Assembly: GCA_021738065.1 (NCBI GenBank)
Contig: JAIPCT010000020.1
Location: forward strand, 1-45,557
Direction of reading: 5' to 3'
Length of the DNA stretch: 45,557 nt
Source: Burkholderiaceae bacterium
Lineage (GTDB): Bacteria; Pseudomonadota; Gammaproteobacteria; Burkholderiales; Rhodocyclaceae
This document shows positions 1 to 45,557 of this stretch, one piece after another. The notes under the pieces are model-generated. The model was given only the letters and a program-made list of their open reading frames with translations, ran no database searches and was not told the DNA's origin. Position 1 is the first letter of the stretch; every line of letters starts with the position of its first letter. Both the position numbers and the translations under genes were made by a program.

Positions 1-167
1 CCCGCGGCGCGATAGCTGTCGTCGCTGCAATTCGCCGCGTCACCCGCGCCGGACTCGACGGCAAGCTTGAAACCCAGCTTGATCAGTTTTTCGACGACTT
101 CCGGTACCGTCGCCACGCGTTTCTCGCCCGCGAGCGTCTCCCGGGGAACTCCAATTGTCAGCGCCAT
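1..167 (-). CDS. pntA: NAD(P) transhydrogenase subunit alpha, N-terminal part (truncated by window edge)
   Basis: Only the first 55 codons are inside the window. The ATG at 167-165 is preceded by a good ribosome site (GGGAGA, about 4 nt away). The peptide opens MALTIGVPRETLAGEKRVA and continues with a segment of the form PEVVEKLIKLGF, then VESGAGDAANCSDDSYRAA. This matches the N-terminal domain of PntA and alanine dehydrogenase, which share the fold. PntA binds NAD(H) and, with the membrane subunits, exchanges hydride between NADH and NADP+ using the proton gradient. The exact family (transhydrogenase rather than alanine dehydrogenase) rests on the ETLAGEKRVA style and cannot be proven from 55 residues. 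The gene is divergent from corA across a 128-bp spacer. Confidence 0.75.
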   Translation of the reverse strand, partial: MALTIGVPRETLAGEKRVATVPEVVEKLIKLGFKLAVESGAGDAANCSDDSYRAA

Positions 168-295
168 GATTCTCCCAATCTCGCATCCATTGTTGTATTT
201 CTCGTGCCGGTCCGATCAGCCACGACAACGCAGCGACGCGGACCCCATGCCCACCGGTATGATAACGCCTTTCGCCAGACACCGAGGCGCCCAGG

Positions 296-1393
296 ATGAC
301 TCGCACCAAGCTTGATCGCGCCCAGATGCGCGCTGCCCGCCGCCTGTCGCAAACCGCCAAGATCGGTCTCGCGCCCGGCGCACTGATCCATCTGGGCGAA
401 CGCAAGACAGAACAACCGGCGATCTCGCTGATCGAATTCGACGAGTCCGCAATCGCCGAGCAGCAGTTCAAGTCGCTGGCCGCATCGCAGGACTACGAGC
501 CGCACTTGCCAGTGCTCTGGCTCAACGTCCATGGCCTGCACGAACCCGAAGTGATGGCCGAAATCGGCCGCCGCTTTCAGTTGCACCCCCTGGTGCTGGA
601 AGACATTCTCAACACCAACCAGCGGCCCAAGATCGACGACTACGGCGACTACCTTTTCATGGTCGCCCGCTTCTTCGAGATCGATGGCGAAAGCCGGCAG
701 ATCACCTCCGACCAGGTCAGCCTGGTCCTCGGCCGCAACTTCGTCCTGACCTTCCAGGAGCGACCCAGCGGTCGCTTCGATCCGGTGCGCGAACGCCTGC
801 GCCGCGATCGCGGGCAGATACGCAAACTCGGCGCCGACTACCTCGCCTATTCCCTGCTCGACGCCATCGTCGACCGCTATTTCACCATCCTCGAAAGCAT
901 CGGCGAACGCACGGAGGAACTCGAGGACACGATGCTCGAGCGTCCGCGACCCGATTCGCTGCAGGCGGTGCACCAGTTGAAGCGCGAAACACTGATGATG
1001 CGCCGCTCGATCTGGCCGCTGCGCGAGGTGATCAACAGCCTGACCCGTGCCGACGATCGTTTCTTCCGCCCCGAAACCCGTCCCTACTTGCGCGACGTGT
1101 ACGATCACACCGTGCATGCCATCGAATCGCTGGAAGCCAATCGCGACGTGATCGCCGGCATGCTCGACATCTACCTCTCGGCAGTCAGCAACCGCGTCAA
1201 TCAGGAAGTCAGGGCGCTGACCGTGGTCGCCATCATCTTCATGCCGGCGACGCTGATTTCGGGCGTGTTCGGCATGAACTTCAAGACCATGCCCCTGCTC
1301 GACTGGCCCGCGGGATTTCTGATCGCCATCGGCTTGATGGCGACGGTAGCCGTCACGCTGAGCCTGGTGTTCTGGCGCCGGCGCTGGCTCTGA
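296..1393 (+). CDS. corA: CorA family magnesium/divalent cation channel
   Basis: A 365-residue protein of the usual CorA length. It has a long soluble, mostly helical N-terminal domain and two membrane helices at the very C-terminus (about 305-325 and 335-357). The signature Gly-Met-Asn motif ends the first helix at residues 326-328 (context GVFGMNFKTMP). The family forms pentameric inner-membrane channels for Mg2+ (also Co2+ and Ni2+), gated by cytoplasmic Mg2+. The chain ends WRRRWL, the positively charged cytoplasmic tail expected for CorA. ATG at 296 is preceded by GAGGCG at a suitable distance. The gene stands alone, divergent from pntA and convergent with a small gene at 1422. Confidence 0.9.
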   Translation: MTRTKLDRAQMRAARRLSQTAKIGLAPGALIHLGERKTEQPAISLIEFDESAIAEQQFKSLAASQDYEPHLPVLWLNVHGLHEPEVMAEIGRRFQLHPLVLEDILNTNQRPKIDDYGDYLFMVARFFEIDGESRQITSDQVSLVLGRNFVLTFQERPSGRFDPVRERLRRDRGQIRKLGADYLAYSLLDAIVDRYFTILESIGERTEELEDTMLERPRPDSLQAVHQLKRETLMMRRSIWPLREVINSLTRADDRFFRPETRPYLRDVYDHTVHAIESLEANRDVIAGMLDIYLSAVSNRVNQEVRALTVVAIIFMPATLISGVFGMNFKTMPLLDWPAGFLIAIGLMATVAVTLSLVFWRRRWL

Positions 1394-1398
1394 CCCAT

Positions 1399-1416
1399 CG
1401 GCGCCCCGGTGCGCCG
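1399..1416. terminator. Hairpin between convergent genes (possible terminator)
   Basis: Six-base-pair GC-only stem CGGCGC/GCGCCG with a 6-nt loop, 5 nt after the corA stop and just before the stop of the opposite small gene. There is no T-run on either side, so intrinsic termination is uncertain. Confidence 0.35.
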
Positions 1417-1421
1417 AAGCG

Positions 1422-1670
1422 CTACGCCGCGACCGGCCTCGTGCCGGTACTGAAGACGCGCTTGGCGGCGATCACAAGCACATGAACTTCCTCCACCGAC
1501 AGCACGGGAAACCGCTCATGCAGCGCCCGGTAGGCCAGATGTTCGTGCGTCTGCCCCGCCCAGCTATTGGCCGGATCGAAGAATGGCTGCAGCACCTCAT
1601 AGGCTTCGATAAATATCGACCTCAGTTGCGGGCTGGCGCGGCGTTCCTCGCCGGAAACAGAATCAGTCAT
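1422..1670 (-). CDS. Small conserved-looking protein of unknown function (82 aa)
   Basis: Not recognised. It encodes 82 residues from an ATG with a GGAG ribosome site 8 nt upstream, starting 33 nt after the acyl-CoA synthetase stop and in the same direction, so it is probably the last gene of the glycolate-operon transcript. There is no signal peptide, membrane helix or cysteine. The chain is soluble and amphipathic, with a middle segment PFFDPANSWAGQTHEHLAYR and a C-terminal helix rich in Val, Ile and Ala. The regular codon use and clean spacing support a real gene. Confidence 0.65.
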   Translation of the reverse strand: MTDSVSGEERRASPQLRSIFIEAYEVLQPFFDPANSWAGQTHEHLAYRALHERFPVLSVEEVHVLVIAAKRVFSTGTRPVAA

Positions 1671-1703
1671 GGTCCATACTCCAAAGCAAATGCAAAAATC
1701 GTC

Positions 1704-3383
1704 TCAGGCACCCGCACCGCCGCGCTGCCGCAGCAAGCGCCGCTGCACTTTGCCGGTAGTGGTCATCGGCAGGGCGTCGATGAATTCGATGATCTTTGGA
1801 TATTCGTAGGGCGCGAGGAATTGGCGCACGTGCTGCTGCAAGGAGGCTTCGAGTTCCGGCGATGGTGTCTCCCCAGCCTGTAGAACGATGAAGGCTTTGA
1901 CCACGGTGCCGCGCGTGGCGTCGGGCTCGCCGATCACGGCGGCATTGGCCACGGCCGGGTGCTTGACCAGACAGTTTTCGATTTCGCCCGGACCGATACG
2001 GTAGCCGGCGCTCTTGAACATGTCGTCGCTGCGGCCCTGGTACCAGAGCGCACCGTCCTCGTCGAGTTTCGCCAGGTCGCCGGTGCGACCCCAGGCCTTG
2101 GGGTCGTCGATGCCGCCGCCGAAGAACTTCTCGGCCGTGGCCTGCGGGTTTTTCCAGTAGCCGAGCATGAATACCGGGTCCATGATGCCGTCGCAACTGC
2201 GCCGGACGCAGACTTCACCGAGTTCGCCAGCGGCCACCGGCTGGCCCTCGTCGTCGAGCACGGCAAGATGGTGGCCCGGATAGCCGCGGCCCATGGCGCC
2301 AGGCTTGGGCGGCGTCACCGCCGCGCAATTTCCGACGATGTAGTTGATCTCGGTCTGGCCGTACATTTCATTGACGGTCACGCCCAGCGCCTCCTGCGCC
2401 CAACCGCAGACCGCCTCGCCAACGGTTTCGCCGGCGCTCATGATGCTGCGCAGGGCGAGGTCGTAATTCTCTTTCGGCCGCGGCACGGCTTTCATCATCA
2501 TCTTCAGCGCCGTGGGAAACAGGAAGCTGTTCCTTACGCTGTACTTTTCCATCAACCAGAAGGCTTTCTCGGGATCGAAACGACCGCGATAGCCCAAGAG
2601 CGGCTGGCCGAAATTCCAGCTCGGCAGCAGCGCGTCAAACAGGCCGCCGGTCCAGGCCCAGTCGGCCGGCGACCAGAACATGTCGCCGCGGCGCGGATAG
2701 AAATCGTGCGAGCAGACGAAACCCGGCAGATTGCCGAGCAGGCTGCGCTGCGCAATCAAGGCGCCTTTCGGGTTGCCGGTGGTGCCGCTGGTGTAGATGA
2801 TCATCGCCGCATCGTCGGCGGCGGTGTCGCGCGCGGTGTAGCGCGAGGAAGCCAGTGGCAACAGGGTTTCCCATTCCCGCACCCAGGATTCGCGCGCGCC
2901 GCCGACGCCGATGACATGCTTGAGATCGGGCAAGGCCGCGCGCGCGGCGGCGAGCTTTTCCAGCCCGCCGTCGTCGACGATGGCAACACGCACCTCGGCA
3001 TGCGACAACCTGAACTCGAGCGCATCGGCGCCGAACAAATGGGAGACGGGAACTGCGATCGCACCCATCTGATAGCAGGCCATGTGCGCGATACCGGTCT
3101 CGGGTCGCTGCGGCAGGATGATGGCGACGCGATCGCCGGCCATGACGCCCATCGCGCCCAACACATTCGACAGGCGGTTGGCGGCTTGCTGTATATCCCA
3201 GAAGGTCCAGGCTTCCGTGTGCCCCGATTCATCCTCGTAGTACAAGGCGAAGCGCGAACGATCGTCGGCCCAGCGCCCGCAACAGGCCTGGGCGATGTTG
3301 TAGCGCTGCGGCACCTGCCAGCGGAAGGAAGCCCGCAGGCTGTCCCAGTCGCGCGCGGATTCGTCGAGTCCGATACTTGTCAT
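1704..3383 (-). CDS. AMP-forming acyl-CoA synthetase (acetyl/medium-chain type)
   Basis: A 559-residue adenylate-forming enzyme that activates a carboxylate to its acyl-CoA with ATP. The P-loop-like motif YTSGTTGNPKGA lies around residue 205, the A5-type motif NEMYGQTE follows, then the hinge motif GRTGDLAKLDEDG and the catalytic lysine motif PMTTTGKVQRR near the C-terminus, so all core motifs are intact. The substrate is not evident; the overall style is closest to the acetyl/medium-chain group. ATG at 3383 (MTSIGLDESARDW) is preferred over an in-frame TTG six codons upstream, because family members start near this point. It follows glcF by 262 bp, a gap filled by an inverted repeat element, so it may be transcribed separately. 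Confidence 0.88.
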   Translation of the reverse strand: MTSIGLDESARDWDSLRASFRWQVPQRYNIAQACCGRWADDRSRFALYYEDESGHTEAWTFWDIQQAANRLSNVLGAMGVMAGDRVAIILPQRPETGIAHMACYQMGAIAVPVSHLFGADALEFRLSHAEVRVAIVDDGGLEKLAAARAALPDLKHVIGVGGARESWVREWETLLPLASSRYTARDTAADDAAMIIYTSGTTGNPKGALIAQRSLLGNLPGFVCSHDFYPRRGDMFWSPADWAWTGGLFDALLPSWNFGQPLLGYRGRFDPEKAFWLMEKYSVRNSFLFPTALKMMMKAVPRPKENYDLALRSIMSAGETVGEAVCGWAQEALGVTVNEMYGQTEINYIVGNCAAVTPPKPGAMGRGYPGHHLAVLDDEGQPVAAGELGEVCVRRSCDGIMDPVFMLGYWKNPQATAEKFFGGGIDDPKAWGRTGDLAKLDEDGALWYQGRSDDMFKSAGYRIGPGEIENCLVKHPAVANAAVIGEPDATRGTVVKAFIVLQAGETPSPELEASLQQHVRQFLAPYEYPKIIEFIDALPMTTTGKVQRRLLRQRGGAGA

Positions 3384-3410
3384 GCAAGGCTGTCCAAACA
3401 AAACCCATTA

Positions 3411-3600
3411 ACCACAGAGGGCACTGAGAAAACCACGGCGGACACGGCGACACGGCGAAAGTCAGGAGCAAAGCGCTCACCCGCGAGGACTCTGAGAGAA
3501 TCAAAAAACCGGCTTTTGGTTTCCCGGTTTTCTCTGAGTCCTCCGTGCCCTCTGTGGTGAAAGCTTTTGACGTCCGCCGTGTCGCCGTGTTCGCCGTGGT
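3411..3600. repeat. Compound inverted repeat (family R1) filling the glcF / acyl-CoA synthetase gap
   Basis: The left half carries arm A (CCACAGAGGGCAC, 3412-3424) then arm B (3431-3459, built of repeated ACACGGCG units). The right half carries the reverse complements A' (3545-3558) and B' (3571-3600). Between them are an inner hairpin with AAAACCGG/CCCGGTTTT arms and tracts like TCTGAGAG/TCTCTGAG. Other B arms or A arms occur at 4910, 20094, 20257, 42302 and 42360. It is non-coding; ORFs through it give only low-complexity peptides of the HHRGHGG / TATRR kind. Confidence 0.8.
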
Positions 3601-3645
3601 CAATGCCTTTTAGCTTCTCTGTGGCTGACTTTTCGGTTCTCGGCA

Positions 3646-4887
3646 TCATGAGGACAGCCGCGCATCGAGCAATTCGATCCAGTGACGCACCGGCAACTTG
3701 GTCGCGCCTTGCAGGTGCCCGATGCAGCCGACATTGGCGCTGGCAATTGCGGTCGGCGCGCCGGCGGTCAGCGCGGCGATCTTGTTGGCCTGCAGGCGCT
3801 TCGATATCTCCGGCTGCAGCACCGAATAGGTGCCGGCGGAACCGCAGCACAGATGCCCGTCGGCCACCGGCGTCAATTGGAAGCCCGCCGAGGTCAACAG
3901 TGCTTCGACCGTGCCACGAATCTTCAGCCCATGCTGCAAGCTGCAGGGGCTCTGGAAGGCCAGCGCGCGTTCAGCTTCCGGTAGTGGCGTCGCGGCTTGC
4001 AGCAAGGGCGTCAGCGCAGCGGCCTCGGCCGTGATGACTTCGCTGATGTCGCGCGTGGCCAGCACCACGCGGGCCGCTTTCACCGCGTAGTCGGGATCGT
4101 CCTCGAGCAAATGCGCATACTCGAGAACATGCGAGCCGCAGCCCGACGCCGTCATCACCAAACCTTCGGCATCCGCGTCCAGCAGCGGCCACCAGGCATC
4201 GATGTTGCGCCGCGCGTCGTCGCGCGCCGCGTCGGCGTCGTTCAGGTGCAGGCGCACCGCACCGCAACAGCCGGCAGCGGGAGACTCGACCATTTCGATG
4301 CCAAGACGATCCAGCACGCGCCGCGCCGCGCCGTTGACATTGGGATACATCGAGGGCTGAACGCAGCCGGCCAGAGCGATCAGCTTGCGCGCATGGCCGC
4401 CGTGCGGCGTCGGTCCGGCGGCCGACAGGGGCGGCACCTTGGCGCGCAGCACTGCGGGCAAAAGGATGCGTACCGACTGCCCCAGCTTCATCGCCGCACC
4501 GAAAACCGTGGCACGCGGCAGCAGGTTTTTCAGCAGACCACGAGCAAAGGCATCAACGCCGGTGCGCGGCACTTTGCGCTCGACGACTTCGCGGCCGATG
4601 TCGAGCAGGCGGCTGTAATGCACGCCCGAGGGACAGGTGGTTTCGCAGGAGCGGCAGGAAAGGCAGCGATCCAGATGCAGTCGTGTCTTTTCAGTCGGCT
4701 CGACGCCTTCCAGCACTTGCTTGATCAGATAGATGCGGCCGCGCGGTCCATCGAGTTCATCGCCGAGCAATTGATAAGTCGGACACGTCGCGGTGCAAAA
4801 CCCGCAATGCACGCAGCGCCCCAGAATCTCTTCCGCCTCACGGCCGGCGGAAGTATTGCGTATGAAATCGGCGAGATGGGTTTCCAT
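3646..4887 (-). CDS. glcF: Glycolate oxidase iron-sulfur subunit GlcF
   Basis: 413 residues, the usual GlcF length. Two 4Fe-4S motifs lie in the first 110 residues (CVHCGFCTATCP and CLSCRSCETTCP). They are followed by two CCG-type (heterodisulfide reductase-like) domains, seen as AGCVQPSMYPN...AAGCCGAVR and SPCSLQHG...GHLCCGSAG. With GlcD and GlcE it forms the membrane-associated glycolate dehydrogenase, passing electrons from glycolate oxidation to quinone. It lies 107 bp downstream of glcE; that gap holds an A arm of repeat family R1. No strong ribosome site is visible before the ATG at 4887, so coupling to upstream translation has probably been weakened by the repeat. Confidence 0.95.
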   Translation of the reverse strand: METHLADFIRNTSAGREAEEILGRCVHCGFCTATCPTYQLLGDELDGPRGRIYLIKQVLEGVEPTEKTRLHLDRCLSCRSCETTCPSGVHYSRLLDIGREVVERKVPRTGVDAFARGLLKNLLPRATVFGAAMKLGQSVRILLPAVLRAKVPPLSAAGPTPHGGHARKLIALAGCVQPSMYPNVNGAARRVLDRLGIEMVESPAAGCCGAVRLHLNDADAARDDARRNIDAWWPLLDADAEGLVMTASGCGSHVLEYAHLLEDDPDYAVKAARVVLATRDISEVITAEAAALTPLLQAATPLPEAERALAFQSPCSLQHGLKIRGTVEALLTSAGFQLTPVADGHLCCGSAGTYSVLQPEISKRLQANKIAALTAGAPTAIASANVGCIGHLQGATKLPVRHWIELLDARLSS

Positions 4888-4909
4888 GTCGGTTCAGGTA
4901 AAACAACTG

Positions 4910-4930
4910 GCCACAGAGGGCACAGAGAAA
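4910..4930. repeat. Single A arm of repeat family R1 between glcE and glcF
   Basis: The sequence GCCACAGAGGGCACAGAGAA matches the A arm at 3412-3424 with the same continuation of AGAG/GAGAA. No partner arm is visible within the 107-bp gap, so this is a partial copy inside an operon. Confidence 0.6.
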
Positions 4931-4994
4931 AGCCAATAGCCGTCAAGTTGCGAACGCATGGTGTCCTCTGTTGTTTGATGTGAGGTTTCCAGCT

Positions 4995-6038
4995 TCATAG
5001 TTCTGGGAACAGGCGACCGGGATTGAACACGCCGTAGGGATCGAAGCTCTGCTTTAGCTTGCGATGGACCTCCATCAGCCCCGGCGATAGCGGCGCGAAG
5101 ACGCCGCCACTCTTGTCGCCGCCGCGAAACAGGCTGGCGTGTCCGCCGGCTGTCGCCGCCACCCGATGCAGGTCCGCGGCATCGACCGTGCCGCGCAACC
5201 AGCGCTGCGCACCGCCCCATTCGATCAATACCGGGCCGGGCAGATCGAGCGGTGGCGTGACGGACGGCAAGGAAAGCCGCCACAACGGCTCGTCGCCGAC
5301 GAAGAAGTCTGCGGTCTGTTCTTGCAGCCCTTCCCAGAACGCAGCGGCAGCAGCCAAGCGCTCGCCGCCAAGCTTCTCGCAGGCGGCGGCAACGGCGGCC
5401 TGTGAGCCCGCCAGGCGCAAGGTCAAAACGCCGTCCTGCCAGCAGTTCGCCACCAGCGGCACGGGCTGGCCGGCCCATCGATTGATTGCCTCGAGCGCCT
5501 TGTCCTGCGGCATTGCCAGCTGCAGCGTGACATCGGCGGGCGGTTGCGGCAAGACCTTGAGCGAGACCTCGAGAATCAACCCCAGGGTGCCCAGGCTGCC
5601 GGCGATCAGGCGCGACACATCGTAGCCGGCGACGTTCTTCATCACCTGGCCGCCGAAGTTCAACTCGCGGCCTTCGCCATCCATCAGCTTCACGCCCAGC
5701 ACATAGTCGCGCAGACTGCCTGCCGTGGCCCGGCGCGGCCCGGAGAGGCCTGCCGCGACGACGCCGCCAAGGGTCGCCGCGCCGAAGGCCGGCGGCTCGC
5801 AAGCCAGGACTTGGCGCCGTGTCGCCAGCGCCGACTTTATCTCGGCCAGCGGCGTCCCGGCGCGCGCCGTGATCACCAGTTCGGTCGGCTCGTAGCCGAT
5901 GATTCCGGCATGGACCCGCGTGTCGAGAATCTCTCCGCTCAATGGCCCGCCGTAAAAATCCTTGCTGCCGCCGCCACGCAGGCGCAGCGGCTTGCGCTCA
6001 AGGATGCGAGTGCGGAAAGCGTCGACCGGGTCAGTCAT
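4995..6038 (-). CDS. glcE: Glycolate oxidase FAD-binding subunit GlcE
   Basis: 347 residues, matching GlcE. The FAD-binding type-4 (PCMH) signature appears as LRLRGGGSKDFYGGP near residue 20, AGTPLAEIKSAL, then AATLGGVVAAGLSGPRR near 100. A VMKNVAGYDVSRL segment and the C-terminal FNPGRLF tail are also typical. The ATG overlaps the TGA of glcD by four bases (ATGA), so the two are translationally coupled. It works with GlcD and GlcF in glycolate to glyoxylate oxidation. Confidence 0.93.
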   Translation of the reverse strand: MTDPVDAFRTRILERKPLRLRGGGSKDFYGGPLSGEILDTRVHAGIIGYEPTELVITARAGTPLAEIKSALATRRQVLACEPPAFGAATLGGVVAAGLSGPRRATAGSLRDYVLGVKLMDGEGRELNFGGQVMKNVAGYDVSRLIAGSLGTLGLILEVSLKVLPQPPADVTLQLAMPQDKALEAINRWAGQPVPLVANCWQDGVLTLRLAGSQAAVAAACEKLGGERLAAAAAFWEGLQEQTADFFVGDEPLWRLSLPSVTPPLDLPGPVLIEWGGAQRWLRGTVDAADLHRVAATAGGHASLFRGGDKSGGVFAPLSPGLMEVHRKLKQSFDPYGVFNPGRLFPEL

Positions 6039-7504
6039 CGCGCGCTCCCGATCAGGCGGTATTCGGAGCAGTGGCGCGGCATCGGCACGGCCTTGCCGGG
6101 ATTGAGCAAGGCCAGCGGATCGAAGGCGGCCTTGACGGCATGGAAAGCCTCCAGTTCGTCGGTGGAAAACTGCACGCACATCTGCTGCACTTTTTCGATG
6201 CCGACCCCGTGCTCGCCGGTGATGGTGCCGCCGACATCGACCGAGAGCTCGAGTATCTTGGCGCCGAAAGCGATGGCACGCTCGGTCTCGCCGGGGACGC
6301 GCGCATCGAACATGATCAGCGGATGAAGATTGCCGTCGCCGGCGTGGAACACATTGGCGCAGCGCAAATGGAACTCCTCCGACAGTTCGGCGATGCGGGT
6401 CAGCACATGCGACAAATGCTTGCGCGGTATGGTGCCGTCCATGCACATGTAATCGGGCGTGATCCGTCCCACCGCCGGAAACGCCGCCTTGCGCCCGGCC
6501 CAGTACTTGAGGCGCTCGGCCTCGCTTTGCGATATTTTCAACTGACGCGCGCCGCTTTTTTCGAGCACCGCCGACATGGTGGCGACTTCCTCGGCAACTT
6601 CCTCGGCGGTGCCGTCGGATTCGGCGAGCAGAATCGCCGCTGCCGTCAGGTCGTAGCCGGCGTGCACGAAATCCTCGACCGCCGCGGTGGCGAGCTTGTC
6701 CATCATCTCCAGGCCGGCGGGGATGATGCCGGCGGCAATGATCGCCGCCACCGCGTTGCCGGCGTCGATCACGCTGTCGAAACTGGCCATCACCACTTGC
6801 GCGGTAGGCGGCTTCGGCGTCAGCTTGACGCTGGCTTCGAGCACCACGCCGAGCATGCCTTCCGAGCCGATCATCAGCGCCAGCAGATCGTAACCCGGGG
6901 TGTCCGGCGCATGCGAACCGATCTCGATCACGTCGCCGTTCATCAGCGCGACGCGCAGCTTGACCACGTTGTGCACCGTCAAGCCATACTTCAGGCAATG
7001 TACGCCGCCGGAGTTTTCCGCGACGTTGCCGCCGATGGTGCAGGCGATCTGCGAACTCGGGTCCGGCGCGTAATACAAGCCGTGGGGCGCAACGGCTTCG
7101 GAGATGGCGATGTTGCGCACGCCCGGTTGTACCCGCGCCAGGCGCGCCACCGGGTCGATTTCCAGAATGCGCATGAATTTCGCCAGCGACAGCACCACGC
7201 CCTGCACTACCGGCGTGGCGCCACCCGACAAACCGGTGCCGGCGCCGCGCACCACCAGCGGCACCTTGCGCGCATGGCAGACCTTGAGCACCGCCAGCAC
7301 CTGCCCTTCGTCTTGCGGCAGGGCCACGGCCCAGGGCAGGCAGCGATAGGCGGTGAGGCCGTCGCATTCGTAGGGTTTCAGATCCTCGTCGGCGGAGAGC
7401 AAGGCGTTGGGCGGCAGGATGCCGGCGAGTTCCGCCAGCAGCAGGGCGCGCTCGGGGTGGGCGAGATCCTGTGTCCGATCGATCACGGATGCTTCCTGGT
7501 TCAT
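6035..7504 (-). CDS. glcD: Glycolate oxidase FAD-linked catalytic subunit GlcD
   Basis: 489 residues. The N-terminal FAD-binding type-4 domain shows VRGAGTGLSGGATPV around residue 85 and CTIGGNVAENSGG around 140. The C-terminal FAD-linked oxidase domain has HAGDGNLHPLIMFD and the family motif GEHGVGIEK near the end, closing with LLNPGKAVP. This is the subunit that oxidises glycolate (and some D-2-hydroxy acids). Its ATG overlaps the TGA of the upstream glycerate kinase gene by four bases and its own TGA overlaps the glcE start, so the three genes form one coupled unit. Confidence 0.95.
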   Translation of the reverse strand: MNQEASVIDRTQDLAHPERALLLAELAGILPPNALLSADEDLKPYECDGLTAYRCLPWAVALPQDEGQVLAVLKVCHARKVPLVVRGAGTGLSGGATPVVQGVVLSLAKFMRILEIDPVARLARVQPGVRNIAISEAVAPHGLYYAPDPSSQIACTIGGNVAENSGGVHCLKYGLTVHNVVKLRVALMNGDVIEIGSHAPDTPGYDLLALMIGSEGMLGVVLEASVKLTPKPPTAQVVMASFDSVIDAGNAVAAIIAAGIIPAGLEMMDKLATAAVEDFVHAGYDLTAAAILLAESDGTAEEVAEEVATMSAVLEKSGARQLKISQSEAERLKYWAGRKAAFPAVGRITPDYMCMDGTIPRKHLSHVLTRIAELSEEFHLRCANVFHAGDGNLHPLIMFDARVPGETERAIAFGAKILELSVDVGGTITGEHGVGIEKVQQMCVQFSTDELEAFHAVKAAFDPLALLNPGKAVPMPRHCSEYRLIGSAR

Positions 7505-8817
7505 CGTATCTCCTTGGCCGCGGATTTCGTCGGCTCGATCAGGATGGCTCTGAAGTCGTTGACATTGGTGCGGGTCGGCCCGGTGACGACAAGATCGCCC
7601 AAGGTCTCGAACACACGGTAAGCATCATTCTCTGCCAGGCAGGCGCGCAAATCAATTCCGGCGCCGGCGGCACGCTGCAGTGTATCCGGCAGCACCAGTG
7701 CGCCGGCATTGTCTTCCGAGCCGTCGATGCCATCGGTGTCGCAGGCGATGGCATGGATCTGCGAATGCCCGCGCAAGGCAATTGCCAGGCCAAGCAGAAA
7801 CTCTGCATTGCGTCCGCCGCGCCCATTGCCGCGCACGCTTACCGTGGTCTCGCCGCCCGACAGCAGGACGCATGGCGAGCTCAATGGCACGCCATGCGCG
7901 GCGCAGGACAGGGCGACGCCGCCCAGCACCCGCGCGGCCTCGCGCGCCTCGCCTTCTATTGCATCGCCCAGGACCAGCGGCGTGATGCCCTGGGCGCGGG
8001 CCGCCGCGGCCGCAGCAGCGAGCGCCGCTTGCGCGGTGGCGATGATGTGCGACTCGCAGCGCGCGAAGCGTGGATCGGCGGCCTTGGGCGTTTCGGCCGC
8101 ACCGCTTTGCAGCGCCTGTCGCGCCGCGGAGGAAAGCTCGATGGCATAGCGGCCGGCAATCTCCAGTGCCTCGGCGCAGGTGGTCGGGTCGGGCACGGTA
8201 GGGCCCGAAGCGATGGTGGACAAATCGTCGCCCGGTACGTCGGATATCGCCAGTGTCAGCACCCTTGCCGGGGCCGCGGCCAGCGCCAGGCGGCCGCCCT
8301 TGATCGCCGACAGATGCTTGCGCACGCAGTTGATCTCATCGATGCTGGCGCCGCTGTGCAGCAGGGCTTGGGTGATGGCGCGTTTTTCGTCAAGCGTGAT
8401 GCCGGCCATGGGTGCCGCAAGCAGCGCCGAGCCGCCGCCGGACAGCAGCACCAGCACCAGGTCATCCGCAGTCAGCCCTTTTACGGCTTCGAGAATGCGC
8501 GCGGCCGCCTGCTGCCCGGCCGCGTCGGGCGCCGGATGCGAAGCCTCGACCACTTCGATGCGCCGGGTCGGGACACCGTGACCATAGCGCGTGACGACAA
8601 GACCGGAAAGTTGCGAGAGTTCACCACGCCAGTGTTCCTCAACCGTTCGCGCCATGGCGGCAGCGGCTTTGCCGGCACCGATCACCACGACGCGGCCGCG
8701 GCAGTCTGCCGCTGACGGCAAAAATGCCGGCAGGCAGTGCGCCGGATCGACCGCGGCGACGGCAGCATCGAACAAGCCGCGCAACACGGCCCGTTGCGTC
8801 GAATAGGTCACAGCCAT
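7501..8817 (-). CDS. Glycerate 2-kinase (MOFRL family; often annotated hydroxypyruvate reductase TtuD)
   Basis: 438 residues from an ATG with a purine-rich ribosome site (GGCGGGGGA). The N-terminal domain carries VVVIGAGKAAAAMA near residue 45 and the loop LVLLSGGGSALLA near 125. The C-terminal MOFRL domain includes CVLLSGGETTVSVRG and the acidic motif CDTDGIDGSEDNAGA. These are the hallmarks of class II glycerate kinase (D-glycerate to 2-phosphoglycerate); the hydroxypyruvate reductase name is historical for the same family. Position between hyi and glcD places it in C2 salvage: glycolate, glyoxylate, then tartronate semialdehyde or hydroxypyruvate, glycerate and glycolysis. The glyoxylate carboligase and tartronate semialdehyde reductase needed to close the route are not in this window. 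A 175-bp GC-rich spacer separates it from hyi; I see no gene there. Confidence 0.88.
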   Translation of the reverse strand: MAVTYSTQRAVLRGLFDAAVAAVDPAHCLPAFLPSAADCRGRVVVIGAGKAAAAMARTVEEHWRGELSQLSGLVVTRYGHGVPTRRIEVVEASHPAPDAAGQQAAARILEAVKGLTADDLVLVLLSGGGSALLAAPMAGITLDEKRAITQALLHSGASIDEINCVRKHLSAIKGGRLALAAAPARVLTLAISDVPGDDLSTIASGPTVPDPTTCAEALEIAGRYAIELSSAARQALQSGAAETPKAADPRFARCESHIIATAQAALAAAAAAARAQGITPLVLGDAIEGEAREAARVLGGVALSCAAHGVPLSSPCVLLSGGETTVSVRGNGRGGRNAEFLLGLAIALRGHSQIHAIACDTDGIDGSEDNAGALVLPDTLQRAAGAGIDLRACLAENDAYRVFETLGDLVVTGPTRTNVNDFRAILIEPTKSAAKEIR

Positions 8818-8992
8818 TCCCCCGCCCCTGCCCCACGGCTGGCATTGCACAGCCAGCCGGCTTTGACGGCGCGAAGCAGTGCTCCGCGAAACCCCGTCCG
8901 CGCCCCAAGGAAGGGGGTGACGGCGGTTCGCGAGCTGCGCTCGCTCCAAATGGCTGGCGGCGCCGTCCTTGGGTCGGCCCTGCGGACGACGC

Positions 8993-9769
8993 TCACCGCC
9001 AGGATTCCAGCCAGCCGAAGCTGTCTTCGCTGCGCCCGCGCGGCTTGTATTCGCAGCCCACCCAGCCGGTGTAGCCGATGCGGTCGAGATGCTGCAACAG
9101 AAACGGGAAATTGATTTCTCCGCTGCCCGGTTCATGCCGTCCCGGATTGTCGGCCAGCTGGATGTGCCCGATCCGCGGCAGATGCGTCTCCAGCGTGTGG
9201 GCCAGATCGCCTTCCATGACTTGGGCATGGTAAATGTCGTATTGCAGGCGCAGCATGTCGTCGCCGACCGCCTCGATCAGCGCCAGCCCGGCGCGCGTGG
9301 TGGCAACCGCAAACCCGGGGTTGTCGCGCGTGTTGAGCGGCTCCAGCACCAGTTCGATACCGGCATGCCGGGTCGCCCCGGCGGCGAAGCGCAGGTTCTC
9401 GATCAGTGTCTGCTGCACCTTGTCAGCATCGAGGCCGGCAGGCACGATGCCGGCCAGGCAATTGAGGCGACCACAGCCCAGCTTGTGCGCGTAGTCGATG
9501 GCCAGGCCGACACCATCCTGAAATTCGGCAACGCGTTGCGGCAGACAGGCAATGCCGCGATCGCCGGCGGCCCAGTCCCCGGCCGGCAAATTGAAGACGA
9601 CCACATCCAAACCCGAGGTCAGCACCACCTCGGCCAGGGCAGCGGCGTCGTGTTCATACGGAAAATGAAACTCGACGGCAGCAAAGCCGGCCGCCCGTGC
9701 CGCGGCGAAGCGTTCGAGAAAAAGGCGCTCGGTGAACAGAAAAGACAGGTTCGCGGCAAAACGTGGCAT
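8993..9769 (-). CDS. hyi: Hydroxypyruvate isomerase
   Basis: 258 residues, exactly the Hyi length, a TIM-barrel sugar isomerase (xylose isomerase-like) that interconverts hydroxypyruvate and tartronate semialdehyde. The start MPRFAANLSFLFTERLFLER is the classic Hyi N-terminus. Metal and active-site stretches ELVLEPLNTRDNPGF, LQYDIYHAQVMEGDL, GHIQLADNPGRHEPG and GCEYKPRG are all present. The start codon lies only 10 nt from a tandem repeat array, whose first unit supplies the upstream sequence; a TATAAT hexamer (complement of 9776-9781) sits 6 nt before the ATG and no clear ribosome site is seen. It heads the minus-strand C2 operon. Confidence 0.93.
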   Translation of the reverse strand: MPRFAANLSFLFTERLFLERFAAARAAGFAAVEFHFPYEHDAAALAEVVLTSGLDVVVFNLPAGDWAAGDRGIACLPQRVAEFQDGVGLAIDYAHKLGCGRLNCLAGIVPAGLDADKVQQTLIENLRFAAGATRHAGIELVLEPLNTRDNPGFAVATTRAGLALIEAVGDDMLRLQYDIYHAQVMEGDLAHTLETHLPRIGHIQLADNPGRHEPGSGEINFPFLLQHLDRIGYTGWVGCEYKPRGRSEDSFGWLESWR

Positions 9770-9778
9770 GCCGCGATT

Positions 9779-10087
9779 ATATGTCCGAGTGCGCCAGCGC
9801 CGAGGACGGTATCCCCGTGCGGATATGTCCGAGTGCGCCAGCGCCGAGGACGGTATCCCCGTGCGGATATGTCCGAGTGCGCTGGCGCCGAGGACGGTAT
9901 CCCCTTGTGGGATATGTCCGAGTGCGCTGGCGCCGAGGACGGTATCCCCGTGCGGATATGTCCGAGTGCGCTGGCGCCGAGGACGGTATCCCCTTGTGGG
10001 ATATGTCTCCATGCGCTTGCGCTGGAGACGGTATCCCTGTGTGGATTTGGCTCCCTGCGCTTGCGCAGTGAATGGCGTTTCCATGCG
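9779..10087. repeat. 44/45-bp tandem repeat array upstream of hyi
   Basis: Units start at 9779, 9823, 9867, 9912, 9956, 10001 and 10045, with lengths 44, 44, 45, 44, 45, 44 and about 43. Each begins ATATGTCCGAGTGCG and contains GCGCCGAGGACGGTATCCCC. Units 1-2 (GTGCGCCAGC) and 3-5 (GTGCGCTGGC) are near-identical subtypes, and the 45-mers end CTTGTGGG instead of GTGCGG. Units 6-7 diverge and the array fades into a remnant up to about 10130. Each unit can form an imperfect GTCC...GGAC hairpin, and the 45-mers also TATCCC/GGGATA. The lengths break reading frames, so the array is not a coding repeat. Confidence 0.92.
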
Positions 10088-10163
10088 AAATTTTCTCCAT
10101 CCATATGTGCCCGTAGCGCTAGTGCGGCGTTGCATTCTTGATGGAACACTGAAAATGGCACCC

Positions 10164-10237
10164 GTCGTTCCCGCGAAAGCGGGGACCCAGTACTTTGTCT
10201 GTGAACACCACTGGATTCCCGCTTTCGCGGGAATGAC
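10164..10237. repeat. 74-bp inverted repeat with dRS3-like arms
   Basis: Arms of about 27 nt, starting GTCGTTCCCGCGAAAGCGGG on the left and ending CCCGCTTTCGCGGGAATGAC on the right, are reverse complements apart from three bases. They enclose a 20-nt centre. The ATTCCC-N8-GGGAAT core resembles the dRS3 repeat of Neisseria and similar ubiquitous proteobacterial repeats. It lies between the tandem array and the MITE. Confidence 0.8.
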
Positions 10238-10250
10238 GAAAATTGCTTCC

Positions 10251-10366
10251 TATTGAGCCGGCCCCTTTGAACTTGAAACCACCGTTCGGGCTGAGCTTGT
10301 CGAAGCCCAGAATGCCCTTCGACAAGCTCAGGGCGAACGTTCAAGTGGATTACAGCCGACTCAATA
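10251..10366. mobile_element. 116-bp palindromic MITE, copy 1
   Basis: The ends read TATTGAGCCGGC and GCCGACTCAATA, an inverted pair with one mismatch. Inner arms ACTTGAA and CTGAGCTTGTCGAAG are also mirrored, so nearly the whole element can fold into one long hairpin. A second copy in opposite orientation at 20124-20239 is the same length and matches at 114 of 116 positions. If the terminal TA dinucleotides are read as target duplications, the core runs from 10253 to 10364, as expected for TA-targeting (IS630/mariner-like) elements. No transposase is encoded. Confidence 0.8.
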
Positions 10367-10541
10367 AGTGGCTCGTTGCCTGCATTGCCACGCTAGCCAT
10401 CCAGGCGGCGCTCCGTCTCTCCTGACACATCGAGCGCGAAGGATGAGCGGACCAAAGGCGCGCGCCGCCTTCACCCTCAAGCCTGAATGGGTATGCCGCA
10501 TTGTTGCCGCTCATGCACCAATCATTTCCACCACTCCGGCT

Positions 10542-10569
10542 TTGCATTCATGAAATGCGCGCGTACAGT
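10542..10569 (+). promoter_or_regulatory. Candidate sigma-70 promoter for the cytochrome b561 operon
   Basis: TTGCAT (10542-10547) and TACAGT (10564-10569) are separated by 16 nt, about 38 nt before the ATG at 10607. The spacer region includes a GCATT-N5-AATGC inverted repeat that could be an operator. This is pattern-based only. Confidence 0.35.
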
Positions 10570-10606
10570 CGCAATTTTTCGAGAATGGCATTTCCCCAAG
10601 AGGCCC

Positions 10607-11197
10607 ATGCGCATCAACCCCGACCACCCGCATCGTGTTGACAACGGTTATACCGGCATTGCCATCAGCCTGCACTGGCTGATCGCGCTGGCCATCGTCG
10701 GCAGCTTCTCTCTTGGCCTGTACATGCACGAACTGCCGCTGAGTCCGCAAAAACTCAAGCTGTACTCCTGGCACAAATGGGCCGGAGTGACGATTTTTTT
10801 GTTTGTGGCGCTGCGCTTGGGCTGGCGCCTGTTCCATCGTCCACCCGAACTGCCCGCCACGATGCCCGACTGGCAGCGCAAGGTGGCGGCGGCAACGCAT
10901 GTGCTGCTCTATGTCCTGATGTTTGCCGTGCCGCTCAGCGGCTGGCTGATGAGTTCGGCCAAGGGCTTCCAGACCGTGTGGTTCGGCGTGTTGCCGCTGC
11001 CGGATTTTCTCAACAAAAGTGAAACGCTGGGAGATACGCTGCAACAAGTACACATGCTTTTGAACTTCAGCATGGCGGCCCTGGTCCTAGCGCACGTTGG
11101 CGCGGCGCTCAAGCACTACTTCATCGATCGCGACGACATACTGAGGCGAATGATTCCGCTTCTTGGCAAACGGCAAACTAGCGGAGTTGTGAAATGA
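10607..11197 (+). CDS. Cytochrome b561 family di-haem membrane protein
   Basis: 196 residues with four membrane helices (about 20-38, 52-70, 93-112 and 147-167). Histidines sit in the family positions: ISLHWLIALA in helix 1, SWHKWAGVT before helix 2, AATHVLLYVL in helix 3 and LAHVGAALKHYF in helix 4. It binds two b haems and shuttles electrons, typically from ubiquinol to periplasmic or superoxide-linked partners. ATG at 10607 (MRINPDHPHRVDNGY) is chosen because family members begin just before this point; AAGAGG lies upstream. The stop overlaps the start of the first YceI gene (ATGA), a common pairing of b561 with YceI. Confidence 0.88.
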   Translation: MRINPDHPHRVDNGYTGIAISLHWLIALAIVGSFSLGLYMHELPLSPQKLKLYSWHKWAGVTIFLFVALRLGWRLFHRPPELPATMPDWQRKVAAATHVLLYVLMFAVPLSGWLMSSAKGFQTVWFGVLPLPDFLNKSETLGDTLQQVHMLLNFSMAALVLAHVGAALKHYFIDRDDILRRMIPLLGKRQTSGVVK

Positions 11198-11775
11198 CGA
11201 AATGGGCGAAAAGACTTGTTCCCGGCTGTGCGCTGGCGTTCCTGCTACCGGCGGCACAGGCCGTCGAATTCAATCAAGTGCAGATCCCCAAGAGCAGTCT
11301 GGCGTTTGTTTCGAAACAGATGAATGTTCCCGTCGAGGGCCAGTTCAAGAGCTTTCGCAGCAAGATCGCATTCGACCCGGCCAAGCCCGCTGCCGCCAAG
11401 GCCGAACTGGAGATCGACATGGCCAGCATCGATGCCGGCTCGAAGGACGCCAACGACGAAGTGGCGACCAAGGCCTGGTTCAACACCCAGGCCTTTCCCA
11501 CCGCCCGGTTCGTGGCGAGCTCGGTCAAGGCGCTGGGCGGCAACCGTTATGAAGTCGCCGGCAAGATGAGCATCAAAGGCACAACGCGCGATCTGGCGAC
11601 GCCGGTCACGGTACGCCTCGACGGCGGCAGTGCCATCATCGACGGCAGCCTGGTCATCAAGCGCGCCGACTATGCGATCGGCGACGGCATGTGGGCCGAC
11701 TTTTCCGTCGTCGCCAATGAAATTCAGATCAAGTTCCACCTGGTGGCCACGGCAAGCCCGGCTGCCGCAAAATAG
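11194..11775 (+). CDS. YceI family periplasmic lipid-binding protein (1)
   Basis: 193 residues with a Sec signal peptide (MTKWAKR, hydrophobic ALAFLLPA, cleavage after AQA near residue 25). The YceI beta-barrel follows: a VPVEGQFKSF element, FDPAKPAAAKAELEIDMAS, then WFNTQAFPTARF and MSIKGTTRDLATPVTVRL. YceI proteins bind isoprenoids such as ubiquinone-8 in a lipocalin-like barrel. Start-stop overlap with the b561 gene suggests a shared role in periplasmic or quinone-linked redox chemistry. Confidence 0.9.
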   Translation: MTKWAKRLVPGCALAFLLPAAQAVEFNQVQIPKSSLAFVSKQMNVPVEGQFKSFRSKIAFDPAKPAAAKAELEIDMASIDAGSKDANDEVATKAWFNTQAFPTARFVASSVKALGGNRYEVAGKMSIKGTTRDLATPVTVRLDGGSAIIDGSLVIKRADYAIGDGMWADFSVVANEIQIKFHLVATASPAAAK

Positions 11776-11797
11776 TCATTCACCCAGGAGAAAACCC

Positions 11798-12364
11798 ATG
11801 AACAAGTTCGCTTTCATCGCCTTGCTGACCGCCCTCCCGCTCGCCGCCCATGCCGCGCCCGAAACATTCAACATCGAGCCAACGCATACCGCGCCGTATT
11901 TCGGTTACAACCATTTGGGCTATTCCTTCCAGCAGCACCGCTTCGACAAGACCAGCGGCAAGATCGTGCTCGATCGCGCCGCCCATACCGGCTCGGTGGA
12001 TGTGACCATCGACGCCAAGTCGGTCAACACCGGCGTGGCCCTGTTCAACGGACATATCCAGGGCGCGGACTATTTCGATACTGCCCAGCACCCATCCATC
12101 ACCTTCAAGTCGACCCTGGTCAAGTTCGAGGGCGACAAGCCGGTCGCTGTCGAAGGCAACCTGACCATCAAGGGCGTCACCAAGCCGGTAACCCTGACCG
12201 TGACATCCTTCCATTCGATGCCCCACCCGATGCTGAAGAAAGACGCGATCGGCGCCAACGCGGTGACCAAGGTCAAGCGCTCGGATTTCAACATGGGCAA
12301 GAACGTGCCCTACGTCGGCGATGAAGTCACCCTGACCATCGCCCTCGAAGCCATCAAGGAATAA
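11798..12364 (+). CDS. YceI family periplasmic lipid-binding protein (2)
   Basis: 188 residues, signal peptide MNKFAFIALLTALPLAAHA, mature start APETFNIEPTHTAPYFGYNH. It shows the canonical YceI motifs VDVTIDAKSVNTG, ADYFDTAQHPSITFKST, GNLTIKGVTKPVTL and KVKRSDFNMG. It is a closer match to classical YceI than the preceding paralogue, which diverges in the N-terminal third. The ribosome site CAGGAGAAA is strong. It is the third gene of the b561-YceI-YceI set, 22 nt after the previous stop. Confidence 0.93.
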   Translation: MNKFAFIALLTALPLAAHAAPETFNIEPTHTAPYFGYNHLGYSFQQHRFDKTSGKIVLDRAAHTGSVDVTIDAKSVNTGVALFNGHIQGADYFDTAQHPSITFKSTLVKFEGDKPVAVEGNLTIKGVTKPVTLTVTSFHSMPHPMLKKDAIGANAVTKVKRSDFNMGKNVPYVGDEVTLTIALEAIKE

Positions 12365-12430
12365 ACCTCGCCGGGCTGGGCTCGCCCATCCTCGTCGGCG
12401 CGGCGGAAGCGACTGATTTGCTCGCTGCGC

Positions 12431-12448
12431 GCGACGGTCGCCCGTCGC
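12431..12448. terminator. Hairpin in the convergent spacer after yceI (possible terminator)
   Basis: Seven-base-pair stem GCGACGG/CCGTCGC with a TCGC loop, in the 104-bp gap between two convergent operons. No adjacent T-run. Confidence 0.35.
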
Positions 12449-12468
12449 ACCGAACCGGCTAACTCTGG

Positions 12469-13515
12469 TTAAACGGCGATTGCGGCCGGTTCGAGGGAAA
12501 GCGCCTCGATGCCGGCTTCGTCCAGTGCCAGCAGGCGCTGGCCGAGCGCGACGAAATGAATGCGGCCCGCCGCGGCAGCCTCGGCGAGCTTCATCGCCGT
12601 ATCCCCGGCGCCGAGTTTTCCGGCATTGTCTGCCGCGTAGCCGGCGACCAGCAGCGGAAACAACTCGCGGCGCATGCCGTCGAAGGTGGAGAACCAGAAA
12701 TGCAGCGAGTCGTCCGCGCCGCGTTGCAACAAGGCGGGCAGCGTCACCAGGCAATCCGCCAGATTGTCGCGCACCGCGCGCGCCAGAAGCTCGGCGCGCT
12801 TGCCTTTAAAGCCCTGCAGTTTTTGCGGCCAGCGCGCGCCCAGTAGCCGGCCGGCGGCGATTTCCCCTTCTTCGTGCAACACCAGAGTTTCTATTTCGCT
12901 TTCGGTCATGCGCTCTATCGCCGCCGTTGAATCGGTATCGAAGCCGTAGGCGAGCAGGGCCGACTTCAGCGCTCCGTCGCGCTGCTTGAGATTCCATCCC
13001 TCGGCTTTTTCCCACAACCACTGCCGCAAGGCCTCGCGCCGCACGATCATCGTCGCCCCTTGCGAGGCCGCCGGAATGGCCGAGACATCGCGCGCATATT
13101 CGCAGCCACACACCAGCAAACGCGCCTCGCCGCGCTGCTCTTCGCGATCAAGCCGGCCGAGAAAGAAGTGGGGTTTGTGGAAACGCCCCAGGCCGGCGCC
13201 ATAGACCAGGCCGCTGCCGGCCAGCGCGGCGTTGACCTGCTGCGCGGCGAAGGGCTCGTAATTCTGGCCGGCAACCGGCACGGTGACGAATTCCTCGTCC
13301 ATGATTTCCTCCCAGCGCGCCTCGCGCTCGGCGATCCAGCGGCCCACTTCATCGCGCGGCGGCGCGATGCCATAGGGCAACTCGTGCTCCCAGCGGTAAA
13401 ACTCGCGCATGCCAAGCAGGTAGGTGCACAAGCTGACATCGCGCGCATGACGCGCGTCGGCGATGTCGCAGTTGGTCTGCACCGCGCGCACCAGCGCCGC
13501 CATGCCGGCGATCAT
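12469..13515 (-). CDS. Conserved protein of unknown function, Sfum_1244-like (348 aa)
   Basis: The N-terminus has the pattern VQTNCDIADARHARD, then LCTYLLGMREFYRWE and PPRDEVGRWIAEREARWEE, which I recall from the uncharacterised Sfum_1244 family; that assignment is from memory. It is soluble with no signal peptide. A cysteine pair CGCEY sits near residue 132, in a segment describing a strand-rich core (HKPHFFLGRLDREE). The ATG overlaps the preceding gene's TGA by four bases. It is the last gene of a five-gene coupled operon that starts with the HTH-ferredoxin-reductase fusion. No function can be assigned. Confidence 0.75.
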   Translation of the reverse strand: MIAGMAALVRAVQTNCDIADARHARDVSLCTYLLGMREFYRWEHELPYGIAPPRDEVGRWIAEREARWEEIMDEEFVTVPVAGQNYEPFAAQQVNAALAGSGLVYGAGLGRFHKPHFFLGRLDREEQRGEARLLVCGCEYARDVSAIPAASQGATMIVRREALRQWLWEKAEGWNLKQRDGALKSALLAYGFDTDSTAAIERMTESEIETLVLHEEGEIAAGRLLGARWPQKLQGFKGKRAELLARAVRDNLADCLVTLPALLQRGADDSLHFWFSTFDGMRRELFPLLVAGYAADNAGKLGAGDTAMKLAEAAAAGRIHFVALGQRLLALDEAGIEALSLEPAAIAV

Positions 13516-13964
13516 CGTGGCGCTCCGGAGTGGCGGCGGCGCGGCTTCCAGGCCGCCACGCCCTGCATGATCACGGGGAAGGGCAACTCGCCCAGCGCAC
13601 CGTAGCGATCCCGCGCCAGGCGCACCAGGCGCCGCACATCCGGCAGCGCGGTATCGGCATCGAGCAGGGCCTTCAAACCATCGATCCCGCCGCACTGGAT
13701 TTTCATCACCATGGCGTGCGGCAGGATCCGCCCGGTGTCGGTGAGGCCGAGTGCAAACGCCGACTTGTCGCGCAGCAGTGCGGACATCTCGGTGCAAGCC
13801 GCATGGGCCGCCGGCCCGACGCAGGCCACCAGCTCCCGTTCGGCGATCTGATGCCGCAGCGAACACTCGCACACCGCGTGGTGCACCAGCAGCGCGCGCT
13901 CGAAGATGCAGGGCAGACGATTGATCTCCCCCCGGGCTTGACGAAAGGCGGCTTCGTCAACCAC
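13512..13964 (-). CDS. Conserved protein of unknown function (150 aa)
   Basis: 150 residues from a GTG start (13964) with a GAGGA ribosome site upstream, beginning 4 nt after the preceding stop. It is cysteine-containing in its N-terminal half: LPCIFERALLVHHAVCECSL, then VACVGPAAHAACTEM, with a later KIQCGGIDG. The spacing CxC plus two more cysteines could bind a metal or cluster, but no known motif is matched. The C-terminal part is basic (RRRHSGAPR). Tight coupling on both sides implies joint function with the Sfum_1244-like protein. Confidence 0.65.
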   Translation of the reverse strand: MVDEAAFRQARGEINRLPCIFERALLVHHAVCECSLRHQIAERELVACVGPAAHAACTEMSALLRDKSAFALGLTDTGRILPHAMVMKIQCGGIDGLKALLDADTALPDVRRLVRLARDRYGALGELPFPVIMQGVAAWKPRRRHSGAPR

Positions 13965-13968
13965 CGGC

Positions 13969-14202
13969 TCAGTAGTCCTCGCCGGTCATCGGCTCTTCCC
14001 CGCGTGGCTGGCTGAGCAGGTCTTCAGCCTGCAGTTCGGTTTCGGCAAATATTGTCTTGATCGTCACGTCGGCACCAAGATCGGTTTCGCGGCGCAGGCG
14101 CGTGGCTTCCTGCGAAGCCTCCTTGAAGGCATCGTACTGGGAGATTTTCTCCAGCCGGGGCACCGGGCCCAATGAGGTAACGCGATAGATGTAGTACGGC
14201 AT
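13969..14202 (-). CDS. Small conserved-looking protein (77 aa), unknown function
   Basis: Starts MPYYIYRVTSLGPVPRLEKI with a GTGGAG ribosome site; the first bases sit 5 nt after the S24-like gene's stop. It is a compact alpha/beta chain with an ATRLRRETDLGADVTIKTIF stretch and an acidic tail (GEEPMTGEDY). It has no cysteine and no membrane helix. It is the third of five coupled genes. Confidence 0.7.
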   Translation of the reverse strand: MPYYIYRVTSLGPVPRLEKISQYDAFKEASQEATRLRRETDLGADVTIKTIFAETELQAEDLLSQPRGEEPMTGEDY

Positions 14203-14207
14203 GAAAC

Positions 14208-14576
14208 TCACTCCACGTAGCGTTTGGTAGCCTTGCGGCTGCCGGGTTTGGATTTCTGGATGATGACCCCTTTGACCGCGTCGAGGCCCGCAATATCCGC
14301 ATGCGGATAGGCCGGGTTCAGCGCCTGCAGGCGCCAGCCCGAGCCCTGCTTTGCCAATTGCCGAAATATCCATTCACCATCGAGCTGGGCGAGGACGAAG
14401 GAGCCGTCGGTGGCGAGGCCTTCCGGCTCGATCAGGATGATTTCGCCCTCGATGAATTCCGGCTCCATGCTGTCGCCGAGCACCATCAGGGCGAAGGGCT
14501 CGGCCGAGGAACAGGCTTCGAGGTCGGAATCGACGCCTTGCGGCGCGATGGGGATGACACGGCGTTCTGGTTTCAT
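14208..14576 (-). CDS. Stand-alone S24 (LexA-type) peptidase-fold protein, probably non-catalytic
   Basis: 122 residues. The catalytic-serine motif of S24 peptidases is present (VLGDSMEPEF, Ser36), as are the barrel strands GEIILIEPEG and SFVLAQLDGEW. The lysine that activates the serine in LexA and UmuD (context TVKRLKKQG) aligns with Arg72 in WIFRQLAKQG, so self-cleavage chemistry is probably lost unless Lys76 substitutes. No DNA-binding domain is attached. It lies 4 nt after the HTH-ferredoxin-reductase fusion, which could supply the missing HTH function in trans; that is inference. Confidence 0.8.
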   Translation of the reverse strand: MKPERRVIPIAPQGVDSDLEACSSAEPFALMVLGDSMEPEFIEGEIILIEPEGLATDGSFVLAQLDGEWIFRQLAKQGSGWRLQALNPAYPHADIAGLDAVKGVIIQKSKPGSRKATKRYVE

Positions 14577-14580
14577 GGTG

Positions 14581-16044
14581 TCAAAGCGCTTCCACATGCA
14601 GTTGTTGCGGCGGCACGCCGGCCGCGAGCAGCGCCGCTGCCAGCGGTGGCACGCGCTCCGCCGCGCCGGCCAGATAGACGTTGCTTTGCGGCAAGGCGGA
14701 GTGTGCCGCCAGTGTCGCCGACAGGTCGTCGAGCGCCAGCGCCTGATAACTGAACTCGTCAAGCGCCTCGCTCCAGGCCCGGCACTGATTGGGCAGGTAC
14801 TGTCCGCCCGGCTGCGTGCTCGCCCAGTAGAGCACAATCGATTCCGCGGCATCCACCGCGATCGCGTGCTCGATCAGGCTGTTGATAGGCGCAAAGCCCT
14901 CGTCTATGGCGATGAACACCAGGGGGCGCGCCGAGTCTTCTTCGAGAACAAACCTTCCCCACGGCCCCCAGACGGAAACATCGTCGCCGGCTTTGATCCC
15001 GCCTGCGAACAGATAGCGGGAAAAGTCGGCGCTGGCGGCACGGCGGTCCGCGCGCGAAACATGGAACAGCAGGTTGCGATCATCGCAAGGACAACTGGCG
15101 ACAGGGAACTCGCCATGCAGGTCGCTGCCTTCCGCCTGTCCGGCGCTGACGCCCAGGGTGACCCGCTGTCCGGCGAGAAAGCGCAGGCGATTGCTGCGCG
15201 GCGTTTGCAGATGCAAGCGCATGACGTCAGCGCTCAGCACGTCAAGGCTGCGAACCTTGGCGACGATGCGCTGCTCGGGAATGTCCTCCGGTGCCGCGGC
15301 CTCCAGTACCTCCAGCTGCAGATCGGAACTGAGCGCGGTGCAGGAACACATCAGGACGTGATTCTGTGACTTTTCCGCTTCCGTGAAGCGATAGTCGGAG
15401 GGCGACACGGTGCGCGTTTCGCCCGCCACGACGCGCGCCTTGCACAGGCCGCAGACACCGTTGCCACAACCATAGTTGGGCGAAAGTCCGGCGCGCAGCG
15501 CCGCTTTCAGCAGCGTTTCCGAACCTTCGACAAAAAACTCGCGACCGGATGGCTTGACCGTAACGTGTGCCGACATGACGCGCAGCATAGCATCGAGCGC
15601 GGCGATGTCGTCCGCCGGCGCCGGAACACTCAGCGCCTGCGCCAGGCCATCGTCAAGCAGCTGCCCCAACTCGGCCGCAGTGGGCGGCGGCGGCACCGCG
15701 AGCCGCGCCTGCAGCGAATCGAACAGGGCGTGATAGCGCGTCAAAGTTCGCTGCGCCTCGGCGAGTTCCTGACCTTGTTCAAACAGGCGCTGAGCCAGGG
15801 TTTCCTGCGTCGGCAGGACGCGCTCGCGCAGTCGTCGGGCGAACGCATCCTCGCGAATCGCGCGGGTCTTTTCAAAACTGCCCGATTCATCCAGATCGAG
15901 TTCCGGCCAGCTGCGCTGCAAATCATCAACCGCGACCATGCCGTCGAAGGACGGCAACTCGCCCTCGCGTATGCGCTTTTGCATGGCGACGCGGGAAATG
16001 CCGAGCAGATGGGCGGCACGGGAGAGGGTTAACCATTGCGACAT
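14581..16044 (-). CDS. Fusion: helix-turn-helix + coiled coil + [2Fe-2S] ferredoxin + degenerate FAD/NAD reductase module
   Basis: 487 residues. Residues 4-45 form an excisionase/MerR-like HTH (LTLSRAAHLLGISRVAMQKR then VDDLQRSW). About 60-115 is charged and heptad-like. About 160-245 is a plant-type [2Fe-2S] domain with Cys193, Cys198, Cys201 (CGNGVCGLC) and Cys233. About 255-487 follows the ferredoxin-NADP reductase fold, but the signatures are worn: the FAD motif RxYS reads GEFPVAS, the NAD loop GGTGFAPI reads IDEGFAPI, and the late CGPP reads AGAA. NAD(P)H catalysis is therefore doubtful and a redox-sensing DNA-binding role is possible. ATG at 16044 was chosen over upstream ATG/TTG options. 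Residues 334-342 (RRAASADFS) are encoded by a dispersed repeat. First gene of the five-gene operon. Confidence 0.8.
   Translation of the reverse strand: MSQWLTLSRAAHLLGISRVAMQKRIREGELPSFDGMVAVDDLQRSWPELDLDESGSFEKTRAIREDAFARRLRERVLPTQETLAQRLFEQGQELAEAQRTLTRYHALFDSLQARLAVPPPPTAAELGQLLDDGLAQALSVPAPADDIAALDAMLRVMSAHVTVKPSGREFFVEGSETLLKAALRAGLSPNYGCGNGVCGLCKARVVAGETRTVSPSDYRFTEAEKSQNHVLMCSCTALSSDLQLEVLEAAAPEDIPEQRIVAKVRSLDVLSADVMRLHLQTPRSNRLRFLAGQRVTLGVSAGQAEGSDLHGEFPVASCPCDDRNLLFHVSRADRRAASADFSRYLFAGGIKAGDDVSVWGPWGRFVLEEDSARPLVFIAIDEGFAPINSLIEHAIAVDAAESIVLYWASTQPGGQYLPNQCRAWSEALDEFSYQALALDDLSATLAAHSALPQSNVYLAGAAERVPPLAAALLAAGVPPQQLHVEAL
15019..15045. repeat. 27-nt dispersed repeat (family R2) inside the HTH-ferredoxin-reductase gene
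   Basis: The 27 nt are identical to 41489-41515 and encode RRAASADFS in frame. Divergent copies lie at 20044-20071 and about 30320-30346 in spacers. Confidence 0.8.
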
Positions 16045-16173
16045 GCCTGTCAGCATAGCCAAACTGGCACAGCGCGCGATTTCAAATTTTTATGATCGCT
16101 TGAGCGGCAACAGCGTGGCGCCCCGTGGCGACCGGGTTCCCGTCGGCTGAGCCATCGGGCAAGTGCAAGCGCC

Positions 16174-18663
16174 TCAGCCTGCGAGAAACTCCCGTCTGAA
16201 ATCGGCTACCGCCATGGGTTTCCCGCGCAGATAACCTTGCATCTCGTCGCACCCGGCATCGAGCAAAAACTCGCGCTGGGACTCCGTTTCGACGCCTTCG
16301 GCGATCAGCTTCAATTGCAGGCTGTGGCCGAGCGCGATCACGGCGCGGACAATCGCCGCGTCTTCCGCGTCCCCGGGCAGACCCCGCACGAAGCTTTGGT
16401 CGATTTTCAGCTTGTTGAGCGGCAGACGCTTGAGATACGCCAACGACGAATAACCGGTTCCGAAATCATCCACTGCCAGACAGATGCCCATCGCGCGAAG
16501 TTCGTGCAGCACCCGCACGCTGTTCTCCGCCTGGGTCATGATCGCGCTCTCGGTAATCTCCAGTTCCAGAAGCGTCGGCGTCAGCCCGGTTGCCTTGAGT
16601 ACTTCGCTGACCGTGCCCAGAATCTTTCCGCGACGAAACTCGACCCCCGAAACGTTGATCGAAAGCATTCCGGGATCGAGCCCGGCCCGCACCCATTCGG
16701 CCCACTGGGCGCAGGCAGAGCGCTGCACCCACTCGCCGAGCATGACAATAAGCCCCGACTCTTCGGCCAGCGGGATGAAGTTCATCGGTGGTACCAGGCC
16801 TTGCCGGGAGTGCTGCCAGCGCACCAGCGCCTCGGCACCGGTCAATGCGCCGGTCTTGAGCGAGAATTTCGGCTGCAGATAGACCCGCAACTCATCACGC
16901 TCAATGGCCCGGCGCAATTCCGTTTCCATCCTGAAGCGATCAAGCGATGACTGCGTCAACTCGTTGGTGAAAAACTCGAAGGTATTGCGACCTCTTTCCT
17001 TGGCCCGATACATTGCAGCGTCGGCTTGCTTGATCAAGCCTGCCGAATCATTTCCATCCTGCGGAAAGAGACTGATGCCGATGCTGGCGCCGATATAGAA
17101 CTCCTGCTCGGCTTTCACCGGATTTTGGCGCAACTCGTCGAGTATTTTTTCGGCGATGCGCGAAGCCATCGCCGGTTCGTGAATCCCCTCCATGACGATC
17201 ACGAATTCGTCTCCGCCGAGCCGGGCAACCGTATCCGACTCCCGTGTCAGGGTCGCGATGCGCCGCGCCACGTCGCGCAAAACGCCATCGCCGACATGGT
17301 GGCCCAGGCTGTCATTGATGTTCTTGAAACGATCCAGGTCGATGAATAGCACGGCCACTTGCGAGTTTTCTCGATGGGCGCGCAGCAGCGCCACGCGCAG
17401 GCGATCCTCCAGCAGCAGACGATTCGGCAGGCCCGTCAAGTGGTCGTGATGGGCCTGATGATCGAGCAGTTCGTTGGCGCGCTTGAGTTCGGAAATGTCC
17501 GAAAAGACACCCACGTAGTGCCTGGTCCCGCCGTCGGCATCGGTGACGGCGCTGATCGTCAGCGACTCGGGATACAGGCGGCCGTCCTTGCGCTTGTTCC
17601 AAATCTCGCCTTGCCAGCGGCCGTGGCGCACGATGTCGCCCCACATCTTGCTATAGAAGTTCGCGTCCTGGCGGTCGGACTTCAGTATCCTGGGATTGAG
17701 CCCGATCACCTCATCCTCGCTGTACCCGGTGATTTCCGTGAAGGCTCGATTGACCGCGATGATCGATCCGTCCGGTGCGGTGATGACAATGCCTTCGGCA
17801 CTGCTTTGAAACACCGTCGCCGCCTGCCGCATGCGTTCTTCCATGTGCTTGCGCTCGGTGATGTCGAACATGACGCCGATGATGCCGCCGACCTTGCCGT
17901 CCCGGTCTGAAAATGTGGCCTTGTTGATGATCACATCGCGCAGCTCGCCGCCGGCCGACTGAACCTGCACTTCATAGGCGTGCGATCCCGGATTGCGCAA
18001 CAGTTCATCATCGCTTAATTGGGATTGATCGGCCAGTTCCTTGCCGGTGATCTCATGCACCGTTGCGCCGAGCCACTCGCTGCGCTTGTTCCCGGTGAAA
18101 TCCAGATAGCGCTGGTTGCATCCGAGGTAGCGTCCCTCGCGATTTTTGTAGAACACCGGACCGGGGATCGCCTCGATGAGTTGTTCCATAAAATTCAGCT
18201 GTATGGCGAGTTCGGCCGTACGCTCGGCAATGCGCTGTTCCAGCTCATCGTGACTCTGACGCAAGGCATCCTCGGCTGCGCGGCGGGCAGTGATGTCTTC
18301 AAACAGCCATACCGAGCCTGCCGCCGGATTGCCTGCTTCGACCGGGCTGCCGATTACATGGCAACAGATGGGCGAACCATCGCGACGGACATGGTCTGAA
18401 TAATCATCGAAGACCCCCGCCTCGGCAAGCATCGGATAGACCCGGGCGCCGTGCGCGGCCCATGCCTCTTCGTCGGCGAACAGCACCCGCGTCGATTTCC
18501 CGATCAATTCGCCACGGGGGTACCCGAACATCGCTTCAAACTGCGGATTGCAGCGCAGGATCACCCGCTCCCGCACAAAAAGAATGCCGGTATGGGCGCG
18601 TTCAAAGATCAGTTCGTGCTCTCGCAAGCGCAGCGCCGCAGCTTCGTCAATGCTCGGTGTCAT
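16174..18663 (-). CDS. PAS-PAS-PAS-GGDEF-EAL cyclic-di-GMP enzyme
   Basis: 829 residues, no membrane helices, so a cytosolic sensor. Three PAS/PAC modules span about 15-130, 155-275 and 278-397, each ending in a FEDIT/FDITER/FSDIS-type PAC motif. A GGDEF domain follows with an intact RLGGDEF (483-487) and a product-inhibition RxxD site (474-477, RESD), five residues before it. An EAL domain then has TGAEALVRW (EAL at 611-613), the DDFGTGYSS loop and IAEGVET. Both catalytic sites look complete, so it may make and degrade c-di-GMP according to PAS input. The gene stands alone and is divergent from the lactate-type dehydrogenase. Confidence 0.93.
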   Translation of the reverse strand: MTPSIDEAAALRLREHELIFERAHTGILFVRERVILRCNPQFEAMFGYPRGELIGKSTRVLFADEEAWAAHGARVYPMLAEAGVFDDYSDHVRRDGSPICCHVIGSPVEAGNPAAGSVWLFEDITARRAAEDALRQSHDELEQRIAERTAELAIQLNFMEQLIEAIPGPVFYKNREGRYLGCNQRYLDFTGNKRSEWLGATVHEITGKELADQSQLSDDELLRNPGSHAYEVQVQSAGGELRDVIINKATFSDRDGKVGGIIGVMFDITERKHMEERMRQAATVFQSSAEGIVITAPDGSIIAVNRAFTEITGYSEDEVIGLNPRILKSDRQDANFYSKMWGDIVRHGRWQGEIWNKRKDGRLYPESLTISAVTDADGGTRHYVGVFSDISELKRANELLDHQAHHDHLTGLPNRLLLEDRLRVALLRAHRENSQVAVLFIDLDRFKNINDSLGHHVGDGVLRDVARRIATLTRESDTVARLGGDEFVIVMEGIHEPAMASRIAEKILDELRQNPVKAEQEFYIGASIGISLFPQDGNDSAGLIKQADAAMYRAKERGRNTFEFFTNELTQSSLDRFRMETELRRAIERDELRVYLQPKFSLKTGALTGAEALVRWQHSRQGLVPPMNFIPLAEESGLIVMLGEWVQRSACAQWAEWVRAGLDPGMLSINVSGVEFRRGKILGTVSEVLKATGLTPTLLELEITESAIMTQAENSVRVLHELRAMGICLAVDDFGTGYSSLAYLKRLPLNKLKIDQSFVRGLPGDAEDAAIVRAVIALGHSLQLKLIAEGVETESQREFLLDAGCDEMQGYLRGKPMAVADFRREFLAG

Positions 18664-18852
18664 GGCCTGATTCTATTACTAACGATATAAGTCTGAGGGA
18701 TCTGTCCACGCCAGTGGCCCAAGTTTGAATTTGGCGTACCCAAGTATCGACAGAGTAGCGTGTGAAACGTGCCGAGCCAGTATGTCGACTTCCGGGCGCA
18801 CCACGTCACGGCTAAGGCCAGTACTATGCGCCATCTATGGGGGAATAGCGTG

Positions 18853-20028
18853 ATGAACCTTGAAACTCGCGGACTCGGCCTGGCTCCCGGCACGGCGGGC
18901 GATTACCGGGAACTGGCGCGCCGGCGCCTGCCACGACAGTTTTTCGATTATCTGGACGGCGCCGCTTACGATGAGTTCACGGCCGGCGAAAATCTGGCCG
19001 CGTTTCGCCGCATTCAATTGCGTCAGCGCGTCCTGCGCGATGTCTCGCAGCTGAATCTGGGCACGCAGGTGCTGGGTCAGGCGCTTGCCATGCCGCTGAT
19101 CCTCGGCCCCCTGGGTCTGGCCGGCGTCATGGCGCGCCGGGCCGAGGCTCAGGCAGCGCGCGCCGCCGAAGGTTCGGGCGTGGCGTTTTGCGAATCGACC
19201 GTATCCATCTGCTCGATCGAGGAAGTGCGGGCCGCGACCACGGCGCCTTTCTGGTATCAGCTGTATGTAATGCGTGATCGAAGCTACGCCCGGGAGCTGA
19301 TGCATCGAGCCCAGGCCGCCGGCTGCCCGATACTGGTGCTGACGGTGGATCTGGCCGTGATGGGCACACGCTACCGCGACATCCGCAACGGCATGGCCGG
19401 CGTCCTGCCGCTGGCCGGCAAACTGACCAAGGCCTGGGACTTGGTCTCGCACCCGCGCTGGTTGCTCGATGTGGCGATCCGCGGCAAGCCGCTGATGTTC
19501 GGCAATCTGACCACGGCGGTGCCTGACGCGCGCAGCCTGCCCGAATTCAAGTCCTGGGTGGATAGTCAGTTTGATCCGCGCATCACTTGGGACGACCTGG
19601 CCTGGGTACGCCAGAACTGGTCCGGCAAGATTCTGCTCAAGGGCATTCTCGACGTGGACGATGCGCGCCAGGCCGCGGCAGCGGGTGCCGATGGCATCGT
19701 CGTCTCGAATCACGGCGGCCGCCAACTGGATGGGGTCGAAGCCAGCATCGACGCTCTGCCGCGAATTGTGGACGCCGTCGGCGACAAGCTTGAGGTATTG
19801 ATGGACGGCGGCGTGCGCAGCGGCCTGGATGTGGTGAAGGCGCTCGCGCTCGGCGCCAAGGCGTGCATGCTCGGCCGCGCCTGGGGCTACGCGGTGGCGG
19901 CCCGCGGCGAAGCCGGCGTGGCCCACATGCTCTCGGTCATGCGCAGCGAAATTGCGACGGCCATGGCGCTGTGCGGCGAAACCGACGTACGCCGCCTGAG
20001 CCGGGAAACGCTGCTCGGCCCGGACTGA
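18853..20028 (+). CDS. lldD: FMN-dependent L-lactate dehydrogenase / alpha-hydroxy acid oxidase
   Basis: 391 residues, the LldD length. Family features are RQFFDYLDGAAYDEFT near the N-terminus, LGPLGLAGVM, the FMN-phosphate region YQLYVMRDR, TVDLAVMGTRYRDIRNG, the lysine of ILLKGILDVDDA, the catalytic pair in SNHGGRQLD (His287, Arg290) and LMDGGVRSGLDVVKAL. It oxidises an L-2-hydroxy acid, most likely L-lactate, to the 2-oxo acid and feeds quinone or cytochrome. The exact substrate cannot be fixed by sequence; related enzymes use glycolate or mandelate. ATG at 18853 follows a GGGG tract about 10 nt upstream. Confidence 0.87.
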   Translation: MNLETRGLGLAPGTAGDYRELARRRLPRQFFDYLDGAAYDEFTAGENLAAFRRIQLRQRVLRDVSQLNLGTQVLGQALAMPLILGPLGLAGVMARRAEAQAARAAEGSGVAFCESTVSICSIEEVRAATTAPFWYQLYVMRDRSYARELMHRAQAAGCPILVLTVDLAVMGTRYRDIRNGMAGVLPLAGKLTKAWDLVSHPRWLLDVAIRGKPLMFGNLTTAVPDARSLPEFKSWVDSQFDPRITWDDLAWVRQNWSGKILLKGILDVDDARQAAAAGADGIVVSNHGGRQLDGVEASIDALPRIVDAVGDKLEVLMDGGVRSGLDVVKALALGAKACMLGRAWGYAVAARGEAGVAHMLSVMRSEIATAMALCGETDVRRLSRETLLGPD

Positions 20029-20043
20029 GCGGCCGACCTGAAT

Positions 20044-20071
20044 GTGCCGTAGCGCCAGCGCCGACTTTTCC
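20044..20071. repeat. R2 repeat copy in the lldD-hyfI spacer
   Basis: The segment ending GCCAGCGCCGACTTTTCC matches the coding copies at 15019-15045 and 41489-41515 over its last 18 nt, with two mismatches further left. It abuts the R1/MITE block. Confidence 0.6.
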
Positions 20072-20093
20072 GGCAGGGCACGAAAAGGCATTC

Positions 20094-20284
20094 ACCACGG
20101 CGACACGGCGAAAACTACCCATATATTGAGTCGGCTGTAATCCACTTGAACGTTCGCCCTGAGCTTGTCGAAGGGCATTCTGGGCTTCGACAAGCTCAGC
20201 CCGAACGGTGGTTTCAAGTTCAGAGGGGCCGGATCAATAGTTCCGCTGCTTGCTTTGCGCCGTGTCGCCGTGTTCGCCGTGGTC
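20094..20284. repeat. R1 B-arms flanking MITE copy 2
   Basis: A left B arm (20094-20113, ACCACGGCGACACGGCGAAA) and a right B' arm (20257-20284) enclose the 116-bp MITE, so the MITE appears nested in an R1 element. The right arm ends at the hyfI stop codon. Confidence 0.7.
20124..20239. mobile_element. 116-bp palindromic MITE, copy 2 (inverted relative to copy 1)
   Basis: Reverse complement of 10251-10366 with only two differences, both near one end. Terminal TATTGAGTCGGC and its imperfect mirror are present, with TA at each edge. Confidence 0.8.
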
Positions 20285-20804
20285 AAGCACTCGGTTTTTT
20301 CTTGCGAATCGCCGCCAGGATGCCCTGCATCAAGGCCAGCGGTGTTGGCGGACAACCGGGAATGCGCAGATCGACATCGATCACATTGGCGACGGCACCG
20401 CAACTGGCGTAGCTCTCGCCAAACACGCCGCCATTGCAACCGCAGTCGCCCACCGCGACGACCAGCTTGGGATCGGGGGTGCAGTCGTGGGCGATACGCA
20501 GCGCGTTCTCCATGTTTCGTGTCACCGGCCCGGTCACCAGCAGCATGTCCGCGTGGCGCGGACTGGCGACAAACTTGATGCCGCGTCCCTCAAGGTTGTA
20601 ATAGGGATTGTTGAGCGCATGAATCTCCAGCTCGCAGCCATTGCAGGAGCCGGCATCGACTTCGCGTATGGTCAGCGCCCGACCGAGCACATGCAGGATC
20701 TCGTCATGCAGCCGATCGACCTCGCGTTGCGGGCCATCCTCGGCGGCAGGCGCTGGCTCGGTGAGGATGCCGGTACGAAATATGTGCCTGAGTATTGGAA
20801 TCAT
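20283..20804 (-). CDS. HyfI/NuoB-like small subunit of a hydrogenase-related membrane complex
   Basis: 173 residues of the NuoB/HycG/HyfI fold, the subunit that holds the membrane-proximal 4Fe-4S cluster. Cluster cysteines are Cys54 and Cys57 (GSCNGCELE), Cys121 (VGDCGCNGG) and Cys151 (IPGCPPTP), so the cluster should form. MLLVTGPVTRNMENAL and the proline-rich PGCPPTPLALM are family hallmarks. It is the last gene of the SulP-Hyf operon. A 169-bp spacer separates it from the large subunit, and that spacer is open from a GTG overlapping the hyfG stop to a TGA overlapping this ATG. The gene ends against an R1 repeat arm. Confidence 0.87.
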   Translation of the reverse strand: MIPILRHIFRTGILTEPAPAAEDGPQREVDRLHDEILHVLGRALTIREVDAGSCNGCELEIHALNNPYYNLEGRGIKFVASPRHADMLLVTGPVTRNMENALRIAHDCTPDPKLVVAVGDCGCNGGVFGESYASCGAVANVIDVDLRIPGCPPTPLALMQGILAAIRKKKPSA

Positions 20805-20973
20805 GTCGTCCCCAGGAAACCAAGCGGTTCGGGCGTGAGACGGCCGCCGGCCCGGAGCTCACGCGCCGTGGGCGCGACAACGACCCCGCCCATGACCGGA
20901 GCCACCGGCAAGTGCCGCGCGTCGTGAGTTCGCAGGCATCCGCTCGGCGGAGAGTTGGTGGCGACGTGGCAGG

Positions 20974-22548
20974 TCACAAATCCACCCCGCTGTAGGAAAG
21001 ATTGAACGACTTGTTGATCAAGGGAAAATCGGGAACGATGTCTTTCACTACCGCATGTTCCAGCGCCGGCCAGGCCTGCCATGAAGGGTCGTGCGGGTGC
21101 ACGCGGGCCAGCCTGCCGTCAGTGCCGAACTGGACGCCGACCAGCACCTCACCGCGCCAGCCTTCGACCACGCCAAGCCCCCTCGCTCCGGCGACGGGTG
21201 CGACGTCGACACGGCTGGCGCTTTGCGGCATGGCCACGGCCAGTTGGCGCAGCAGACGCAGCGATTCGGCGATTTCCGCAAAGCGCACCGCCACACGCGC
21301 CGCCACGTCGCCGCGCTCATCGGTGACTGGGCGCACCCCCAAGACGGCGTAGGGCGGTGGCGGGGTGTAGCCCTGCCGATGCGCCCGCCCATCGAGCAGA
21401 ACGCCGCAGGCGCGGGCGGCCATACCGGTCAGCGACAGTTCGCGCGCCAGTGCGATGTCGATGAAGCCGGTGGTCGCAAAACGATCCTGCAAGCCGGCAT
21501 GCTCGCCGTAAAGCTTGCCCAGTTTGGCCACTTCGTCGCCGATGACAGCGCATTGATCGACTATCGCGTCAAACGCTGCGGGCTCGACATCTGCGGCGAC
21601 ACCGCCCGGCACAATGCAATCCATCATCAAACGATGGTCGAACACTTGATGGTTCAAACGCAGCCAGTCTTCCTTCAGGCGCAGAAACTGTGTGAGACCG
21701 AAGGCGAAGGCGGCATCGTTACCCAAAGCGCCGAGGTCGCCAAGATGATTGGCCACGCGCTCGCGTTCCAGCATCAGCGCGCGCAACAGCAAGGCCCGCG
21801 GCGGCACCTCGACCCGGCACGCCGCCTCGACCGCGTCGGCATAGGCCCAGGCGTAGGCACAGGTCGAGTCACCGGAAACGCGACCCGCCAGACGCGCACC
21901 CTGCGCCACATCGGCACCGATGAACAGCTTTTCGACACCCTTGTGCTGGTAGCCCAGGCGCTGCTCCAAACGCAGCACGCGCTCGCCGATGACGGAAAAC
22001 CGGAAGTGGCCCGGCTCGATGATGCCGGCATGAATCGGACCGACCGGAATTTCGTGCGCGCCCTCGCCGCCGACCTGGACGAAATCGTAGTCACTGGGCG
22101 CGTTTTCGAAGCCCGCGCCCATCGCCTCGGCCGGCACGGCGTCATGGCGCAGCGGATACCAGTCAGCCGGCCAGGCGCCATGGCGCAGCCAGGGCCGCTG
22201 ATCACCGCCGTCGGTGGCGATGCCGACCATGTCGCGGGTGGCGCGCTGCATTCGGTTGGCGGCCGGGAACTTGCGCGACAAATCGGGGTAGCAGGGCTCA
22301 TCGGCTGGCAGTTCAAGGGTCAGCCAGGCGTGGCCTTGATTCAGGCCGAAAACGCAATGCAGGCGAAAGCCGCCGCCGCGTTGCCGTTCGTCGCTGCCCC
22401 AGATGGCCGCCAGGCGGCCTCCGGCGAGATGCGCGGCGGCAGTGAAATCGAGCAGCGCTTCACGGCTTGGCGCGCGACCGCGCCAGACCGGTGCGCCGAT
22501 TCCGGGCTGCGGCGTGAACTCAATGGTGGTGTCGTCGCAAAGGAACAT
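20974..22548 (-). CDS. HyfG/NuoCD-like subunit lacking NiFe-binding cysteines
   Basis: 524 residues: an N-terminal NuoC-like domain (about 1-130) fused to a NuoD/HycE-like domain. Conserved anchors are GPIHAGIIEPGHFRF, RLGYQHKGVEKLF, ERERVANHLGDLG and GRAHRQGY. In hydrogenases the first metal motif is RVCGIC; here the aligned stretch is RVSGDS (Ser225, Ser228). The C-terminal DPCxxC is replaced by FPLINKSFNLSY. The protein therefore cannot hold a NiFe centre and is not a hydrogenase. It resembles the large subunit of energy-converting hydrogenase-related (Ehr) complexes. Its ATG lies 2 nt after a 58-codon ORF in the same operon. Confidence 0.87.
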   Translation of the reverse strand: MFLCDDTTIEFTPQPGIGAPVWRGRAPSREALLDFTAAAHLAGGRLAAIWGSDERQRGGGFRLHCVFGLNQGHAWLTLELPADEPCYPDLSRKFPAANRMQRATRDMVGIATDGGDQRPWLRHGAWPADWYPLRHDAVPAEAMGAGFENAPSDYDFVQVGGEGAHEIPVGPIHAGIIEPGHFRFSVIGERVLRLEQRLGYQHKGVEKLFIGADVAQGARLAGRVSGDSTCAYAWAYADAVEAACRVEVPPRALLLRALMLERERVANHLGDLGALGNDAAFAFGLTQFLRLKEDWLRLNHQVFDHRLMMDCIVPGGVAADVEPAAFDAIVDQCAVIGDEVAKLGKLYGEHAGLQDRFATTGFIDIALARELSLTGMAARACGVLLDGRAHRQGYTPPPPYAVLGVRPVTDERGDVAARVAVRFAEIAESLRLLRQLAVAMPQSASRVDVAPVAGARGLGVVEGWRGEVLVGVQFGTDGRLARVHPHDPSWQAWPALEHAVVKDIVPDFPLINKSFNLSYSGVDL

Positions 22549-22550
22549 CG

Positions 22551-22727
22551 TCAGGCCTGCCCCAGGCTATGCCGACTCAGCCAGTATTCAATCGTGCGCA
22601 CGCCGCGGCAGAGCCACATCAACGGCACGCTTTTTCCCGAGAAACCCCACGGCGATTCCGGGCAGACCGAAGCCTGCACATCAGGCGCGATGCCGATACC
22701 AGAAGAGGAAGGAAACAAGAAAGTCAT
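22551..22727 (-). CDS. 58-residue small protein between hyfF and hyfG, unknown
   Basis: An ATG ORF starting 4 nt after the hyfF stop and ending 2 nt before the hyfG ATG, so it exactly fills the gap. The product begins MTFLFPSSSGIGIAPDVQAS, contains two cysteines (VCPESPWGF and MWLCRGV), and ends in an amphipathic, Trp/Tyr/Arg-bearing segment TIEYWLSRHSLGQA. There is no clear membrane helix and only a weak ribosome site, so translation would depend on coupling to hyfF. I recognise no family. Codon use is less biased in the first 15 codons, so a somewhat later start cannot be excluded. Confidence 0.5.
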   Translation of the reverse strand: MTFLFPSSSGIGIAPDVQASVCPESPWGFSGKSVPLMWLCRGVRTIEYWLSRHSLGQA

Positions 22728-22731
22728 GGTA

Positions 22732-24189
22732 TTAGCCGAGCATCTTTGCCGCTTCGTGAAACCAGCGCGTCAGGTAAGGCGGAATGTACAAACCCAGCAT
22801 CAGCACGATGCCAAGATGGAGAAACACCGGCGTGATGGCCGGTGCGTGCGGCAGGCGTCTGGCCTCTGTCTCGCCGAACACCATCGGCTGCACTTTGCCA
22901 AAAATTGCGGCAAAGGCCACGCCGAGCGCCAGCAAGAGTATCGGCGTCGCCCAGGGGTAATGCTTCATGGCATGGGTGAGGATCATGAACTCGCTGGCAA
23001 ACACCCCGAAAGGCGGCATGCCGAGTATGGACAGGGTGCCGAGCATCAAGCCCCAGCCGATCAGCGGATTGATCTTGATCAGGCCGCGGATGTCGGCCAT
23101 CAACTGGGTTCCGGTCTTCTGCGTGGCATGGCCGACGGCGAAGAAGATGGCCGACTTGGTCAGCGAGTGCATGGTCATGTGCAGCAGACCGGCAAAATTG
23201 GCCACCGCGCCGCCCATGCCGAAAGCAAAGGTGATGAGGCCCATGTGCTCGATGGACGAATAGGCAAACATGCGCTTGACATCTTTCTGGCGGGACAGAA
23301 AGAAGGCGGCGACCAGCAGCGTGAACAAGCCGAAACCCATCATCAGATTGCCGGCGAAATTGCCCGGGATGGCGCCATCGGCCAGTACCTTGCAGCGCAG
23401 GATGGCATACAGCGCGACGTTGAGCAGCAGGCCGGAGAGCACGGCGGAAACCGGCGTCGGGCCTTCGGCGTGAGCATCCGGCAGCCAGTTGTGCAGCGGC
23501 GCCAGGCCCACCTTGGTGCCGTAGCCGACCAGCAGGAAGATGAAGGACAAGGCCATGATGTTGGGCTCGAGCTGGGCTTTGACGTCGATCAGATGCGTCC
23601 ACAGCAGTGCGTTGCCGCTTGCGCCCAGCACCCGCTCGGCGGCGAAGTAGAGCAGGATGGTGCCGAACAATGCCTGGGCAATGCCGACACCGCAGAGGAT
23701 GAAGTACTTCCACGCCGCTTCCAGGCTCGCCGGCGTCCGGTAGAGCGAAACCAGCAGCACGGTCGTCAGCGTCGCCGCTTCCATGGCCACCCAGAGCAAA
23801 CCCAGATTGTTGGTGGTCAGGGCCACCAGCATGGTGAACATGAAGAGCTGGTACATGCTCTTGTAGAGGCGCAGGCGCACCTCGGTGAGCTTGCCGTGCT
23901 CACGCTCGTTCTTCATGTAGGGGCCGGAAAAGATGCTGGTGGTCAGCCCGACGAAGGCCGTCAGCGCGACGAAAAATACGTTCAGCGAATCGATGAAGAA
24001 CTGCTCGCCAAAAGCGAAGCGGGGGCCGTTGGCGACAACCTCGACGGTCAGGCCGACCGAGGCGAGAAAGGTACCGAGACTGGCGACGATGTTGAGGTTG
24101 GGCGCCCAGGCGCGCTCGCCGACCACCGTCAGCAATGCGCCGCTGACAAGGGGAATGACGAGCATGAGGACAAAGAAATCCATCGCCAT
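22732..24189 (-). CDS. HyfF/NuoN-like antiporter-type membrane subunit
   Basis: 485 residues, about 13-14 membrane helices. It belongs to the Mrp antiporter/NuoLMN superfamily. The glutamate helix reads LGLLWVAMEAATLTTVLL. The lysine helix and following loop read GYGTKVGLAPLHNWLPDAH then GPTPVSAVLSGLLLN. A second broken-helix lysine region is near KRMFAYSSIEHMG, and FGVFASEFMIL is also present. Key ion-path residues are kept, so proton or sodium translocation is plausible. The ATG overlaps the hyfE TGA by one base (TGATG), meaning tight coupling. It is one of two such antiporter-like subunits in the operon. Confidence 0.9.
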   Translation of the reverse strand: MAMDFFVLMLVIPLVSGALLTVVGERAWAPNLNIVASLGTFLASVGLTVEVVANGPRFAFGEQFFIDSLNVFFVALTAFVGLTTSIFSGPYMKNEREHGKLTEVRLRLYKSMYQLFMFTMLVALTTNNLGLLWVAMEAATLTTVLLVSLYRTPASLEAAWKYFILCGVGIAQALFGTILLYFAAERVLGASGNALLWTHLIDVKAQLEPNIMALSFIFLLVGYGTKVGLAPLHNWLPDAHAEGPTPVSAVLSGLLLNVALYAILRCKVLADGAIPGNFAGNLMMGFGLFTLLVAAFFLSRQKDVKRMFAYSSIEHMGLITFAFGMGGAVANFAGLLHMTMHSLTKSAIFFAVGHATQKTGTQLMADIRGLIKINPLIGWGLMLGTLSILGMPPFGVFASEFMILTHAMKHYPWATPILLLALGVAFAAIFGKVQPMVFGETEARRLPHAPAITPVFLHLGIVLMLGLYIPPYLTRWFHEAAKMLG

Positions 24190-24857
24190 CAGTTGTCTTT
24201 CAGCCGTTCCATGTGATGGATGTCGAGACTGTCGAACTGGTCGCGGATCTGAAAGAAGAACACGCCGAGGATGATGACGCCGACCAGCACGTCGAGCGCA
24301 ATGCCAAGTTCCACCACCATCGGCATGCCATAGGTGGCGCTGGTGGCGGCCAGAAACAGGCCGTTTTCCATGGACAGGAAGCCGACCACCTGGGTGATGG
24401 CTTTCTGCCGCGTGATCATCATCAGGAACGCCAGCATTACCACGGCCAGGGCGATGCCCAGCGTGCCCCGCGTGATGGTGTGCGAGAGGTCGGATATCGG
24501 CAGCGCGACATTGAAGGCGACCATGACGAGGAAGAGCCCGACCAGCATCGTGGTCGGGATATTGATCAGCGCCTCGACTTCACCCTTTACCTTGAGCTTG
24601 CGCACCAGACGATGCAGGATCCAGGGCAGCAGCAACACCTTGAGCAGCAGCGTCAGTCCGGCCGAGTAGTACAGATGCATCTGGCCGGTCGTCATGGCCG
24701 CCACCAGCGTCGCCAGACACAAAGCCAATCCCTGCAGGGCAAACAGATTGATCAACGCCAGCACCCGGCGCTGCGCCAGCATGGCGAAGGCCAGCAGCAG
24801 AATCACCGCCGCGAAGAGATTGATGAGCTGGGCGGAAAACGGAATAGCAGCGCTCAT
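24189..24857 (-). CDS. HyfE-like (NuoK-related) membrane subunit
   Basis: 222 residues and about six to seven membrane helices, the HyfE length. NuoK-like features appear in the last third: ITQVVGFLSMENGLFLAATS and VVELGIALDVLVGVIILGVF, with the conserved acidic residues in membrane helices. A good ribosome site (AGGGAAA) precedes the ATG at 24857. A 196-bp spacer separates it from hyfC; that spacer is an open frame from a TTG at the hyfC stop, but its peptide looks like a GC-rich shadow. It ends in a short cytoplasmic tail (SLDIHHMERLKDN). Confidence 0.88.
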   Translation of the reverse strand: MSAAIPFSAQLINLFAAVILLLAFAMLAQRRVLALINLFALQGLALCLATLVAAMTTGQMHLYYSAGLTLLLKVLLLPWILHRLVRKLKVKGEVEALINIPTTMLVGLFLVMVAFNVALPISDLSHTITRGTLGIALAVVMLAFLMMITRQKAITQVVGFLSMENGLFLAATSATYGMPMVVELGIALDVLVGVIILGVFFFQIRDQFDSLDIHHMERLKDN

Positions 24858-25053
24858 ACGTTTTCCCTGCAACGCAGTGCGGGTGCCGGGCCGTCCCAGG
24901 GCCCTCGCCGAGTTGGAGGGCAAACCCCCACGTCACGCGCCGGAGGCGCAACAGGTACAGTATCCGGATGCAAAGCGCCCCGTAATTGATGCGCGCAGCG
25001 AACCTGCAGACTCCTCCCCAGACGGGGCGGCAGGGAGGGGTGAGCCAAGAGCT

Positions 25054-26010
25054 TCAAACGCGGACCTCCAGCAGCAGGCGCACCAGCAAGCCGAGCACCG
25101 CCAGCATGAAGGCGATGCCAAGAAACTCGGGGGCGCGGAAGATGCGCATCTTGGCATTGATGGTTTCAATGCCGGCCAGCAGGAAGCCGCCGATGGCGAG
25201 CTTCACCAGCAGCAGCGGAATCGCCGCCAGCAGCGCGGGAAAGCTGTCACCCGCGGCGATGCCCCAGGGAAAGAACAACGCCAGGCCGAGGCAGGAATAG
25301 GCGTAAAGCTTGAGGCTGGCGGCCCACTCGATCAGCGCCAGGTGGCGGCCGGAGTATTCGAGAATCATCGCCTCATGAATCATCGTCAGTTCGAGGTGGG
25401 TGGCCGGATTGTCCACCGGCACGCGGGCGTTCTCGGCCAGCGAGACGAAGGTGAACGCAATGCCGGCGAAGGCCAGGCTCGGATAAATCACCAGTTCGCG
25501 GTGTGCCAGCGTCTCGACGATGGTGGTAACCGAGGTCGATTGGGCGATCATGGCCAGAGTGAAAATCACCATCAGCAGCGCCGGCTCGGCAAGAAACCCG
25601 ATCAGCATTTCGCGTCGGCCGCCGAGGCTGCCGAAGGAGGTGCCGACATCCATGGCCGCCAGGGAAATGAACACGCGGGCCAGACCGAACACCCCGACCA
25701 GCGCCAGGGCGTCGGCGGCTGGAGCCAGCGGCAGGTCGGTCGACAGGCTGGGGATGATGGCGCAGGCGAGGACCATGCAGCCGAAAACAACAAAGGGCGC
25801 CGCGCGAAACAGCGACGAAGCCCCGTGCGCCAGTACCACATCCTTGTGGAAGAGCTTCTGCAGCATATAGAAAGGCAGCAAAAGGGGCGGCGCACTGCGA
25901 CTCTGCAGCCAGGCTCGGCATTGCCCGACCCAACCCGAGAGCAGCGGCGCCAGCACCAGAGCCAGCAGAATTGCAAACGCCTGACCGAGCAGTCCAGAAA
26001 AGCTGATCAT
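25054..26010 (-). CDS. HyfC/NuoH-like membrane subunit
   Basis: 318 residues, eight predicted helices, the NuoH/HycD/HyfC size. The signature loop LENARVPVDNPATHLELTMI followed by HEAMILEYSG carries the acidic cluster thought to link redox chemistry to ion pumping. GGRREMLIGFLAEPALLM matches the cytoplasmic loop near the quinone or cluster region. ATG at 26010 overlaps the hyfB TGA by four bases. Confidence 0.92.
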   Translation of the reverse strand: MISFSGLLGQAFAILLALVLAPLLSGWVGQCRAWLQSRSAPPLLLPFYMLQKLFHKDVVLAHGASSLFRAAPFVVFGCMVLACAIIPSLSTDLPLAPAADALALVGVFGLARVFISLAAMDVGTSFGSLGGRREMLIGFLAEPALLMVIFTLAMIAQSTSVTTIVETLAHRELVIYPSLAFAGIAFTFVSLAENARVPVDNPATHLELTMIHEAMILEYSGRHLALIEWAASLKLYAYSCLGLALFFPWGIAAGDSFPALLAAIPLLLVKLAIGGFLLAGIETINAKMRIFRAPEFLGIAFMLAVLGLLVRLLLEVRV

Positions 26011-28016
26011 GGCCGCGCCACCAACAAGAGCACAAGGAGGGTGATGAAGCTGTACATCAGATACACGGCGATGCGCCCGCCCTGCAGCGTGACAATCAGC
26101 GTCGATATCCAACCGGCGAGTCTGGCCAGCGGCAGATAGAGCCAGTGCCAGAAATGATCCTCGACCTTGACGCTGTAATACGGGTTGGCATCGCGGGCTG
26201 TCGGGAAATGCCGGGTCATGCGAAACATCGGCTCGAAGATGCGGCGGATCGGCTGGCTGAAACCCTCAGCCGTATCCTGCGCCCGCGGCCCCTGAAAATG
26301 GTAGCCGCAGTCCCAGGCCGTGGTGCGCCGCACACGGCCATGATAGAGCCGACGCACCAGCCAGCGCCCCATTAGCAGTGTGGCGGCAATGGTGACGAGG
26401 AAGATCAAGGGTTCGTAGCTGGCGCGTTCGGCAGAAATCGGCGCCAGCATCCACCAGCCCTGCTCGTTCAGCCTGTCAGCGAGGCCCGTACCGAGCATCT
26501 GGCGGGTGGCGGCATCAATGCGCAAGATCACCGTCGATGGCAAGACCCCCAACATCAACGTGATGAGCGTCAGCCAGACCAGGCCGAACTTCTCCCACGG
26601 TCCGGCATCGTGGGCATCCTTGAGTGCCGGCTCGCGCATCTGGCCGAGAAAAATGATGCCGTAGAATTTGACCATGGCGAAGCCGGCCAGCGCAGCGACC
26701 AGAACCACCAGCGCCGCCGCCACGGGAACCAGCATGTTGAGCCAGGGATGCGGCAGGCCCGGCGAGAACAGGAAGCTTTGCAGCAGCAGCCATTCTGAAA
26801 CGAATCCCGACAAGGGCGGCAATCCCGCGCTGGCTATGACGCCGACCAGGGCCAGCCAGGCCACCCAAGGCATGCGGTGAATCAGCCCGCCGAGCTTGCC
26901 CAGGCTGCGCTCCCTGGTTGCGTGCAGCACCGAGCCGGTGCAGAGAAACAGCAGGCTCTTGAAGGCGGCATGGGCGAGGCAGTGGTAGAGCACGGCCGTC
27001 ATGGCCAGTGCCGCCAGCGCTTCCATGCGATAAGCATGGAAGATCAGAGTCAGGCCGATGCCGACCGCGATCAGCCCGATGTTCTCGATCGAGGAATAGG
27101 CCAGCAAGCGCTTCATGTCGCTTTGCACCGTGCTGTAGAGCACGCCGAACAGCGCCGTGACGAGACCCACCGCCAGCGCCACGACACCCCACCACCAGAG
27201 CGTCGCGTGCAGCAGGTCGAAACTCACGCGCAGCAAACCGTAGATGGCGGTCTTCAACATCACGCCACTCATCATCGCCGACACCGGCGAAGGTGCCGCC
27301 GGATGCGCCTCAGGCAGCCAGACATGGAGCGGAACCAGACCGGCCTTGGCGCCGAAACCCGCCAGCGCCAACAGGAAGGCGGCCGAGGCCCAGAACGGCG
27401 ACAGTTCCTGAGCACGCATGCCGGCAAAGCTGTAATCGCCGGCGCCGCCGGTCATGACGCCGAAGCACAGCAGGATGGCGATCGCGCCGACGTGGGCAAT
27501 CAGCAGATACAGAAAACCGGCGCGGCGGATTTCCTCCTGGCGATGGTCGGTGGTGACCAGGAAAAACGACGACAGAGCCATGGTTTCCCACGCCACCATG
27601 AATGCATAGGCATCGTCGGCCAGCAGCACCATGAGCATGCTGGCGAGAAAGGCGTGGTATTGCAGGCACATCAATCCCGGCGCGGCCCCCTCGCCCTTGC
27701 GGAAATAGCCGGCGGCAAAAATCGAGATGCCGACTGAGACAAAGCCCAGAAGCATGGCGAACAACGCGCTCAGATTGTCGAGCCGCAGATGGAAGGGCAA
27801 GTCGGGCAGGCCAATCGACAATACGGCAACTTCCGCCGCCTTGCCCAGGGAGCTCAGGGCGACCAACCCCACCAGCAGGCCAATCAGGGCGCCCATTGGA
27901 AACAGCATTTTGCTGATGAAGTGCAGATTGCGCGGCGCCGCCAGCCCGGCAAATCCGATAGCCAGCCAGGCACAGACGGCGAACAGCAGCAGGTCGATGG
28001 AAAGAAGAGTCGGCAT
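26007..28016 (-). CDS. HyfB/NuoL-like antiporter-type membrane subunit
   Basis: 669 residues, about 16 helices, with the HyfB-type C-terminal extension. The glutamate helix reads MVAWETMALSSFFLVTTDHR. The lysine helix reads GFGAKAGLVPLHVWLPEAHP with APSPVSAMMSGVMLK, then LLAYSSIENIGLIA and ASAGLPPLSGFVSEWLL. The C-terminal HyfB tail motif is WDCGYHFQGPRAQ. These match functional ion-translocating subunits. The ATG overlaps the SulP stop by one base (TAATG), which directly couples synthesis of the transporter and the complex. Confidence 0.92.
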   Translation of the reverse strand: MPTLLSIDLLLFAVCAWLAIGFAGLAAPRNLHFISKMLFPMGALIGLLVGLVALSSLGKAAEVAVLSIGLPDLPFHLRLDNLSALFAMLLGFVSVGISIFAAGYFRKGEGAAPGLMCLQYHAFLASMLMVLLADDAYAFMVAWETMALSSFFLVTTDHRQEEIRRAGFLYLLIAHVGAIAILLCFGVMTGGAGDYSFAGMRAQELSPFWASAAFLLALAGFGAKAGLVPLHVWLPEAHPAAPSPVSAMMSGVMLKTAIYGLLRVSFDLLHATLWWWGVVALAVGLVTALFGVLYSTVQSDMKRLLAYSSIENIGLIAVGIGLTLIFHAYRMEALAALAMTAVLYHCLAHAAFKSLLFLCTGSVLHATRERSLGKLGGLIHRMPWVAWLALVGVIASAGLPPLSGFVSEWLLLQSFLFSPGLPHPWLNMLVPVAAALVVLVAALAGFAMVKFYGIIFLGQMREPALKDAHDAGPWEKFGLVWLTLITLMLGVLPSTVILRIDAATRQMLGTGLADRLNEQGWWMLAPISAERASYEPLIFLVTIAATLLMGRWLVRRLYHGRVRRTTAWDCGYHFQGPRAQDTAEGFSQPIRRIFEPMFRMTRHFPTARDANPYYSVKVEDHFWHWLYLPLARLAGWISTLIVTLQGGRIAVYLMYSFITLLVLLLVARP

Positions 28017-30139
28017 TACTTCGGCGGCAACAGACAAAACGCCCCTTCGACGCCCTCCGCCGTGACACTCGCCCGGATCGACTCGAGCGCATGATCGGCG
28101 TTGATGAAAAAGTTTGCGTCGCCAATCGTGGCAAGCAGGCCCGTGGCGCGCATGACATCGATTACCTGTTTTTTGAATCCTGCAAACACCATATTGACGC
28201 CGCTGCTCCTTAGCCGCTCGACCAGATGACGCATGACCTCCTCCCCGGACGCATCGAGCTCGTTGATGCCATCCCCGACGACGAGAAGATACTTTGCTTT
28301 GGGATTGCGGGCAACCGCTTCAAGGATCGCGTCCTCGAAGAACGAGACGTTGGCGAAGTAGAGGCGCCCATCGAAGCGAACTGCCGTGACCACTTCCGAT
28401 GCCGGCAGACTGTGTACCCGTGCGTCGCGCAACATACCGTCGGGATGGCGGCCGAGGATGGCGACCCTCGGCTTCATGGTCCGCAGCAAGTAGAGCATGA
28501 TGGCCAGACCGGCGCCCAGCATGATGCCATTGTCGAGGTGCGGGGCAAAAGTGAGCGTTGCAACAAAAGTAACGACCGCGGCAATACCGTCGTGCCTGTT
28601 GGCCCGCCAGGCGTGCTTGATGGCGCCGAAATTGACCAGGCCGATGACCGCCATGATGATTACCGCAGCCAGCACGGCCTGCGGCAAGTGATACAGCAGC
28701 GGCGTCAGGAACAGCAGGGTCAGCAGCACGCAGACGGCGGTGATCACCGACGATATGCCGGTTTTTGCGCCGGCGTCGATGTTGACCGCGGAACGCGAAA
28801 ACGACCCGGAGACGGGAAATGACTGGGTCATGCTGCCGACCAGATTCGCCAGGCCCTGGCCGATCAGTTCCTGGTTGGGGTCGATCTTGTCCTTGGTTTT
28901 CGCGGCCATGGCCTTGGCGATCGAGATTGCCTCCATGAAACCCACCAGCGAGATGACGACGGCTGCGGAAAACAGGCTGCCGACCATGTCCCACGAAAAG
29001 CCGGGCAGTCCGACCGACGGCAAGCCTTGCGGTACCTTGCCGACCACTTCGCCGCCACCGCTCACCTTGATTCCTCCGCTGGCTGCCTTGGCGATGCGCC
29101 AGGTGCGACCATCACCTTGCATGCCGGCCGGCACGCCGCCCTGGGAATAGAACATTGCCGGCTTTCCCGCGTCGCCGGACACCCGCTCCAGGACGATGCT
29201 GCGTATGACGCGGTTGCGCTTGCGATTCTCATCCTCGCGACCATGCAACTGCAGCCTGAGCAGTTCGATTTCGTAGCTCACGGTCGCTGCTTCATGCGCC
29301 TGCGGTTTGCCGCTCTTGCGCAGGGATCTGAGCTCGCCACCCTTGACGGCCAATTGGTCGGTGAACTCCTTGATGCGTGACTCGGTGCGGGCGAAATCGT
29401 CAAGCAGCAACCGCGCTTCCACGTCGACTATCTGTTCCGGCTCTGTCGTGACGCTGCGCTCGAAACCGATCAGCCAGGAAACCAGGGTAGTGAGAACAAC
29501 AGCGATCAGGACACCCGGTAGCTTCGGCGCCTTGCGCCGGATCAGCGCCATGACAATGATCGCTGCCGCACCCATCGCCAGCGTGGGCAGGTGAGTATCG
29601 CCGATCTGCTTGAACACCTCCCAGATATCGCGAATGAAGGACTCCGAACGACTCATCGGCACTCCCATCAGCTTGTTGACCTGGGACAGGCCGATGATGA
29701 TCGCGGCGGCGTTGGTGAATCCGGCGATGACCGGATGGGAGAGGAAGTTGACAATCACGCCAAGCTTGAACACGCCGAGGCCGAGCTGGATCACACCAAC
29801 CAGCAGGGCGAGCATGATGGCCAGCGCGATGAACTGGGCCGAGCCCGGCGCGGCCAAGGGCGCCAGCGATGACGCCGTCAGCAGCGACACCACGGCCACC
29901 GGCCCGGTCCCGAGCTGATTGGATGAGCCCCATAGCGCCGCCACCGCCACCGGCAGGAAGGCCGCGTAAAGACCGAAGTAAGGCGGCATGCCGGCCAGTT
30001 GCGCGTAGGCCATGGACTGCGGCACCAGCACCAGGGCCACGGTCAAACCGGCAATGAAGTCCGCCTTGAATATCCCTTTCGAATAGGGAAGCCAGCGCAG
30101 GAACGGGAACAGGCGACGTAGGATCAGTTGCTTGACCAT
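28016..30139 (-). CDS. SulP family anion transporter with STAS domain and large inserted loop
   Basis: 707 residues from MVKQLILRRL. The SLC26/SulP transmembrane core starts near residue 25 (AGLTVALVLVPQSMAYAQLA) and resumes at about 385 through 560, with VGFMEAISIAKAMAAK and the family stretch GQGLANLVGSMTQSFPVSGS. A C-terminal STAS domain runs about 590-707. Between SWLIGFERS (about 228) and VVGKVPQGLPSVGLPG (about 366-381) there is an extra segment of about 135 residues. Part is heptad-like and rich in Glu, Arg and Leu. Ordinary SulPs have about 20 residues here. Substrate could be bicarbonate or sulfate; the sequence does not decide. First gene of the Hyf-like operon. Confidence 0.9.
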   Translation of the reverse strand: MVKQLILRRLFPFLRWLPYSKGIFKADFIAGLTVALVLVPQSMAYAQLAGMPPYFGLYAAFLPVAVAALWGSSNQLGTGPVAVVSLLTASSLAPLAAPGSAQFIALAIMLALLVGVIQLGLGVFKLGVIVNFLSHPVIAGFTNAAAIIIGLSQVNKLMGVPMSRSESFIRDIWEVFKQIGDTHLPTLAMGAAAIIVMALIRRKAPKLPGVLIAVVLTTLVSWLIGFERSVTTEPEQIVDVEARLLLDDFARTESRIKEFTDQLAVKGGELRSLRKSGKPQAHEAATVSYEIELLRLQLHGREDENRKRNRVIRSIVLERVSGDAGKPAMFYSQGGVPAGMQGDGRTWRIAKAASGGIKVSGGGEVVGKVPQGLPSVGLPGFSWDMVGSLFSAAVVISLVGFMEAISIAKAMAAKTKDKIDPNQELIGQGLANLVGSMTQSFPVSGSFSRSAVNIDAGAKTGISSVITAVCVLLTLLFLTPLLYHLPQAVLAAVIIMAVIGLVNFGAIKHAWRANRHDGIAAVVTFVATLTFAPHLDNGIMLGAGLAIMLYLLRTMKPRVAILGRHPDGMLRDARVHSLPASEVVTAVRFDGRLYFANVSFFEDAILEAVARNPKAKYLLVVGDGINELDASGEEVMRHLVERLRSSGVNMVFAGFKKQVIDVMRATGLLATIGDANFFINADHALESIRASVTAEGVEGAFCLLPPK

Positions 30140-30240
30140 GAGAGTGGCATGCGTTTGTTCAGCCGCCGCGAGGTCATCCCCGCCAGCCGCCGCAAGCCGG
30201 CATGATAGACGCCAGCCCGACACCCGCGCTGGTACTTTTT

Positions 30241-30256
30241 CTTATATTTTGATCAA
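30241..30256 (-). promoter_or_regulatory. Candidate promoter element for the sulP-hyf operon
   Basis: In the otherwise GC-rich 231-bp spacer upstream of sulP, the minus strand has TTGATCAAAATATAAG. It contains a TATAAG hexamer (complement of 30241-30246) and the palindrome TTGATCAA (30249-30256), which includes an FNR-like TTGAT half-site. No good -35 hexamer is present, so activator dependence is possible. Confidence 0.3.
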
Positions 30257-30319
30257 GCCTGCGTATCCCCCGGCTGCCGGCCGTGTCGAACCCAGCGAAA
30301 TGGCGTCTGGCGCAATCGG

Positions 30320-30346
30320 CGAAAACTCGGCGCTGGCGAGACGGCG
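30320..30346. repeat. Divergent R2 repeat copy upstream of the sulP operon
   Basis: CGAAAACTCGGCGCTGGCGA followed by GACGGCG matches the R2 core (GGAAAAGTCGGCGCTGGCGG then CACGGCG) with about five differences or one indel. It is non-coding here. Confidence 0.4.
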
Positions 30347-30370
30347 CTTGGCCCCCAGGCCAGGGCCGGG

Positions 30371-30922
30371 TCAGGCGTTCTTGCCCTTCTGCCACAACAC
30401 ATCGCCGCAGCCCGCCTGCTTGTTGAGCCAGCGGCCAAGAACGAACAGCAAATCGGAAAGCCGATTCAGATACTGCCGCCCGACGTCGGCCACCGTCTCC
30501 TCGGCGGCCAGCGCGACCAGCGCGCGTTCGGCACGGCGGCATACGGTGCGAGCCAGATGCGTGGTCGCCGCAGCACGGCTGCCGCCTGGAAGAATGAATT
30601 CCTTGAGCGGTGACAGGTCGCCGTTGTAATGATCAATGGCGGCTTCCAGTTGCGCGGGTTGCGTTGCCTTTAGAAGCACTGCGCCAGGTATCGACATTTC
30701 GCCGCCCAAGTCGAACAGATCGTGCTGGATACCGACCAGCAGATCGCGCAACTGCTCTGGCAATTCCTCGCAGAGCAGCAGACCAATCACCGAGTTGAGC
30801 TCATCGACCTCGCCCAGCGCGGCTATGCGCAGCGAATTCTTGGGCGTCCGCGAGCCATCGCCCAGTCCCGTGGTGCCGGCATCGCCGGTGCGGGTGTAGA
30901 TTTTCGACAGTCGATAACCCAT
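30371..30922 (-). CDS. Cob(I)alamin adenosyltransferase, PduO type
   Basis: 183 residues. The N-terminal ATP-binding motif is KIYTRTGDAGTTGLGDGSR, then GEVDELNSVIGLL, the middle GGEMSIPG, and the C-terminal helix region TVCRRAERALVAL followed by YLNRLSDLLFVLGRWLN. These are standard PduO-type ATR elements that transfer an adenosyl group from ATP to reduced cobalamin. ATG at 30922 has a GGAGCAG ribosome site. It lies between the SulP-Usp fusion and the SulP-Hyf operon, same strand, with a 38-bp gap to the former. No B12-dependent enzyme is visible in the window. Confidence 0.93.
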   Translation of the reverse strand: MGYRLSKIYTRTGDAGTTGLGDGSRTPKNSLRIAALGEVDELNSVIGLLLCEELPEQLRDLLVGIQHDLFDLGGEMSIPGAVLLKATQPAQLEAAIDHYNGDLSPLKEFILPGGSRAAATTHLARTVCRRAERALVALAAEETVADVGRQYLNRLSDLLFVLGRWLNKQAGCGDVLWQKGKNA

Positions 30923-30960
30923 TTGCGCTGCTCCTGATCAATTTCTGTGCGAACTCTACC

Positions 30961-33549
30961 TCAAGCCTGATTCTTCACCGCCGCTGCCATTTGCTCGGGC
31001 TCCGGCTGACGCTTGACCACCAGCACCGGACAAGCAATGCGGCCGATCACCTTGTCGGTGGTGCTGCCGGTGAGGGTGCGCTTCAGGCCCTTGCTTTGAT
31101 TGTTGCCGATGACCACCAGATCGGCACCGATTTCATCGATGACGCGAAGTATCGTCTGGGAAGGCACGCCCTCGACCACGCGGGTATCGCAGGCAACGCC
31201 TGCGGCCTTGAGGAAAGCGGCTTTCTGGGCGACATCTTCCTCCGCTTTCTGGCGCGTACCATCCTTGCCGACCACCGCCAGCACGGTGACCGGGAGCCAG
31301 GATGCCTTGGCGATCTGCGCGGCCAGTTCGACCGCGGTATCGCAAATCGGCGAACCGTCGGTGGGGAACAGAATGCGCTTCTCCCAGGGTTTGGATTGCC
31401 CGCCCGTGATCAACACATGGCAGGGCGCTTCCAGAATGATTTGCAAAGCGATATCGCCAACCATCTTCTCCTTGAAATCACCGCGCGGCGGACGGCGCCC
31501 GATGACCAGAATGCTGCTGTCCGCATCCGCCGCGGCGGCGACGACTTGCTGCACCGGCAATTTGCCATGGCGCACTATCTCCTCGGTATCGACCCCGGCA
31601 CGGCGCGCCGTATCGACCACCGCGGCCAGACGCAATTTTGCGGTTTCGTCATCGGCTTCGCTGGCGACGGCGGTCATCACATCCAGCGTGACGCCGAAGG
31701 CCTTGGCCAATGCCACCGCAACCGCCGTTGGCGGGAGCGCAAATTCGCTGCCATCGGTGGCCAGCATCAGGCGCTGGCGGCGCAGGCCGTCGGGCAGGAT
31801 GCCGCCATGGCATTCCTTGAAAATGCGCGGCTTGCAGTTGCGGCAGATGTCGGGATTGAGCGTCCAGTAGAGCGCCCCGGTGACATTGGTCATGACCGGG
31901 AAGAAGGCGCCTTCACCGATATCCTTGAGGTAGTCACCCTTGCGCAAAAAGTCGCGGATGGTGGAGTCGAGCCGATAGAAGTACAGACCTCCACCCAACC
32001 GACGACGACGACGCGCCTCCTGCGCCAGTATTTCGGCGCCGGCGATATCCATCGTGGTAAGCCTGCCGGCGTCGATCAACACTGACTTCTGCCGCGGATT
32101 GTCCTCGTCGATCTGCTGCAAGGCCTGCTGCACATAGCTCGCCGCGCCAAAATACACCGCGCCGTTGATGCGCACGATGCGCATCTGCGGGCATTCCGGT
32201 TTCCCCCGGGCGCGCGTGAAATGATAGGCGCCTTCCTCCGGTGCCGGTACCACGGGAAGTATCTCGGGCTTCGACGACCGGTAGAGATAGTTCACCAGCG
32301 ACAGGAAGACGCCAATGAATATACCCATCTCGAGGTTGATCAGCGTGCCGATCAGGGTCGACACCAGAATCGCCGACTCGGCCTTGCTGGTATGCCAGAT
32401 ATGCTCGATGTGATGGAAATCGATCAGGCCCCAGGCCACCAGAAACAGGATGCCAGCCATGGCAGCGTTCGGCAGATAGGCTGCCAGCGGCGCTACCGCC
32501 AGCAACACCAGCAGCAGCATGATCGATGCAAAAACCGAAGCCAGCGGTGTGCGCGCGCCGGCTTCATAGTTCACGCCGCTGCGATTGAAGGACCCGGAAG
32601 CGGCATAGGCCGAAAAGAAGGATCCCACGATGTTGGACAAACCCTGGCCGATGAACTCCTGATTGCCTTCGATGCGCTGCTCGGAGCGCACCGCGATGGA
32701 GCGGCTGATCGATACCGCCTCGGTCAGCGCCAGCATGGTGATGACCAGCGCCGGACCGACGGTATGGCGCAAGGTCTGCAAGGAAAAATCCGGAATGGAC
32801 AAAGGTGGCAGCGTGGCCGGCAAAGCGCCGACGGTCTTGATGCCGGTGGCGTCCTGGCCCATCAACTCGTTGAGGATCTCGGCGATGACACTGCCGACGA
32901 TCATCGCCAGAATCATGTAGGGGATTTTCTTGACGTAGCGGCGCGCCAGAATGCCGGTCGCCAGCGTGGCGACACCGACGCCGGCAACCCAGGGATTGAT
33001 GCTACCCGCCTGGACAACCAGTTGATGCATGATCTCGTGGAAGGGCGTGCCGCGCGGAATGTCAATTCCGAAGAAACTGCGTACCTGGCTGGCGGCAATC
33101 AGAATCGCGGCGCCGGCAGTAAAGCCGATCACCACGGTATGCGAAATGAAGTTCACCAGTGCGCCCATGCGCGCCAGGCCCAGTACCAGTTGAAATACAC
33201 CGACCAGAAACGTCAGGGTCAGGACCAGGCTGATGTACTGCGCCGAACCCGGCTCGGCCTGATGCGAAAGCGCTGCAAACACCGCGATGGAGATGGCCGT
33301 GGTCGGCCCCGAAACCAGGTGCCACGACGAGCCCCACAAGGCGGCGATGATGGCCGGCATCATGGCGGCATACAGACCGTACTGGGGCGGAAGGCCGGCA
33401 ATTGTGGCGAAGGCGACGCCCTGCGGCAGTACGATCAGTGCACCCGTGAAACCCGCCAGCAAGTCGTCGCGCGCCGTGCGGCGGCTGACCATCGGCCACC
33501 AGCGCAGGAAGGGCAGGAAGCGCGCGAGGGAAGGCGGGATGGATTTCAT
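30961..33549 (-). CDS. SulP-STAS transporter fused to two universal stress (Usp) domains
   Basis: 862 residues from ATG 33549 (MKSIPPSLARFLPFLRWW); a TTG eight codons upstream is an alternative. The SulP core covers about 25-420 (AGFTGALIVLPQGVAFATIA; ALTEAVSISRSIAVRSEQR; GQGLSNIVGSFFSAYAASGS). A STAS domain spans about 450-560. Then comes a cysteine motif DICRNCKPRIFKEC near 580, and two UspA-like domains starting RLMLATDGSEFAL and RILFPTDGSPICD. The second Usp keeps the ATP-loop form VVIGNNQSKGLKRTLTGST; the first has VVGD in place of the GS end. Usp domains probably make transport responsive to ATP or stress. Anion identity is unknown. Confidence 0.9.
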   Translation of the reverse strand: MKSIPPSLARFLPFLRWWPMVSRRTARDDLLAGFTGALIVLPQGVAFATIAGLPPQYGLYAAMMPAIIAALWGSSWHLVSGPTTAISIAVFAALSHQAEPGSAQYISLVLTLTFLVGVFQLVLGLARMGALVNFISHTVVIGFTAGAAILIAASQVRSFFGIDIPRGTPFHEIMHQLVVQAGSINPWVAGVGVATLATGILARRYVKKIPYMILAMIVGSVIAEILNELMGQDATGIKTVGALPATLPPLSIPDFSLQTLRHTVGPALVITMLALTEAVSISRSIAVRSEQRIEGNQEFIGQGLSNIVGSFFSAYAASGSFNRSGVNYEAGARTPLASVFASIMLLLVLLAVAPLAAYLPNAAMAGILFLVAWGLIDFHHIEHIWHTSKAESAILVSTLIGTLINLEMGIFIGVFLSLVNYLYRSSKPEILPVVPAPEEGAYHFTRARGKPECPQMRIVRINGAVYFGAASYVQQALQQIDEDNPRQKSVLIDAGRLTTMDIAGAEILAQEARRRRRLGGGLYFYRLDSTIRDFLRKGDYLKDIGEGAFFPVMTNVTGALYWTLNPDICRNCKPRIFKECHGGILPDGLRRQRLMLATDGSEFALPPTAVAVALAKAFGVTLDVMTAVASEADDETAKLRLAAVVDTARRAGVDTEEIVRHGKLPVQQVVAAAADADSSILVIGRRPPRGDFKEKMVGDIALQIILEAPCHVLITGGQSKPWEKRILFPTDGSPICDTAVELAAQIAKASWLPVTVLAVVGKDGTRQKAEEDVAQKAAFLKAAGVACDTRVVEGVPSQTILRVIDEIGADLVVIGNNQSKGLKRTLTGSTTDKVIGRIACPVLVVKRQPEPEQMAAAVKNQA

Positions 33550-33971
33550 CGGCGGCACGCGACAGCCTGACAAATACCGGAAAGATCGTAGCGCAATGGA
33601 GTACCGGAATGCTGAAATGGGATGCCGTGCCGACGACCGATGGTGCCGTACCGATATCCAGAAGAATCGATTTTTTGCCTGAACCCTGCAGTCCTGCGCT
33701 GTCGCTCAACCCGTAGCCAACGCATTCGAGTATCCGTGGCGCCCTGGTGCAGTCCAGTATCAAGTATAACTGCCCCACCCCCCGGCCGCGCCGCAAGTCG
33801 ATACGAAGCATTGATTCGGCGATAGAAATCCTGTTCCCTGTTGAATATCCGGACTTGCTACTATCGCGCGCGCTCTGCTTTTCTTTGCAGTTCACGGCGT
33901 TGCCGCGGCCGCCAAGCACCGCGCCGACCAACGCTTTTCGACACCTTCCTTTTCCAGGCGACTCAATTCCC
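33550..33971. other. Divergent spacer between the SulP-Usp and SLC13-type transporter genes
   Basis: 422 bp without a convincing gene. Frames through it have no family resemblance and codon use is irregular. It is less GC-rich in 33740-33900 and must hold promoters for both transporters. I find no hexamer pair with correct spacing, only loose candidates (TATAAC near 33765, TTGAAT at 33841). No repeat family member was recognised here. Confidence 0.5.
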
Positions 33972-35912
33972 ATGTCCGAGATCAAGCCCAAGATCATCAT
34001 TGCCGCGATCCTTTTCTGCATCGCCTGGATCGCCGCCGCGATGGCAGTGCCGAGTACCGAGATTGCCGTGGTTCTCGGCATCCTGATGCTGACGGTATTT
34101 CTGTTCGTGTTCGAGGTGGTCGGCGTTGATGTCGCGGCGGTCAGCATCATGGTGCTGCTCGGTCTGCTCAGCAGCTTCGGCGGCGTGATCGGTCTGGGCC
34201 AGCCGCTGGTGCCGACTTCCGAATTGTTCCGGGGCTTCTCCAGCAACGCCGTGATTTCCATCATCGCGGTAATGATCATCGGCGCCGGACTGGACAAGAC
34301 CGGACTGATGGGAAAAGTCGCCGGGGCCATCCTCAAATACGCCGGACGCACGGAAACGCGCATCATCCCGGCGATCTCGGGCACGGTCGGCTTCATTTCC
34401 AGTTTCATGCAGAACGTCGGCGCGGCGGCCTTGTTTCTGCCGGTGGTTGGCCGTATTTCAGCGCGCACCAGCCTGCCGATGTCGCGCCTGCTGATGCCGA
34501 TGGGGTTTTGCGCGATTCTCGGCGGCACGATCACCATGATCGGTTCGAGCCCGCTGATCTTGCTCAACGACCTGATCCTGACTTCAAACAAAGGACTACC
34601 CGCCGAGCAACAAATGGAAACCTGGTCGCTGTTTGCCGTAACGCCGGTGGGCCTCGCGCTGCTGGCGACCGGCATCGCCTACTTCGTACTTGCCGGGCGC
34701 TTCGTACTACCGGGAAAGCCGGTAGCCGAGGTGACCAGTGGCGCCGATGTGATGGACTACTTCCAGAGGCTCTACGGTCTCGACTACGCCCTCTACGAGA
34801 TGGTGGTACCGGCCAATAGTCCGGTGGCCAGCATGATCATCAACGATATCGAGGGGCCGAATCGCCTGCGCGTGATAGCGATCCTGCGCGGCAGCGACGA
34901 CCTGCGCATGGGTCCGGCGCGCGATATCGAGATCAGGGCCGGCAGCATTCTCGGCATTCTCGGCGCGCCGGAGCGCCTGCGCGATTTCGCGGCAAAAAAC
35001 GGACTCGAGCTGCGCGACCACCTCGAAACTTTCGTCGAACAACTGGCACCGACCAAGGCGGGCATCGCCGAGGTGGTCATTCCGCCGGGCTCCAACCTGA
35101 TCGGCAAAAGCGCGCGCGACGTCTGGATGCGCAAGGTCTATGGCATTTCAATGACCGCGCTGCATCGCGGTGGGGAAACGCTGCGCCTGGGTGACGGCAT
35201 CCGCGACATGCCGCTGCAGGCGGGCGACGCGCTGGTGGTGCATACAAGTTGGGATGCGCTGACGCACTTGAAGAAGAACAAGAACTTCGTCGTCATCACC
35301 ACGGAGTACCCGCACGAAGAACTGCGGCCGAACAAGGTCAAGCCGGCGCTGGTCTTTTTCAGCATCGCGCTCGGCCTGATCTTGTTTACCGATATCCGCC
35401 TGTCTGTCGCGCTGATGACCGGCGCCATCGGCATGATCCTCTCCGGCGTCCTGCGCATCGAAGAAGCCTATCAGGCGGTCAGCTGGAAATCGGTATTCCT
35501 GCTCGCCAGCCTGATCCCGCTCGGCCTCGCCGTCGAAACCAGCGGCACCGCTGCCTGGATCGCCCAGCAGACCCTGGCCTTGCTGGGCAGCGACACTCAG
35601 ATCTGGGTGATTCAGCTCGCCATCGCCCTGCTGGCGACCTTCTTTACCCTGGTGATGTCGAACGTCGGTGCCACCGTGCTGCTGGTGCCCCTCGCGGTCA
35701 ATATCGCCATCGGCGTCGGCGCCAATCCCGCCGTGTTTGCCCTGACCGTCGCACTGGCGACTTCCAATTCCTTCTTTCTACCGACCCATCAGGTCAATGC
35801 GCTGATCATGGGTCCGGCAGGCTACCGCGTCGCCGACTTCATGCGAGCGGGCGGCATTATGTCGGTGCTGTTCATCGCGGTGCTGATGGTGATGATGAAT
35901 ATCGTTTTCTGA
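33972..35912 (+). CDS. SLC13/DASS-type anion permease with two TrkA-C (RCK_C) domains
   Basis: 646 residues. The membrane halves cover about 1-210 and 455-646, each with a hairpin-type motif (SFMQNVGAAALFLPV near 140; VMSNVGATVLLVPLAVN near 565). Between them lie two soluble TrkA-C domains, about 270-350 (LYEMVVPANSPVASM...GSILGILGAPERL) and 355-435 (GIAEVVIPPGSNLIGKSARD...GDALVVHTSWDAL). This layout is that of SAC1-like/sulfate or dicarboxylate permeases. The TrkA-C domains usually bind ligands that gate transport. ATG at 33972 (MSEIKPKIII) is chosen; longer in-frame starts would add an unrelated GC-biased peptide. Substrate unknown; its location facing two SulP genes suggests sulfate or bicarbonate. 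Confidence 0.87.
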   Translation: MSEIKPKIIIAAILFCIAWIAAAMAVPSTEIAVVLGILMLTVFLFVFEVVGVDVAAVSIMVLLGLLSSFGGVIGLGQPLVPTSELFRGFSSNAVISIIAVMIIGAGLDKTGLMGKVAGAILKYAGRTETRIIPAISGTVGFISSFMQNVGAAALFLPVVGRISARTSLPMSRLLMPMGFCAILGGTITMIGSSPLILLNDLILTSNKGLPAEQQMETWSLFAVTPVGLALLATGIAYFVLAGRFVLPGKPVAEVTSGADVMDYFQRLYGLDYALYEMVVPANSPVASMIINDIEGPNRLRVIAILRGSDDLRMGPARDIEIRAGSILGILGAPERLRDFAAKNGLELRDHLETFVEQLAPTKAGIAEVVIPPGSNLIGKSARDVWMRKVYGISMTALHRGGETLRLGDGIRDMPLQAGDALVVHTSWDALTHLKKNKNFVVITTEYPHEELRPNKVKPALVFFSIALGLILFTDIRLSVALMTGAIGMILSGVLRIEEAYQAVSWKSVFLLASLIPLGLAVETSGTAAWIAQQTLALLGSDTQIWVIQLAIALLATFFTLVMSNVGATVLLVPLAVNIAIGVGANPAVFALTVALATSNSFFLPTHQVNALIMGPAGYRVADFMRAGGIMSVLFIAVLMVMMNIVF

Positions 35913-36013
35913 CCAGTCGCGCTGCGGGAGCGCCCGGCAATGACTCCTGACACTGACACTTGGCAAACTGCAGATCCGGACTCACGGGTCGTCGACTTGA
36001 CCATTCGGCCGCT

Positions 36014-36035
36014 CTGGCTTCCCGCAGCAAGCCAG
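36014..36035. terminator. Hairpin between convergent transporter and chemoreceptor genes
   Basis: Seven-base-pair stem CTGGCTT/AAGCCAG with an 8-nt loop in the 136-bp convergent gap. No T-run on either side; it may act as a bidirectional block. Confidence 0.4.
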
Positions 36036-36048
36036 GGATGATCGGCAA

Positions 36049-37845
36049 CTAATCGGTCATCAGCGAAGCCGAGGTAACGCCAACCCGCACATTTCCCCAC
36101 AATTGCCCATTGACCATGACGGGTATGCATATGTCACAGAGCAACTCACCGGTATCGCGGATAAATGTTCTGAGCAGAACGGGGGACGTATTGCGTGCCG
36201 CGCGGAGTTCACCCGGCGCCTCAAACTTCCGGCAAGTGCGATTGCCAACCAGGTCAAGCTGATCATCCCCCGTCAGCGGCTTCGAGAATTTCAGGTTGTG
36301 GGCCGAGAGATAGCCATCGGTGTTCACGGCAACCGCATAGACGCAATGTGGAAGGGTGTTCAAACAATCTTCCAGGATCTGCTGGCAGCGCCGGGTAAAT
36401 TCATCGCCCCAGGAGAGCTTGTATTTTTGTGGCTTTGTACTGCCGTATGCCTGGTAGCCTCGGTCAAAGATATTGATGCCGTTGGCTGCCATCTGCCGCA
36501 GTTGCGACTGAATTCCATCATGGAACTCTTGTATGTGCCCCACGGCAAAATCGAAGGCACCTTTTCCTATCTTGAAACGGGACACGAGCTCCTGCACGCG
36601 TTCAGTCGACTGCGTCAAGCCATCCGTTCTTGCCTCCGAGTCCGCCATATGGGCCAGGACTTCCTTTGACAATTCGCTCACCACCCTGACGCTATCGTGT
36701 ACCTGGCTGTTGGTGGCCGACAATTGCTCCATACTGGATGCAATCTGCAGCAACTGCTTTCCGGTCTGTTCGAAATCGGTGACCATGTGATGAAAATGAA
36801 CGGCAGACCGGTCGACCACTGCACGAGTTTGCGCAACATCGTCGTTGATCTCATTGTTTTCCACCCGGGTCGTGGACACCAGGGTGCGCATGGCTTCGAT
36901 ATTTCCGGTGATCTCGCTGGTTGCCGATTTGACCCGCTCGGCAAGTTTTCGAACTTCATCGGCCACCACCGCAAAACCCCTGCCCTGTTCTCCGGCGCGC
37001 GCGGCCTCGATTGCCGCATTGAGCGCCAGCAGGTTTGTTTGATCGGATACCTCCCGAATCAAGGAAGCTACCTTGTTGACGCTTTCGGAACGATGCGAAA
37101 GATCATCCACCGTTTGATTGAAACGCAGCACCTTGTCGCTCACGGTATTGATCTTGACTGCGATTTCCTTCATCTCGGCTAGGGAAATACGGGCATTGTC
37201 CAGATTGGTGGTCGTGGAAGTCGAGATCACCTGGGTGGCATTGGAGACCTCCTCGATCACCTTGGTGGTCTCCACGCTGGCGGTAAACACCGTTTCCGTG
37301 ACCACTCCCTGTTCACGCGCCGTCTTCCCGGTTTCATCCAGCCGAGCCTTGACCAGCACCGCATCCTGGGAAATCTTCACACTCGTCTTGCGCACATCGC
37401 TGATAATTTGCCGCATCTTTTCGGAGAAGGCGTTGTACGAGACAGCCATGTCCCGGAGTTCGTCGTGAGTGGTCAAGGGCAGGACACCGGTGAAATCTCC
37501 CTCACCTCTCGCCGCCTGGTCAAAGACATGGGTAATGTCGCGTATCGGACGTGCAATCAGATAGCGCAGATAAAGAATCTGGAGCACGGTCCACAGCAAC
37601 GCTACGACAGTCAACGCGATCATCAACCAAAGCCCGTTTTCCAGCGTCGCAACAATCTGTCGCGCCGAATCGGCCGGGATCGTCCCGCTTGCCAGCAGGG
37701 CTTGCACCTCAAGGCTCTGTTTCAGGTAAATCCCAAGATAGAGGAAATCGACCAGCGCCAGCAACATCCAACTGCTCAACTTCTTCGTCAGAGAGTTGAA
37801 GAGTCGTTTCTCAATGGATTCATGCAGATCCTTTAAACCGCCCAT
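36049..37845 (-). CDS. Methyl-accepting chemotaxis protein with C-terminal Cache-like sensor domain
   Basis: 598 residues. Two membrane helices (about 27-46 and 72-97) flank a loop of only about 25 residues, too small for a periplasmic sensor. A HAMP-like segment follows, then the MCP signalling hairpin with [20 protein letters not shown] and [20 protein letters not shown]. After the signalling domain, about 490-598 forms a sensor-like domain: [57 protein letters not shown] and WGNVRVGVT. This is the arrangement of several Rhodocyclales and Magnetospirillum receptors, where sensing is cytoplasmic. ATG at 37845 has a perfect AGGAGG. Ligand unknown. Confidence 0.92.
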
Positions 37846-38329
37846 ATTGCCTCCTGATTGTGCAAAACAGAAGAATCCTCACCCCGCCCAACCCGGCGCG
37901 ATGAAGAAATCAGAACCTTAGGTCGTATGCAGAGTCACAACCTGCAAACTGTCGAAGAAGACGCCTCGAATACGCACCCGCGCGCAAAAAGCCCGTACCG
38001 CTGAATTTCTTAGGTGCATAGCGGGACGGCAACCATGAATTAACATGATCGCACGAAAGCGTTCCAGGCTGTAGATCGAAGCTGGTTGCGGCACATGTCC
38101 CGCATCGTTTTCCGGATAGGACGCACGACCTGCGGGTCGCATCATTCAAGAAACAAGTCAGCCGAACTAACCGCCGTGACTGTGCCGCCTCCAGGAAATT
38201 CATCCACCAGGCAGCTTCAAGCGGATCGATCGAATAGTTGCTCTCAAACACCGGTTGTGACGTGGCTCACCGGCCTCGATCGCGGTAAAACCTACTTCCT
38301 TAGTATGGTTTTAAGTTTATGTTTTATAA

Positions 38330-38343
38330 CTGATTTATATCAA
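38330..38343 (+). promoter_or_regulatory. FNR/DNR-type binding site
   Basis: CTGATTTATATCAA matches the FNR/CRP-family consensus TTGAT-N4-ATCAA at nine of ten defined bases. Its centre (38336.5) is 41.5 nt before a start point near 38378, and a CATACT hexamer sits at 38366-38371 in the -10 position. This is the geometry of a class II FNR-activated promoter. It faces the DUF2249 gene at 38403. Confidence 0.7.
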
Positions 38344-38365
38344 TGCGCGGAGTCACCCCGGGTTT

Positions 38366-38371
38366 CATACT
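38366..38371 (+). promoter_or_regulatory. -10 element of the FNR-type promoter
   Basis: CATACT, four of six matches to TATAAT, spaced correctly from the FNR-type box for activation at -41.5. Confidence 0.45.
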
Positions 38372-38402
38372 GGCACTGTCCTGACCAACCGGAAACTCTG
38401 CC

Positions 38403-38654
38403 ATGCACGTTCATCTCTCCCCCGATTCCATCTATCCCTTCGACGCTCGCGGCATTGCCAAGCGCTTTCGTCATGCTGCAATCTTCGGCGCCCTGGACGC
38501 TTTGCGCGCCGGCGAGACCATGCAATTCGTGAACGACCACGATCCCCTGCCGCTGCTTGACCAGCTCGTTCAGCGCTATGGAGAAGCCGTCGAAATCATC
38601 TACAAAAAACGCGAACCCGGCAATATCGTGATCGACTTCGTCAAGAAGCAGTAA
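38403..38654 (+). CDS. DUF2249 domain protein
   Basis: 83 residues covering a single DUF2249 (TusA/SirA-like fold) domain. The start MHVHLSPDSIYPFDARGIAK is followed by RHAAIFGALDALRAGETMQF and VNDHDPLPLLDQLVQRYG. These match the family's FDxR and NDHDPxPL motifs. DUF2249 proteins are often controlled by FNR/DNR/NsrR and lie near denitrification or nitrosative-stress genes. Consistently, an FNR-type box lies upstream. The FmdE-like gene follows after 6 bp. The biochemical role is unknown in the family. Confidence 0.9.
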   Translation: MHVHLSPDSIYPFDARGIAKRFRHAAIFGALDALRAGETMQFVNDHDPLPLLDQLVQRYGEAVEIIYKKREPGNIVIDFVKKQ

Positions 38655-38660
38655 CAGCCC

Positions 38661-39275
38661 ATGCAGACGCCGGCATTCTTCAGCCAGGTGCGCGGTCTGG
38701 TGGTGTATGACCCGCTGGCCGAATTCCTCGGCGCAGCCGACCGCGGCCTCATCGAGTATCACTACCTGGATGCGGTCAAGCTGGCCGGCCATTCCTGTCC
38801 GACAGTCGCCGCCGCGTACTGGATGACACTGAAAGCCCTGGCCAGTCTCTATCCCGACTCGCTGCCACAGCGCGGCGGTATCCGGGTCGAGTTCCGCGAG
38901 GACCAGCTGTCCGGCGTCACCGGCGTGATTGCCAACGTTGTCTCGATGCTGACCGGTGCCACGCATGACACGGGATTCAAGGGGATCGGCGGACGTTTCG
39001 ATCGCCGCGAGCTCTTGTATTTCGCGGCCAGGGTCAATGAAGAAATTCGCTTCACGCGCATTGACAGCGGCGCAGCGGTTGAAGTCGCCGCCCATTTGCA
39101 GAGCGTTCCCTTTGCGCCGCAAACCAGCGCCCTGATGCAGAAATGCCTGGCCGGCAAGGCGACGCCCGAAGAAACCGCCGACTTTCGCGCATGCTGGCAA
39201 GCGCGGGTACGTTCGCTGCTGCTGGATCACGGCGATGATCCCGAAGTGTTTTTGCTGCGCCCGGTAGCGGCCTGA
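38661..39275 (+). CDS. FmdE-like protein (formylmethanofuran dehydrogenase subunit E-type domain)
   Basis: 204 residues, soluble. Residues about 33-52 give LDAVKLAGHSCPTVAAAYWM, resembling the HxCP motif region of FmdE-type domains, followed by VEFREDQLSGVTGVIANVVS and LTGATHDTGFKGIGGRFDRR. Family assignment is by resemblance only; the true methanofuran pathway is not implied. It is 6 bp after the DUF2249 gene and shares its FNR-type promoter, so it is probably used in anaerobic or nitrogen-oxide respiration. The single cysteine and His/Asp residues could bind a metal. Confidence 0.6.
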   Translation: MQTPAFFSQVRGLVVYDPLAEFLGAADRGLIEYHYLDAVKLAGHSCPTVAAAYWMTLKALASLYPDSLPQRGGIRVEFREDQLSGVTGVIANVVSMLTGATHDTGFKGIGGRFDRRELLYFAARVNEEIRFTRIDSGAAVEVAAHLQSVPFAPQTSALMQKCLAGKATPEETADFRACWQARVRSLLLDHGDDPEVFLLRPVAA

Positions 39276-39324
39276 CGCGGCTGCGATTCACCCGTCCGGC
39301 AGTATCCGCAATACGTTCTTGAAA

Positions 39325-39855
39325 CTAGCGGATGCGCGAGCGGCGTGCTTCCATGCAATCCATGAGCTGCCCGCTGATGCTGCGCAATCGCTGATTGAGC
39401 AGCATCAGGAGTTCCATCAGCAGCTTGACGCCGATGCGCGGTTCTTCGGCAATGATTCGCGAAAGCCCATCGCGATCAATCACCGCGATTTCCACCGTAT
39501 CGAGCGCGACGCAACTGGCAAAGCGCGGTGCACCGTCGATCAACGACATTTCGCCGAGCGTTTTGCCAGGCCCGGCGGAACCCATGACCTGCGCCGAACC
39601 GCGGACATCCTTCTTGACGATTTCCACGCTACCGTCGAGCAGCAGCAGCATGAAATCCCCATCGTCGCCCTCGCGAATGATCTCGGTGCCCGCCGGCGTG
39701 CGATAGCAACGCATGTAGCGGGCAAGCCCTTCCAGTTCATCCGCCTCGAAGTCCTCGAACAGCTTGATGACTTCAATGATCTCGCGGATGCGACCGACAA
39801 ACGGCAGGGCATCACCGAGATACTCGACATTGGGGATATTATCGATTGAACTCAT
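39325..39855 (-). CDS. Cyclic nucleotide-binding (CRP-like) domain protein without DNA-binding domain
   Basis: 176 residues from ATG 39855 (MSSIDNIPNVEYLGDALPFV). The cNMP-binding domain runs about 35-150. The phosphate-binding cassette reads KTLGEMSLIDGAPRFASCVA, with the conserved Gly-Glu and Arg. LLLLDGSVEIVKKD is the preceding strand. No HTH follows, only a C-terminal helix (ELLMLLNQRLRSISGQLMDC), so it may act by protein-protein contacts. Its start overlaps the upstream UbiA-type gene stop by four bases. Confidence 0.9.
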   Translation of the reverse strand: MSSIDNIPNVEYLGDALPFVGRIREIIEVIKLFEDFEADELEGLARYMRCYRTPAGTEIIREGDDGDFMLLLLDGSVEIVKKDVRGSAQVMGSAGPGKTLGEMSLIDGAPRFASCVALDTVEIAVIDRDGLSRIIAEEPRIGVKLLMELLMLLNQRLRSISGQLMDCMEARRSRIR

Positions 39856-40760
39856 GGCCTTGGCATTATAGCCCCGCCAAGCAGCGCAATAACCAGCACC
39901 AGCCAACCGATGGTCGCCAGCAGAAGATGGGGGTCGGTCAGCAGTTCCTGCACCGGGTCGCCGCCGCCTCCCTGCCGATGCAGGCGCCAAAGGTAGCGCA
40001 ACATGCCATAGGGCACGAAAGGCACCGTCACGATCAGCCCGCGCGTGCCATGCAGCGCCACGGTCTCGGCGCTCACCGTGTACAGCGCGTAGGAAATCAC
40101 GGTGCCGGCCGCCGCGATGCCGATGAACTGGTCGAGCATCGGCGCCGTGTAGTGTTCCAGCACGCGGCGATGACTGACGCTATCGACCGGCAAGGCATCG
40201 AGTTCGGCGCGGCGCTTGGCGAATCCCAGAAACAGCGTCAGCATCAGGCCGCAAAGCAACAGCCACTGCGATGGCGCGATGCCGAGACCGAGCGTGCCGG
40301 CCAGAATGCGCAGCATGAAGCCCGAGGCGATGATGAACACATCGAGAATCACCACATGTTTAAGCCCGAAGCTGTAGCAAACATTGAGCACCACGTAAGC
40401 CAGAAAAATCCAGGGCGCCGAACCGGCGTAGCGCCAGGCGATGATGCCTCCTGCCAGCAGGCAAATCGATCCCAGCGCCATTGCCGCGCCGACGCTCACC
40501 GTGCCGGCGACCAGCGGCCGCTGCCGTTTCTTCGGGTGCAGGCGGTCCTGTTCGCGATCCATCAAGTCGTTCATGACGTAGACGGCGGAGGCCAGCAGGC
40601 TGAAAGCGGCGAACGCCGCCAGCGCCTGGCCGAGCTTGACCGGGTCGGCACCGGCATGGCCAAACAACAGGCCGACAAAAACGAAACCGTTCTTGAGCCA
40701 ATGCTGCGGCCGCAGCAGGCGCAGCCAGGCGGGCAACTGCGCCGCGCTCAGCGCCGGCAT
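39852..40760 (-). CDS. UbiA-superfamily prenyltransferase, decaprenyl-phosphate phosphoribosyltransferase type
   Basis: 302 residues, about eight or nine helices. The first Asp-rich motif and its distinctive extension read VMNDLMDREQDRLHPKKRQR then PL. The second region GFAKRRAELDAL and HRRVLEHYTAPMLDQF is typical of the decaprenylphosphoryl-5-phosphoribose synthase (Rv3806c-like) branch rather than ubiquinone UbiA. That branch moves phosphoribose from PRPP onto polyprenyl phosphate. ATG at 40760 (MPALSAAQLPAWLRLLRPQH) overlaps the upstream glycosyltransferase end by 13 bp. The GT39-type neighbour is a natural user of a polyprenyl-phosphate sugar. Confidence 0.85.
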   Translation of the reverse strand: MPALSAAQLPAWLRLLRPQHWLKNGFVFVGLLFGHAGADPVKLGQALAAFAAFSLLASAVYVMNDLMDREQDRLHPKKRQRPLVAGTVSVGAAMALGSICLLAGGIIAWRYAGSAPWIFLAYVVLNVCYSFGLKHVVILDVFIIASGFMLRILAGTLGLGIAPSQWLLLCGLMLTLFLGFAKRRAELDALPVDSVSHRRVLEHYTAPMLDQFIGIAAAGTVISYALYTVSAETVALHGTRGLIVTVPFVPYGMLRYLWRLHRQGGGGDPVQELLTDPHLLLATIGWLVLVIALLGGAIMPRP

Positions 40761-42274
40761 GTTTCGCCCGGGAAGTATCGATCGCACATATAGCACGCAG
40801 TTTGCGGCAGCCAGGCCGGAATTGCATAGTATTTCTGGCGGACCGGGGCGAGGACGCCGTCACGATAGGCGGCATAGTCGAAGCCCTCGCCCTTGACGCG
40901 CCAGAATCGTGCGCCGCGAAGCTCGAAGCTATCCACGCTGACCTCGCGGAAGTACTTGCGATAGCCCTCCGGATTGGGCTGCGATTTCCTCAAGATCAGA
41001 AAATTGCGCCCGGCAAGCGTGCGGAAATCGGTCGCCAGATCGTCGTGCCGGGCATGGCTCGATGCCTCGCCAAAGACCACCACATACTGGCGCAGGTTGT
41101 AGCCCAGCGTTACCGCGTTCGAATAGCCGTCCATCGCCAGCACCCAGTCGCTGCGCGGGCTTCCGTCAGGCTGATAGTAGGGCTCAAGCTTTTCCGCCAG
41201 CGCCCGATGCTCGAAGCTGAGCACGATGCCGTCGTACAAGCGGGTTTTTTGCCAAGTCTCCAGCGGCACGCGCGACACGATCATGATGCCGGCGATATGC
41301 AATGTCGCAAAACCGGCGAAGAACAGACCCAGCCGGCGCAAGCGCACCGGCGGCAGGCGCAATGTCAGCCAGATCAGGACAAACGGCACGAAGGACAACA
41401 GCCAGTGCAGACCCACCTGTTTGACCAGCGAGAGGAGAGCGAACAACAGGAAGGGCAACCAGGCGAGAGTGCCCAGCGCCGTTGTCCCGGAAAAGTCGGC
41501 GCTGGCGGCACGGCGATGGCGCAGCGCCAGCCACAGCACCGGCGGCCCGAGCACATAGATCAGGGTGAGCGCATACAGCAGCGGCGTCTTCAGCGACCAG
41601 CCGGCGTCGCCGTGCCGATTGACGAAGTTGAACATGTAGTTCGGCCAGCAGTTGCCGCTGTTCCACCAGGCCATCAAGGCCAGCGCCGGCAGGGTGCAGG
41701 CATAGGCGATGGCCAGACCGCCCAGGGCGCCGCGACTGCGTCGACGCAGCACATCCACCAGATAGGCAAAACCAAGAATCGCGGCGAAGTATTTCGACAG
41801 CACCGCCCCGGCCAGCAGCACGCCGGCAATCAGGTACCAGCGCGGCGAATCGTCGCGGGCGGCGCGTATCCATGCCAGGCCGGAAAGCACGCTGAAGTAC
41901 ACCAGCGGCGTGTCAGTGGTGATGAATACGTTCCAGACACTCACCGGCGCCAGCAGCACCAGCGTCGCCGCCCACCAGCGGCGCTCCTCGCCCAGCCCAT
42001 CGACCAGCCGCGGCAAGGCCCAATACACCGCCAGCGCCAGCAGTGCCGGCTGCACGATGACCGGCAAGCGCAACCACGCTTCGGAATCGTTGAGCGCCAG
42101 CAGCGCAGCCAGCCACCAGCCGATCATCGGCGGATGATCGTAGAAACCCCAATCCGGCTTCCAGCCCCACCAGATGAAATACGCCTCGTCACCAGTGATC
42201 GGAAACGCCGCCGCCAGCCAGACGCGGAAAATCAACGTAACAAGCAGCAAGGCAGCGAACAGGCGGCCAGTCAT
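40748..42274 (-). CDS. GT39/ArnT-type polyprenyl-phosphate glycosyltransferase
   Basis: 508 residues. A hydrophobic N-terminal half has the GT-C/PMT features FPITGDEAYFIWWGWKPDWG and FYDHPPMIGWWLAAL, where the Asp-Glu pair of the first loop is catalytic in this family. It has about 11 helices, and a soluble C-terminal region begins near 360. It would transfer a sugar from a lipid carrier to lipid A, a lipid or a protein; the acceptor is unknown. Residues of HRRAASADFSGTT lie in a loop before a helix and are encoded by an R2 repeat copy. ATG at 42274 (MTGRLFAALL) is preferred over TTG one codon earlier. Confidence 0.88.
   Translation of the reverse strand: MTGRLFAALLLVTLIFRVWLAAAFPITGDEAYFIWWGWKPDWGFYDHPPMIGWWLAALLALNDSEAWLRLPVIVQPALLALAVYWALPRLVDGLGEERRWWAATLVLLAPVSVWNVFITTDTPLVYFSVLSGLAWIRAARDDSPRWYLIAGVLLAGAVLSKYFAAILGFAYLVDVLRRRSRGALGGLAIAYACTLPALALMAWWNSGNCWPNYMFNFVNRHGDAGWSLKTPLLYALTLIYVLGPPVLWLALRHRRAASADFSGTTALGTLAWLPFLLFALLSLVKQVGLHWLLSFVPFVLIWLTLRLPPVRLRRLGLFFAGFATLHIAGIMIVSRVPLETWQKTRLYDGIVLSFEHRALAEKLEPYYQPDGSPRSDWVLAMDGYSNAVTLGYNLRQYVVVFGEASSHARHDDLATDFRTLAGRNFLILRKSQPNPEGYRKYFREVSVDSFELRGARFWRVKGEGFDYAAYRDGVLAPVRQKYYAIPAWLPQTACYMCDRYFPGETCRR
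41489..41515. repeat. 27-nt R2 repeat inside the glycosyltransferase gene
   Basis: Identical to 15019-15045 and in the same coding frame (RRAASADFS). Confidence 0.8.
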
Positions 42275-42302
42275 CAAGGCATCCTAAGCCGGAAAAATAT
42301 TG

Positions 42303-42387
42303 ACCACGGCGACACGGCGACACGGCGAACGGCAAAAAGCTTGAATATCGATCATGTTTTTCGCCGTGCCGCCGTGTCCGCCGTGGT
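42303..42387. repeat. R1 inverted repeat between GT39 and aroG
   Basis: The B arm (42303-42330) ACCACGGCGACACGGCGACA and its mirrored B' arm (42360-42387) enclose a 29-nt centre. It could form a stem-loop in the 140-bp spacer and act on transcription termination of aroG. Confidence 0.75.
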
Positions 42388-42414
42388 AAACGACGTTGCT
42401 TTTAACAATCGCAC

Positions 42415-43482
42415 CTAGCGCTCGGCCAATGCCAGGCGGCGCGCCTTGACGGCGTTGGCGAGGATGTCCAGCACCAGCACCGTGTCCTCCCAGCCAATAC
42501 AGGCATCGGTCACTGAAACGCCGTATTCGATGGGCTTGCCGGGCTTCAGGTCCTGGCGACCTTCCTTGAGGTGGGATTCGATCATCACGCCGAAAATACG
42601 ATCGTCGCCCGCCGCCAGCTGAACCGCGACATCGCGCGCCACATCGACCTGGCGCTTGAACTGCTTGCTGCTGTTGGCGTGCGAAAAGTCGATCATGACA
42701 CGCGCCGCGAGGCCCGACTTGCCCAGTTCGACGCAGGCGGCTTCGATCGCCGCGGCCTCGTAGTTCGGTGTCTTGCCGCCGCGCAGGATGACATGGCAAT
42801 CCTCGTTGCCATTGGTCGACACGATGGCCGAATGCCCGGCCTTGGTCACCGACAGAAAATGGTGCGGACTGGCGGCCGCCTTGATCGCATCGACCGCAAT
42901 GCGGATATTGCCGTCGGTGCCGTTCTTGAAACCGACCGGACAGGACAGGCCGGAGGCCAGTTCGCGATGCACCTGCGACTCGGTGGTGCGCGCACCGATG
43001 GCGCCCCAGCTGATCAGGTCCGCCGTGTACTGCGGCGTGATGGTATCGAGAAACTCCGTTGCCGCCGGCAGACCCAGCTCGTTGAGTTCCCACAAGAGCT
43101 TGCGGGCGAGGCGCAGGCCATCGTTGATCCTGAAACTGCCATCCATGCGCGGGTCGTTGATCAAGCCTTTCCAACCCACCGTGGTGCGCGGCTTTTCGAA
43201 ATACACCCGCATCAGGATCAGCAGGTCGGCGGCATGGCGCGAGGCCTCCTGCTGCAGCTTGACGGCATACTCCATGGCGGCCGCGTAGTCGTGGATCGAA
43301 CAGGGGCCAACCACCACCGCCAGACGATCGTCGGCACCATGCAGTATGCGATGCAGGGCCTGGCGGGCCTCGTAGGTCGTCTCCGCCGCCGCGTCGGTGG
43401 TGGGAAACTCGCGCGAAAGGTGTGCGGGAGGCGAAAGCTCCTTGATCTCGCGGATGCGGACGTCGTCGGTAATGCGTTTCAT
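42415..43482 (-). CDS. aroG: 3-deoxy-7-phosphoheptulonate (DAHP) synthase, class I
   Basis: 355 residues, the AroFGH length. The N-terminal regulatory arm MKRITDDVRIREIKELSPPA is followed by the barrel motifs VVVGPCSIHDYAAAMEYA, YFEKPRTTVGWKGLINDP, PAATEFLDTITPQY, GARTTESQVHRELASGLSCP and GFKNGTDGN. Metal and substrate residues appear complete. It catalyses PEP + erythrose-4-phosphate to DAHP, the first step of the shikimate pathway. Which aromatic amino acid inhibits it cannot be judged safely. The gene is alone, 140 bp from the GT39 gene, and divergent from the oxidoreductase operon. Confidence 0.95.
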   Translation of the reverse strand: MKRITDDVRIREIKELSPPAHLSREFPTTDAAAETTYEARQALHRILHGADDRLAVVVGPCSIHDYAAAMEYAVKLQQEASRHAADLLILMRVYFEKPRTTVGWKGLINDPRMDGSFRINDGLRLARKLLWELNELGLPAATEFLDTITPQYTADLISWGAIGARTTESQVHRELASGLSCPVGFKNGTDGNIRIAVDAIKAAASPHHFLSVTKAGHSAIVSTNGNEDCHVILRGGKTPNYEAAAIEAACVELGKSGLAARVMIDFSHANSSKQFKRQVDVARDVAVQLAAGDDRIFGVMIESHLKEGRQDLKPGKPIEYGVSVTDACIGWEDTVLVLDILANAVKARRLALAER

Positions 43483-43638
43483 GCTCGGGCCTGATTCGGG
43501 TGGAAGGCGGATTCTACCGCCCCGTGGAAGCGCGACGGAACCCGCAAGCCAGTTATTGATGCAGCGCAAAGTCCCGAGATCGTTCTGCAGGCACTCTTCC
43601 ATCCATGTCCTCTGATATTCTTGTGCAGGACAAAACGC

Positions 43639-43644
43639 GGGAGG
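43639..43644 (+). promoter_or_regulatory. Strong ribosome binding site for the oxidoreductase gamma gene
   Basis: GGGAGG, part of GGGAGGAATC directly before the ATG at 43649. It fixes the start of the gamma subunit. The 166-bp divergent region also has TTGATGCAGCGCAA (43556-43569), an FNR-like site with two mismatches and no well-placed -10. Confidence 0.6.
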
Positions 43645-43648
43645 AATC

Positions 43649-44245
43649 ATGTTCCAAGTTCGTATCCACGGCCGCGGCGGCCAAGGCGTGGTGACCGCAG
43701 CAGAGATGCTTTCCATTGCGGCCTTCGACGAAGGCCGCCACGCGCAGGCCTTCCCCAGCTTCGGTTCCGAGCGCACCGGCGCTCCGGTGGTGGCCTTCTG
43801 TCGCATCGCCGACAAGGAAATCCGCCTGCGCGAACCGATCATGGAACCCGACGCGCTGATCATCCAGGACCCGACACTGCTGCACCAGGTCGACGTCTTC
43901 GCCGGCCTGAAAAAGGGTGGCTACATCCTGATCAACACCAACAAGACGTTCGAGGAACTGGGGCTGGGCGACTACGTCCGCGACTGGCCGCACGATCGCC
44001 TGTGCACCGTCGCCGCCACCGACCTGGGCAAGAAGCACGTCGGCCGGCCGATGCCGAACGTGCCGCTGCTGGGCGGCTTCGCCGCCGTATCGAACATCAT
44101 CCGCCTCGAGTCGGTGATCATGGCCATCAAAGACAAATTCTCCGGCAAGGTCGCCGCCGGCAACATCGCCGGCGCCACCGAAGCCTACGAGATCGTGCGC
44201 GCCGAAATCGAAGAAGCGCGCCGCCAGGAGGCTGCCCATGCTTAA
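43649..44245 (+). CDS. 2-oxoacid:ferredoxin oxidoreductase gamma subunit (PorG/PadE type)
   Basis: 198 residues of the POR gamma family. The start VRIHGRGGQGVVTAAEML is the family hallmark, followed by SFGSERTGAPVVAFCRI and IIQDPTLLHQVDVF. POR/KOR enzymes decarboxylate a 2-oxoacid to an acyl-CoA while reducing ferredoxin or, with an extra flavoprotein, NAD+. In aromatic-degrading relatives the same family serves phenylglyoxylate (PadEFGHI), so substrate may be pyruvate, 2-oxoglutarate or phenylglyoxylate. The stop overlaps the alpha start by eight bases. Confidence 0.9.
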   Translation: MFQVRIHGRGGQGVVTAAEMLSIAAFDEGRHAQAFPSFGSERTGAPVVAFCRIADKEIRLREPIMEPDALIIQDPTLLHQVDVFAGLKKGGYILINTNKTFEELGLGDYVRDWPHDRLCTVAATDLGKKHVGRPMPNVPLLGGFAAVSNIIRLESVIMAIKDKFSGKVAAGNIAGATEAYEIVRAEIEEARRQEAAHA

Positions 44246-45491
44246 ACAATGTGAAGGCTCCCACGCCGTCGCCGAAGCCGTCGCCCTGTGCCGGCCCGAA
44301 GTCATCTGCGCCTACCCGATTTCGCCGCAGACGCACATCGTCGAGGGCCTCGGCGAGATGGTCAAGGCCGAAGAATTGAAGGACTGTGAGTTCATCAACG
44401 TCGAATCGGAATTCGCCGCCATGTCGGTGGCCATCGGCTCCTCCGCCGCTGGCGCGCGCACCTACACCGCCACCGCTTCGCAGGGCCTGCTGTTCATGGT
44501 CGAAGCGGTGTACAACGCCTCCGGCCTCGGCCTGCCGATCGTGATGACAGTGGCCAACCGCGCCATCGGCGCGCCGATCAACATCTGGAACGATCACTCC
44601 GATTCGCTCTCGCAGCGCGACTGCGGCTGGATCCAGTTGTTCGCCGAAACCAATCAGGAAGCGCTCGACCTGCACATCCAGGCCTTCAAGCTGGCCGAGG
44701 AACTGTCGCTGCCGGTGATGGTCTGCATGGACGGCTTCATCCTCACCCACGCCTACGAGCGCGTCGACATGCCGACCCAGGAACAGGTCGACGCCTTCCT
44801 GCCGCCCTACGAGCCGCGCCAGGTGCTGGACCCGGCCGAGCCGGTGTCGATCGGCGCCATGGTCGGCCCCGAAGCCTTCATGGAAGTGCGCTACCTCGCC
44901 CATGCCAAACAGATGCAGGCACTTGAACTCATCCCGCAACTGGCGCAGGAATTCAAGTCCGTGTTCGGCCGCGAGAGCGGCGGCCTGATCCACACCTATT
45001 GCGCCGAAGACGCCGAGACCATGGTCATCGCCATGGGCTCGGTGCTGGGCACGATCAAGGATACGGTGGATGAAATGCGCGCGGCCGGGCACAAGATCGG
45101 CGTGCTGGGCATCACCAGCTTCCGGCCGTTTCCGCTGCTCGAAGTGGCGCAGGCACTGAAGCACTGCAAGCGCTTCGTGGTGCTGGAAAAGAGCCTTGCC
45201 GTGGGCAGCGGCGGTATTGTCGCCACCGACGTGCGCATGGCTGTCACCGGCATGGGGCTCAAGGGCTATACCGTGGTGGCCGGCCTCGGCGGTCGCGCCA
45301 TCACCAAAAAATCGCTCGCGGCACTGTTCGAAAAAGCGGGCCGCGGAGAGCTTGAACTGCTCACCTTCCTCGACCTCGACTGGAAAGTGGTCAACCGGCA
45401 GCTTGAGCGCGAAAAGCAGACCCGACGCTCCGGCCCGGCGGCGGAAGCCATGCTGCGCGACCTCGGTACGGTCGCTTCGAAAATCGCCTAG
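44238..45491 (+). CDS. 2-oxoacid:ferredoxin oxidoreductase alpha subunit (PorA/PadG type)
   Basis: 417 residues. It begins with the alpha-family thiamine-enzyme domain: CAYPISPQTHIVEGLG, then EFINVESEFAAMSVAIGSSA and GARTYTATASQGLLFMVEAV, and later APINIWNDHSDSLSQRD. The C-terminal half is transketolase domain II-like (LGITSFRPFPLLEVAQAL). It has a strong ribosome site (CAGGAGG). Together with gamma and a beta subunit carrying TPP it forms the catalytic core. No ferredoxin (delta) gene lies between gamma and alpha. The next gene starts 11 bp later. Confidence 0.92.
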   Translation: MLKQCEGSHAVAEAVALCRPEVICAYPISPQTHIVEGLGEMVKAEELKDCEFINVESEFAAMSVAIGSSAAGARTYTATASQGLLFMVEAVYNASGLGLPIVMTVANRAIGAPINIWNDHSDSLSQRDCGWIQLFAETNQEALDLHIQAFKLAEELSLPVMVCMDGFILTHAYERVDMPTQEQVDAFLPPYEPRQVLDPAEPVSIGAMVGPEAFMEVRYLAHAKQMQALELIPQLAQEFKSVFGRESGGLIHTYCAEDAETMVIAMGSVLGTIKDTVDEMRAAGHKIGVLGITSFRPFPLLEVAQALKHCKRFVVLEKSLAVGSGGIVATDVRMAVTGMGLKGYTVVAGLGGRAITKKSLAALFEKAGRGELELLTFLDLDWKVVNRQLEREKQTRRSGPAAEAMLRDLGTVASKIA

Positions 45492-45502
45492 GAGCCGCCG
45501 CC

Positions 45503-45557
45503 ATGTCGCTACAACCCGTGAGTTTCTACCAGACCGGCACCTTCACCGTCGGCAACC
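45503..45557 (+). CDS. Start of the next oxidoreductase-operon gene (partial, probably beta subunit)
   Basis: ATG at 45503 with an AGGAG ribosome site; the 18 visible residues read MSLQPVSFYQTGTFTVGN. Gene order (gamma, alpha, then this) suggests the beta subunit with thiamine-diphosphate site, but a flavoprotein or ferredoxin subunit would also fit. The window ends before any motif. Confidence 0.5.
   Translation, partial: MSLQPVSFYQTGTFTVGN

Follow-up and report, generated by a model that had tools for sequence, protein, structure and literature searches.

Gene organization of the sulP-hyf locus

The cluster lies on the minus strand of the window, the whole 45,557-nucleotide stretch of DNA that was analysed. 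Open reading frames and HMM searches reveal the 5' to 3' order sulP, hyfB, hyfC, hyfE, hyfF, hyfG and hyfI, bearing out the gene content and order in the original prediction. The first gene, sulP (28016..30139), encodes SulP1, a 707-residue SLC26/SulP anion transporter with a STAS domain (Pfam Sulfate_transp PF00916, 1e-108; STAS PF01740, 1.5e-12; TIGR00815). It is followed by hyfB (26007..28016), an antiporter-like subunit of the HycC/NuoL type (NF005086, 1.5e-268), hyfC (25054..26010), a NuoH-like membrane subunit (NADHdh PF00146, 2.7e-33), and hyfE (24189..24857), a membrane subunit of the hydrogenase-4 type that matches NF008556 at 2.6e-26, below the curated cut-off, and has no Pfam match. 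The remaining genes are hyfF (22732..24189), encoding an antiporter-like subunit (NF005045, 1.3e-256), hyfG (20974..22548), encoding a NuoC/D-like (HycE-like) large subunit that has no NiFe ligands (Complex1_49kDa, 2.6e-26; Complex1_30kDa, 1.4e-9), and hyfI (20283..20804), encoding a NuoB-like subunit in which four cysteines for an iron-sulfur cluster are present (Oxidored_q6 PF01058, 3.2e-30). Fold searches did no more than confirm these family assignments, with 7z0s as the closest solved structure for both HyfG and HyfB.

All three predicted start-stop overlaps are present in the sequence, namely TAATG (sulP-hyfB), ATGA (hyfB-hyfC) and TGATG (hyfE-hyfF), while spacers of 200 bp and 169 bp separate hyfC from hyfE and hyfG from hyfI. 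A third spacer, of 183 bp between hyfF and hyfG, holds a 58-residue open reading frame (22551..22727, minus strand) with no Pfam or NCBIfam match. It is single-copy in its own genome, a tblastn search of 17 stretches from relatives gave nothing at 1e-5, and the spacer has no blastn match among the fetched loci of relatives. Moreover, hyfF and hyfG nearly abut in several relatives, with a gap of a few bases in L021, L033, L034 and L037 and of about 90 bp in L035. These comparisons speak against a small subunit, and the frame probably does not count among the genes of the complex. Nor do the three spacers of 169-200 bp look like copies of one repeat, since the compared parts match neither each other nor any fetched relative; the spacing at hyfG/hyfI is not peculiar to the window, L021 having about 155 bp there.

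Upstream of sulP, also on the minus strand, lie a cobalamin adenosyltransferase gene (30371..30922; PF01923, 2.3e-57), which recurs beside several hyf loci, and a gene for a second SulP with two Usp domains (30961..33573; PF00916 and two stretches of PF00582), a recurrent neighbour within the genus. On the hyfI side, the neighbour is an FMN dehydrogenase gene on the plus strand (18769-20028). Other genes, including metG, a spermine-synthase-like gene, dnaE and recG, recur beside hyf loci and look like chromosomal context. As predicted, the cluster lacks a HyfA/HyfH ferredoxin subunit: no ferredoxin-type gene adjoins it, and neither a HyfA/HyfH-type protein nor any further Hyf subunit appears among the 30 window proteins scanned, of which the nearest iron-sulfur proteins are a Fer2-domain protein (14581-16062) and a Fer4/CCG protein (3646-4887).

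The SulP transporter

SulP1 has the Sulfate_transp domain, the SLC26 fold and the STAS domain that define its family, and its predicted model matches the structures of SULTR4;1, prestin, SLC26A9 and BicA. The ATG start codon at 30139 fits the relatives; in many of them the alignment begins near residue 34 of the longer open reading frame. The protein falls far under the family cut-offs for BicA and DauA (126 bits against the 880 bits of the curated BicA model NF050096), and its family is annotated as sulfate permease. Sequence does not reveal the substrates of SulPs.

An insert of about 130 residues (29039..29458, minus strand) stands between predicted TM7 and TM8, where insert-less SulPs have 0-10 residues. 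It is predicted to form a long helical hairpin and a small beta region, in an AlphaFold model of low-to-moderate confidence (mean pLDDT 70.7, pTM 0.53). The insert is not a hyf-specific part, as it is also present in a SulP that lies about 145 kb away from hyf (L038, G029), as well as in the divergently oriented second SulP copies of L032-L035. It is missing from the hyf-linked SulPs of other clades, and from L078 inside the same clade.

A large subunit without a NiFe site

Alignment of HyfG with E. coli HycE shows that all four NiFe cysteines are gone, as the original prediction held. At the N-terminal CxxC position, RVSGDS (21865..21882, minus strand) replaces the RVCGIC of HycE; at the C-terminal one, NKSFNLSYSG (20986..21015, minus strand) contains NLSYSG in place of DPCYSC. 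HyfG therefore lacks the two NiFe-binding CxxC motifs of group 4 NiFe hydrogenases, and none of 20 aligned HyfGs keeps both cysteines of either pair. The nearest solved structure to HyfG is that of HycE (7z0s_E). The missing cysteines rule out an active hydrogenase, while the strong conservation of HyfG across relatives, in its replacement motif as well as elsewhere, rules out a decaying one. A large subunit with intact cysteines co-expressed with the complex elsewhere would have told against the original prediction, and one of 132 loci, L067, goes weakly in that direction: a HyfG-like frame with an intact N-terminal RICGVC lies just upstream of its SulP-less cluster, and a pattern search of that frame found no C-terminal NiFe motif.

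The usual NuoD quinone residues of respiratory complex I are not kept either. In one pairwise alignment, Ile and Gly of HyfG stand at the positions of His38 and Tyr87 of T. thermophilus Nqo4, which belong to the NuoD-type quinone site. HyfI keeps C54, C57, C121 and C151, which align with the cluster cysteines of MbhJ and HycG, in keeping with the predicted cluster-bearing NuoB-like subunit. Ion-path Lys and Glu residues had been expected in both antiporter-like subunits; HyfB keeps the Glu and Lys positions in an alignment with MBH subunit H (6cfw_H), and for HyfF the matching motifs were located in the sequence without alignment to a structure.

With its NiFe-less large subunit and its antiporter-like, NuoB-like and NuoH-like subunits, the core is, judged by sequence, an Ehr-type, non-hydrogenase complex as known from Acidithiobacillus and other bacteria. 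Several distant lineages have Ehr complexes, whose function the cited passages state as unknown (PMC10284858, PMC6349859), with redox-driven ion translocation suspected in one of these papers (PMC6349859).

Conservation of the SulP-hyf arrangement

The placement of a SulP beside a NiFe-less Hyf/Ehr complex is real and kept well beyond this genome, far above chance. A SulP gene lies 5' of hyfB in 22 of the 23 genomes of the genus that have the complex, and in 15 of 46 genomes of an order-level sample (own genome included), where about 0.12 would be expected, so the adjacency is not unique to this genome. The order sample holds 52 hyf genomes, of which six (G231, G104, G261, G154, G257, G200) were dropped because contig ends lie too near hyfB or hyfG. 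The 15 linked genomes include one with a 175-residue SulP fragment (G094) and one with the SulP about 4 kb away (G119). In G007, the SulP beside hyfB is split in two pieces. The hyf-adjacent SulPs belong to at least four clades in one FastTree tree with a midpoint root.

The tie is looser than "hard-wired" and "translationally coupled", the terms first used for it, would imply. Most sampled cores (31/46) have no same-strand SulP within about 5 kb, and at least nine of those 31 genomes have no SulP match at all at E <= 1e-20. The 1-base sulP-hyfB overlap occurs in one of 21 loci compared, so translational coupling is not a conserved feature; gaps of 12-180 bp separate the genes in 18 of the 21, and the distance reaches 2.1 kb in L051 and 2.7 kb in L070, where another SulP lies between.

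Association with RubisCO and carbonic anhydrase

The source bacterium carries RubisCO. Of the co-occurrence with autotrophy genes that the original prediction proposed to look for, that of the complex with RubisCO is found. RubisCO is present in 37 of 52 order-sample genomes with HyfG and in 38 of 148 without (p 1.3e-8), and leaving out the bacterium's own family gives 32/47 against 38/147 (p 4e-7), both in tests that ignore genome relatedness. Twelve genomes whose match is no more than RubisCO-like (best E above 1e-70) were not counted as RubisCO; with them counted, the figures become 41/52 and 46/148. Within the order sample, RubisCO is present in every genome whose hyf is linked to a SulP or a carbonic anhydrase (16 of 16), against 21 of 36 unlinked ones (p 0.002, relatedness again ignored). 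A second, named genome set gives no such excess (10/13 SulP-linked, one by a partial match, against 29/37 unlinked), and L054, L127 and L130 are SulP-linked with none showing RubisCO. RubisCO is missing from 15 of the 52 hyf genomes. In G038, it lies about 6 kb from hyfI.

Published accounts of Acidithiobacillus contain similar associations in the passages cited here. A. ferrooxidans has a six-gene hyf cluster, AFE2149-54 (PMC2621215), and its cbbM is AFE_2155 (PMC6458275); joining the two papers places cbbM directly after the cluster in locus-tag order. One hyf cluster of A. caldus lies next to a beta-carbonic anhydrase gene, and a second is found together with genes for carbon fixation (PMC3826726).

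Among the 132 loci of relatives, 10 have a Cam-type gamma-carbonic anhydrase gene near hyf, and in seven of the 132 no identified gene stands closer to hyfB on its 5' side than this one. The enzyme is of the Cam/CcmM type and matches the gamma-carbonic anhydrase subunits of complex I less well than Cam and CcmM. Its histidines align with the zinc histidines. At E <= 1e-25, matches are found in just two of 41 relatives and in none of 25 genomes of the window's genus.

Proposed function and alternatives

The SulP-complex set may be an inorganic-carbon uptake system not described before, because the arrangement is kept in many relatives, some with a carbonic anhydrase and most with RubisCO. That sulP-hyfBCEFGI is an inorganic-carbon supply module of autotrophs has, in our judgement, about an even chance of being right. 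A SulP neighbour missing in 31 of 46 genomes and RubisCO missing in 15 of 52 suggest that the basic function of the hyf core may be something else. These same counts would suit a general energy converter of lithotrophs, working by reverse electron transfer, in which quinol or some other donor supplies a low-potential acceptor, or as a formate-oxidising, FHL-like machine, with the SulP merely a co-regulated autotrophy gene; this is possible but rather doubtful. The cited passages propose reverse electron flow or formate oxidation for Acidithiobacillus (PMC2621215, PMC7735108) and an Ehr complex with formate dehydrogenase in Margulisbacteria (PMC6349859), and some of the loci come from records named Gallionella, Sideroxyarcus and Ramlibacter lithotrophicus. 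However, no ferredoxin-type or formate dehydrogenase gene appears among the recurrent neighbour families identified, an incomplete set, and an energy converter leaves unexplained the carbonic anhydrase and the SulPs of several clades 5' of hyfB.

Sulfate handling by the SulP, either to take sulfate up or to export it as the end product of oxidising sulfur, with the complex supplying the ion gradient, would agree with the sulfate permease annotation, and Sulfuritalea, Thiobacillus and Acidithiobacillus include sulfur oxidisers. It is nonetheless unlikely: carbonic anhydrase genes are found repeatedly at the hyfB 5' end, no sulfur gene is found among the incompletely identified neighbour families, and RubisCO is present in 16/16 linked order-sample genomes. 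Because the complex goes with RubisCO, bicarbonate fits better than sulfate, and inorganic-carbon supply is favoured. A chance adjacency, or a quirk of this genome, could account for a TAATG overlap seen in one of 21 loci, but is refuted by the conservation within genus and order and is highly improbable.

Under the favoured inorganic-carbon reading, SulP would import an anion that is most likely bicarbonate, and HyfBCEFGI, related to complex I and hydrogenase-4, would move protons (or sodium) by way of the two antiporter-like subunits, whose conserved residues suggest such a path. This ion movement would sustain or drive bicarbonate accumulation for RubisCO, powered either by a redox drop entering at the HyfI iron-sulfur cluster or by the export of protons released by CO2 hydration. 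Where a Cam-type gamma-carbonic anhydrase gene lies 5' of hyfB, its product would hydrate CO2 to bicarbonate next to the complex. SulP may be in physical contact with the complex. Since the conserved cluster of Ehr and SulP, in some cases with carbonic anhydrase, goes with RubisCO, inorganic-carbon supply in chemolithoautotrophs becomes a testable function.

Comparison with known systems

Tentatively, the cluster could represent one more class of energy-coupled pump for inorganic carbon that is based on complex-I-like machinery, in which an Ehr core without a hydrogenase site and a SulP, joined by gamma-carbonic anhydrase in some lineages, feed RubisCO in chemolithoautotrophic proteobacteria. 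If true, such a pump would stand beside cyanobacterial NDH-1 and DAB, this Ehr group would gain its first function, and relatives of complex I would have turned to carbon uptake in a lineage other than cyanobacteria.

The NDH-1 system for CO2 uptake has a different large subunit and a different electron input. The cyanobacterial machine with CupA/CupB is, like the Hyf core, related to complex I, and it is linked to the hydration of CO2 and to inorganic carbon (PMC6458275, PMC10880623, PMC6981117), as the cluster described here may be. The window system differs in having a SulP, to which some lineages add gamma-carbonic anhydrase. DAB/MpsAB, composed of DabA and the NuoL-like DabB, likewise links a NuoL-type subunit to inorganic carbon. 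In contrast, the window has a whole six-subunit Ehr-type core, and DabA (PF10070) has no match among the 30 window proteins scanned.

The SulP bicarbonate transporters, BicA and the can2-sulP of A. ferrooxidans, share the SulP fold and STAS domain with SulP1, which lies far under the BicA cut-off and bears its unusual insert; the A. ferrooxidans sulP also has a carbonic anhydrase partner gene, according to the cited passage (PMC6458275). Plant and algal mitochondrial complex I carries a gamma-carbonic anhydrase domain, so that in both cases this enzyme is tied to a complex-I-type machine, although the link in the relatives' loci is one of gene neighbourhood and the enzyme was not found in the window's genus. 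The E. coli hydrogenase-4 and formate hydrogenlyase complexes (Hyf, Hyc) have the subunit types B, C, E, F, G and I in common with the window complex, which differs in lacking the NiFe cysteines and, at its cluster, a HyfA/HyfH-type ferredoxin gene. Ehr complexes, including hyfBCEFGI of A. ferrooxidans, similarly combine group-4-hydrogenase-like subunits and antiporter-like membrane proteins with a large subunit without NiFe ligands; what sets the present arrangement apart is the SulP gene that heads the cluster, together with the Cam-type gamma-carbonic anhydrase that some lineages have, neither of which the cited Ehr passages mention.

Composition of the sulP-hyf cluster

Pfam and NCBIfam assignments bear out the predicted minus-strand gene order in this 3.4 Mb genome: sulP (28016-30139), hyfB (26007-28016), hyfC (25054-26010), hyfE (24189-24857), hyfF (22732-24189), hyfG (20974-22548) and hyfI (20283-20804). 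The start-stop overlaps are all present in the sequence (sulP-hyfB TAATG, hyfB-hyfC ATGA, hyfE-hyfF TGATG); as a general feature, the sulP-hyfB overlap fails, occurring in 1 of 21 loci compared. As predicted, no ferredoxin subunit gene adjoins the cluster among the window neighbours scanned; a Fer2-domain protein is encoded at 14581-16062, with two other genes in between. Spacers of ~170-200 bp separate hyfC from hyfE (24858-25053), hyfF from hyfG (22549-22731) and hyfG from hyfI (20805-20973). They are mutually unlike and have no match among fetched relatives, and spacers of similar length occur in some relatives. The hyfF/hyfG spacer, which holds the 58-aa ORF, probably not part of the complex, has no sequence match in the relatives searched and is single-copy in its own genome. 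An imperfect inverted repeat with 23-nt arms (20151-20207), possibly a terminator or repeat element, lies 3' of hyfI.

Alignment of HyfG to E. coli HycE (7z0s_E) confirms the missing NiFe site, with all four cysteines replaced (RVCGIC by RVSGDS, DPCYSC by NLSYSG). Judged from the alignments, these replacement motifs are conserved: S-G-D-S and NKSxNxSYSG are common to 12/12 HyfG rows in a first alignment, and both cysteines of either CxxC pair occur in 0/20 rows of a wider one, where three rows (L055, L111, L122) still have cysteine at the first position of the N-terminal CxxC. HyfG also has other residues where Nqo4 of T. thermophilus carries its quinone-site His and Tyr. HyfI retains four cluster cysteines, in keeping with the proposed cluster-bearing NuoB-like subunit. 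The expectation of ion-path Lys and Glu in the antiporter-type subunits holds for HyfB, whose path Glu, path Lys and C-terminal Glu align with MBH (6cfw) subunit H.

The complex had been described as hydrogenase-less; at one locus, L067, a HyfG-like ORF with an intact N-terminal NiFe CxxC (RICGVC) lies upstream of it. This ORF belongs to a set of Hyf-like genes E, F, G and I (2-4400), immediately followed by a hyfBCEFGI cluster of the non-NiFe type. Additionally, two genus members carry a second hyfBCEFGI cluster (L031 4131-11435; L030 1216-8763), ~45% identical and likewise without NiFe cysteines; no SulP match lies beside either within the fetched stretches.

Conservation of the sulP-hyfB adjacency

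The adjacency is not unique to the window's genome. Close HyfB orthologues occur in 23/25 genus genomes, and 22 of these 23 have an insert-type SulP 5' of hyfB on the same strand, at ~0.25 kb or less in 21 and at 2.1 kb in the other (G022); in one genome (G007) the SulP beside hyfB is split in two pieces, and in the one genome without scored adjacency (G024) the contig breaks at the spot. The arrangement also occurs in another family (G038). An order sample comprised 200 genomes, all of them 90% complete or better except the window's own; HyfG was found at E <= 1e-90 in 52, and 46 of these had enough sequence 5' of hyfB in the fetched flanks. A same-strand SulP lies within ~5 kb of hyfB in 15 of the 46: 13 intact SulPs (the window's own included), a 175-residue fragment (G094) and one at ~4 kb (G119). 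A rough density estimate from 113 SulP matches in the 46, treating genomes as independent, gives an expectation of ~0.12 linked genomes.

Among named-record loci, taken as the best 80 of at least 573 relatives, 13/80 hold a SulP; 58 loci extend 1.5 kb or more 5' of hyfB, and 10 of them have a same-strand SulP there. Elsewhere in this set, SulP lies between hyfG and hyfI within the operon (L130), at a contig edge (L054) or downstream on the opposite strand (L103). The hard-wired coupling originally proposed does not hold as a fixed one: 31/46 sampled genomes have the complex without a SulP neighbour, and nine or more hyf genomes lack any SulP match at E <= 1e-20.

SulP clades and the insert

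By topology alone, a tree of 67 SulPs places the hyf-adjacent members in at least four clades. The window's own clade is mostly insert-bearing, and its sister (L138, L141, L148, L160) is insert-less; hyf-adjacent SulPs of L064, L075, L166 and L169 fall in the SulP2 clade, and the second copy of L070 and the SulP of L127 are divergent, with L130 apart. The spot must have seen either repeated recruitment or replacement in place. The ~130-residue insert (29039..29458), between predicted TM7 and TM8, is common to SulPs of several families and also occurs far from hyf (L038), in divergently oriented second copies within the genus and in a third SulP of some genomes. AlphaFold sketches it as a helical hairpin with a small beta region (mean pLDDT 70.7, pTM 0.53), in a loop that is presumably periplasmic by SLC26 topology.

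Several further transporters were observed. The second SulP, fused to Usp domains (30961-33573, minus strand), is a recurrent neighbour of sulP-hyf among genus members, and a CitMHS-type protein with TrkA-C domains (33747-35912, plus strand) is another anion transporter near both SulPs. The SulP of the Geobacteraceae record L130 (11604-13844) is very divergent and has a long extension at its C-terminus; it adjoins a further hyf-like cluster.

Links to inorganic carbon

The window's genome has RubisCO, as do 21/25 genus genomes (E <= 1e-30); the four without it are 70-85% complete. In the order sample (best E below 1e-70), tests that ignore shared ancestry associate RubisCO with HyfG (37/52 vs 38/148 genomes; odds ratio 7.1, p 1.3e-8), also with the window's own family left out (32/47 vs 38/147, p 4e-7). 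By the same kind of test, RubisCO accompanies SulP- or gamma-carbonic anhydrase (CA)-linked hyf in 16/16 genomes of six families (15 SulP-linked, plus G136 with gamma-CA alone) vs 21/36 remaining HyfG genomes (p 0.002), or 16/30 after removal of contig-edge cases (p 0.0007). Of the best 80 of at least 573 relatives, 50 were searched and 39 have RubisCO, with no linkage effect (10/13 SulP-linked, L055 by partial match, vs 29/37 unlinked). Neighbouring iron-sulfur CCG/Fer4, FAD-binding-4, MOFRL/DUF4147 glycerate-kinase-type and xylose-isomerase-like genes (3646-10135, minus strand) resemble a glycolate/glyoxylate salvage set, as would be consistent with growth by RubisCO.

Between sulP and hyfB, L064 encodes a 186-residue protein that matches Cam (1qrf, 1thj, ~1e-27) as well as CcmM, and the QDGVVIH and AHxSxVH histidines align. 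This gamma-CA family occurs near hyf in 10/132 loci examined. In seven of them (L064, L078, L132, L134, L143, L166, L169) no other identified gene lies closer to hyfB on its 5' side; the gamma-CA gene is ~10 bp away in two and ~0.8 kb in L143. At E <= 1e-25, gamma-CA is found in 2/41 background relatives, neither on the hyf contig, and in 0/25 genomes of the window's genus; its support for the inorganic-carbon reading is therefore limited to relatives and does not bear directly on the window's genome.

Two regulator families, defined as sequence clusters with one member of each identified, occur in nine loci each: a sigma54-type response regulator, whose nine loci all have SulP or CA linkage, and a histidine kinase, for which eight do. 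Members were likewise recognised in L033 and L037, which are loci of the genus, and neither family is among the scanned window neighbours. Cobalamin adenosyltransferase is another recurrent hyf neighbour.

Proposed function and comparison with known systems

Inorganic-carbon supply is the best-supported function of sulP-hyf, with about an even chance of being right. SulP would be the bicarbonate path, and the core, an energy-converting hydrogenase-related (Ehr) non-hydrogenase complex, would be its ion-translocating partner. We grade it so because the genomic links are strong, yet we infer substrate, energy source and contact, and the core must have a role that needs no adjacent SulP.

No description of a SulP-Ehr operon was found in open-licence PMC literature. 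Published work describes a six-gene non-hydrogenase cluster in A. ferrooxidans (PMC7735108, PMC2621215), followed by cbbM in locus-tag order (PMC6458275), a beta-CA gene adjoining hyf in A. caldus (PMC3826726) and a sulfur oxidiser whose formate hydrogenlyase-like complex lacks HyfA (PMC4136832). In Sideroxydans the interpretation offered is formate hydrogenlyase (PMC5178258), and Nitrospira has an Ehr of unknown function (PMC10284858). Unlike E. coli HycC, which lacks the path Lys, the window's HyfB has this residue.
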